A stretch of DNA of 44,632 bases, taken from assembly GCA_013140455.1 (NCBI GenBank), contig JABFSU010000103.1, positions 1 through 44,632 of the forward strand, read 5' to 3'. Under the pieces are notes generated by a model, which saw nothing but the letters and a program-made list of their open reading frames with translations, was not told the DNA's origin and did no database searches. Positions within the stretch are counted from its first letter, which is position 1. Each line of letters starts with the position of its first letter. The position numbers were made by a program, and so were the translations under genes. Positions 1-44,632 of this stretch are shown here, one piece after another. The DNA comes from Nitrospira sp. (GTDB lineage Bacteria; Nitrospirota; Nitrospiria; Nitrospirales; Nitrospiraceae).

Positions 1-171
1 ATAAGCCAACCCGAATCGGGGGGCCTGGCGGACCGTTCGTTGGTAAAAGCGCTCGATGTCCTCAAAGAGATGAAAGCCGCCGGGCGAACCTGGCAGGAGA
101 TGGCCGAACGAGTCGAACGGGAATTCGACACTAAATTGGATAAAGACCAACTGAAGGCGCTCGTTCGATAA
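1..171 (+). CDS. 3' end of an unrecognised gene
   Basis: An open frame runs from base 1 to a TAA at 169-171, giving 56 residues with no start in view. The visible part is charged and mostly helical, with a segment around residues 32-44 (RTWQEMAERVERE) that resembles a helix-turn-helix or coiled helix. It lies upstream of the excisionase and integrase genes and is probably element cargo. I do not recognise the family. The codon use looks coding, but the fragment is short, so the call rests mainly on the open frame and the hairpin that follows the stop. Confidence 0.55.
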   Translation: MSQPESGGLADRSLVKALDVLKEMKAAGRTWQEMAERVEREFDTKLDKDQLKALVR

Positions 172-179
172 ACAGATAG

Positions 180-213
180 GTCCCTGCCCCCCGCCACAGT
201 CCGGGGCAGGGAC
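180..213 (+). terminator. strong hairpin after the partial gene
   Basis: A perfect 11-bp inverted repeat (GTCCCTGCCCC at 180-190 and its complement at 203-213) encloses a 12-nt loop, starting 8 nt after the stop codon of the partial gene. There is no T-run behind it, so it may be a Rho-assisted terminator or a transcript-stabilising hairpin. Confidence 0.5.
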
Positions 214-231
214 AAATCCGAGTCGCGGGGC

Positions 232-371
232 GGGGCGTCTCGCAGCGGGCAGGCCTGGATGGTTGCAGGAAGGCAGGCCCGATGCTCAGGCGCACCGCGC
301 TGCCACCACAGGAGACGCTGGCGTACTGATGCGAGCGTAGCAGGGGGACCGGGGGTGTCGCGAGACGCCCC
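232..371. repeat. 12-bp inverted repeat pair bracketing the region upstream of the excisionase gene
   Basis: GGGGCGTCTCGC at 232-243 is exactly repeated in inverted orientation at 360-371, enclosing 116 nt that contain no convincing gene. The second arm ends 17 nt before the excisionase-like start at 389. It could be a long RNA stem, or paired recombinase/excisionase arm sites in the DNA. Seen directly in the sequence; its function is unknown. Confidence 0.5.
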
Positions 372-388
372 CGGCGAAGGGTTCTCAG

Positions 389-685
389 ATGCTTCTCACG
401 ATCAAAGATGTCTCTAGCTGGTTGAATATCAAGCGTTCCACGCTCTACCTGTGGGTGGCCCAAGGCAAGATTCCATATCATCGCATTCACAGTCTGATCC
501 GATTTGAGAAACACATGATCGAACAGTGGTTAGCCTCCTTCTACCGGTCGTCCGGCCCGCCGTTGCACATCAGGAGACTTGCCATGGACGCGGATATCGA
601 TGCGCTCATTGAAGCAGCGAAACGCCAGGCCTATACTTCCCGCCACGGGGAAACCATAACACCGAGTCCCACTGGAAAGGAGTGA
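389..685 (+). CDS. MerR/excisionase-type helix-turn-helix protein
   Basis: This 98-aa protein begins with a typical excisionase (HTH_17) DNA-binding segment. Residues 1-50 read as a helix-turn-helix (LTIKDVSSWLNIKRSTLYLW) followed by a wing (GKIPYHRIHSLIRFEK). Proteins of this family bind short DNA sites and steer integrase toward excision, or act as small regulators. The C-terminal half is not recognised. The stop is 4 nt before the integrase start, so both are probably co-transcribed. The ATG at 389 has a GAAGG stretch about 9 nt upstream. A role in excision of the element is inferred from family and position; a regulator of the element is the alternative. Confidence 0.8.
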   Translation: MLLTIKDVSSWLNIKRSTLYLWVAQGKIPYHRIHSLIRFEKHMIEQWLASFYRSSGPPLHIRRLAMDADIDALIEAAKRQAYTSRHGETITPSPTGKE

Positions 686-689
686 ACGG

Positions 690-1760
690 ATGGGACTCGT
701 GAAGAGAGGGAGCACGTGGTGGATGTCATTCATGTACCAAGGTCAGCAAGTCCGGCGGTCTACGGGGACCGCTGATAAACGTCTCGCTGAGGCGATTCTA
801 GGAAAGGTCAAGGTTCAGATTGTCGAAGGGCGATTCTTTGACAAGCCTAAAGAACAAGAGCGGACGTTGACGGAACTGCTGGACCGGTATCTCAGCGAGC
901 ATGCCGTGCGACGGGCCAACCATTATCGGGAATTGACCAGCGTGAAGAATCTGAAGGTTTTTTTCGGTAATCCTACGCTGGATCAGATCACGCCGAGGCA
1001 GATCGTGGCCTACAAGAACCAGCGCTATACCGATGGGGTCAAACCAGCCACGATCAATCGGGAACTGGCTACGCTGAAGAAGGCCTTCAACCTGGCGCGG
1101 CGTGAGTGGGAGTGGTGTACGGATAACCCGGTGTGCCGTGTTTCGATGGAGCGAGAGAACAACACGCGGGTTCGGTGGCTGACCGTCGAGGAGGAAGCGC
1201 GGGTAGTGAACGCGGCATCTGCCTGGTTGCGGGAGGTCCTGGTTTTTGCTCTGCATACCGGCATGCGGCAAGGGGAGATCCTGGGCCTGACCTGGGCTGG
1301 GGTGGATCTATTCCGTCGCACGGTCACGGTGTTCAAGTCCAAGAATGGGGAGCGGCGTACGATCCCGCTGAATCAGACGGTGCTCGAATTGCTGAAGCAT
1401 AAGTATGGGACCCGTTCGGGGGACACGACGTTGGTGTTTCCGAGCGAAGCCCGGACACGGCTGAATGCAAGCAATATCAGGCGAAGTCTGAATCTCGCTT
1501 TGGGGAAGGCCGCGATAACCGATTTCCATTTCCATGACCTTCGCCATACCTGTGCCACTCGGATGGTCCAGGCCGGAGTCGATCTGTACAAGGTACAACG
1601 ACTGCTGGGGCATAAATCGCCGACCATGACTCAGCGCTATGCGCATCACTATCCGGAAAGTTTGCGGGATGGGGTTGAGGCGTTAGAACCGGATCGGAGA
1701 GTTAGCACAAATTTAGCACAGTTGCGGGTGGTGCCTGAGTCGGGCTCTATAACCTGTTGA
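690..1760 (+). CDS. tyrosine-type site-specific recombinase (phage-type integrase)
   Basis: The 356-aa protein has an N-terminal SAM-like core-binding domain (about residues 50-150) and a C-terminal catalytic domain. The expected catalytic residues are visible: Arg193 (TGMRQGE), a Lys in the beta-hairpin (FKSKNGERR), His282 and Arg285 (FHDLRHT), His308 (LLGHKS) and the nucleophile Tyr317 (TQRYAHH). All are intact, so the enzyme should be active. A Shine-Dalgarno AAAGGAG precedes ATG 690. The gene runs toward the tRNA-Arg gene and stops just short of its 3' CCA, the usual arrangement of an integrase beside its attachment site. Confidence 0.95.
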   Translation: MGLVKRGSTWWMSFMYQGQQVRRSTGTADKRLAEAILGKVKVQIVEGRFFDKPKEQERTLTELLDRYLSEHAVRRANHYRELTSVKNLKVFFGNPTLDQITPRQIVAYKNQRYTDGVKPATINRELATLKKAFNLARREWEWCTDNPVCRVSMERENNTRVRWLTVEEEARVVNAASAWLREVLVFALHTGMRQGEILGLTWAGVDLFRRTVTVFKSKNGERRTIPLNQTVLELLKHKYGTRSGDTTLVFPSEARTRLNASNIRRSLNLALGKAAITDFHFHDLRHTCATRMVQAGVDLYKVQRLLGHKSPTMTQRYAHHYPESLRDGVEALEPDRRVSTNLAQLRVVPESGSITC

Positions 1761-1765
1761 AAATT

Positions 1766-1842
1766 TGGTGCCCCCGATACGAATTGAACGTACGACCTTC
1801 GGTTTAGGAAACCGCTGCTCTATCCAACTGAGCTACGGGGGC
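1766..1842 (-). tRNA. tRNA-Arg (anticodon CCU)
   Basis: On the minus strand a full cloverleaf is visible. The acceptor GCCCCCG pairs with CGGGGGC, the D-arm is GCTC/GAGC, and the anticodon loop TTCCTAA has anticodon CCT at 1806-1808. The T-arm is GTACG/CGTAT with loop TTCAATT, and CCA is encoded at 1766-1768. The first anticodon-stem position (27-43) is a G-A mismatch and position 49-65 is a G-T wobble. The integrase gene ends immediately downstream of the 3' end, so this tRNA is the likely attachment site. Confidence 0.95.
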
Positions 1843-1920
1843 ATGGCGTGAATCTAGCGCACTTATGAAAGGGGTGCAAGCGAAGGCCGCCGGATGAATG
1901 TCGTCGCGATGTGTCGATGG

Positions 1921-3330
1921 CTATTCATCAACGGTGATCGTGGAAAGGTCGTACCAGCCGTCCGCGCGTTTGCCTTCGATCGCGAGTTCGACGAGCGCTG
2001 ATCCGCCCGTTTCATGGAGCACGGCGACATCCAGCCGATAGACTCCTGACGCAATCTGGGCAGGGATTCTCAGGGTGTCCTCAATCCGGTAGCGCGTGCC
2101 AGGGAGCCATTGCTTCACGTCGGCGTGGCTCGTCCACTGGGCAACGACGTCATCGGTCGCATTTCTCAGTCGGAAGGCGAGCGGCCAGGGGCGGTAGACG
2201 GGCGCCACACCGATGTTTTCCCATTCGGTCTGAAGTGTCCAGGTCGGACCAACCCTGACTTCCGCCGGGTGGCTGAGGGTCCGCAGCACCAGCCGATAGC
2301 CGATCTTCTTGAGGAACTCATTTACTTTGGACCGCCAGCGAGCCGGCACCGGAGAGGATTTTGCGTTCAGGACGGAGACGTGCCAATCCAGGCCTTGTTG
2401 CAGAATGCGATCGATGTCGAAGCCTTTGTCTTCCCAATCCTGCATGACGCCGCAGACTTCAAACTGCACCGGGCCGCGTGTCCATGCGGCGGCGATGACC
2501 GGATCCTGGAGCGCGGGTGCATAGGCCTGCTCCATATGATTCCAGCCAGGGCCGAAGTATCCATAGTCGCCGAAGCAGTCTCCCCGCCACCCTGCCCCGT
2601 GCTTGACGGCATACAGGAGTTGCCCGCCATGCAACATGACTAACGGGATCTGCGGGAAATATTTGAAATACCAGTCGGTGATCATGATCTGCACGTCTTC
2701 GGTGGGGTAGTATTGTTGGCACTGCCGTTCTACGCCATGGCAGCAGGCCATATTCCACTCTCCCCAGCATCCGATCGATCCGATGTCTACATGATCGATG
2801 TCCGGCGATTGACCATAGCGCGCGCCCAAGGCCTTGATGAGTTTTTCATGATAGGCGAGAAAAATCGGGTTGTTGTAATCGGGGAAGCGGCCGCCGCCGA
2901 CGGCAATCGCGGGAACGCCTTTCGCCAGGAGCCAGGCCGGAGACCCGGAACGATATTCGGACATGACTCGGAATGCCAGCCGCTCTCCTTTGGCTTTGGC
3001 CTGCTCGATGGTGCGATCAATCAGATCGAAAGCGTACTGGCCTTCCGTCGGTTCGAGGTCGGCCCAGGACCAGCGGAAGTAGGCCACAGTCGAGCGCGGG
3101 TAGGTGCCGGGCGCAGGCGGGTGGTCGAACCCGAAGTGAAAATCGGCGAAGCCCATTCCCGGGTTATAGAGGGTGTCTGTGATTTCACGAGGATAGAGGG
3201 TCACTCTCTGCGTGGTCGTCGCTATGCGGGAGAGATCTGTTGCCTGTTTCTCGGGAGGCGCGATGCACGACGTGCCGGTTATCAGGAGGGCTGCCAGCAT
3301 GAGGGGCAGCGCAAGGCGCTTCTGACTCAT
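1921..3330 (-). CDS. lipoprotein with DUF4832-type glycoside-hydrolase-like fold
   Basis: This 469-aa protein starts with a lipoprotein signal (lipobox LITGTSC, Cys at residue 22), so it is probably anchored in a membrane after export. Residues about 45-350 resemble a TIM-barrel of the glycoside hydrolase type: YNPGMGF near the start, FRWSWADLEPTEGQY, and an acidic GCWGEWN motif that could hold the acid/base glutamate. The C-terminal 120 residues form a beta-sandwich with the conserved NVGVAPVYRPWPL-like pattern of DUF4832 proteins (here NIGVAPVYRPWPL). Substrate is unknown. It stands alone, separated by 313 nt from the next minus-strand gene. Domain assignment is from memory of the family, not a search. 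Confidence 0.75.
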   Translation of the reverse strand: MSQKRLALPLMLAALLITGTSCIAPPEKQATDLSRIATTTQRVTLYPREITDTLYNPGMGFADFHFGFDHPPAPGTYPRSTVAYFRWSWADLEPTEGQYAFDLIDRTIEQAKAKGERLAFRVMSEYRSGSPAWLLAKGVPAIAVGGGRFPDYNNPIFLAYHEKLIKALGARYGQSPDIDHVDIGSIGCWGEWNMACCHGVERQCQQYYPTEDVQIMITDWYFKYFPQIPLVMLHGGQLLYAVKHGAGWRGDCFGDYGYFGPGWNHMEQAYAPALQDPVIAAAWTRGPVQFEVCGVMQDWEDKGFDIDRILQQGLDWHVSVLNAKSSPVPARWRSKVNEFLKKIGYRLVLRTLSHPAEVRVGPTWTLQTEWENIGVAPVYRPWPLAFRLRNATDDVVAQWTSHADVKQWLPGTRYRIEDTLRIPAQIASGVYRLDVAVLHETGGSALVELAIEGKRADGWYDLSTITVDE

Positions 3331-3643
3331 CAGTTCACCGGTTCCTTATCTGCAGATAAATCCTTCTTCTGGTGCTGGGCTCGGCATGGACAAGTGTATC
3401 GATACGGTACCTGAGCCTTCTGCCAGGCTCAAGTCTCTCCTTCCTATCACGTCTGATGTAAAGCCGTCCGGCGCGGATATGGCTATGGATACTATGAGAG
3501 ATGGAGGGGGGTGAGTACTAGTGCATCCAATACCGGTTGGCGTGTGCAGATTCGACGTAGGCGACTGTCAGCGTGTCTGTTGGTGACGTAGGCCAGCCTC
3601 AACATTCACTGGCTGGACCTATGTGAAGGGTGGTCCGTAGATG
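3331..3643. other. intergenic region with dyads
   Basis: No gene is supported here. It is the 5' region of the DUF4832 lipoprotein gene on the minus strand. Besides the palindrome at 3346-3359 it holds a 10-bp palindrome GTATCGATAC around 3396 and a stem TGAGCCT/AGGCTCA (3412-3431). No convincing sigma-70 hexamers were identified. Confidence 0.5.
3346..3359. promoter_or_regulatory. perfect 14-bp palindrome upstream of the DUF4832 gene
   Basis: TTATCTGCAGATAA is a perfect palindrome whose edge lies 15 nt from the start codon at 3330 on the minus strand. It could be an operator or a leader hairpin next to the ribosome binding site. Regulator unknown. Confidence 0.4.
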
Positions 3644-5221
3644 TCACAGACTTCCTGGGTTAGGCTGATTCATGGCCTGTTCCCACTGTTTTCTGAATTG
3701 TTCATACGACACGGACAGCTTTTGTTGCATCGCTGCGTCGAGCGAATGCCCTGCTTGCAGCAGCTGTATGACCTGTTGGATTCCATGTAAGCCATAACTA
3801 TCCACTAGCAGTTGCGTGGCCGATCGTGCTTCGAGATAGGCCTTGGGCACTGCGTTGGCCACGAGCGGCTTCCAATCTTCTTGCAATGATGTGAGGGGGA
3901 TGAGCGTCGAAGCTTTGTGCTCGGCTTCTTCCAGATCTGGCCAGGGATCTTCTGCTAGTTGGAGGGCGAGACCTTCCACGATCCAGCGAGGCACTTTTGC
4001 GGGACTTCCTTTCGCCTGTTCGAAGAGCAGGGCGTGGACACATTCATGACGCGCGATACGGCTGAAGAGGGCCAGGTCCTCTAGTGCGCCTTGCGTGGGA
4101 AGGTGGATGGTTCTCGATGCGTGGTCAAAAAGCGAATCAGCCCACAGGGGAGAGCCTGCCGTGCCTGTGAATTTGTGATTGGTATGTAGAACGACGGCGA
4201 TCGGTTTTGACGGAATGCGCCCAAGCTTTTGAGACAATTCGTCATGGGCGTACTCGAGAATTGCGCGCATCCTAGTCCAGGAGGCCTGATCTGGTGGCCC
4301 GTCGAACTGGACGGTGAAATGTGCGCGGTCTGATTGAGTAGGCGCAGGCGGTGGTGCCTGCGGGCTTGCCATTTTGGATGTGTCTGCTTGGCGGGCGGGT
4401 TCAAGCGCTGGTACCGGGTGTTCCGTCGCCTGCGGTTTAGGTGACGGTGTAATGGGCGCAGGTGCGGGTTGAGGCGGACGGGCATCCTCTTTCATCGCGG
4501 TGCGTACAGGTTCGATGGCTTCGAGCTTGGCCGTCAGTCTTTGTAAGTACGAGTGATGATTGGGGTCACGCTCTGCCCGGGGGCGCGCCTGATCTATGTG
4601 CGCCGCGGCCGAGCCAGCTTGTCCTGTAGCAATCAGGAGATCGGCCAACGCGAGATGCGGGAACGGGTCCTGTGGTGCGAGGCGGATGACCGTTTCAAGA
4701 AACTGCGGCGTCATCGCGGGATCGCGGAGCTCCCAATAGGCCTGCGTGAGGTTGAGATGCGCGACGGAGTTCTTCGAGTCCCAGAGCACTGACTGCTTGA
4801 AGGCCTTCACTGACAGCGAAGTCCCGCCGAACTTTTCCTGTTGGATGCCGAGATTGTTCCAGAGGCCTGCGATGTAGTGGCGTGAGGAGGCATGTACAAC
4901 GGATTGGAGCGACTGTTGTTTCAGTCGCCGTTCAACCTCGGTGTAATTGCCCCGGTCGAGCTCTTCACGGACGGCTCCCAACGCCTGGTTTGGAGGCGAT
5001 CCTAAATCCACGAGCCGTGATGGCGGGACATCCCATTGGTGATGCTCTTGGAATTCGTGCAGAACAAATGGCGCCGACGGAGGGGTGGGCTCGATCGCCG
5101 AGAGCGGCGGTACAACGGGGGTGAAATAGGTCGGTTTCAACCACACCTGATACCCGAGAAAAAGGATAAGCCCAAGGGCGAGCAGTTTCAGTGTGGATGA
5201 GATGTCGCGGCGGTACTTCAT
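3644..5221 (-). CDS. membrane-anchored TPR protein with zinc-peptidase (peptidase MA-like) domain
   Basis: The 525-aa protein has an N-terminal transmembrane anchor (residues about 11-27, LKLLALGLILFLGYQVW). A TPR region follows (about 75-215), then a Pro/Ala-rich linker (240-300) and a C-terminal domain with a gluzincin signature. His392-Glu393-x-x-His396 (RHECVHALLF) is followed 20 residues later by Glu416 in WIVEGLA, which would be the third zinc ligand. The fold therefore matches membrane-attached peptidase MA-like proteins. The linker and peptidase domain should lie in the periplasm. It is the last gene of a minus-strand run after the 27-heme cytochrome (40-nt gap), so a role in processing or assembling the cytochrome system is possible but inferred. 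Confidence 0.8.
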   Translation of the reverse strand: MKYRRDISSTLKLLALGLILFLGYQVWLKPTYFTPVVPPLSAIEPTPPSAPFVLHEFQEHHQWDVPPSRLVDLGSPPNQALGAVREELDRGNYTEVERRLKQQSLQSVVHASSRHYIAGLWNNLGIQQEKFGGTSLSVKAFKQSVLWDSKNSVAHLNLTQAYWELRDPAMTPQFLETVIRLAPQDPFPHLALADLLIATGQAGSAAAHIDQARPRAERDPNHHSYLQRLTAKLEAIEPVRTAMKEDARPPQPAPAPITPSPKPQATEHPVPALEPARQADTSKMASPQAPPPAPTQSDRAHFTVQFDGPPDQASWTRMRAILEYAHDELSQKLGRIPSKPIAVVLHTNHKFTGTAGSPLWADSLFDHASRTIHLPTQGALEDLALFSRIARHECVHALLFEQAKGSPAKVPRWIVEGLALQLAEDPWPDLEEAEHKASTLIPLTSLQEDWKPLVANAVPKAYLEARSATQLLVDSYGLHGIQQVIQLLQAGHSLDAAMQQKLSVSYEQFRKQWEQAMNQPNPGSL

Positions 5222-5261
5222 GTCATGGCTCCCGTCCCAAGGTCAGCCTCAATTGGTGCAG

Positions 5262-7250
5262 CTAGCGACGGCGAAAAGTGCCTGTGCCTGGCTTGATGGT
5301 CTTCCATACTGTTGTTTCATGACAGCGGTCACATTGCGAGCCAAAGCTGCCTTCGTGCTTATCGTCTTTGGTATGACAGCTGATGCAGGCTGATGACGCC
5401 ACGACCTTCTTGTCCATGCGTTCGGAGTGGCAGGCATAACAGTCGAGCCCTTTGTGTCCGCCGTCGAGTTTGAAACGAGTGCGGACATTGTGGTCAAAGT
5501 CCCAGATCTTCCAGTCCCTCACATTGTGGCAGTCCTGGCATTCTGTACCGAGTTTCCGCCGATGCACGTCGTCGTTCTTATGGCACCCGTGACAGGTTGT
5601 GGGAGTCTTGTCGCGATAGAGCTGGCCTGTGTGGCAACTTTCACAGGTTGTGGTGCGATGTTTGCCAACAAGCGGGTACTTCGTGTCCTGATCGTGATTG
5701 AAGGCCACGGTTTTCCAGTTCTGTTCGCCATGGCATTTCTCGCATTTCTCCCCGAAGGTGGATCGGTGGATGTCGTCTTTCTTATGGCAGGCATAGCAGT
5801 CGGTCGGCGTCTTATCCTTATACAGCGTGCTCTTGTGGCAGCTATCGCATTTTGTCTTCCGATGATAGCCCTTGAGAGGGTATGAGGTATCGCGATCATG
5901 CTCAAAGAGCAGGACTTTCCAGTTCCGTTCGGTGTGGCAGCGCTCGCATTTCTCGCTATAACGGCCTTTATGTTTGTCGTCTTTTTTGTGACAGGCGTAG
6001 CAATCGGTCGGTGTCTTGTCCTTGTACAGATGCCCCTTGTGACAGGAGTCGCAGGTGGTGGTGTTATGTCGTCCCCGCAAGGGGTATTTCGAGTGTAGGT
6101 CGTGGTCAAACGTAATGGTCTTCCAATCACTCTCCCCGTGGCACGTTTCGCATTTTTCTCCGTAGGCCCCTTTATGTTTGTCGTCTTTCTTGTGGCAGGA
6201 GAAACACTCCATCGGGGTATCTTTAAATGCCGGCGTGAGGTGACACTTCTTGCATTCTGTCGCGGCATGCCTTCCCATCAGCGGGAAACGAGATTTGTTG
6301 TGGTCGAACGGAGCTTTCTTCCAGGATCGATCATCGTGACATTCTGAGCATGTCGTGCCTTCCTGGCCTTTGTGCTTATCGTCTTTCTTGTGGCAGGCAT
6401 AGCAGTCCGTCGGAGTGTCTTTATAGCGATCGTTAGCATGGCAGTCTTTACATGCGATCGTCGCATGCTTGTTGCGGAGCTTATAGCGGGTTCTATCGTG
6501 ATCGAACCGCACGTCTTTCCAACTGCGATCGGTATGGCAATCGGTGCAGGCGACACCGGCCTTTCCTTTGTGCTTGTCGTCTTTCTTGTGGCAGGAATAG
6601 CAGTCCATGGGGGTGTCTTTGTAGCGATCGTTAGCGTGGCAGTCTTTGCACGCGATCTCTGCATGTTTATTGCGGAGCTTATACCGGGTTTTGTCGTGAT
6701 CGAAGCGCACGTCTTTCCAACTGCGATCGGTATGGCAATTGGCGCAGGCAACACCGGCTTTTTCCTTGTGTTTGTCGTCTTTCTTATGACAGCTGTAACA
6801 ATCCAACGGAGCTTCCCGGTATTTCGTCTTGGGTTTATGACAGGACTTGCATTCGACTTTTTTTGCGTCAGCGTGCGCACCCTTCAGAGGGAAATCCGAC
6901 TGCTCGTGGTTGAACGTCTGCTCTGTGATGGGGGCAATATTTTCCGCCCTGCCTTTGTGTTCGGTGTGGCATTCTTTGCATTCGCGCTGCTCCTTAAACC
7001 GGCCGTGTGAGCCGTGCTTCTGCTCGACATCCTTTCGAACGTCTTTGTGGCAATCGAGGCAAAGGGTCGTCTGCGCGGCCTTGTCGAAGCGCTTGTGGCA
7101 CTTCGTGCAATCTTCTTCCCACTTGGCATGGCCCGCGATCACCTGGCCCGGCATCAGAGCCGTTTCGACATTGTCGGCCCAGGCGGTGCTCACGCCGAAC
7201 ACCCCCAGTGTGAACAGTATGATTGACAGATGGCGAATGAGAGCCTGCAC
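5262..7250 (-). CDS. 27-heme c-type cytochrome
   Basis: I count 27 CxxCH heme-binding motifs in about 630 mature residues. The start is taken as GTG 7250, because a frame extended upstream would run into the previous gene and because the residues after it form a signal peptide ending STAWA. No good Shine-Dalgarno is visible; the upstream stop is 16 nt away, so coupling is likely. The body is made of about seven 66-residue units with three hemes each. Each unit has the pattern C..CH, FDHD, CKDCH, CYxCHKKDDKHKG, and conserved extra His residues (HD, KH) suit bis-His ligation. It should be periplasmic or extracellular, carrying electrons between the b-type membrane partner (7267-8199) and the outer membrane. 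The exact redox partner is unknown. Confidence 0.93.
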   Translation of the reverse strand: MQALIRHLSIILFTLGVFGVSTAWADNVETALMPGQVIAGHAKWEEDCTKCHKRFDKAAQTTLCLDCHKDVRKDVEQKHGSHGRFKEQRECKECHTEHKGRAENIAPITEQTFNHEQSDFPLKGAHADAKKVECKSCHKPKTKYREAPLDCYSCHKKDDKHKEKAGVACANCHTDRSWKDVRFDHDKTRYKLRNKHAEIACKDCHANDRYKDTPMDCYSCHKKDDKHKGKAGVACTDCHTDRSWKDVRFDHDRTRYKLRNKHATIACKDCHANDRYKDTPTDCYACHKKDDKHKGQEGTTCSECHDDRSWKKAPFDHNKSRFPLMGRHAATECKKCHLTPAFKDTPMECFSCHKKDDKHKGAYGEKCETCHGESDWKTITFDHDLHSKYPLRGRHNTTTCDSCHKGHLYKDKTPTDCYACHKKDDKHKGRYSEKCERCHTERNWKVLLFEHDRDTSYPLKGYHRKTKCDSCHKSTLYKDKTPTDCYACHKKDDIHRSTFGEKCEKCHGEQNWKTVAFNHDQDTKYPLVGKHRTTTCESCHTGQLYRDKTPTTCHGCHKNDDVHRRKLGTECQDCHNVRDWKIWDFDHNVRTRFKLDGGHKGLDCYACHSERMDKKVVASSACISCHTKDDKHEGSFGSQCDRCHETTVWKTIKPGTGTFRRR
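6430..6830 (-). repeat. in-frame tandem 198-bp repeats in the 27-heme gene
   Basis: Units of 66 codons (CANCHTDRSW... and CTDCHTDRSW...) are near-identical at DNA level in this stretch and more diverged outside it. Each unit adds three hemes, so heme number can change by whole units through slippage or recombination. Confidence 0.75.
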
Positions 7251-7266
7251 AAGGGGGGTGTCCGGC

Positions 7267-8199
7267 TTAGTACATGTAGACGGCAATGATGTGAAACGCG
7301 GTGCTGGCTGCCAGGAGATACATGAGCGGGATATGCAGGATATGCCACAGTGAAAACACCCGCTCATAGGTCGCAAATTCAGCCACTCTCTCAGCGTCTC
7401 TGAGGTAGCGTTTGGCGAGGCGAATGGCCTCCGATGCCCCGCCACGAAATTCGGAGGAGCGAGTAGGTTCTATGATGGTGCGCAGTTCCTTCGCGCAGCG
7501 GAATGCGTAGAGGCGTCTTTTCCATCCCAGTGCAAGCAGGTGCCACCACATTGTGATGAATGATCGTTCCGGGCGATTGGCCTCACTTTCAAAGGAGTGA
7601 AGCCATTGCTCCACCCTGGGCGCCATATGAAACCGGGATCTTAGGCTGTCAGAGCTCCCCGCGAATTCCTGCCGGACCTTCTCGAGCGTGGCGCGACTTC
7701 CGTAGAGACCATAGTGAATCTTGGTGTACACGAATCGTCCGATCACTCCGCTGATCACGACAATCAGCATGCTAATCAGCGCGATCGTGGCGTTGAGAGA
7801 GCGTAAATGAAACGTGGAGTGAAACAAAATCAGCGTTGGGCCCACGATGCCCATGATCATGTGCCATCGAAACCAATGTTTCAACGCGCCCCACCGTTGC
7901 ATGAAGTGGACATGTTTGCGTAACGGATACAAGAGAAGGGCCAGCATCATCACGGAGCCGACGACCCCTAAATAGAACCCGAAGTTCGAGCGCGGAGTGT
8001 AGTACTTGCCGGTGGCGACTTTGTAGGCGATCCAGACGGAAAAGAGTAGGACCATGAAGGTGAGTAGCCGCTTCATCAACTCCGAGAAGCGAGAGTCCAT
8101 GCTTTCGTCAGGCCGCGAGGCAGGTTGTCGGATCGGGCGAGGGGCCTCACTGTGTGGTTCACGGACTGACTGGATAGGTTCAGCGACTGGCATGGTCAT
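7267..8199 (-). CDS. b-type cytochrome-like integral membrane protein
   Basis: The 310-aa protein starts at ATG 8199 with a good Shine-Dalgarno (GAGGAGAGG) 4 nt upstream; an upstream ATG at 8265 lacks one. After a hydrophilic N-terminus there are about five membrane segments: LLTFMVLLFSVWIAYKV, LGVVGSVMMLALLLYPL, WHMIMGIVGPTLILFHSTFH, ATIALISMLIVVISGVIG, and a C-terminal LWHILHIPLMYLLAASTAFH. Several His pairs lie inside or at the edge of the helices (WHM...LFHSTFH; WHILH...AFH), as expected for heme b ligands in ferric-reductase-like or b561-like proteins. It precedes the 27-heme gene and probably exchanges electrons between the quinone pool and that cytochrome. Heme content and direction of flow are inference. 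Confidence 0.75.
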   Translation of the reverse strand: MTMPVAEPIQSVREPHSEAPRPIRQPASRPDESMDSRFSELMKRLLTFMVLLFSVWIAYKVATGKYYTPRSNFGFYLGVVGSVMMLALLLYPLRKHVHFMQRWGALKHWFRWHMIMGIVGPTLILFHSTFHLRSLNATIALISMLIVVISGVIGRFVYTKIHYGLYGSRATLEKVRQEFAGSSDSLRSRFHMAPRVEQWLHSFESEANRPERSFITMWWHLLALGWKRRLYAFRCAKELRTIIEPTRSSEFRGGASEAIRLAKRYLRDAERVAEFATYERVFSLWHILHIPLMYLLAASTAFHIIAVYMY

Positions 8200-8362
8200 G
8201 GATCCTCTCCTCGGGAAAATAGGGACACTGCTTTGTGTGAGTGTAGCAAGTGAGTTTGATGTCACGATTCAGAGAGCAACTATTACGCCGAATAGTATGC
8301 CGTACATTCCTGGCGCACTCTCGGTCATTTGTGACGCTTCGATATTGCACTGACTGTATTGA

Positions 8363-8382
8363 TTGTAGGTGCAGGCCTACAA
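8363..8382. promoter_or_regulatory. dyad TTGTAGG-N6-CCTACAA
   Basis: Perfect 7-bp arms around a 6-bp centre, centred about 135 bp upstream of the predicted sigma-54 start site. This is the usual distance for an enhancer-binding protein site. Inferred from position only. Confidence 0.45.
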
Positions 8383-8409
8383 CGATGTTCATCTGCCGTT
8401 TCTAGGAGC

Positions 8410-8425
8410 TGGGTGGATCTACCCA
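8410..8425. promoter_or_regulatory. dyad TGGGT-N6-ACCCA
   Basis: Perfect 5-bp arms around a 6-bp centre, about 90 bp upstream of the predicted sigma-54 start. It has the same geometry as the other three dyads in this control region. Confidence 0.4.
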
Positions 8426-8480
8426 TATAGAGAATGCATGTCTTGCTAAAACATAAGTGTTTCGAGCGTTTTGTGGCAAA

Positions 8481-8495
8481 TGGCACATGGTTTGC
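8481..8495 (+). promoter_or_regulatory. sigma-54 (RpoN) -24/-12 promoter
   Basis: TGGCAC at 8481-8486 and TTGC at 8492-8495 have exactly the spacing of the RpoN consensus TGGCACGN4TTGC. Only the G after TGGCAC is replaced, by A. The start site would be near 8507, leaving a leader of about 125-155 nt before the 44-heme cytochrome gene. Sigma-54 promoters need an upstream enhancer-binding ATPase, for which the dyads at 8363 and 8410 are candidate sites. Confidence 0.6.
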
Positions 8496-8508
8496 GTTGC
8501 TTTCAGAT

Positions 8509-8524
8509 TGGGATTGCATTCCCA
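8509..8524. promoter_or_regulatory. dyad TGGGA-N6-TCCCA
   Basis: Perfect 5-bp arms around TTGCAT, just downstream of the predicted sigma-54 start site. It shares the core with the dyad 55 bp further on, so it may be a second operator for the same regulator, or a leader hairpin. Confidence 0.5.
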
Positions 8525-8561
8525 TGATGGATTGTCTCAATAGTTTCATGTACGGCTTGCA

Positions 8562-8581
8562 ATTGGGATTATAGTCCCAAT
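8562..8581. promoter_or_regulatory. dyad ATTGGGA-N6-TCCCAAT
   Basis: Perfect 7-bp arms around a 6-bp centre, 50 bp upstream of the cytochrome start. The ATTGGGA/TCCCA core is shared with 8507-8524, which suggests a tandem operator read by one dimeric regulator. Confidence 0.5.
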
Positions 8582-8630
8582 ATAAAATAGGGCGCAAGCG
8601 AGAGGCTGGAATTGATCGCCATCTGAAGGA

Positions 8631-11600
8631 ATGAGCCTAAACAAAGTTAGGTTGTATCTTATGAACATGAGAGTAGCCCAAAAGCAGAGCGGCTGGATGG
8701 ATTTGAGGGGCATCGTCTGGCCGGTCGTGGCCGGACTGCTTGTCTTACTTTGTACGCTGCTTGGCCCAGAGACCGCGTCCGCACAGAGCGGCATCCGCAC
8801 CGACATAGAAATCGATCACGGCACGACGGGCTTCCCTCTTACCGGTGGACACGCGCAGGTGCAGTGTCAGCGATGCCACCTCCAGGGGATATTTAAAGGG
8901 ACGCCGACGCAATGTATGCAGTGTCACTCACCCGGCGGCCGAGTCGTCGCCACGTTCAAACCTTCAAACCATTTACCGACCAGCGTCAACTGTAACAGCT
9001 GCCACCGCACGACGAATTGGACGCCTGCATTTTTCACGCACAACGGAATACTTCCGGGGACCTGTTCGCGCTGTCATAACGGATCTGTCGCGCAAGGACA
9101 GCCGGCGGGGCACATGAATAGTAGCGGGGCTTCCTGCGATTCGTGCCATAAGAAGGGCGGAGGAACGTGGCGGTTGGTGACCAGCGGGTATGACCACAGC
9201 GCAGTGAAGCCTGGAACCTGCGCGACCTGTCATGGCGTCTTCGCGACGGGTGTTCCGGCAGGTCACAAAGGCGGGATGACTCCGGGGGCCTGCGACAGTT
9301 GTCACAGAACCACGGCTTGGCGGCCGACCACTTTCAACCATATAGGTGTGGCGCCAGGCACTTGTACAACCTGTCACGGAAAGACTTCCACAGGGATTCC
9401 GACAAATCACAAGGGCGGTCAGAATCCCTCTGCCGCTTGCGATAGCTGTCATAGAACCACAGCGTGGAAACCGGCGACGTTCAACCATACAGGGGTAACG
9501 CCGGGGACTTGTACGAGCTGTCACGGCAAAACCTCGACGGGGATTCCCACGAATCATAGGGGCGGCACGAATGCTACGGCGGCTTGCGACAGCTGCCACC
9601 GGACGGCGGCGTGGAAACCGGCGACTATGAGTCACGCGACCGTGGCCGCAACGCCCTGCGCCTCGTGCCACAACGGGTCGATGTCGACAGGTATCCCGGC
9701 GGGCCACAAAGGCGGGATGACTCCGGGGGCCTGTAACGCCTGTCACGTTACGACGGCATGGAAACCTGCATCATTCAGCCACGCGAATGTGACGCCAGGG
9801 ACCTGTACGAGCTGTCACGGCAAAACCTCGACGGGGATTCCGACAAGCCATAAGGGCGGCACGAACGCTACGGCGGCTTGCGACAGCTGCCACCGGACGA
9901 CAGCCTGGAAACCGGCGACTATGAGTCACGCGACCGTGGCTGCGACGCCCTGTGCCTCGTGCCACAACGGGTCGATGTCGACAGGCATCCCAGCGGGTCA
10001 CAAAGGCGGCGCGACACCGGGGGCCTGTAATGCCTGTCATACGACTGCAGCCTGGACGCCGGCGGCCTTCAATCATGCGAATGTGACACCGGGAACCTGT
10101 ACGAGTTGTCACGGCAAAACCTCGACGGGGATTCCGACAAGCCATAAGGGCGGCACGAACGCTACGGCGGCCTGCGACAGTTGCCACCGGACGACAGCCT
10201 GGAAACCGGCGACCATGAGTCACACGACTGTGGCCGCGACGCCCTGTGCCTCGTGTCACAATGGCTCGATCTCGACCGGGGTTCCGGCGGGCCACAAAGG
10301 TGGCGCGACACCGGGGGCCTGTAACGCCTGTCATAAAACGACCGCGTGGACACCCGCGACGTTCAATCACGCGAATGTGACGCCAGGGACCTGTACGAGC
10401 TGTCACGGAGTCAATGCGACCGGCATCCCAGCGAATCACAAGGGCGGGACCAACCGGGCCATTGCCTGTGACAGCTGTCATCGCACGACGGGCTGGCGGC
10501 CGGCCACGATGAACCACACCGTCGTGACGGCAACGCCTTGTGCGACCTGTCATAACGGGTCGATTTCAACGGGTATTCCTGCGGGGCACAAAGGCGGGCT
10601 GACGCCCGGAGCCTGCGGCAACTGTCATACGACAACGGCCTGGACGCCGGCGACGTTCAATCACGCGAATGTGACGCCGGGGACCTGTACGACCTGTCAT
10701 GGCAAAACCTCGACGGGGATTCCGACGAATCATAAGGGTGGGACGAATGCCGCAGCGGCCTGTGACAGCTGTCACCGCACGACGGGCTGGCGGCCGGCGA
10801 CGATGAATCACACGGTCGTCACGGCGACGCCTTGCGCGACCTGTCATAACGGGTCAATTTCAACAGGCATCCCCGCGGGCCATAAAGGTGGACTGACGCC
10901 GGGAGCCTGCAGCAACTGTCATAGAACAACGGCCTGGACGCCGGCGACGTTCAATCACGCGAATGTGACGCCGGGGACCTGTACGACCTGTCATGGCAAA
11001 ACCTCGACGGGGATTCCGACGAATCATAAGGGTGGGACGAATGCCGCAGCGGCCTGTGACAGCTGTCACCGCACGACGGGCTGGCGGCCGGCGACGATGA
11101 ATCACACGGTCGTCACGGCGACGCCTTGCGCGACCTGTCATAACGGGTCAATTTCAACAGGCATCCCCGCGGGCCATAAAGGTGGACTGACGCCGGGAGC
11201 CTGCAGCAACTGTCATAGAACAACGGCCTGGACGCCGGCGACGTTCAATCACGCGAATGTGACGCCGGGAACCTGTATGACCTGTCACGGCAAAACCTCA
11301 ACAGGGATTCCGACGAATCACAAAGGCGGGACGAATGCCGCGGCAGCCTGTGACAGCTGTCACCGCACGACGGCCTGGATCCCGGCGACGATGAACCACA
11401 CCGTCGTGACGGCAACGCCCTGCGCTAATTGTCACAATAATACGATCGTACGGGGCATTCCGGCAGGGCATAAAGGCGGGCTGACACCTGGGGCGTGTAA
11501 CGCTTGTCACAACACCACGGCCTGGATTCCAGCATCCTTCAACCATAGCAATGTGACGCCGGGGACCTGTAATACTTGTCACAATGGAAGCACGGCGACC

Positions 11601-12134
11601 GGCCTGCCAGGGAACCACAAGGGCGGCCCAAATACCGGAGCTTCCTGCGACAGCTGCCACCGAACGACGGGGTGGAAGCCGGCCACAATGAATCACTCGG
11701 TGGTGGTGGCGACGCCCTGTGCAAATTGCCATAACGGTTCATTAGCCACAGGGAAATCTGGGGCTCATTTTGTCACAACACAGGCGTGTAATAAATGTCA
11801 TGGAAACACGACGGCGTGGACGCCGGTGATGACGTTCACGCATACGACGCCTTACTACAAAGCACATCGAGCTGGAGTGTTATGTAGTGCTTGTCACACA
11901 AATAATAACGAAGTCATTGCCTGGAAATTTGCGGCCTATAAGCCTGACTGCGCGGGTTGCCATGCGGGTGATTTCAAACAAGGTCCGCATAAGAAGGTTG
12001 AATCGCCCCTTATTTACTACAACGTGGTGGAGCTCAAAGATTGTTCTGGCAGTTGCCACATCTACACCAACTCGACGTTCACGACGATTTCCAAGAGCCG
12101 CACCGGTCAACACAGACCCACCGGCAGTTTCTAA
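8631..12134 (+). CDS. giant multiheme cytochrome c (43 CxxCH plus one CxxxCH)
   Basis: The protein has 1167 residues from ATG 8631 (AAGGA lies immediately before it); ATG 8661 or 8667 are alternative starts. A signal peptide ends near residue 52 (ETASAQ). I count 43 CxxCH motifs and a final CxxxCH (CSGSCH, 12042-12059), about one heme per 26 residues. Between the motifs recur xNH and (N/G)HKGG segments that supply roughly one extra His per heme, as needed for bis-His ligation. The centre consists of seven 98-residue units, each with four hemes, rich in Thr, Gly and Ser. It has no lipobox and no membrane segment after the signal, so it is exported, probably to the cell surface or the periplasm. 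A role in long-range electron transfer or a cytochrome filament is inferred from heme density and from the porin gene next to it. Confidence 0.95.
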   Translation: MSLNKVRLYLMNMRVAQKQSGWMDLRGIVWPVVAGLLVLLCTLLGPETASAQSGIRTDIEIDHGTTGFPLTGGHAQVQCQRCHLQGIFKGTPTQCMQCHSPGGRVVATFKPSNHLPTSVNCNSCHRTTNWTPAFFTHNGILPGTCSRCHNGSVAQGQPAGHMNSSGASCDSCHKKGGGTWRLVTSGYDHSAVKPGTCATCHGVFATGVPAGHKGGMTPGACDSCHRTTAWRPTTFNHIGVAPGTCTTCHGKTSTGIPTNHKGGQNPSAACDSCHRTTAWKPATFNHTGVTPGTCTSCHGKTSTGIPTNHRGGTNATAACDSCHRTAAWKPATMSHATVAATPCASCHNGSMSTGIPAGHKGGMTPGACNACHVTTAWKPASFSHANVTPGTCTSCHGKTSTGIPTSHKGGTNATAACDSCHRTTAWKPATMSHATVAATPCASCHNGSMSTGIPAGHKGGATPGACNACHTTAAWTPAAFNHANVTPGTCTSCHGKTSTGIPTSHKGGTNATAACDSCHRTTAWKPATMSHTTVAATPCASCHNGSISTGVPAGHKGGATPGACNACHKTTAWTPATFNHANVTPGTCTSCHGVNATGIPANHKGGTNRAIACDSCHRTTGWRPATMNHTVVTATPCATCHNGSISTGIPAGHKGGLTPGACGNCHTTTAWTPATFNHANVTPGTCTTCHGKTSTGIPTNHKGGTNAAAACDSCHRTTGWRPATMNHTVVTATPCATCHNGSISTGIPAGHKGGLTPGACSNCHRTTAWTPATFNHANVTPGTCTTCHGKTSTGIPTNHKGGTNAAAACDSCHRTTGWRPATMNHTVVTATPCATCHNGSISTGIPAGHKGGLTPGACSNCHRTTAWTPATFNHANVTPGTCMTCHGKTSTGIPTNHKGGTNAAAACDSCHRTTAWIPATMNHTVVTATPCANCHNNTIVRGIPAGHKGGLTPGACNACHNTTAWIPASFNHSNVTPGTCNTCHNGSTATGLPGNHKGGPNTGASCDSCHRTTGWKPATMNHSVVVATPCANCHNGSLATGKSGAHFVTTQACNKCHGNTTAWTPVMTFTHTTPYYKAHRAGVLCSACHTNNNEVIAWKFAAYKPDCAGCHAGDFKQGPHKKVESPLIYYNVVELKDCSGSCHIYTNSTFTTISKSRTGQHRPTGSF
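9732..11789 (+). repeat. seven tandem 294-bp coding repeats
   Basis: Equivalent heme Cys codons fall at 9732, 10026, 10320, 10614, 10908, 11202 and 11496, an exact 294-bp period; the last unit is 291 bp. Bases 10632-10975 are identical to 10926-11269 (344 bp), which indicates very recent duplication. Each unit encodes 98 residues and four hemes. Copy number could vary between strains or be miscounted in short-read assemblies. Confidence 0.95.
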
Positions 12135-12140
12135 TTCACC

Positions 12141-12174
12141 GGAAGCGCTGAGTCCGTTCGGACTCGGCGCTTCC
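12141..12174 (+). terminator. intrinsic terminator or attenuator between cytochrome and porin genes
   Basis: A 15-bp stem with one T-G pair (12141-12155 with 12160-12174) closes a GTTC loop and is followed by TTGCTTGATTCT. It begins 6 nt after the cytochrome stop. Because the U-tract is short, it may reduce rather than stop transcription into the porin-ccm genes. Confidence 0.75.
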
Positions 12175-12205
12175 TTGCTTGATTCTCCAAAACTTGAGGG
12201 AGCGG

Positions 12206-14512
12206 GTGTTGAGGGAACGCTACAGAGGCAGGTTGCGCCATGCGATGGGGAGCGTCCTTATGGGGGGACTACTCTTTCTCGTGGCTCTCACGGAGCCGGG
12301 CTCTGCATCTGCCCAGGTCCTTGATCGCATCGAGATCGTCGAGACGCCTGGTGTGGCCGAGATTCATATCGTCTTTAACGCCAGAGCGTTGTACCTGAGG
12401 CATACGCCGTCTGAAAAAGGTGATCTCATCAGGATCTTCTTAGACTTTCCCGACCTGGACCGATCCCGTCGTTTTGCGCGCGAGCTCGCGGCATCTCCTC
12501 CGAGCGATCTCGTGCCAAAATTTCAAGTGACCTTTCCTGACCAAGCCACCAATGGACTCTCGATCAAGTTCGAACGGCCGGTCCGATTTCGAGTGAGCCA
12601 GCGGGATATTCGGAGCAGCAGCCGCATCGTGATTGCCGTGAAGTTGGATAAGCCCGGTATCTCCGTGGTTCCCCCTGCGGAAGTGAAAGGACCTGCTGTC
12701 CCGAAGCCGCCTGTGGCGAAGGGCACCGGCCAATCTTTTGACGTCCCGCCGTTCACGCCTGGAATGGATATCGAACGATATGCGTCGGATCTCATGGATC
12801 TCGGACGCGCAGCACTGACGGCTGAGGAGAGTGAAAAAGCGGTCTTGATCTTCAACGCGGCACTCAATCTGCCTCCGAACAAGCAGTCCCGTGAGGCGCA
12901 AGAGATGATCGGGGTGGCCAGAGAAGGTACCGGCGACATCGACAAGGCCAAGGCTGAATATGAGCATTATCTCAAAATATATCCTGATGGGGATGGTGCC
13001 GTTCGCGTGCGGCAGCATTTGGCCAAGGTCGCGGACTTGAAGATCGCCATTGCTCAGGGAAAGGTGAAAAAGCCGGCGAAGAAAATCGATGAGATGAAGG
13101 TCTATGGCAGTGTGTATGAATACTATTACGGCGGCTACTCTCAGACACAAATTACCGACAAAGTTTCGAATGCGACGACGAAATTCAACAACCAGGATCA
13201 GTCGCTGCTGCAATCGGCTTTCGACATCACCGGGCGATATCGGAAGGACGAATACGATACGAAACTGGTGGTGCGAGGTACGCAGACCTACGATCTTTTG
13301 GCGGATACGGAGATCAGGCGAAATGTCAGCCGTCTTCGGGCGCTGTACCTGGAGCATTCAAGTCAGGATTCCTATTTCGTCCGTGTCGGGCGTCAGCCTG
13401 GAAATACTGGAGGGGTGCTGGACTTCAGGTTTGATGGGGTGTGGTTCCGGTACACGGCTGTTCCGCAGTTCCTAAACGTGAATCTCCTCGCGGGGCAGCC
13501 CAGGCAATTTAGCTTGGCCTCGAACTACGTCCCTGATGATCCCAGGAACTTCCGGGCCGATCTCAAGCGATATTTCTATGGAGTCAACGTCGACATCGGC
13601 CCTGTCGCTAAGGCCTGGAGTGGGAACGCCTACTACATTAATCAAATGGTGAACGGCGTCGTCGACCGTCGAGCGGTAGGGACTGAGCTACGGTATGCCG
13701 AAAACGGAAAAAACGCCTTTGGACTGGTCGATTACGATATCTCGTACAATGTTCTTAATGTGGCGATGCTCAATGGAACGTGGGTCACCGAGGGGACGAC
13801 GTTCACGCTCTTGGCCGATCATCGGCGCACGCCCTATTTACAGACCACGAACGCACTCTTCGGGACTCCCAATGCTCAACTTGAAAATATAAATCCCACC
13901 AATGCTGATCTCTTACGTGAGCAAGCCAAGGCGGTCACCGCGACCAGTAATTTATTCCTGGTCGGTGTTCTCCAAGCCGTGAGTAAAGATTGGCAAATCG
14001 GGGGAGATGTTCGGTTGAACCGGATTTCAGGCACGGGACAGACCAACTGCTTGGTCATTCTTCCAGGAACGAGTACGCTGTTTCTTAACCCCAACGCGAC
14101 GAGCGATGCCGCTTGTTCCTTGCAAGCGCAGCCTGGTACTGGCAATATCTATACATATACGGCGCAAGCGATCGGGGCGAACTTCCCGTTCGAGAACACG
14201 ACGTTCGTCGCGAATGCCAGTTATATTACGAGTCCTGCCTATAACGGGGAGTCTCTTTCACTCAATACGCTGGCACGCTTGACTCCACAGTTGCAATTCG
14301 ACACGTTCGTGCTCTTGTACCACCAAAAGGACAATCTCAACGTCGATTTGTACCGGGTGACACCGACCATTCGACTCGATTATCGGTTTTTCAATAGCTG
14401 GACACTTGAGGGATCGGGCGGAGTCGAGAAAACGTTGACCAACAGTCCGTCGCAAAAAGACTCCACGATGCGGCAATTCTTTTTCCTTGGCCTGCGCTGG
14501 GATTTTTCGTAG
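12206..14512 (+). CDS. exported TPR / outer-membrane beta-barrel protein
   Basis: The start is placed at GTG 12206 (768 aa); TTG 12209 is equally possible. AGGGAG at 12197-12202 precedes both, and the longer frame starts in the terminator tail. The signal peptide has a basic n-region (RERYRGRLRH) and ends SASAQ. Residues about 35-145 resemble an AMIN-like beta domain, 195-280 hold TPR-type helices (two repeats, LMDLGRAALTAEESEKAVLIF and AKAEYEHYLKIYPDGDGA), and about 297 to the end are aromatic, alternating beta strands ending FFLGLRWDFS, as in porin barrels. It sits between the giant cytochrome and ccmA. It is a candidate outer-membrane pore of a porin-cytochrome conduit, or a cytochrome export partner; both roles are inferred. 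Confidence 0.8.
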   Translation: MLRERYRGRLRHAMGSVLMGGLLFLVALTEPGSASAQVLDRIEIVETPGVAEIHIVFNARALYLRHTPSEKGDLIRIFLDFPDLDRSRRFARELAASPPSDLVPKFQVTFPDQATNGLSIKFERPVRFRVSQRDIRSSSRIVIAVKLDKPGISVVPPAEVKGPAVPKPPVAKGTGQSFDVPPFTPGMDIERYASDLMDLGRAALTAEESEKAVLIFNAALNLPPNKQSREAQEMIGVAREGTGDIDKAKAEYEHYLKIYPDGDGAVRVRQHLAKVADLKIAIAQGKVKKPAKKIDEMKVYGSVYEYYYGGYSQTQITDKVSNATTKFNNQDQSLLQSAFDITGRYRKDEYDTKLVVRGTQTYDLLADTEIRRNVSRLRALYLEHSSQDSYFVRVGRQPGNTGGVLDFRFDGVWFRYTAVPQFLNVNLLAGQPRQFSLASNYVPDDPRNFRADLKRYFYGVNVDIGPVAKAWSGNAYYINQMVNGVVDRRAVGTELRYAENGKNAFGLVDYDISYNVLNVAMLNGTWVTEGTTFTLLADHRRTPYLQTTNALFGTPNAQLENINPTNADLLREQAKAVTATSNLFLVGVLQAVSKDWQIGGDVRLNRISGTGQTNCLVILPGTSTLFLNPNATSDAACSLQAQPGTGNIYTYTAQAIGANFPFENTTFVANASYITSPAYNGESLSLNTLARLTPQLQFDTFVLLYHQKDNLNVDLYRVTPTIRLDYRFFNSWTLEGSGGVEKTLTNSPSQKDSTMRQFFFLGLRWDFS

Positions 14513-14514
14513 CC

Positions 14515-15135
14515 ATGCTGGATATTCATGACCTCAGTTGTCATCGTGGAGACCGGAAGCTCTTCGGGCAGGTCAGTGTCTCGGTGCCGGTCGGGCGACT
14601 GCTGTCGATCGAAGGATCGAATGGATCCGGGAAAACGACGCTGCTGAGGGCGATCTGCGGTCTGACGCCTCCTGATCAGGGCACGATCCGCTGGCATGGG
14701 CGATCAATCACAGAGCAGCGGGAGACATTCACCTCCGGTTTAATCTACATTGGTCATCGCATAGGGCTGAAAGATGACCTTACTCCAATGGAGAATATTC
14801 AAGCGGCCATGCAGATGAGCGGCCATCCGGTGACCACCGCGCTGGCGCGTGCCGCCCTTGAGGCGATCGGCGTCGAGCCAGTCTGTTACCGGCTGCCGAC
14901 CAGAGTGCTTTCTGAAGGCCAGCAGCGGCGAGTGGCACTGGCCCGTCTCTGGTGTAGCGATCAGCCGCTTTGGGTGCTGGATGAGCCATTCACGGCACTT
15001 GATGCGCGATCCTCTCAACTGCTTCGGGAGCGATTGCAGCGGCAGGTCGAACGGGGAGGCATTGTAGTGGCGGCGACGCATCAAGCTATAGGTCTCGATC
15101 CATCAACTGTTCAGCAGCTCAGGCTCGGCGAATGA
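14515..15135 (+). CDS. ccmA: cytochrome c biogenesis ABC transporter ATP-binding protein CcmA
   Basis: The 206-aa ATPase has Walker A GSNGSGKTT (about residues 35-43), a signature LSEGQQRRVALARL (about 132-145), and Walker B LWVLDEPFTALD (about 156-167). CcmA drives the CcmABCD complex that releases heme-loaded CcmE. Length and motifs match the family. ATG 14515 lies 2 nt after the porin stop, so the whole ccm set is probably transcribed with the porin gene. The stop overlaps the ccmB start. Confidence 0.95.
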   Translation: MLDIHDLSCHRGDRKLFGQVSVSVPVGRLLSIEGSNGSGKTTLLRAICGLTPPDQGTIRWHGRSITEQRETFTSGLIYIGHRIGLKDDLTPMENIQAAMQMSGHPVTTALARAALEAIGVEPVCYRLPTRVLSEGQQRRVALARLWCSDQPLWVLDEPFTALDARSSQLLRERLQRQVERGGIVVAATHQAIGLDPSTVQQLRLGE

Positions 15136-15815
15136 TGCAGGGGGGCTTGGCGGGCGCGGTTTTCGGTCTTATCCAGCGCGATCTTCTGCTCACCTGGCGC
15201 CGCCGCGCTGATATCGCCACGACGCTGCTGTTCTTCGTGATTGTGGCCACCCTGTTCCCGTTGGGTGTCGGACCCGAGCCAGCCGTGTTGCGGACGATTG
15301 CGCCGGGAGTGTTGTGGATTGCGGCGCTGCTCTCCTGTTTCCTGTCGCTTGGCCGGTTGTTCGCGACCGATTATCAGGACGGTACATTGGAACAGATGCT
15401 GCTGACGCCTCATCCGTTGGCGGCGCTCGTGTTGGGGAAAATCGCAGCCCATTGGCTGGTGTCGGGATTGCCGGTGGTCGTGTTGTCGCCGTTGATCGGC
15501 CTCCAATTCGGCTTGAGCGGCGGCGCCATCGCGATCTTGACCTTCTCCCTCTTGCTCGGCACTCCCACCTTGAGCCTGGTGGGTTCGATCGGCGCGGCAC
15601 TCACGTTAGGTATTCGGGGAGGTAATCTGTTGAGCGCGTTGCTGGTGCTTCCCCTCTTCATCCCTGTGCTGATTTTCGGAGCGGGGGCTGTGGCAAGCAG
15701 CGAGTCCGGTATGGGAGCAGAGGGGCATCTTTCGCTGCTTGGCGCCTGTGTGGTCCTGGCCATTCCGTTTGCCCCTTGGGCGACCGCAGCCGCCTTACGC
15801 ATTGCGGTCGAATAG
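15132..15815 (+). CDS. ccmB: heme exporter membrane protein CcmB
   Basis: The 227-aa integral membrane protein has six hydrophobic segments, including an ATTLLFFVIVATLFPLGVG-like first span and the conserved FATDYQDGTLEQMLLTPHPL loop typical of CcmB. It is the membrane partner of CcmA. The start overlaps the ccmA stop (ATGA), showing translational coupling. Confidence 0.95.
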   Translation: MMQGGLAGAVFGLIQRDLLLTWRRRADIATTLLFFVIVATLFPLGVGPEPAVLRTIAPGVLWIAALLSCFLSLGRLFATDYQDGTLEQMLLTPHPLAALVLGKIAAHWLVSGLPVVVLSPLIGLQFGLSGGAIAILTFSLLLGTPTLSLVGSIGAALTLGIRGGNLLSALLVLPLFIPVLIFGAGAVASSESGMGAEGHLSLLGACVVLAIPFAPWATAAALRIAVE

Positions 15816-15826
15816 GATCGGAGAGC

Positions 15827-16570
15827 ATGAAGACAGATCGTATGAACTGGTTCCAATGGTCCTCGCCGCAGGCGTTCTATCCGCTCGCCGGTAAGCTGAT
15901 TCCCTGGTTTGCCTGTGTGTCAATGGTCTGCCTGGCCGCAGGGCTCTATATGGGGTTTTTGGTTGCCCCGACCGATTTCCAGCAAGGCGACTCGTATCGC
16001 ATTATTTTTGTCCATGTGCCGGCGGCGTGGATGTCCATGTTTCTCTACGTCGTCATGGCCGGATGGGCGGCGGTGGGGCTGGGTTTGAAGGCGCGGCCGT
16101 CCTTTATGATGGCTCAGGCTATCGCGCCGACCGGGGCGCTGTTCACATTTCTCGCCCTTTTTACCGGAGCGTTCTGGGGGAAGCCGACGTGGGGAGCCTG
16201 GTGGGTCTGGGACGCCCGCCTCACTTCTGAGCTGATTTTGCTGTTCCAGTATGCCGGCGTCATGCTGCTCCATGCCTCGATCGACGATCTCCGTCGTGCC
16301 GACCGCGCGAGTGCCGTGCTGGCGTTGGTCGGTGTCGTCAATGTGCCGATTATTTATTTTTCCGTGCGCTGGTGGAACACCCTGCACCAGGGTGCCTCGA
16401 TCAGCGTGACCGCCGCGCCCAAGATGGCGGCGACGATGCTGGCGGCGATGGGTATCATGGCGCTGGGCTTTTGGATGTATAGCGCCGCGGTCACGCTGCT
16501 GCGTGTCCGGTGTATCATCCTTGAACGTGAACGGCACGCTTCCTGGGTGCAGATAGAGAGGGTCTCCTGA
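15827..16570 (+). CDS. ccmC: heme lyase/handling protein CcmC
   Basis: The true start is ATG 15827 (GGAGAG just upstream), giving 247 aa; an ATG in the same frame at 15776 lies inside ccmB and is rejected. Six membrane segments surround the WWD motif ([14 protein letters not shown], about residues 122-135) that binds heme on the periplasmic side. Conserved His residues are visible in [10 protein letters not shown] and MLLHASI. CcmC loads heme onto CcmE. Its TGA overlaps the ccmD start. Confidence 0.95.
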
Positions 16571-16749
16571 TGCAGTGGAACAGCCTCAACGAGTTTCTTG
16601 CGATGGGCGGGTACGGGGTCTATGTCTGGCCGTCATTCGGGGTGACGGCGCTCTGCATGATCTGGGAAGTTCTAATCCTCCGTCGGCGGCATGCGGCGGC
16701 TCGCACCGCACTGAATCAATCGGTTGCCTCCGCGGGAGTGGCATTATGA
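16570..16749 (+). CDS. ccmD: small membrane protein CcmD
   Basis: A 59-aa frame begins at ATG 16570, overlapping the ccmC stop by one base, and ends at TGA 16747-16749 overlapping the ccmE start. It has one membrane helix ([19 protein letters not shown]) followed by a basic stretch (RRRHAAAR), and the GGYGVYVW lead-in seen in CcmD proteins. CcmD stabilises the CcmABC-CcmE complex. The call rests on position, length and topology. Confidence 0.92.
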
Positions 16750-17225
16750 CGCCGCGGCAAAAACGATTCTCTATGATTGGACTTGGTTTGGTGGCGCTGG
16801 GGATTGCATCGGCCTTAGTGCTGAACGCGTTCAATAGCAATCTCGTGTTCTTCTTCACGCCGACACAGATCGAAAATGGGGAAGCGCCGAAGGGACGAAG
16901 CTTTCGCATCGGCGGCTTAGTCGAAGCGGGGACGCTCAAGCGCGAAGGCGATGGACTGACGGTTCACTTCGTCGTGACGGACACAGTGAAGCGTATTCCA
17001 GTGACGTATAAGGGCATTCTTCCTGATTTGTTTAAAGAGGGGAAAGGCGCGGTTGCTCAAGGTCAATTGGGAACCGACGGCACATTTGTCGCCAGTGAAG
17101 TGTTGGCCAAGCACGACGAGAATTATATGCCGCCCGAAGTAGCTGAGGCCATTGCGAAAGCAAAGAAATCCGGCGCGCAGAGCAGCAACACGCTGACGAT
17201 GTCGCCGGAGAGGATAAAACCATGA
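16746..17225 (+). CDS. ccmE: heme chaperone CcmE
   Basis: The start is ATG 16746 (159 aa); the frame is open upstream, but that part lies over ccmD. There is an N-terminal membrane anchor ([19 protein letters not shown]) and an OB-fold domain. The covalent heme-binding His123 lies in the typical [12 protein letters not shown] motif. Periplasmic CcmE carries heme from CcmC to the CcmF/H ligation complex. The TGA overlaps the ccmF ATG. Confidence 0.96.
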
Positions 17226-19213
17226 TTCCTGAGGTTGGTCACTTTGCGTTGATTCTGGCGCTGTGCGTGGCGCTTGTGCAGGGGATTCTTCCCATCTATG
17301 GCGCCGCGGCCGGGAGCCCGGTCCTCATGTCCATGGCGAAACCAGCAGCGCGCGCACAGTTCCTTCTGGTGTTGATCGCCTTCTGTTGTCTGGGCTATGC
17401 ATTTGCTCAGAAAGACTTTTCGGTGCTCTATGTTGCGGCTAACGCCAATTCAAAGTTACCGCTCCATTATCGTCTGGCTGCCATTTGGGGAGCCCATGAA
17501 GGGTCTCTCCTGTTATGGACTTTTATCCTGACGCTCTGGATGTTCGCGGTGACGTTGTTTTCCACTCATCTCCCGGAGGCGATGCGGGCACGTATTCTTG
17601 GCGTGATGGGTTTGGTGAGCCTGGGGTTTCTTTTATTCATGTTGACCGTCTCGAACCCCTTCGAGCGGTTGATCCCGGCCGCGCCTGATGGCCGTGATCT
17701 GAATCCCTTGCTCCAGGATCCCGGCATGGTCATGCATCCGCCGATGCTGTACATGGGGTATGTGGGATTCTCCGTCGCGTTTGCGTTTGCGATTGCCGCG
17801 CTCTTGGGCGGCAACCTCGATGCAGCCTGGGCCCGTTGGTCACGTCCCTGGACAACGGTGGCCTGGTGTTTTCTGACGGTCGGCATCGCCTTAGGCAGCG
17901 GATGGGCCTACTACGAACTGGGGTGGGGTGGGTGGTGGTTTTGGGACCCGGTCGAAAATGCGTCGTTCATGCCCTGGCTTGCCGGAACTGCGCTGATGCA
18001 CTCGCTCGCCGTGACTGACAAACGAGGCGGGTTCAAAGTCTGGACCGTTCTACTCGCAATTATGGCGTTCTCCTTGAGCCTGCTCGGGACATTCCTCGTG
18101 CGTTCAGGTGTTTTGACCTCGGTCCATGCCTTTGCGACGGATCCAAAGCGAGGCCTCTTCATTCTCGCCTTTTTGGCGATCGTGATCGGCGGGTCGCTGT
18201 TGCTATACGCGTGGCGGGCGCCGCGTGTGGGATTGGGTGGGGGATTCGACCTCGTTTCGCGTGAGTCGATGCTGCTGGCCAACAATGTGTTGTTGGTTGT
18301 GGCGATGGCTTCGGTGTTGTTGGGGACGCTGTACCCGTTGTTTTTGGATGCGTTGGGACTAGGCAAGATTTCCGTTGGGCCTCCCTACTTCGATACGGTT
18401 TTTGTTCCCCTCATGACACCCGCGATTTTTCTGATGGGGATCGGCCCTCTGGCCCAGTGGAAAAAGGCGAGTCTGCCGGCTCTCGCCATGCAGCTGCGCT
18501 GGGCGTTCGGTGTGAGTGTGGGGACTGCGCTGCTGCTTCCGTTTGTTCTTGGAAAGTGGACGCCGCTGCTCAGCTTGGGGCTGCTATTGTCGCTCTGGAT
18601 CGTGACGACGACGGTGGCGCATATTCGTGAACGGGTGAGCCATCTCGTCGGTAACAGTCTTCTGAGTTGTCTGGCTGCGTTGCCGCGGGCTTACTGGGGC
18701 ATGGTGCTAGCTCATTGCGGCATCGCGGTATTTATTGTCGGCGTGACGATGGTCAAAGGGTTTGAGGTTGAGCAGGATCTGCGGATGAATGTGGGCGAGA
18801 CTGCAACGATCGGCGGCTACACGTTTCGTTTCGATGGCGCACAGGAAGTGAAAGGGCCGAACTATATCGCTGCACGCGGCATCTTCAACGTGACCAAGGA
18901 AGGCCGGGAGGTCACGATGATGTACCCGGAGAAACGACTCTATGCGGTGCAAAATCAAGCGATGACAGAGGCCGCGATCGATTCCGGTCTGTTGCGCGAC
19001 CTATACGTCTCGCTGGGCGAACCGCTTGAAGATGGCGCTTGGAGCGTCCGGCTGTATCACAAACCGTTTATCGATTGGATTTGGGGCGGTTGTCTCATTA
19101 TGGCGTTAGGCGGCTTGCTGGCTGTCAGCGATCGTCGATATCGGTTGGCGTGGCGTCGGGAACGGGCAGAAGCGCCGGAGGCGCTTCAACCGCTGGAGAA
19201 GGGTGCGGCATGA
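17222..19213 (+). CDS. ccmF: cytochrome c heme lyase subunit CcmF
   Basis: The 663-aa polytopic protein carries the WWD heme-handling domain ([17 protein letters not shown], about residues 237-253) and conserved His residues near [11 protein letters not shown] and [11 protein letters not shown]. Length matches the family. CcmF, with CcmH and CcmI, attaches heme to CxxCH motifs. It overlaps ccmE and ccmG by ATGA junctions. Confidence 0.97.
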
Positions 19214-19737
19214 AGCGGTTTCTGCTTCCTGTAGCCATTTTTGCGGTGCTGGTGGGGTTCCTTGCGGTCGGATTGACCTTGAACCCGCGCGAAATTCCGT
19301 CGCCGCTTGTGGGGAGAGTAGCGCCTGATTTTTCCCTGCCCCAGCTGCATGAGTCCGACAAGGTTTTTTCGCCGAAAGAGCTGGCGGGGAAAGTCTGGTT
19401 GCTGAACTTCTGGGCCTCCTGGTGCAATGGCTGCAAAGAGGAGCATCCCGTCCTAATGCGGATGGCGCAGGCGGGGAATGTCCCGATCTACGGTATGGAT
19501 TATAAAGATCGTCGTGATGAAGCGTTGACATGGCTGCGACGACACGGGAATCCCTATGTTCTCACAGGCGTCGATGAAGCAGGCAGAATCGGTATTAATT
19601 ATGGAGTCTATGGCGTGCCTGAAACGTATGTAATCGATAAGCAGGGTGTCATTCGCTACAAGCAAATCGGCCCATTGGATGACGAGGTCGTGGCAAAGAC
19701 CATTATCCCGCTCGTCAAGGAGCTGCAAGCAAAATGA
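19210..19737 (+). CDS. ccmG: periplasmic thioredoxin-like protein CcmG/DsbE
   Basis: The start is ATG 19210 (175 aa), overlapping the ccmF stop; the longer upstream frame lies inside ccmF. An N-terminal membrane anchor is followed by a thioredoxin fold with active site Cys72-Asn-Gly-Cys75 (WASWCNGCKEEHP) and the GVYGVPETYVIDKQG loop. It keeps apocytochrome CxxCH thiols reduced. The CNGC centre differs from the CPTC of E. coli CcmG. Confidence 0.95.
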   Translation: MKRFLLPVAIFAVLVGFLAVGLTLNPREIPSPLVGRVAPDFSLPQLHESDKVFSPKELAGKVWLLNFWASWCNGCKEEHPVLMRMAQAGNVPIYGMDYKDRRDEALTWLRRHGNPYVLTGVDEAGRIGINYGVYGVPETYVIDKQGVIRYKQIGPLDDEVVAKTIIPLVKELQAK

Positions 19738-20195
19738 AATGGCTTCTCTTGATAGTTCTATGCGTCCCTCAGGTGGTCTGGGGCGGGGAAGCCAAACCGT
19801 TGGCCGAGGATCCCGTGGCTGAGGTCCGGCTCAAGCATCTGGCCGTCGAGCTGCGATGTTTGGTGTGCCAAAACCAAACGCTGGCGGATTCGAACGCGCC
19901 GCTCGCGGAAGATTTGCGGCGTGAGGTCCGTGAGATGATTGCGAAGAATATGAGCGATCAGGAGATCATTGACTTTCTGGTGCAACGATACGGCGATTTT
20001 GTGCTCTACCGGCCACCGGTAAAAGCCACGACCACTCTGCTTTGGATCGGACCGTTCCTGCTGCTGGCGGGTGGCGCAGCTGCTCTTGGGCTGGTGCTCA
20101 AACGCCGCAGGCAGGCGGTGACCGATGTGCCGATCACCGATGAAGATCACAGAAGAGTAGAACAGCTCTTGTCACAAGGGGAGAAACGATCATGA
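19734..20195 (+). CDS. ccmH: apocytochrome thiol reductase CcmH (CycL type)
   Basis: The 153-aa protein has a signal peptide, the diagnostic LRCLVCQNQTLADSNA motif (Cys42 and Cys45), a FLVQRYGDFVLYRPP segment and a C-terminal membrane helix. It works with CcmG in reducing apocytochrome thiols. It corresponds to the short CcmH, with CcmI encoded separately next. The start overlaps the ccmG stop. Confidence 0.96.
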   Translation: MKWLLLIVLCVPQVVWGGEAKPLAEDPVAEVRLKHLAVELRCLVCQNQTLADSNAPLAEDLRREVREMIAKNMSDQEIIDFLVQRYGDFVLYRPPVKATTTLLWIGPFLLLAGGAAALGLVLKRRRQAVTDVPITDEDHRRVEQLLSQGEKRS

Positions 20196-21469
20196 CGCTC
20201 GCATTCTGGTTTATTGCATGGGCGATGACTCTCCTCGTGCTGGGCTTGCTGATTTGGCCGTTGCTGAAACGGCAGGACGCGCGGGGGAATGAAGAAGCGG
20301 AGAAACGGCTCTCGGTCTATCGCCAGCAGTTTGCGGAGCTGGAACAAGATTACAAGAATGCTGTGCTGACGGACGCGCAGTACCAACAATCCAAGCACGA
20401 ACTTGAGCGGCGTCTGCTTGAGGAAACAGCTCCGGACACGAAAGCGCCCATCGTTCCGGTTCGGCCGGTCAACCGGAGAGCGATTGCCGTTGCGTTGGCG
20501 TTTCTCATTCCGACGATCGGAGGGCTGCTGTACTGGAAGTTGGGCAGTCCTGAGGCTGTCACGCTTCCGAGCGCATCCGCGCCTGCTGCGCAAAGCGGGT
20601 CGGAGTATGCGCATCAGACATCCGAAGGGCTTGATGCGCTCTCCGAGCGATTGAAGAAGAAGCTGGAACAGAACCCCAATGATGGCGTCGGGTGGGCATT
20701 GCTGGCGCGCTCCTATGCAGAAATCGGCCGGCACGCCGACGCGGTGCCGATTTACGAGAAGGCGATGAAGCTCATTCCCGACGATCCCCAGATGCTCGCC
20801 GATTATGCCGATGCGCTCGGCATGCTGCAAGGTCGCAAACTGGAAGGGAAGCCGGAACAACTGATTCAACAGGCGCTGAAGATCGATCCGAATCATGTCA
20901 AAGCGCTGATGCTGGCTGGGACCATCGCGTTCGATCGCAGAGAGTTTGGCAAGGCGGCCCAATATTGGGAGCGGGCGAATGCCAATCTGCCGACTGAGAC
21001 GGAGGCCGGAGCCAGGCAGGAACTCTTGGCTGGTATCGCCGAGGCCAAAGGGCTCGCCACCGGGAAGCCAGTGACGGCGAGCGCGGCAGGAGTACCTGCG
21101 ACGCCGTCAAAGCAAGAGGGGCAAGCCGTGGCCATCAGTGGGACCGTGACCCTGGCCCCGAGTCTTGCTGCAAAAGGGGCTTCAACGGATACCCTCTTTG
21201 TGTTCGCCAGAGAGATGAATGGCCCGCCCATGCCGGTGTCGATCGTACGTGCCACCAAGAAAGATTTGCCGTTCACGTTTCAGCTCGATGATTCAACCAG
21301 CCCCATGCCGTCGAGAAAACTGTCCGACGTGGGAACGGTTGTCATCGTCGCGCGTCTTTCCAAGTCCGGCGAAGCCATGCCGAAAAGCGGCGATCTTCAG
21401 GGCGTCAGCGAGCCGATGAAACCGGGAGCCAACAAGGTCACGGTTGTGATCGATCGAGAGATTCCCTAG
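20192..21469 (+). CDS. ccmI: cytochrome c biogenesis TPR protein CcmI
   Basis: The 425-aa protein has two N-terminal membrane helices (residues about 4-25 and 90-112) around a cytoplasmic loop with the KRLSVYRQQFAELEQDYKNA signature. A TPR domain (about 145-280) and a C-terminal beta domain (about 305-425) lie in the periplasm. CcmI presents apocytochromes to the ligation complex. It overlaps ccmH by ATGA and ends the ccm set proper. Confidence 0.93.
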   Translation: MTLAFWFIAWAMTLLVLGLLIWPLLKRQDARGNEEAEKRLSVYRQQFAELEQDYKNAVLTDAQYQQSKHELERRLLEETAPDTKAPIVPVRPVNRRAIAVALAFLIPTIGGLLYWKLGSPEAVTLPSASAPAAQSGSEYAHQTSEGLDALSERLKKKLEQNPNDGVGWALLARSYAEIGRHADAVPIYEKAMKLIPDDPQMLADYADALGMLQGRKLEGKPEQLIQQALKIDPNHVKALMLAGTIAFDRREFGKAAQYWERANANLPTETEAGARQELLAGIAEAKGLATGKPVTASAAGVPATPSKQEGQAVAISGTVTLAPSLAAKGASTDTLFVFAREMNGPPMPVSIVRATKKDLPFTFQLDDSTSPMPSRKLSDVGTVVIVARLSKSGEAMPKSGDLQGVSEPMKPGANKVTVVIDREIP

Positions 21470-21484
21470 GGCGGAGGTTTGCCG

Positions 21485-22795
21485 ATGTCCTTTTCGTCAC
21501 CCGCATGGCTCTATCTCTTGCCGCTTCTCGTGGCGCTGCTGTTCTATCTGCGCCGCCACCGGAAAACGGAGATACATCACCGCAGCCGTCTTGAAGAAGC
21601 CAAGAAGTCCGGAATCCCCGAGCCGCTCACCTTGCATCCCGTCATTGATACCAACAAATGTATCGGCTCAGGGGCCTGTCTCAAAGCCTGTCCTGAACAT
21701 GCATTGGGGCTTGTCGGGAGAAAGGCGGTGCTTGTTCAACCCGACCACTGTATCGGCCATGGCGCTTGTGAGACGGCCTGTCCGGTCGAGGCGATTTCGC
21801 TGGTGTTCGGTACCGAAAAACGCGGCATCGATATTCCGCAAATCAAGCCTACATTCGAAACGAATGTGCCGGGCATCTTCATCGCCGGCGAACTCGGAGG
21901 GATGGGACTGATTCGGAAAGGCGTGGATCAGGGACAGCGGGCCGTTCAGACGATCGCGAAGAAGCGCAGCAAGGGGAGCGAATTGGATGTGGTCATCGTC
22001 GGTTCCGGGCCAGCCGGGATCTCCGCGTCTTTGGCTGCGAAGGAAGCGGGGCTGCGATTTGTGACCATCGAGCAGGAAGACGGCCTCGGCGGCTCCGTCT
22101 ATCAATACCCGCGGGCAAAGGTGGCGATGACGGCGCCCATGACACTGCCTATTGTCGGAAAGTTTAGCAAGTACGAAATCAGCAAAGAAGAGCTGCTTGA
22201 ATTTTGGAACAAGGTCATCAAACAAACCGGTCTGAAGATCAATTTCATGGAGCGGATGGATTCGCTGAAGAAAGTCGGTAACAGCTTCGTCGTGAAGACC
22301 TCCAAAGCGGAATACAAGACGGTAAACGTTCTCCTTGCGATCGGTCGGCGCGGCACTCCGCGCAAGCTGGGTGTCCCAGGGGAAGAACAGCCGAAAGTCG
22401 TCTATCGCTTGATCGATGCCGAACAATATCGGAATATGCATGTGTTGGTAGTTGGTGGGGGAGACAGCGCGGCGGAAGCGGCGCTGGCGATTGCCGGGGA
22501 GAAGGGGACGACTGTCACGATCTCCTGCCGCGGAGATGAAATCTTTACCCGACCGAAAGACAAGAATCGCCAGCAATTAAAGCAGTGCGTGGCGGAAAAG
22601 AAGATCACCGTGTTTGTGAATGCGAATGTCAAAGAGATTGGTAAAGACGCGGTGACGCTTGATCACGAAGGGCAATCCGTGGTGCTGAAGAATGATGCCA
22701 TGATTGTCTGTGCCGGCGGCACGCTCCCGACGCCGATGCTGAAAGAAATGGGCGTGATGGTGGATACCTACTACGGTCAGGTCGTCCCGAAGTAA
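21485..22795 (+). CDS. membrane-anchored oxidoreductase with two 4Fe-4S motifs and FAD/NAD(P) domains
   Basis: ATG 21485 is chosen because GGAGG (21473-21477) lies 7 nt upstream (436 aa); TTG 21479 is the alternative. One N-terminal membrane helix is followed by two ferredoxin-type clusters (CIGSGACLKACP and CIGHGACETACP). An FAD-binding GSGPAGISAS motif lies near residue 170 and an NAD(P)-binding VVGGGDSAAEAAL motif near residue 325, as in thioredoxin-reductase-like flavoproteins. No CxxC redox pair of thioredoxin reductase is seen. It follows ccmI by 15 nt, so it may feed electrons to cytochrome maturation or to respiration. The substrate is unknown. Confidence 0.85.
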   Translation: MSFSSPAWLYLLPLLVALLFYLRRHRKTEIHHRSRLEEAKKSGIPEPLTLHPVIDTNKCIGSGACLKACPEHALGLVGRKAVLVQPDHCIGHGACETACPVEAISLVFGTEKRGIDIPQIKPTFETNVPGIFIAGELGGMGLIRKGVDQGQRAVQTIAKKRSKGSELDVVIVGSGPAGISASLAAKEAGLRFVTIEQEDGLGGSVYQYPRAKVAMTAPMTLPIVGKFSKYEISKEELLEFWNKVIKQTGLKINFMERMDSLKKVGNSFVVKTSKAEYKTVNVLLAIGRRGTPRKLGVPGEEQPKVVYRLIDAEQYRNMHVLVVGGGDSAAEAALAIAGEKGTTVTISCRGDEIFTRPKDKNRQQLKQCVAEKKITVFVNANVKEIGKDAVTLDHEGQSVVLKNDAMIVCAGGTLPTPMLKEMGVMVDTYYGQVVPK

Positions 22796-22815
22796 TCGTT
22801 CGCATGGAGGCATGT

Positions 22816-23436
22816 ATGCGGAGTCGTCTGATCATCGTCTGTGCGAGCGTGTTCCTGGTAAGCGCATGCGGAGGGGCGCGCACCGTCCCAGCGACCCATG
22901 GCAAACCGGTGAGCGAAGCACCTGCCAAGGGGAACGCGGCGATGCAGCAGTTGCGCGCGCAGGCGGAAAAAGGAAATGTCGAAGCACAGTTTGCATTGGC
23001 CCAGGCCTACGATCGTGGGCGAGAGGTGCCGATCGACAAGGTCGAGGCTGTCCGATGGTATATGCGAGCGGCGGAACAAGGTGATGCGTTCTCCCAATAT
23101 CTACTCGGGAACAATGCCTGGAATGGCACGGGAATGCCGAAGAGTGAACAGGCTGCGGTGCAGTGGTGGCAACGCGCGGCTTCGCAAGGTTTTGCTCCCG
23201 CGCAATCGAGCTTAGGCCGAACCCTCGTCACCGGCGGCCAGGGTGTATCGCCGGACAAGATGCAAGCCTACCTGTGGCTGGCGCTGTCCGCCGGCCAGGG
23301 TGATCAGGAGGCCGATCAACAACGTGCCACACTGGTCGAGCAGTTACAGCCGGATCAGCTGGCGCAAGCCAAGCGGTTAGTCAAAGAGTGGAAGCCGGCA
23401 AGATCCCGTGCTGTGCTCAGCAGGAGCGCTCCGTAA
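22816..23436 (+). CDS. Sel1-repeat lipoprotein
   Basis: The start is ATG 22816, 5 nt after GGAGG; ATG 22804 overlaps that site and is rejected. The 206-aa product has a lipobox (LVSAC, Cys at about residue 17). Three or four Sel1-like repeats follow, such as AEKGNVEAQFALAQAYDRG and AEQGDAFSQYLLGNNAWNG. Sel1/TPR-like solenoids mediate protein contacts. It is the last gene of the ccm run and probably lies on the inner face of a membrane facing the periplasm. Function is unknown. Confidence 0.85.
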   Translation: MRSRLIIVCASVFLVSACGGARTVPATHGKPVSEAPAKGNAAMQQLRAQAEKGNVEAQFALAQAYDRGREVPIDKVEAVRWYMRAAEQGDAFSQYLLGNNAWNGTGMPKSEQAAVQWWQRAASQGFAPAQSSLGRTLVTGGQGVSPDKMQAYLWLALSAGQGDQEADQQRATLVEQLQPDQLAQAKRLVKEWKPARSRAVLSRSAP

Positions 23437-23726
23437 TCCCATGTATCTATTCTCCAACTCCTGAAGTCTCTCGCGTCTTGCAGAACATCAGAGGCGAGGA
23501 GTCAGGATTGCCCCAACCTCGTATTCCTACCAGGTGCCGGTTTTTCTGTTTCGGGTGAACTCCGCAAGAGTCGATTTCTGAAAAAAGGACGTATTCCGGC
23601 ACTCCCCATAGTGGTCGTTCATTTCACCTTCCCGGACAGCTTGCGGTCTTCTCGTGAACTCGCATGCGGTCTCGGCTGATGGGCTCATCAAAGTTCCTCT
23701 CACGATCCCTCTGACAGAGGCTTTCT

Positions 23727-23830
23727 CCCCTCAAAAGTAGGCAGTAGTCTTCGCATGCCTAATTGGGTAGCTCGCTGCGCAACAAGGCGTAGTCGCACGA
23801 CTGCGTCCAGAAGACGAAGGCCTGTATACC
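23727..23830 (+). ncRNA. structured leader-like element, copy A
   Basis: It shares with copy B (38558-38676) the 14-mer CCCCTCAAAAGTAG, the 15-mer CAACAAGGCGTAGTC, then N3, CGACTG, exactly 20 variable nt, and GTATACC. After the first block a hairpin forms with stem TAGGCA/TGCCTA. The second block starts a 10-bp hairpin, GGCGTAGTCG with CGACTGCGTC. Sequence between the blocks differs between copies while the pairing is kept, as in a riboswitch-like or other structured RNA. It lies about 235 nt upstream of the 2228-aa protein gene. A dispersed REP-like DNA repeat is the alternative. Confidence 0.6.
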
Positions 23831-23889
23831 TGTGCACACATGAGTAACCATCAGCAGGTAGTCACAGAAAGAAAAATATAGGTGAGCGA

Positions 23890-24003
23890 ATGGATGGTCA
23901 ACGAAACACAGAACGAGATTCAGTTGGAACGGCAGCCATCACAGAGTTGCGGGAGCTTATCGCCAAATCATCATCAATCTATGCGGGACATGAGGGACCG
24001 TGA
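23890..24003 (+). CDS. possible 37-aa small protein
   Basis: ATG 23890 is preceded by AGGTGAG and opens a 37-codon frame ending at TGA 24003. The product is hydrophilic with one short helical stretch (AAITELRELIAK). It lies between the leader-like element and the giant gene. No family is recognised, and chance is a fair explanation. Confidence 0.25.
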   Translation: MDGQRNTERDSVGTAAITELRELIAKSSSIYAGHEGP

Positions 24004-24064
24004 CGAGTTATGCGGGTTGGAGTTATGACGGAAGTCACTTACAGGAACTGAGGAGGGAGTGGTC

Positions 24065-27000
24065 ATGGAAGGGATGAGCCGAATGTTTGGCAGAGTTGCA
24101 ACGCAGCTGGGAATGGCGGCCGCGTGTATATGCGCCCTGGCAGCGCCGGCAAGCGTATCAGCGCAGACGCCGCCGACCGTCACCGTCACGGTGCAAGGCA
24201 GCGACGGACTGCCTATCGCGCCGGGCTTCCGCTGGTTGCTGCAGGAAAATCTGATGTATGACGCCAAGCAAGGGGTTTCCTGCGATCCAACAGGAGCCGA
24301 CGCGAACCGCCCCTGCGTTCCCGGCACGAACATCTCCGCCAACACCCTCTCGACCAATTTCCATAAGAGTTACATGCCTCCCGTGGACAAGGGTGATGTG
24401 GCGGGCAGCCAGGCGATCATTACGATTCCCGATGCGACCAAGAAATATTTCGTGTCCGTGCTGCCGCATTGTGCGAACCCCGCGTCGGCGCCGGAGAATT
24501 GTTATTCGATCAACGGCGGTGCGATTGCGCCGGGACAGACCGCGCTTACTGTGGTGGTGCCGAAACAACGGATTCCCACCGCGCAGATTTTCGTCATGGC
24601 GTTCGAGGACCTTGCGCCCATTAACAACGCGTTCGATCAAGGTGAGCGCGGATTGGGCGGATTCAATGTCGCGATTGCTGATGCCGGTGGCCAGATTTTG
24701 ACCGACGCAATGGGCAATCCGCTGGGCACGACCTATCAAGCCGACGGGCTCACTCCCGACTTGCTTGGCAACGGCATTGTCACCACGATGACACAGGGAG
24801 AGATCGATTTCGCCCTCGCCAACAATGGCGCAGGAAATCCCTACAATCTTAAAGTCGGCGAGGCCCTGATCAAGGGACTCGCGCCGGGGAAATACGGCAT
24901 CACGATCACGCCGGTGGTGGGATTGAATTATCAGCAGACCGCGACCATCGAAGGCACGAAGACGATCGATGCCTGGGTCCATGCCAATGAACCCCGCTAC
25001 ATGTTCGAACTCGGCCCGGCCGGGCACCATGCCGAATTCGGTTATGTACAGCCAGGCTATGTGCTGACCCCTCAGGGCGCCCCGTTGCTCGGCCAGGGGA
25101 GCAGCAGTATTACCGGGCGCATCGTTAATATGCACATGTCCCGGCCCCCCGACTATACGATGCACAAGGGCCATCCGTTGCTAGGCTGCTGGATCGGTTT
25201 GAATGAGTTTCAATTGGGCCGCGCGGGCAGAGGCCTCTATGTCGCGGCCTGCAACTCGGACAGCACCTTCACCATTCCCAACGTGCCGGACGGCTCGTAC
25301 CAACTTGCGGTATGGGATCAATTTCTCGATAACATTTTTGCGCTCGTGCCGGTGACCGTAACCGGCGGAAATCTGGATCTTGGCGATGTGGGCGTGTTCC
25401 GCTGGTTCGGAGCTCAGGATCACTATGTCTTTTTCGATGCGAATGGCGACGGGGTCCGGCAGGAGACAGAAGTCGGCATCCGTGACCAGGTGGTGAACCT
25501 GCGGTTCCGCGACGGCACGATTTACCAGTCGTTTCCGACTGATACGACGGGCTATGTGCCGTTCGACGAAATCTTCCCCTTCTTCAGCTGGCAAGTGGCC
25601 GAAGTCGATTTTGCCCGCTTCAAGGCGACAGGTGTTACGGTCACCGTCGACGCCGGCGGACCGGTTGTTCCAGGCGAAAAACTGACGCCACAAATTCAAG
25701 CCGACGGGGTTTCCACGACAAGAACCGAAACCGGGCCGGTGTTGCTCCAAGGCTTTCAATCATTCCTCGGCACGACGAACAAGTTTGAATGGGGCAAGAA
25801 GAATTATTCGCCCGGCGAGAATGGTGGAATCAGCGGCATCGTCCAATACGCCACCACGCGCGCGGAGGATGATCCTCGCTACGCCGCAGCTGAAACCTGG
25901 GAGCCGGGCATTCCCCGTGTTCCCGTATTCCTCTACCGGGATCTGAACGGCGACAAGGTCATTGACGACGTGAACGGCAACGGGGCCATGGATCTGGCCG
26001 ATGCGGATCACTACCCCTTCGGCTGGTCGAACGGCGGAGAGATGGGGCCGGAGGACGTGAAGCGAAATGATATTGGCGGTATTGCGGGTATCAACGATCC
26101 GACGTTCGTCTTCAATGCCGGCGATGCGGTGCAGATCGCCACGACCGACAGTTGGGACGACAACAATCCGACCGGCTGCCCTGGAAATCCAGCCGATCCC
26201 TTCCATCAGAACGGCAAATGCTACGATGGTCTGCGGAATTTCAATCAGGCGCGCCCGGCCGTGTTCGATGGCGGCTATGCTTTTACCTCCTATGTGCCGA
26301 CGGGACGGTCGTCCGGTGGAACCGCGGTGACACTCGTGGCAGGTCAGTACATCGTCGAAGCCCTCACTCCCAAAGGCTATGAATACCAGAAAGAAGAAGA
26401 CAAGAACGTGGACTTCGGCAATGCGTCGATCGTCAGCCCTCTGGCGCTGCCGCCGGCGTGCGTGGGTACGCGAAATGCGCCGGTCCCCGCGAATCTGACG
26501 TTGTTTCCGGGCGTCGCTGCGCCGAATGCAGGCATCAACACACCGCTGTGCGACCGGAAGGTCGTGCTGCTCACCAGCGGCCAGAATGCCGCGGCGAACT
26601 TTTTCATGTTCACCGAGGTGCCGCTGGCGGCGCAGGTGACCGGGTTCGTCTTGAACGATCTGGCCAACGAGTTCGATCCGCTTTCGCCGAACTTCAGCGA
26701 AAAGGCGGCGCCGTCCTGGTTGCCCATTTCCTTCCGCGACTGGACAGGGAAGGAAGTGGTCCGGGTCTATACCGATCAATTCGGCACCTACAATGCGATG
26801 CTGCCCTCGACCTACACCATCAACGCGCCGACGCCGAGCGGCGTCTCGCCGCAGATGCTGCAGGCCTGCCTCAATAATCCAGGGCCGATCCAGGATCCGG
26901 TGTCGGGGCAGATGGTCATTGATCCGTTCTACAACAAGCATTACGGCCAGACCTGTTGGACGTTGCACTACCTGCCGGGCACCACAACGTACGCCGATAC

Positions 27001-30000
27001 GCCCATCGTGCAGATTGCCGCGTTTGTCGGCAACGGCAACGTGCAGACCGATTGCGACTGCGCGGATAAGACGCCGAAGGTCTTCTCCGTCACCGGACCG
27101 GGCAACGTCGGTCCATTCATTGCCGATGCTGATACCAGCCGCCAGCTCACGATTACGTCGGTTGGATCGGTTCAGGTGCCGGATCCTAACGCGATCAGAA
27201 CCGAAGGGAATTTTGGCGCAGTCATCACGCGGGACTTCGGGTTCGGGGACGCTCCCGGTCAAGTGACGATCGGCGGGATTCCCTTAGAGAACATCGCCTG
27301 GTCGAACAACGTGATTACTGCCGATGTCCCATTGGCGGCTCAGACCGGCCAGTTGGTCGTGACACGGGCGGACAGCGGACTATCGTCCCTCAACTCCGTC
27401 ACCGTCACAGTCGGCAATGCCGGCATTCCGGCTGTCCGTATGGTCGCGTCGGGTCAGTCGATTCAAGCGCAACTTGATCTCGCGAATCCGGGTGACCTGA
27501 TTCTGGTGCAACCCGGTACCTATTACGAAATGCTCATTATGACCAAGCCGGTGAAGCTGCAAGGCTGGGGCGCGGGTTCGACCCACATCATTGCCAGCCA
27601 ATCCTTGGCCACACAGTTGCAGACGTGGCGGGAGAAGATGAACAGCCTGGTGAACTGTCCGCTCACGCCGGCCGGAAAAATTGCCTTGTTGCCTGGTCAG
27701 GCGAACAATACTCAAGGGGCGACGGGTGGCACCTGTGGCTACCTCGCCGGCACTGGCCTGTTCCAGATCGATGAAGGCGCGGGGGTTTTTATTGGGGCGC
27801 AAGACGGCATCTTCACCAGCGGCCAGCATGGCCGCGTGGATGGGTTCTCGGTCGCCGGATCGGTGACGTCGCCCGGCATCGTGGTGAACGGCTATGCCCG
27901 ATTCGTTGAAATCAGCAACAACCAGGTGGCCAACAATCAAGGCACCTACGGCGGCGGCATCCGGCTGGGCGATCCGACCTTGACGGTCAGTGCGCAGAAC
28001 GACCATGCCACGATCCATCACAATCACATCGTGCAGAACGGCAGCTTGTTTGCGCCGGGCGCGGGTGTGGCCCTCTATGCCGGCAGCGATCACTATCAAC
28101 TGATGGACAACTACGTCTGCGGCAACTTCGCAACGGAAGACGGCGGCGGCGTGGCGCATCTCGGCTTGAGCCCCAACGGGCTGATCGCGCGGAACAAGAT
28201 CGTCTTCAACCAGACCTTCGTGCAATCGGTCGGCGGATTAGGCGGATCGGGCGCGGGCGGCGGACTGCTCGTGGCGGGCCGCGCGCCGGCCGTCGGTGGG
28301 CCGCTCCAGATCAGCGAGGGCGCGGGATCCGTAACCATCGCGTCGAACCTCATTCAGGGCAACAACGCGGGCACCAGCGACGGCGCGGGTGTCATGCTTC
28401 GGAGCATCAACGGGTTGGACGTGTTGGTCTCGCCGACCAACAACTCGACCTGGTACGAAGTGAATCTCTTCAACAATATCATCGTGAACAATGTGGCCGG
28501 ACTGTCCGGTGGCGGCATCGCCATGCAAGACGCCGCCAAGGTCAACATGATTAACAACACTGTCGCGCACAACGACAGTACGGCGACGGCGGGCATGGCG
28601 TTCAGCGCCGGCGTGCCGAACGTGTCGAATCCACAACCGGCCGGGGTCGTGTCCAGCCGCTTCAGCGCCGGGCTCTGCCAGGCGTTCCAAGAGGCGGCGG
28701 GATGTGCGCGCTACTCCGATCCCGTGATGGAGAACAACATCGTCTTGAATAACCGCTCGATGTTCTGGGAAGTGGACACCCAAGTGAATCCGCCGAAAGG
28801 CCAGTTGAAGACCGCCGGCGTGCATGATCTAGGAGTGCTGCCCGAAGGGGCGGGATTCCTCTTGCATCCGATGAACGGCATCTTAACCGACGGCACCATC
28901 GGGTACGATGTGTCGAATCAACTGGTGATCGATGTGATGAAGGCCGACGGGACTTCGGATGTCTTTGTGAATCCCTACTTCAATGCGCCGCCCGGATTCG
29001 GGTCTGTGCAGCCGGACGGCACCATCTTACAACTCGAATTTACCACCACGCTGGCGAGCGCCGCAGCGCTGGATGAAGGCGGCAATTTCATCGACGTGCA
29101 CTACGGTCCGCTCACGCCCGGCGGCAACTATCGTCTCGTGGCCAACGCTCCGGCCATCGATGCCGGGAACGATGCGGCCTTGATCGTGTCCGGTCTGTTG
29201 GCGGCCGACTATGACGGCCAGCCGAGGCCGACCGACGGCAACAGCGACGGCACGGCTCGCACCGATATCGGCGCGGACGAAACGTCCGGCGCGACGGGCA
29301 ACCAGGCCCCGACGATCACATCGAGCCCCGTGACCACGGCGACGGCCTTGCAGCTCTATGTCTATCAAGTGCTGGCCTCGGATCCGAATGCAGGCGACCT
29401 CCTTTCCTACAACCTGCCGACCGCTCCCGCAGGCATGACGATCAGTGCGACCGGGCTCGTGCAATGGACGCCGACGCAGGCTCAAGTGGGACTGAACGCG
29501 GTGATCGTGCGGGTGCAGGATCAGGGCGGAGCCTTTATCACGCAGTCCTACTCGGTGACGGTTGATCCACCAAAACCGGCCGTCGTCGGGTTCACCTTGC
29601 GCGATGCCAACGACGATGTGGTGATCGGTCCATTGACCAACGCAGCCATCGTCGATCTGAGAGATCTCTGCGGAGACTGTCAGGTCAACGTGGAAGCAAC
29701 CGTGAGCAGCCCGGCTCCCGGAGCTGTCAGAAGCGTCGTGTTGACCTTGAGTGGCGCGACGAACAGGACGCGGACTGATAACACGAATCCCTATACGATG
29801 CCGGGCAACAACGGCGGAGATTTCGCAGGGATGACCTTGAACCCCGGTCCGCATACCTTGACGGCCACGCCCTTTAGCGGCCTCAACGGGACTGGTACGC
29901 CGGGGATTCCGTTAACGGTGAATTTTACCGTCGCAGGACCGCCGGTCATCACTTCGCAGCCGGTGACGGCGGCCATGGTGGCTGAACCCTATGTCTACGA

Positions 30001-30751
30001 TTTGGAGGCAATGACGCTCACTGGGGCGCCGCTGACCTACAGCTTACCGGTTCGTCCGGCGGGTATGACGATCAACGCTACGACTGGTCTCATCAGCTGG
30101 ACGCCGGCGGCCAATCAGCGCGGCAATCGCAACGTGACCGTGCGGGTCACTGACGCGATGGGCCGGGTGACCAATCAACCCTACACCATCGTGGTCGCAA
30201 CAGGGACACCGGTGGTCAGTTCCGCGCCTGTGACGACGGCTATGGTGGCAGAACTCTATACGTACGATGTGAACGCGACCGCGGCAGTGCCGTCCGGCGA
30301 TCCGCTGGCCTACAGTCTGGCCACGTTCCCGGCGGGTATGACGATCAACGCCAGCACCGGTCTCATCAGCTGGACGCCGGCTGCCAATCAGACCGGCAAC
30401 CGCAACGTGAGAGTGCGGGTGACCGATGCCAAGGGTCGGTTCACGGAGCAGTTGTTCACCATTGCGGTGGCTTCTGGAGCGCCGGTGATCAATTCGACGC
30501 CGGTGACGACGGCAAAGGTTGCTACTCCATATACCTACGATGTGCAGGCCGCGGCGGCTGTGCCGAGTGGGGACCCCTTGACCTACAGCCTGGTGACCCG
30601 CCCGGTAGGTATGACGATCAACGCCACAACCGGCCTCATCAGTTGGACGCCGACCGCCGCGCAAGCGGGCAGTCGCAACGTGAGGGTACGGGTGACTGAT
30701 GCCAAGGGTCGGATTGTCGAGCAGCCATATACCATCTTGGTGACGTTCTAG
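24065..30751 (+). CDS. giant secreted protein: SdrD-B-like domains, parallel beta-helix, Ig-like repeats
   Basis: ATG 24065 has AGGAGG 8 nt upstream (2228 aa). A signal peptide ends ASVSAQ near residue 34. The N-terminal 1000 residues are beta-rich, with Cna/SdrD-B-like and calcium-loop segments (DANGDGVRQETE; DLNGDKVIDDVNGNGAMD). An IPT/TIG-like domain (around 1055-1115) precedes a right-handed beta-helix (about 1120-1690) with Asn- and Gly-rich turns such as NNQGTYGGGIRLGD. Four Ig-like (He_PIG type) repeats close the protein from about residue 1747, the last two about 91 residues apart. No sortase or lipid anchor is visible. It is probably a surface or matrix protein, perhaps exported by the type II system encoded downstream. 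The beta-helix could also bind or cut polysaccharide. Confidence 0.85.
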   Translation: MEGMSRMFGRVATQLGMAAACICALAAPASVSAQTPPTVTVTVQGSDGLPIAPGFRWLLQENLMYDAKQGVSCDPTGADANRPCVPGTNISANTLSTNFHKSYMPPVDKGDVAGSQAIITIPDATKKYFVSVLPHCANPASAPENCYSINGGAIAPGQTALTVVVPKQRIPTAQIFVMAFEDLAPINNAFDQGERGLGGFNVAIADAGGQILTDAMGNPLGTTYQADGLTPDLLGNGIVTTMTQGEIDFALANNGAGNPYNLKVGEALIKGLAPGKYGITITPVVGLNYQQTATIEGTKTIDAWVHANEPRYMFELGPAGHHAEFGYVQPGYVLTPQGAPLLGQGSSSITGRIVNMHMSRPPDYTMHKGHPLLGCWIGLNEFQLGRAGRGLYVAACNSDSTFTIPNVPDGSYQLAVWDQFLDNIFALVPVTVTGGNLDLGDVGVFRWFGAQDHYVFFDANGDGVRQETEVGIRDQVVNLRFRDGTIYQSFPTDTTGYVPFDEIFPFFSWQVAEVDFARFKATGVTVTVDAGGPVVPGEKLTPQIQADGVSTTRTETGPVLLQGFQSFLGTTNKFEWGKKNYSPGENGGISGIVQYATTRAEDDPRYAAAETWEPGIPRVPVFLYRDLNGDKVIDDVNGNGAMDLADADHYPFGWSNGGEMGPEDVKRNDIGGIAGINDPTFVFNAGDAVQIATTDSWDDNNPTGCPGNPADPFHQNGKCYDGLRNFNQARPAVFDGGYAFTSYVPTGRSSGGTAVTLVAGQYIVEALTPKGYEYQKEEDKNVDFGNASIVSPLALPPACVGTRNAPVPANLTLFPGVAAPNAGINTPLCDRKVVLLTSGQNAAANFFMFTEVPLAAQVTGFVLNDLANEFDPLSPNFSEKAAPSWLPISFRDWTGKEVVRVYTDQFGTYNAMLPSTYTINAPTPSGVSPQMLQACLNNPGPIQDPVSGQMVIDPFYNKHYGQTCWTLHYLPGTTTYADTPIVQIAAFVGNGNVQTDCDCADKTPKVFSVTGPGNVGPFIADADTSRQLTITSVGSVQVPDPNAIRTEGNFGAVITRDFGFGDAPGQVTIGGIPLENIAWSNNVITADVPLAAQTGQLVVTRADSGLSSLNSVTVTVGNAGIPAVRMVASGQSIQAQLDLANPGDLILVQPGTYYEMLIMTKPVKLQGWGAGSTHIIASQSLATQLQTWREKMNSLVNCPLTPAGKIALLPGQANNTQGATGGTCGYLAGTGLFQIDEGAGVFIGAQDGIFTSGQHGRVDGFSVAGSVTSPGIVVNGYARFVEISNNQVANNQGTYGGGIRLGDPTLTVSAQNDHATIHHNHIVQNGSLFAPGAGVALYAGSDHYQLMDNYVCGNFATEDGGGVAHLGLSPNGLIARNKIVFNQTFVQSVGGLGGSGAGGGLLVAGRAPAVGGPLQISEGAGSVTIASNLIQGNNAGTSDGAGVMLRSINGLDVLVSPTNNSTWYEVNLFNNIIVNNVAGLSGGGIAMQDAAKVNMINNTVAHNDSTATAGMAFSAGVPNVSNPQPAGVVSSRFSAGLCQAFQEAAGCARYSDPVMENNIVLNNRSMFWEVDTQVNPPKGQLKTAGVHDLGVLPEGAGFLLHPMNGILTDGTIGYDVSNQLVIDVMKADGTSDVFVNPYFNAPPGFGSVQPDGTILQLEFTTTLASAAALDEGGNFIDVHYGPLTPGGNYRLVANAPAIDAGNDAALIVSGLLAADYDGQPRPTDGNSDGTARTDIGADETSGATGNQAPTITSSPVTTATALQLYVYQVLASDPNAGDLLSYNLPTAPAGMTISATGLVQWTPTQAQVGLNAVIVRVQDQGGAFITQSYSVTVDPPKPAVVGFTLRDANDDVVIGPLTNAAIVDLRDLCGDCQVNVEATVSSPAPGAVRSVVLTLSGATNRTRTDNTNPYTMPGNNGGDFAGMTLNPGPHTLTATPFSGLNGTGTPGIPLTVNFTVAGPPVITSQPVTAAMVAEPYVYDLEAMTLTGAPLTYSLPVRPAGMTINATTGLISWTPAANQRGNRNVTVRVTDAMGRVTNQPYTIVVATGTPVVSSAPVTTAMVAELYTYDVNATAAVPSGDPLAYSLATFPAGMTINASTGLISWTPAANQTGNRNVRVRVTDAKGRFTEQLFTIAVASGAPVINSTPVTTAKVATPYTYDVQAAAAVPSGDPLTYSLVTRPVGMTINATTGLISWTPTAAQAGSRNVRVRVTDAKGRIVEQPYTILVTF
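30205..30751 (+). repeat. tandem Ig-like coding repeats of about 273 bp
   Basis: The last two Ig-like units, each starting with a P-V-(V/I)-x-S-x-PVTTA pattern and ending VRVRVTDAKGR, repeat with a 273-bp spacing. A third, more distant copy begins near 29938. They form a C-terminal stalk of the giant protein. Confidence 0.75.
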
Positions 30752-30760
30752 TTGAAACAG

Positions 30761-30790
30761 CCCGGTTCCGCGATGAGTCGTGGAACCGGG
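30761..30790 (+). terminator. hairpin after the giant protein gene
   Basis: CCCGGTTCC (30761-30769) pairs with GGAACCGGG (30782-30790) around a 12-nt loop, 9 nt after the stop. Only a short TTT follows, so it may be a weak terminator or an mRNA-protecting hairpin between the giant gene and the oxidase genes. Confidence 0.6.
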
Positions 30791-30812
30791 GGCTTTGAAG
30801 AAGGAGACGCAC

Positions 30813-32039
30813 ATGTCATTTTCAAAACGGTATCTACTCACGCTCTTGATGACCGCTGGCCTCGGGCTGTCCGGCATGAATGCCGAGGCAATCGTGAATG
30901 TGCAATGTCCCGGCGATACGAATGGAGATGGGGTGAGCGATACCCCGGGCATCGAGTGCCGGCATCTCTCCGGAGGCGACGGCTTCATACGCATGGCCGA
31001 CGGTCGTGCGGGGCTCTACATCTTTGGCTTTTCAAATCTGACCGGCAGACCGATCGCGGAGTCTCTGAGTTGGGGCACCCTCGCGGCGCAATTTGCGGCG
31101 CCGACGCTGTACTTCAAGGAGGGCGACAAAGTCTACCTGACGCTCTCCAACGCCGGAACCGTCATGCGGCCCGATTTGTTCGATCCGCATAGCGTCCACT
31201 GGCATGGCTTTCCGAACGCGGGGTCGGTCTACGACGGCGAGCCGGAAGCCAGTATCAGCATCAATCCCAGTTCGAGCCTGACCTACTACTATGAACCGGT
31301 CGAGGTCGGGACCTTCATGTACCACTGCCACGTCGAAGCGGCAGAGCACATGCAGATGGGTATGCTCGGGAACTTGTATGTGTTGCCGAAACAGAATGAC
31401 TTGCCGAACGGGACCCTGCTCGGGACGCACCAGCATCAAACCGGAAATAAATATGTGTACAACGACGGTGACGGGTCGACCCGCTATGACGTCGAGTTCC
31501 CGCTTCAGATCGGCTCGATGGACCCGGTCTTTCACGATCTTCACCTCGGTGTTCAGCCGCTGCCCTTTGCCAACTTGCTCGATACCTACCCGATGTTGAA
31601 CGGCCGTGGGTACCCGGATACGGTCAATAATAGTCCGACCGGATTGCCGGCGCCTGAGGAAAAGGTCGCCGCCAACTATCGAAGCGCCAACGTGACGTCG
31701 AACCCGCAGTCGTCACTGATTCAAGCTCAAGCCGGGCAGAAGATTCTGCTCCGGATCAGTAACCTCAATATCACGACGTTCTATAGTCTCTCCGCGATGG
31801 GGTTGCCCATGAAGGTGGTCGGTACCGGCGCGCATATCCTCAAGGGACCGAACGGACTCCCGGCCTACTACGACACGAATTCCGTGACGCTGGGCGGGGG
31901 GGAGGCCATGGATGTGATCATCGATACGACCGGCGTTCCGGCAGGCACCTATTTCCTCTACAGCACGAACCTGAATTATCTCAGCAATAACACCGAAGAT
32001 TTCGGCGGCATGATGACCGAGATCCACATTACTCTGTAG
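30813..32039 (+). CDS. two-domain multicopper oxidase with intact type 1 motif
   Basis: The start is ATG 30813, 5 nt after AAGGAGA (408 aa); the signal peptide ends MNAEA. The N-terminal cupredoxin domain has His126-x-x-His129-x-His131-Gly (PHSVHWHGF) and His171-Cys172-His173 followed by His179 and Met184 (HCHVEAAEHMQMGM). These are the complete type 1 ligand set plus trinuclear-centre His. The second domain (about residues 210-408) lacks the HCH motif but has HQH and HDLH segments. This layout recalls small two-domain oxidases that complete their trinuclear site between subunits. The substrate (metal ion, phenolic or other) cannot be read from sequence. It is the first of three oxidase-fold genes. 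Confidence 0.88.
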   Translation: MSFSKRYLLTLLMTAGLGLSGMNAEAIVNVQCPGDTNGDGVSDTPGIECRHLSGGDGFIRMADGRAGLYIFGFSNLTGRPIAESLSWGTLAAQFAAPTLYFKEGDKVYLTLSNAGTVMRPDLFDPHSVHWHGFPNAGSVYDGEPEASISINPSSSLTYYYEPVEVGTFMYHCHVEAAEHMQMGMLGNLYVLPKQNDLPNGTLLGTHQHQTGNKYVYNDGDGSTRYDVEFPLQIGSMDPVFHDLHLGVQPLPFANLLDTYPMLNGRGYPDTVNNSPTGLPAPEEKVAANYRSANVTSNPQSSLIQAQAGQKILLRISNLNITTFYSLSAMGLPMKVVGTGAHILKGPNGLPAYYDTNSVTLGGGEAMDVIIDTTGVPAGTYFLYSTNLNYLSNNTEDFGGMMTEIHITL

Positions 32040-32074
32040 GCCTGATGGACCTGGATACACGAAGGAGCACGACG

Positions 32075-33400
32075 ATGAAGCTGGCAACCATGACACGAGG
32101 GATTGTGACGTTCTTCACCGCGCTTGCAGTCCTGCCGGGCCTTGTCCCGGATCGGGCGTTGGCAACCATCGACGGCGTGAATGGCCCTGCATTCACTCTG
32201 GTCGCCACGACGGGCCTGATTTCCACCGGCGACGGCCAGAGTCTGTTGGGTTGGGGCTACGCGAACGGGAGTGGACTGATGCAGTACCCTGGCCCGACGA
32301 TGATCGTGAATCAGGGCGACACCGTGACCGTGACGTTGACGAATGAGCTGGCGGTGCCTGTCTCCATTGTCTTTCCAGGGCAGACGAACGTGACCGCGAC
32401 GGGCGGCGCGGCCGGCACTCTGACACAGGAAGCGCCGGCGGCTCCCTGCGTCGCCGACTGTGCCGTGACCTATACGTTTACCGCGAGTCAGCCGGGGACC
32501 TACCTCTATCACAGCGGGACCCAGCAGGATCTGGAAGTCGAAATGGGTCTGGTCGGCGCCTTGATCGTGCGGCCCAATGCCGCAGATCCCTTGCACCAAG
32601 CCTATGAACACCCGAGCAGCGCGTTCGAGCGCGAATACCTGTTTCTCCTCACGGAAATGGACCCCAATATTCACCGGCTCGTCGATTTCGGGATGACGGC
32701 CCAGGTTGATTTCACCACGTATCACCCGACCCTCTGGTTCATCAATGGACGCAATGCGCCGGACACCATGCTGGGCGCGGGGAGCCAAGCTCCCTGGCTG
32801 GCCTATCAGCCCTATAACAGCATGCCGCAGATCCATCCGGGCGAGCGGGCTTTGATGCGGCTGATCGGCGCGGGACGAGATCTCCATCCCTTCCATCACC
32901 ATGGGAATAATGCCTGGATTGTTGCGCGTGATGGGCGGCTGTTGCAGAGCACGCCCGGTGCTGGGGCCGATCTGGCCGAATCCAATTTCACCATCACGAT
33001 GGTACCGGGAGGAACGGTTGATGCGCTGTGGACTTGGACCGGCGAAAAATTGGGATGGGACATCTATGGCGACCCCAATCAATCTGCCACGACCCACAGC
33101 TGCAACAATCCGACCGGCTTTGACACGGTGACCCATGAATATTGTCCCGATCACGGAAAGGCGCTGCCGACCACGATGCCGGATCTCCTGAGCCTGACCT
33201 TTGGCGGCAACTGGAGCGGCAGCCCGTTCCTGGGACAGCTTGCTGCGTTGCCGCCTGGGCAGGGTGGCAATAACCCGACCGGGGCCTTTACGTTCATGTG
33301 GCATTCGCACACAGAACGCGAGATGACCAACGATGACATTTTCCCCGGCGGCATGATGACGATGATGATGGTCGAGCATCCGAGCGTGCAGATTCCGTAA
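32075..33400 (+). CDS. multicopper-oxidase-fold protein lacking the type 1 cysteine
   Basis: The start is ATG 32075 after GAAGGAG (441 aa) with an export signal ending DRALA. Two cupredoxin domains are visible. Domain 1 has VFPGQ where HxHG is expected, and YLYHSGT where HxH is expected. Domain 2 keeps His271-x-x-His274-x-His276-Gly (HPFHHHG) but has His410-Ser-His412 in place of His-Cys-His, so a normal type 1 copper cannot form. A run of Met residues (GGMMTMMMV) follows. It may bind copper differently or serve as a partner subunit of the intact oxidase encoded 35 nt upstream. Function is unknown. Confidence 0.85.
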   Translation: MKLATMTRGIVTFFTALAVLPGLVPDRALATIDGVNGPAFTLVATTGLISTGDGQSLLGWGYANGSGLMQYPGPTMIVNQGDTVTVTLTNELAVPVSIVFPGQTNVTATGGAAGTLTQEAPAAPCVADCAVTYTFTASQPGTYLYHSGTQQDLEVEMGLVGALIVRPNAADPLHQAYEHPSSAFEREYLFLLTEMDPNIHRLVDFGMTAQVDFTTYHPTLWFINGRNAPDTMLGAGSQAPWLAYQPYNSMPQIHPGERALMRLIGAGRDLHPFHHHGNNAWIVARDGRLLQSTPGAGADLAESNFTITMVPGGTVDALWTWTGEKLGWDIYGDPNQSATTHSCNNPTGFDTVTHEYCPDHGKALPTTMPDLLSLTFGGNWSGSPFLGQLAALPPGQGGNNPTGAFTFMWHSHTEREMTNDDIFPGGMMTMMMVEHPSVQIP

Positions 33401-33423
33401 ATGCCGCAGACTGGAGGAAGGCC

Positions 33424-33633
33424 ATGGAAGAGCGTGCGCCAGACCAGGCTGGTCGATCGGAGCCGATGTCTCCGGCTCAATCCCGGCAGGACTCTAAGAT
33501 GTCAGGCCTTGGGCCTGAACGTTGGCGGGCCAGGAAGCGGCCGTCAATCTATCTCGTATTTCCACCAGGCGTGGAAGGCAAGCGGAAGCGAACATTGCTC
33601 GGATTGGACGGCGATGAATCGCGCGAGGACTGA
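33424..33633 (+). CDS. 69-aa charged hypothetical protein
   Basis: An ideal GGAGG lies 6 nt before ATG 33424, and the frame stays open for 69 codons between two oxidase genes. The product is rich in Arg, Lys, Glu and Pro and has no signal peptide or membrane helix. A competing frame from ATG 33401 (93 codons, ending at 33682) overlaps it without a good Shine-Dalgarno. I do not recognise either product. Confidence 0.4.
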   Translation: MEERAPDQAGRSEPMSPAQSRQDSKMSGLGPERWRARKRPSIYLVFPPGVEGKRKRTLLGLDGDESRED

Positions 33634-33684
33634 GATGACAACAGGAATGACGGGTCTTCACATTACAACGCAGGAGTCATGACG

Positions 33685-36087
33685 ATGCGCACCCTACATC
33701 ATTTTCTGAGAGCTTGTTCATTGGCTGTCGTCGGGGTGGCTCTCGGCACCAGCCCCGTCTGGTCGGCGGAAGTCTGGCTCGAGGCTCGGCCACTGACTGG
33801 GTTGGAATATCCGGTGGGTATACCGTCGACAGTGCCGATGTGGGGGTACGCGTCCTGCGACTCCAGTTGGGTGTGCGGACCCGCCGCTGTCCCAGGGCCG
33901 CAGCTGGTCGTGCCGGCTGGTGAGACGAGCCTCACCATTCATTTGAAAAACAACTTGCCTGCTATCGGCCTCTCAGTGCCGAATATGACGTCGGTTGTGA
34001 TTCCCGGTCAGCGGGAAGACAACATGGTTCCCGTCATGTTTGATCCAATTGTGAGTCCGCACGGTGACGGCGTGTTACGAGCTCGGATGCGGTCGTTCAC
34101 CCACGAAACCACTCAGGGCCAAATCGGCGACTATGTCTGGTCGAACCTCAAGCCCGGCACCTATCTCTATCACAGTGGAACTCACGCGCAGGTGCAGGTC
34201 CAGATGGGACTGTATGGCAGCATCAAAGCCGATGCGGTGACGGGACAAGCCTACGCGGGACAGGCCTACGTCGGAGAGGCTACCCTGCTCTTCAGCGAAA
34301 TTGATCCGGCGCTCCATACAGAAGTGGCGAACGGAACATACGGTACCGCCGGTCATTCGACCAGCACCATCAACTATCAGCCGAAATACTTCCTCATCAA
34401 CGGCGCGCCCTATTCGGCCTTGACCGCGCCGATCGCGGCTGGTCAGGCAGGCCAGCGGAATCTCCTGCGGCTGCTGAACGCCGGGGTGGAGTCGCATGTG
34501 GCGGCGTTGCTGGGCGGGCATTTCCAGGTGATTGCCGAAGACGGCAATCCGCTCGCGCATCCGCGCGAGCAGTATGAGACGTTGCTGGCTGCCGCCAAGA
34601 CGATGGATGCGATCTGGGTGCCGGCGGTGAACGGCACCTATTCGATCCACGACCGCCGGAACCGACAGGGCATGTTGGCGAAATTGGAGGTCAGTGCGGG
34701 CGCAGCGGTGGCGCCCACCGCAGTCAGCGATGCCTATTCGACGCCGGTGAATATCCCATTGAACGTGGCGGCTCGCGGTGTCTTGTTGAACGATCAGAAT
34801 GCCCTGACGGCCACCGCTGTCCTCGTGACTGGTCCCGCAAGCGGCACGCTGGTCCTCAATGCCGACGGCTCGTTTGTCTATACCCCGGCGCCGGCCTTCT
34901 TCGGTCAAGTCTCTTTTACCTATAAGGCGAACAACGGGACGGACAGCAATGTCGCAACTGTCACCATCACGGTGAACCGTCCGCCGGTGACTGTGAACGA
35001 TGCAGCAACGACCCAACCGAACACAGCGGTGACCGTGAATGTCTTGGCGAACGACAGCGATCCGGAGAGCCAGCCGCTGACGATTACGTCGGTGACGCAG
35101 GGAACCAACGGGGCCGTGACCTTTACTGCGACGGGTGTGGTCTATACCCCGAACGCGGCCTTTACAGGAGTCGATACCTTTACCTACACGATCAGCGACG
35201 GGCAGCTACCGGTGCCTGGTACTGCGACTGGAACGGTGACGGTGACGGTGGTTGGGAATCTCGCGCCGACGGCCAATCCCGATCTCAGGACCATGGCGGA
35301 GGACGGTACGTTAATTATCTCGGTGCTTGCAAACGACACCGATCCGGAGAACCAGCCGCTGACGATCACAGCGGTGACCCAAGGGGCGCACGGTACAGTG
35401 ACGAACAACGGCACGACCGTGACCTATAAGCCCGCGCTGAACTTCAACGGCGGCGATTCGTTCACCTATACGATCAGCGACGGACAAGCACCGACCCCGG
35501 GTACAGCCACCGGCATGGTCACCATGACTGTCACACCGGTGAACGACGCGCCGGTGGCCGTGGCCAACACCTATGGGGTGAACAAACAGACCTCGTTCAC
35601 TGTTCCTGCATTCGGCGTGCTGGCGAACGACAGCGATGTGGACGGGAATACGCTGACAGCCGTTCAACGGTCCAACCCGTCAGGCACGGTGAGTCTCAAT
35701 GCAGACGGGTCGTTCACCTATACAACGACGGCGGGCTACGTCGGCACGCGGGTCTTCAAGTATCGCGCAAACGACGGTCTGCTGAACAGCGCCGACGTCA
35801 ATGTGACGTTGGTCAAGGATCTGACGGTGGTGCGCTTTGACCGTGCGGCTAACGGCGATTGGCTTATTCGCGGCAAGAGCACCAAGCCGAATACGACTGT
35901 GACAATCTATCCCGGCGCGACGGCGACGGGAACTCCGCTGACGACGACGACGGGGCAGACGTCTGTCACGGTCGGAGGCAACGGCAGTTGGACCTTCAGG
36001 ACAGCGGCCGGGTCCCTCTCGTCCGGACAGCCGATCAGCGCCAAGTCATCGACCGGCGCGGAAGTGATCGACGTGCCGGTGCCGTAA
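33685..36087 (+). CDS. cupredoxin/multicopper-oxidase-like protein with cadherin-like and Ig-like repeats
   Basis: ATG 33685 is preferred (AGGAG 8 nt upstream; ATG 33679 is too close), giving 800 aa with a signal peptide ending VWSAE. Residues 30-335 form two cupredoxin-like domains related to the preceding gene product: the same PGQ segment, and His163 in YLYHSGTHAQVQVQMGLYG. The second domain has lost HPxHxH and HCH entirely (SIHDRRNRQGM remains). Residues about 342-712 are four cadherin/VCBS-like repeats with LANDSDPE-type calcium loops, and the C-terminus is an Ig-like domain. Copper oxidase activity is unlikely; a scaffold or adhesive subunit is more plausible. Confidence 0.82.
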   Translation: MRTLHHFLRACSLAVVGVALGTSPVWSAEVWLEARPLTGLEYPVGIPSTVPMWGYASCDSSWVCGPAAVPGPQLVVPAGETSLTIHLKNNLPAIGLSVPNMTSVVIPGQREDNMVPVMFDPIVSPHGDGVLRARMRSFTHETTQGQIGDYVWSNLKPGTYLYHSGTHAQVQVQMGLYGSIKADAVTGQAYAGQAYVGEATLLFSEIDPALHTEVANGTYGTAGHSTSTINYQPKYFLINGAPYSALTAPIAAGQAGQRNLLRLLNAGVESHVAALLGGHFQVIAEDGNPLAHPREQYETLLAAAKTMDAIWVPAVNGTYSIHDRRNRQGMLAKLEVSAGAAVAPTAVSDAYSTPVNIPLNVAARGVLLNDQNALTATAVLVTGPASGTLVLNADGSFVYTPAPAFFGQVSFTYKANNGTDSNVATVTITVNRPPVTVNDAATTQPNTAVTVNVLANDSDPESQPLTITSVTQGTNGAVTFTATGVVYTPNAAFTGVDTFTYTISDGQLPVPGTATGTVTVTVVGNLAPTANPDLRTMAEDGTLIISVLANDTDPENQPLTITAVTQGAHGTVTNNGTTVTYKPALNFNGGDSFTYTISDGQAPTPGTATGMVTMTVTPVNDAPVAVANTYGVNKQTSFTVPAFGVLANDSDVDGNTLTAVQRSNPSGTVSLNADGSFTYTTTAGYVGTRVFKYRANDGLLNSADVNVTLVKDLTVVRFDRAANGDWLIRGKSTKPNTTVTIYPGATATGTPLTTTTGQTSVTVGGNGSWTFRTAAGSLSSGQPISAKSSTGAEVIDVPVP

Positions 36088-36090
36088 AGG

Positions 36091-36111
36091 AATGCCGGGA
36101 TACCCGGCATT
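36091..36111 (+). terminator. hairpin terminator after the third oxidase-fold gene
   Basis: AATGCCGGG (36091-36099) and CCCGGCATT (36103-36111) form a perfect 9-bp stem with a 3-nt loop, 3 nt after the stop codon. No T-run follows. Confidence 0.6.
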
Positions 36112-36120
36112 CACCTGAGC

Positions 36121-36159
36121 TCCGCAGCCTGTGGGACGGCCTCCCGCGCAGGCTGCGGA
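36121..36159 (+). terminator. second, longer hairpin
   Basis: TCCGCAGCCTG (36121-36131) pairs with CAGGCTGCGGA (36149-36159), with an inner GGGA/TCCC pairing. Together with the hairpin at 36091 it suggests a strong transcript boundary before the next gene. Confidence 0.55.
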
Positions 36160-36231
36160 CATCACGGTGGCAAGCAGCTTGGTGGGGTATCGAGGACAGG
36201 GTTTGATTCATCTCACAGCGGAGGGAGCACG

Positions 36232-36789
36232 ATGCACAGCGCGAAGATCGGTCAACGGCTCGGATTCGGCGTTGCGATGACGATGGTGTGGGGCCTGGTT
36301 GTCGCTGGGCCAGCTCTGGCGGAGCCGATTGAGGCGAACCCGACCGAAGCCGCGCTTACCCAGGTCGCAGTGGCGGCGCCGGCTCTGGCCCAGCATGGGC
36401 ATCATAGTCCGGAATCGTTCGCAACGCATTCCATTACGGAGGCGCAGCGACTGGCGATGGAGCAACAATATGGTGTCAGCATTCTGGGCGTCAGGGTCAC
36501 GGCTGCCGGGCATATGCTCGACTTCCGCTATCGTGTGCTGGACACAACAAAAGCCGGGCGGCTGATTCGTCCCAAGATGGGACTGGCCCTCGTCGATCAG
36601 GCCACGAAAGCCGAGATGCCAGTGCCCGTGATGGATAAAGTGGGGGCCTTGAAGCAGACGCGCAGCCATCTGTACGCCGACCGGACCTACTCCGTCTTAT
36701 TCGCGAACCGCGGCGGGGTCATTAAGGCCGGCAGCAAGGTCTCGATTCAATTCGGCGATCTCACGTTGGACAACCTCATCGTGGAGTAA
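36232..36789 (+). CDS. small secreted His-containing protein, unrecognised family
   Basis: ATG 36232 follows GGAGGGAG (185 aa). A signal peptide ends near ALAEP, and the mature N-terminus has a His cluster (AQHGHHSPESFATHS) that could bind metal. The rest is a compact beta domain with HMLDFRYRVLD and DKVGALKQTR segments. It lies after the oxidase-fold genes and 3 nt before the protease gene, so it is probably made together with the protease. Metal binding is inferred only from the His cluster. Confidence 0.75.
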   Translation: MHSAKIGQRLGFGVAMTMVWGLVVAGPALAEPIEANPTEAALTQVAVAAPALAQHGHHSPESFATHSITEAQRLAMEQQYGVSILGVRVTAAGHMLDFRYRVLDTTKAGRLIRPKMGLALVDQATKAEMPVPVMDKVGALKQTRSHLYADRTYSVLFANRGGVIKAGSKVSIQFGDLTLDNLIVE

Positions 36790-36792
36790 CCG

Positions 36793-38370
36793 GTGAAACC
36801 GATCCGGCGCATCGCGGGATTGCTGACAGGGACGCTGCTCTGGTCTCTGCTCGCCGCGTCGGTTCACGCCGCCGTCATCGAGCCGGAACTGAACCTCTTG
36901 CTACAGGCACGAGGCGCCGGTGAAGCGATTCCCGTCATTGTGACGTTTCCGCGCGTGGTCGATCCCTGGTCTCTCCAGGAGACCGATCGGCGGCAGCGCC
37001 GCTCCCGGCTTCTTCAGGCGTTGCAACAGGAGGCGCAGGGATTTCCCGCGCAGGTTCACCGGTACGCCGAGGAACACGGCGCGACACAGATCAAATCCTT
37101 GTGGGCGGCTCATACGCTGGCGCTCTCGGGTGAGCCGTCGCTGATTCGTGATCTTGCGGCGCTCTCCGGCGTCGAGTCGATTCGACAGGATCGGATCATG
37201 CGGGTATTTGCCGGCTCGCAGGGGCATCACTCGATACAGCTTGGGCGGAACGGACTCCCGTCGGTGCGGAAGCCGAGGCATGATCCGGATCGCACCGGCT
37301 CGGTGTCGGCATTGGGACCTCACGAGACCGGTTCCCAGGCCTCTGCTGTTTCTGCTGCTCCCACCTCATCGCCGGAATGGAACCTGACCGCAGTCAAAGG
37401 CCCGGATCTCTGGGCCTTGGGATTTACCGGGCAGGGCGTGGTCGTGGCAAGTCTGGACACCGGTGTGGACGCGCAGCATCCGGATTTGTCGGCGCAATAT
37501 CGCGGGGGTACCAATAGCTGGTTCGACCCGCATGGCGAGCATGCGACTCCGGCCGATCTGGACGGGCATGGCACCCATGCGATGAGTCTGGCCGTCGGCC
37601 GCGTGAGCGGCGGGACGGCGATCGGGATGGCGCCCGATGCCCAGTGGATCACCGCCAAGCTGTTCAACGATGCCGGATTTTCCAGGGAAAGTCTCATGCA
37701 TCAGAGCTTACAGTGGGCGCTGGATCCGGATGGCGATGTCGCGACGGACGATGCGCCGGATGTCGTCATTCTTTCGTGGGCCGTCGCCACGGTGAATGTG
37801 TGCAACCGGGCGTTTCAAGACGAGTTAGATGCGCTGCGGGCGTCCGGCATTGCCGTTGTGCTGTCCGCGGGGAACTCGGGGGCCGGTGCGTCAACGAGTA
37901 TCAGTCCGGCCAATAATCCTGGGCAGCTTTCCGTCGGCTCAGTGAACCAGCAGCTCACGTTGTCACCGTTCAGCAGCAGGGGGCCCTCGGCCTGTGACGG
38001 AGGGATGTTCCCGGCGGTGGTGGCCCCTGGCGAACAGGTGCGGGTGGCGGATCGGTCGTTCGGCGGGATGCTGAATTATGCCACGGTGACGGGCACCTCA
38101 TTCGCCGCGCCACATGTGGCGGGAGCGCTGGCGTTGCTGAAGAGCGCGGTGCCGGCCGCGCCGCTTCCGGTTTTAGAGTCGGCGTTACAGGCGACCGCGG
38201 TTCCCTTGGCGCCCCAAGACGATTCGGCGCAGCCGCGCCCATGGCTGATCGACACATTGGCCGCCTATCGCGCCGCCTTGATCGGATCCGGTTCCGAAGG
38301 CCCCCTCGATCGCGAGGGGCCGAGGGCCGGAGGCGATGCGACCGGCCTCAGACAGGGAGTCCTGCGATGA
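36793..38370 (+). CDS. subtilisin-like (S8) serine protease with propeptide
   Basis: The start is GTG 36793, with GGAG inside the end of the previous gene (525 aa). After a signal peptide, residues about 28-140 form an I9-type inhibitory propeptide. The catalytic triad is intact: Asp222 (SLDTGVD), His259 (DGHGTHA) and Ser436 (TGTSFAAPHVAG), with oxyanion Asn361 (SAGNSGAG). It should mature outside the cytoplasm and could process the secreted proteins encoded upstream. The C-terminal tail past residue 495 is Gly- and Arg-rich and unrecognised. Confidence 0.92.
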   Translation: MKPIRRIAGLLTGTLLWSLLAASVHAAVIEPELNLLLQARGAGEAIPVIVTFPRVVDPWSLQETDRRQRRSRLLQALQQEAQGFPAQVHRYAEEHGATQIKSLWAAHTLALSGEPSLIRDLAALSGVESIRQDRIMRVFAGSQGHHSIQLGRNGLPSVRKPRHDPDRTGSVSALGPHETGSQASAVSAAPTSSPEWNLTAVKGPDLWALGFTGQGVVVASLDTGVDAQHPDLSAQYRGGTNSWFDPHGEHATPADLDGHGTHAMSLAVGRVSGGTAIGMAPDAQWITAKLFNDAGFSRESLMHQSLQWALDPDGDVATDDAPDVVILSWAVATVNVCNRAFQDELDALRASGIAVVLSAGNSGAGASTSISPANNPGQLSVGSVNQQLTLSPFSSRGPSACDGGMFPAVVAPGEQVRVADRSFGGMLNYATVTGTSFAAPHVAGALALLKSAVPAAPLPVLESALQATAVPLAPQDDSAQPRPWLIDTLAAYRAALIGSGSEGPLDREGPRAGGDATGLRQGVLR

Positions 38371-38483
38371 ATGTCCACGATGAGCCGATGGTGGTGGTGA
38401 TGATCGGATTCCTGTTTCTTTTATGGATTGCGCTGGCGATCGCTTTGTGGCGCACCGTCAGTTTGGCGCTGGTGGCTGGATGA
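38367..38483 (+). CDS. 38-aa single-span membrane protein
   Basis: ATG 38367 overlaps the protease stop (ATGA) and has AGGGAG 7 nt upstream. The 38-residue product is mostly one membrane helix (VVVMIGFLFLLWIALAIALW) between short polar ends. Translational coupling to the protease suggests a real gene. Function is unknown. Confidence 0.6.
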   Translation: MNVHDEPMVVVMIGFLFLLWIALAIALWRTVSLALVAG

Positions 38484-38557
38484 CTACGATGGCCTGGTAC
38501 GGGGGAGAGCTGCGACTGCCTTCGGGGTTGCCGTGTCGTTCTCTGGCGTCGGTCAAG

Positions 38558-38676
38558 CCCCTCAAAAGTAGCGCGTACCTTCGTAGTGCGTACCATTCGG
38601 CGTGTGGTTTGGGTGGGTCTTCCCTCAACAAGGCGTAGTCCTGCGACTGTCGCGGGGGGTGGTCGTCGCGTATACC
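38558..38676 (+). ncRNA. structured leader-like element, copy B
   Basis: Same blocks as copy A: CCCCTCAAAAGTAG at 38558-38571, CAACAAGGCGTAGTC at 38626-38640, CGACTG 3 nt later, and GTATACC after exactly 20 nt. The first hairpin is TAGCGC with GTGC-G-TA around CTTCG; the second is GCGTAGTC with GACTG-T-CGC. The spacer between the two long blocks is 54 nt, against 39 nt in copy A. It ends about 97 nt before gspG, so it should lie in the leader of the secretion operon. Confidence 0.6.
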
Positions 38677-38772
38677 GGTTACGACAGGAGTGTATAGGGG
38701 TGGCAAGAGCCCTGGCTGCGTGCAGCGCAGGTCCCGGCCGAGGATGATGAGGCGTTGAGTAGGAGGAATGGC

Positions 38773-39216
38773 ATGATGAGCGACAAGAAAGGCCTAGGCG
38801 GTCGGTGTGGCAAGGGATCGGAGGGATTTACCTTGCTGGAGTTGCTGGTGGTGATGGTCATTATCGGATTGCTGGCGTCATTTGTCGGGCCGCGCTACTT
38901 CTCGCAAATCGGGAAGTCGGAGGTCAAGTCGGCCAAGGCGCAGCTGGATGCGCTGGAGAAGGCGCTCGATCAATACCGGCTCGATCTGGGCAAGTATCCG
39001 TCTACGGAACAGGGGCTGGTCGCGCTGGTGTCCAAGCCTGCGAATGAAGCGAAATGGGATGGTCCCTACTTGAAGAAAACCGTGCCGCCAGATCCTTGGG
39101 GGAGTCCCTACAGCTACAAATTCCCCGGAGAGCATAGTGAGTTCGACCTCTGGTCGTTCGGCCGGGACGGACAGCCTGGGGGCACTGCTGAAAACGAAGA
39201 TATCAAGAACTGGTAA
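38773..39216 (+). CDS. gspG: type II secretion major pseudopilin GspG
   Basis: ATG 38773 follows GGAGG by 6 nt (147 aa). The prepilin cleavage motif is visible at Gly18-Phe19 (SEGFTLLELLVV), followed by the hydrophobic stalk helix. The C-terminal DPWGSPYSYKFPGEHSEFDL and FGRDGQPGG segments are typical of GspG, including calcium-loop residues. It is the main building block of the periplasmic pseudopilus and the first gene after leader element B. Confidence 0.95.
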   Translation: MMSDKKGLGGRCGKGSEGFTLLELLVVMVIIGLLASFVGPRYFSQIGKSEVKSAKAQLDALEKALDQYRLDLGKYPSTEQGLVALVSKPANEAKWDGPYLKKTVPPDPWGSPYSYKFPGEHSEFDLWSFGRDGQPGGTAENEDIKNW

Positions 39217-39230
39217 CGGGGTATCGCGCC

Positions 39231-40420
39231 ATGCGGTTTGAAGTCAGAGCCTTTCACTACGCCCATCCCGGCATCGTGGCGCTTCATGTCGAAGCCATCA
39301 CGCCGGAGGAGGCCCGGTCGCAAGCCGAGGAACAGGGCTATCAGGTGCTGCGTGTGCAGACCGGCGGATTGGCGCGCGCCTTCGCGTTCACACGAGCGCA
39401 ACCGTTTCCGGTCGTGTTGTTCAGCCAGGAACTGGTGGCGCTGTTGCGCGCGGGGTTGTCCTTGATGGAATCCCTCGAAACTCTGGCGGAGAAGGAACGT
39501 CATCCCGATGTCAGCCGGGTGCTCCAGGGTTTGCTCACCAAGTTGCGTGAGGGGCAGACGCTTTCCGCCGCCCTCGAGCGGTTTCCTTCGAGCTTCCCGT
39601 CGCTCTACGTGGCGACGGTGCGGGCCAGTGAACGCACCGGGGACGTCGCTGAGGCTCTGACCCGCTACGTCGTGTATCACGGCCAGTTGGACAGTGTCCG
39701 GAAGAAGCTGGTCAGCGCGTCGATTTATCCGCTGGTCCTGCTGGGAGTGGGTGGTCTCGTGATGCTGTTCCTTCTGCTCTATGTGGTGCCGAAGTTCAGC
39801 CGTCTCTACGAGGATGTCCGGGGCGAGCTTCCCCTGATGTCTCAGCTGCTCCTGGAGTGGGGACGGTTGCTTGAACGGCATGGGTCGGAAGTCATGGTCG
39901 GGATCGCCGTTAGCCTGCTGGCGGTGATCTATGCCGCGACCCGCCGATCGGTACGGGACTGGGTCACTGACCGAGTCCGCGCCCTCCCGGCGCTGCGCGA
40001 CCGGTTTCTGGTCTACGACCTGGCGCGGTTCTATCGCACGCTCGGGATGCTGCTGCGTGGCGGCACTCCGGCCGTCCAGGCGCTCGGCATGACGACGAAT
40101 CTCTTGCCGCTGTCGTTACGAACCAAGTTGACTCTGGCCACCGGAGCCATTCGGGAAGGCCAATCGTTTTCCATGTCGATGGAACGCTATGACCTGACGA
40201 CGCCGGTGGCGCTGCGGATGCTGCGGGTCGGCGAACGCAGCGGCCAGATGGGCGACATGATGGAGCGCATCGCCGGTTTCTACGATGAGGAGATTGCGCG
40301 GTGGGTCGATTGGATGAGCCGCCTGATCGAGCCCGTCTTGATGACGGTCATCGGGGTCGTCATCGGCACGATTGTGGTGTTGATGTATTTCCCAATTTTT
40401 GAATTGGCCGGGAGTCTTCA

Positions 40421-40424
<4 letters not shown>
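39231..40424 (+). CDS. gspF: type II secretion inner-membrane platform protein GspF
   Basis: The 397-aa protein has the paired GspF/PilC domains (about residues 65-190 and 270-390) with three membrane helices (LVLLGVGGLVMLFLLLYVV, VMVGIAVSLLAVIY, and a C-terminal MTVIGVVIGTIVVLMYFPIF). It anchors the assembly ATPase GspE to the membrane. It lies 14 nt after gspG and overlaps gspE by ATGA. Confidence 0.93.
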
Positions 40425-42116
<1,692 letters not shown>

Positions 42117-42136
<20 letters not shown>

Positions 42137-42932
42137 ACAGGTGCAGGTGCTCGTGACTCCGGCCAGCCTCACCCTGGTGCGGTTCGGCAGAGGTCTCCGG
42201 CCTGCCGTGATCGGGAGCGCGACGGTCCCGGTGAGCGATCGCGGCGCCAAAGGGATGCCCAATTGGACCAGCGCCCTCGTCGCTCTTGCCCAGGTGCTGA
42301 CCGCGGAGGAGTGGCGTCACGGCGATCTCTCGATTGTCCTGTCCAACCATTTTATGCGGTATCAGGTGGTGCCGTGGCGGGATGAATTGCGTGACGAGTC
42401 CGAGTTGATCGGGTATGTCCGGCAGCTGATGAGCGGCGCCTATGGACGGCGATCAGCCGATTGGTCGGTCGAAATCAGCATCGACGGCGTGGGGCAGCCG
42501 TGTGTGGGCAGTGCGGTCGATATCCAGTTGATCCATGAGCTGCAGGCCATCGCCGCTCACCAAGGCAGACGGTTGGTCTCGGTGAGGCCGCTCTTGATGG
42601 AGGCGTTCAATTGGGCGAAGGCCTGGCTGAAGACGGCGTGCCAGTGGCTGGTGATCGTAGAAGACGGCATGATGTGCGCCGCGCTGGTCGGCCATGGGCG
42701 CTGGGTCGTGGTGAGAACGTGCCGAACGGGGTCTGATTGGCCAGCCGAACTCGTGGCCATGCTGGAGCGTGAACAATTCCTTGTTGATGAAGCGGAATCT
42801 GCGCAAACGGTCTTATTGCACGTGGTGAACGGGGAGTCGATGGAACTGCCGGCGAATCAATGGACCGTGCGGCACCTTCGGGCTGATCAACCCTCAAAGG
42901 CGAGCGCCTCGGTATTGTCATGCGTCCTTTAG
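42117..42932 (+). CDS. PilM/GspL-cytoplasmic-domain-like protein
   Basis: GTG 42117, 9 nt after GGAGG, overlaps the end of gspE (271 aa); a longer GTG start at 42090 has no Shine-Dalgarno. The sequence lacks signal peptide and membrane helix. Features such as LSIVLSNHFMRYQVVPW and the WLVIVEDGMMCAALV strand fit the actin-like fold shared by PilM and the cytoplasmic part of GspL. It probably links GspE to the PilN-like protein encoded next. The identification is by position and fold pattern rather than by strong motifs. Confidence 0.7.
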
Positions 42933-43465
42933 AACTCGACTATAGCGGGCGCCGTTCCCGGGTGACGCTGGAGGCGGTGGCCTGGTTTGGGGTGGGGCTG
43001 TTGGTTCTGGCCGTCAGTGTTACGCAGTACGGAGAAGTGACGGAAGCCCTTGAGCGTCAGGAGAGCCGTTTCGATTCGCTTCGTGCGCAGTTGGACCGCG
43101 CCGCGAAGGCGAAAGAGCGGCGCGTGGCAGAGGCGAAGGCGCGAGAGCCGGAGTTGAAGGAGGCGAAAGCGGTATTGCGGCGGCTGGCGATGCCCTGGGA
43201 GGGTGTGTTCGGGGCATTGGAGCAAGCGACACGGGTGCATCGAGACCGGATTCGGGTGTTGGGCGTCCAGCCGGATGTGGAGAAAGGGCTGGTGTTGCTG
43301 ACGGGCGAGGCGAAGGACTTCGGTGAATTGATGGATTACTTGGACCGGATCGGGAACAGCGGGATGCTGAGGCGAGTGCGACTGGTGAATCACCAGGTGC
43401 AGACTGATGTGGCGGGCCGTCCGATTCGGTTTTACGCCGTGGCGGAATGGAAGACCGAACTATGA
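42920..43465 (+). CDS. PilN-like membrane assembly protein
   Basis: The 181-aa protein has one N-terminal membrane helix (VAWFGVGLLVLAVSVTQY), a coiled coil (about residues 40-90) and a small periplasmic alpha/beta domain ending FYAVAEWKTEL. This is the layout of PilN and of the periplasmic half of GspL. It overlaps both neighbours, indicating a tight operon. Confidence 0.75.
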   Translation: MRPLELDYSGRRSRVTLEAVAWFGVGLLVLAVSVTQYGEVTEALERQESRFDSLRAQLDRAAKAKERRVAEAKAREPELKEAKAVLRRLAMPWEGVFGALEQATRVHRDRIRVLGVQPDVEKGLVLLTGEAKDFGELMDYLDRIGNSGMLRRVRLVNHQVQTDVAGRPIRFYAVAEWKTEL

Positions 43466-44157
43466 AACTGACATCGCTGACAGTCACCGGGGTGCCCCAA
43501 GTTCGTCCCGTGACACTGCCTGCTCATCAGCCCAAGCCTGCGCTCCCGGATGCTCCGGGTGGTGTGTCGGTTGCAGTGGCTGCTCCGTCTGCCGTCTCTC
43601 GCGTGATGAGCCGGTGGCGATGGCGGGCCAGCCTGTGGAGCGCGCGGCTGGGACCGGTCGGACGGCTCGGACTGGGGCTGGCGGCGCTCGGCGCGACGTT
43701 TTACGTGGGCACGGTGGTTCCTGGGCAATCGGACTTACAGGAAGGGCAGAGCGCTGTGTCTACTCTGCGCGAGCAAGTGATGCAAGAGGCGGGGGGGGCG
43801 ACACTCGCACCGGCGGGGCCGGGAGAAGAGCTGGATCGGTTTTATAAGGTTATCCCTTCTGATTCCGAAATCTCGCAGGCCTTGCGTCAGATCTATCGCA
43901 TCAGCGCTGAGCTGGGGCTTCAGTTGGACCAGGCGGAGTATCGCATGGCCACGGAGGGACAAGGACGGTTGCTCCGCTATGAAGTGGCCTTTCCGGTTGT
44001 CGGCACGTATCCGCAGATTCGTCTCTTTCTTCGGCAGGTGTCTTCCAAAGTGCCCTTTGCCGTTCCGGACAAGGTGAATTTCGATTATCAGGATCCCAAG
44101 TCAGGACAGGTCCGGGCCACGATTCGGTTGTTGCTGTATTCAAGAAAGGATTCGTGA
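43462..44157 (+). CDS. PilO/GspM-like membrane assembly protein
   Basis: The start is ATG 43462, overlapping the previous stop (231 aa). A Pro-rich cytoplasmic N-terminus of about 55 residues is longer than usual for PilO. One membrane helix (LGLGLAALGATFYVGTVV), a short coil and a ferredoxin-like domain (VAFPVVGTYPQIRLFLRQV) follow. It probably pairs with the PilN-like protein in the inner-membrane platform. Confidence 0.72.
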   Translation: MKLTSLTVTGVPQVRPVTLPAHQPKPALPDAPGGVSVAVAAPSAVSRVMSRWRWRASLWSARLGPVGRLGLGLAALGATFYVGTVVPGQSDLQEGQSAVSTLREQVMQEAGGATLAPAGPGEELDRFYKVIPSDSEISQALRQIYRISAELGLQLDQAEYRMATEGQGRLLRYEVAFPVVGTYPQIRLFLRQVSSKVPFAVPDKVNFDYQDPKSGQVRATIRLLLYSRKDS

Positions 44158-44632
44158 TGCCGCTGCCTGAATCTCGGCGTCTATTCTGGTCGATCGGTAT
44201 GAGCCTGGCGCTGCAAGCAATGACGCTGGTTGCCATGGGGCCTGTTGTGCCAGGGCGGGCCGAGGCGGCCTCGCCGGCTTCGGACAGAGAGAACTCGATT
44301 CAGGCGGTTTCCGGTAAGCCTCTGAAGATCGTTCAGGTCAGCGCTGATTTGTCGAGAGACCTGGATCGCCTTGAGAAGCGAGGGGCTGGGGGCGAGGTCT
44401 TTGATCTCTTTTCCCCATCCGTTGGGTCTTCTTCCCTGCAGAAGGGGAAGGCGGGCGGGAAGAGAGTGGTCCCTGTGCAACCAGCCAAAGGTGAGGAGGA
44501 TGAGGTCGAGGTGATTACCAATGACACCGTGGTGCTGGTCCAGCCCCAGCCCCAGCCCCTGGAACCGGTTGTGGCGCTTCCGGCTCCCGCGCCGGTTGTG
44601 AGCGTGCCGCTCCCGCCGGCGATCCCGGTGAC
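44157..44632 (+). CDS. 5' part of an exported Pro-rich protein of the secretion operon
   Basis: ATG 44157 overlaps the previous stop and the frame is open to the window end (158 codons seen). A signal peptide (about residues 8-37, ending RAEAA) is followed by a charged segment, then a Pro/Val-rich tract (QPQPQPLEPVVALPAPAP). Position after PilO suggests a PilP/GspC-like periplasmic link or the start of a secretin-associated protein. The diagnostic part lies beyond the window, so the family is open. Confidence 0.7.
   Translation, partial: MPLPESRRLFWSIGMSLALQAMTLVAMGPVVPGRAEAASPASDRENSIQAVSGKPLKIVQVSADLSRDLDRLEKRGAGGEVFDLFSPSVGSSSLQKGKAGGKRVVPVQPAKGEEDEVEVITNDTVVLVQPQPQPLEPVVALPAPAPVVSVPLPPAIPV

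Follow-up and report, generated by a model that had tools for sequence, protein, structure and literature searches.

A repeated operator-like element upstream of a giant exported protein and a type II secretion operon in Nitrospira, and a two-component system that may read it

In an uncultured Nitrospira, two copies of a conserved intergenic element precede the gene of a giant exported protein and the first gene of a type II secretion operon. Relatives of the element stand before comparable genes in a second genus of the family, its internal geometry is conserved, and it is linked to an operon encoding a two-component system. Judged from sequence, the element is probably the operator and activator-dependent promoter through which this linked system acts. 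The window, by which we mean the whole stretch of 44,632 nucleotides that was analysed, belongs to the genome here called G000; G104 is a near-identical sister genome, the contig C3 of which aligns with the window in long pieces at 98.5-99.99% identity and matches record NEWQ02000011 of Nitrospira sp. CG24D.

Copy A (23727-23832, plus strand) lies upstream of the gene for the giant protein and was recognised both as a repeat and as a profile match (88.9 bits with R2); copy B (38558-38678, plus strand) lies upstream of gspG and reaches 82.1 bits with R2. Both begin with the same 14-mer, CCCCTCAAAAGTAG or block 1, at 23727-23740 in A and 38558-38571 in B; in the sister genus it has diverged yet can still be aligned. 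After a gap of 39 nt in A versus 54 nt in B comes the 15-mer CAACAAGGCGTAGTC (23780-23794 and 38626-38640), which in both copies is followed by 3 variable nucleotides, CGACTG, 20 variable nucleotides and GTATACC. Block 2 covers 23780-23803 in A, with the dyad GTAGTCGCACGACTG, and 38626-38649 in B, with the dyad GTAGTCCTGCGACTG. GTATACC occupies 23824-23830 and 38670-38676, and within it TATACC (23825-23830 and 38671-38676) is the proposed -10 hexamer. A preceding sequence-only reading of the window had pointed to the shared 14-mer, 15-mer, 6-mer and 7-mer and to the equal 3-nt and 20-nt spacings between differing spacer sequences; all of this is borne out. The two copies are genuine and well above chance. 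The two intergenic regions align locally with a score of 268, against a mean of 184 and a maximum of 253 in 500 dinucleotide shuffles, and the joined pattern has exactly two matches in the window's genome, none in 98 other sampled relatives and none in the reversed control.

The genes behind the copies are all on the plus strand. Copy A is followed by the gene of a giant exported Ig-domain protein of 2228 aa (24065-30751; Pfam He_PIG, Big_9 and others), and this in turn by three proteins with multicopper-oxidase domains (Pfam Cu-oxidase families) and a 93-aa ORF at 33401-33682, which together fill 30780-36087. Copy B precedes a type II secretion operon (38773-44157) of gspG, gspF and gspE (Pfam T2SSG, T2SSF and T2SSE) and three further ORFs that have no Pfam match. 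The Pfam assignments agree with what the sequence-only reading had said of both neighbours, the 2228-aa exported protein and gspG. In the leader of the giant gene, at 23880-24005, a 37-38 aa ORF starts from GGTGAGCGAATG, and a matching start opens such an ORF in the leader of the giant gene of G586 (L213), a genome of another genus; the amino-acid sequence of this ORF is not conserved between the two. Elsewhere in the window, a phage-type integrase gene (690-1760) adjoins a tRNA-Arg on the minus strand (1766-1842; together 690-1842), so the window may begin at or inside an integrated island. The multiheme cytochrome gene at 8631-12134 matches itself at the DNA level in steps of about 294 nt, and its repeat part gives many alignments against the sister genome. 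In G104 a second, hybrid histidine kinase with PAS, HisKA, HATPase and two receiver domains (L014:1980-5057) lies just past the secretion operon.

Searches with exact patterns and with patterns allowing three mismatches rose above the control level only in the window's species and the sister genome, and pattern and profile searches within the genus gave nothing convincing besides the latter. The multicopper oxidase at 32045-33400, traced across the phylum, pointed to G586, which belongs to another genus of the same family and holds a related cluster: identities are 73-77% for the main aligned parts of the giant protein, 77-86% for the three oxidases and 65% for a subtilase. There, a profile built from A and B finds a match with an E-value of 2.8e-7, about 240 nt 5' of the orthologous giant gene. 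The resulting three-sequence profile, run on 175 genomes of the family, found 11 strong copies in eight genomes from two Nitrospiraceae genera, namely two each in G000, G104 and G586 and one each in G777, G769, G766, G660 and G696, plus one weak copy, the second of G696. The remaining profile matches have E-values of 0.004-0.1 per genome, which is the chance level for 175 genomes. Viral contigs and plasmids yielded no matches to the element.

The single copies of the sister genus are located as copy A is, following a reductase and a Sel1 gene. In G769, G660 and G696 the next gene encodes a Cu-oxidase_2 domain protein of 812-852 aa; the gene behind the copy of G777 has a similar start and runs off the contig, and the G766 contig ends. 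The second copy of G586 stands before another Ig/YDG protein, which extends past the end of the retrieved stretch, and the weak copy of G696 a multicopper oxidase of 569 aa. Thus all readable downstream genes encode an exported giant Ig-like protein, a secreted multicopper oxidase or gspG. The last of these stands behind the element in the window's species only; gspG orthologs of other Nitrospira, about 80% identical, have a different upstream sequence, in which the element is absent. Clusters of a giant protein with two or three multicopper oxidases are also conserved in several other families of the Nitrospirota (L214-L226), where they lack the element; their regulation therefore probably differs.

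Mean identity, 70% within the element, drops to 45-50% in the flanking 100 nt at each end, and the conserved part stops at GTATACC. Of eight copies measured, seven have 20 nt between CGACTG and GTATACC and the eighth has 19 nt. The centre of the dyad GTAGTYNNNCGACTG lies 28.5 bp upstream of TATACC in six of seven measured copies, copy A among them, and 27.5 bp in one, a count that leaves out G696, the value of which is a mis-hit on block 1. The word CGACT is present in all ten copies that were aligned for the pairing and word counts, at a nearly constant position, and its reverse AGTCG occurs at -40, -34 or -13 relative to TATACC in eight of the ten; the background for these words in the window is 0.19 per 108 nt. 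Such a distribution of words is expected of an array of regulator half-sites.

TATACC matches the sigma-70 -10 consensus TATAAT in four of six positions and stays below the threshold of the promoter scan, which found no -35 element in either leader. By eye, sigma-54, sigma-28 and ECF promoter patterns did not fit. A relaxed dyad-to-TATAC pattern gave an uninformative result in five genomes. A coding function of the 3' half was discarded, as in-frame stops lie upstream and the amino acids are not conserved.

The layout is familiar from promoters of NarL/FixJ-type regulators (receiver plus GerE domains), with which the element shares a nearby regulator of this kind, a HisKA_3 kinase, a dyadic site, repeated half-site words and a distance of about 28 bp to a -10-like hexamer. 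It differs in the genes that it precedes, which encode secreted copper oxidases, giant proteins and the components of a secretion operon, and in the word CGACT, which is unlike the NarL heptamer. The distance from dyad to hexamer also agrees with that of class II promoters, in which the CRP site precedes the -10 element by 29 bp when placed at -41.5, as in CC(-41.5), and by 28 bp at -40.5, as in CC(-40.5) (PMC9314961). CRP is, of course, a member of another regulator family, and in the element further blocks are conserved, some 60 bp ahead of the dyad as well as between the dyad and the -10 hexamer.

About 21 kb beyond copy B (G104:C3:25152-25970; G000:C87:21961-22776) a response regulator of the NarL/FixJ type, composed of receiver and GerE domains, opens an operon that continues with a secreted cupredoxin-like protein and a PAS histidine kinase. 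The kinase contains a HisKA_3 domain and matches the NarQ and NarX models best. No named NCBIfam equivalog, not even NarL, matches the regulator above its cut-off, and the similarity of the middle protein to cupredoxin and amicyanin is weak and below the curated cut-offs. Operon and element share a contig in all four species with sufficiently long contigs (G104, G769, G660 and G586), and it is on these four that the linkage rests. The orthologs in G769, G660 and G586 are 66-69% identical for the regulator, 65-66% for the kinase and 57-63% for the middle protein, which is only partial in G660; in G586 the regulator gene is divergent from the second element. A stretch of the recognition helix, RTVEKHRASLM, is invariant in the four regulators. 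The operon was absent from the compared regions around the element-less clusters of giant proteins and oxidases in other families, apart from a regulator-only match of 45% in L218, and likewise from those around element-less gspG loci of Nitrospira. In the window's genome the element was not found before the regulator's own gene.

From these data we infer the following sequence of events. An extracytoplasmic signal would cause the kinase to phosphorylate the linked response regulator, which would then bind block 2 as a class II activator, assisted by the neighbouring half-sites. The dyad, some 28 bp before the -10-like TATACC, would take the class II activator position, and transcription would start just after TATACC. 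The regulator, presumably acting as an activator rather than a repressor, would in this way turn on the giant protein together with the multicopper oxidases encoded downstream of it, as well as the type II secretion operon. The signal is perhaps related to copper or redox state, which is plausible given the cupredoxin-like middle protein and the predominance of copper oxidases among the targets. Since the readable targets are all giant proteins, multicopper oxidases or gspG, the sequences support a putative shared control of exported cargo and secretion machine for the window's lineage; it is from this one lineage, the window's species, that the case for cargo and machine together is drawn.

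The sequence-only reading had proposed such shared control too, in the form of an RNA switch or thermometer. A structured leader RNA, be it a riboswitch, a thermometer or a protein-binding leader transcribed before both genes, has some points in its favour. Like the riboswitches and RNA thermometers of Rfam, the element is repeated, conserved, intergenic and placed before functionally linked genes, and one stem can form: the 6-bp dyad hairpin pairs in all ten sequences (60/60 cells), and its three variable pairs change in a pair-preserving manner. Copy A also folds better than most shuffles (z -1.86). The pairs, however, change on one side only; three of the six are invariant and none is altered on both sides. 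The competing CGACU-AGUCG hairpin, paired in 86% of cells, shows no double changes either, RNAalifold returns a weak structure with one double-changed pair, and over all candidate helices the double changes stay within the range of column shuffles, which leaves no conserved structure beyond that of the shuffles. Copy B folds no better than its shuffles (z 0.37). Neither leader contains a terminator-like site, and the distance from TATACC, the end of the element, to the start codon varies from about 100 to 246 nt among the measured copies, so that a fixed link to the ribosome-binding site is lacking. Rfam gave no match, even at E <= 1. The hairpin described after GTAG falls on non-homologous positions in A and B, and that of B does not outdo its shuffles (fraction 0.15). 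For the second hairpin A gives a strong result (0.004), but B prefers a different local hairpin (0.11), and the base changes said to preserve pairing in it affect one side of the pairs only. Stems lacking covariation had been named beforehand as evidence against an RNA, and such stems are what the alignment holds; with only ten sequences the power is limited, and the absence of covariation lowers the RNA reading without eliminating it. We consider a structured leader unlikely. A lineage-specific class of RNA leaders of giant proteins, multicopper oxidases and the type II secretion operon, or an element serving both as DNA operator and as RNA, is likewise unlikely. Most probably, the sequence-only reading was right on shared control and wrong on RNA.

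The same layout of operator and promoter might also be read by a different regulator of the LuxR/NarL type, the linked system being merely a neighbour or controlling something else. G000 indeed encodes several other GerE-type proteins, and a similar word together with GTATACC is found before a PAS-LuxR gene in Methyloversatilis. Against this stands the linkage in all four species, which persists despite differing gene order, including a divergent arrangement; a different reader is, in our opinion, rather improbable. That a dispersed repeat or mobile DNA of the REP or MITE kind landed by chance before two genes could be imagined from the two copies in one genome and from the integrase and tRNA at the start of the window. 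Yet neither homologs scattered through intergenic DNA nor REP-type repeats beside a RAYT transposase, both named by the sequence-only reading as findings that would refute its proposal, were encountered: a genome with the element has only one or two copies, and they are associated with genes. Moreover, the blocks were kept while the spacers of A and B diverged, and an ortholog sits at the orthologous site in another genus. A chance insertion is thus hardly credible. The operator and promoter of the linked two-component system remain the preferred interpretation.

Among the loci compared, the best matches to the element outside the Nitrospiraceae are those of Methyloversatilis (L063, 323-386, and L068, L076 and L077). 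They combine GGCGTAGTTCTGCGACTG and GTATACC beside a GerE regulator, the PAS-LuxR protein, with a similar recognition helix (RTVEKIRAQLMQR versus RTVEKHRASLMSK). In contrast to the Nitrospira element, the spacer is 25 instead of 20, and the site lies between the regulator and thiolase/CoA-ligase genes. The profile scores are weak, 13-15 bits, and the four loci are orthologous and count as one event. The strict motif had two matches in 300 genomes of the Methyloversatilis order versus about 15 for the reversed control; lacking enrichment there, it is not a widespread regulon word. With the PAS-LuxR protein as query, only a different dyad was found, CGTAGTTCTACG in L191. We regard the similarity as a lead rather than as a test.

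Two-component operators of this type are already known; a limited literature search turned up neither this array nor its regulator nor its regulon. What emerges is a concrete and testable regulon of Nitrospira, in which one two-component system with a copper-protein-like partner may switch on secreted multicopper oxidases and giant extracellular proteins and, in the window's species, also the secretion machine itself. With the operator sequence and the profile, the regulon can be traced in new genomes and its signal guessed. Its value would lie in giving access to the way in which these bacteria regulate their extracellular copper enzymes and the exporter of these.
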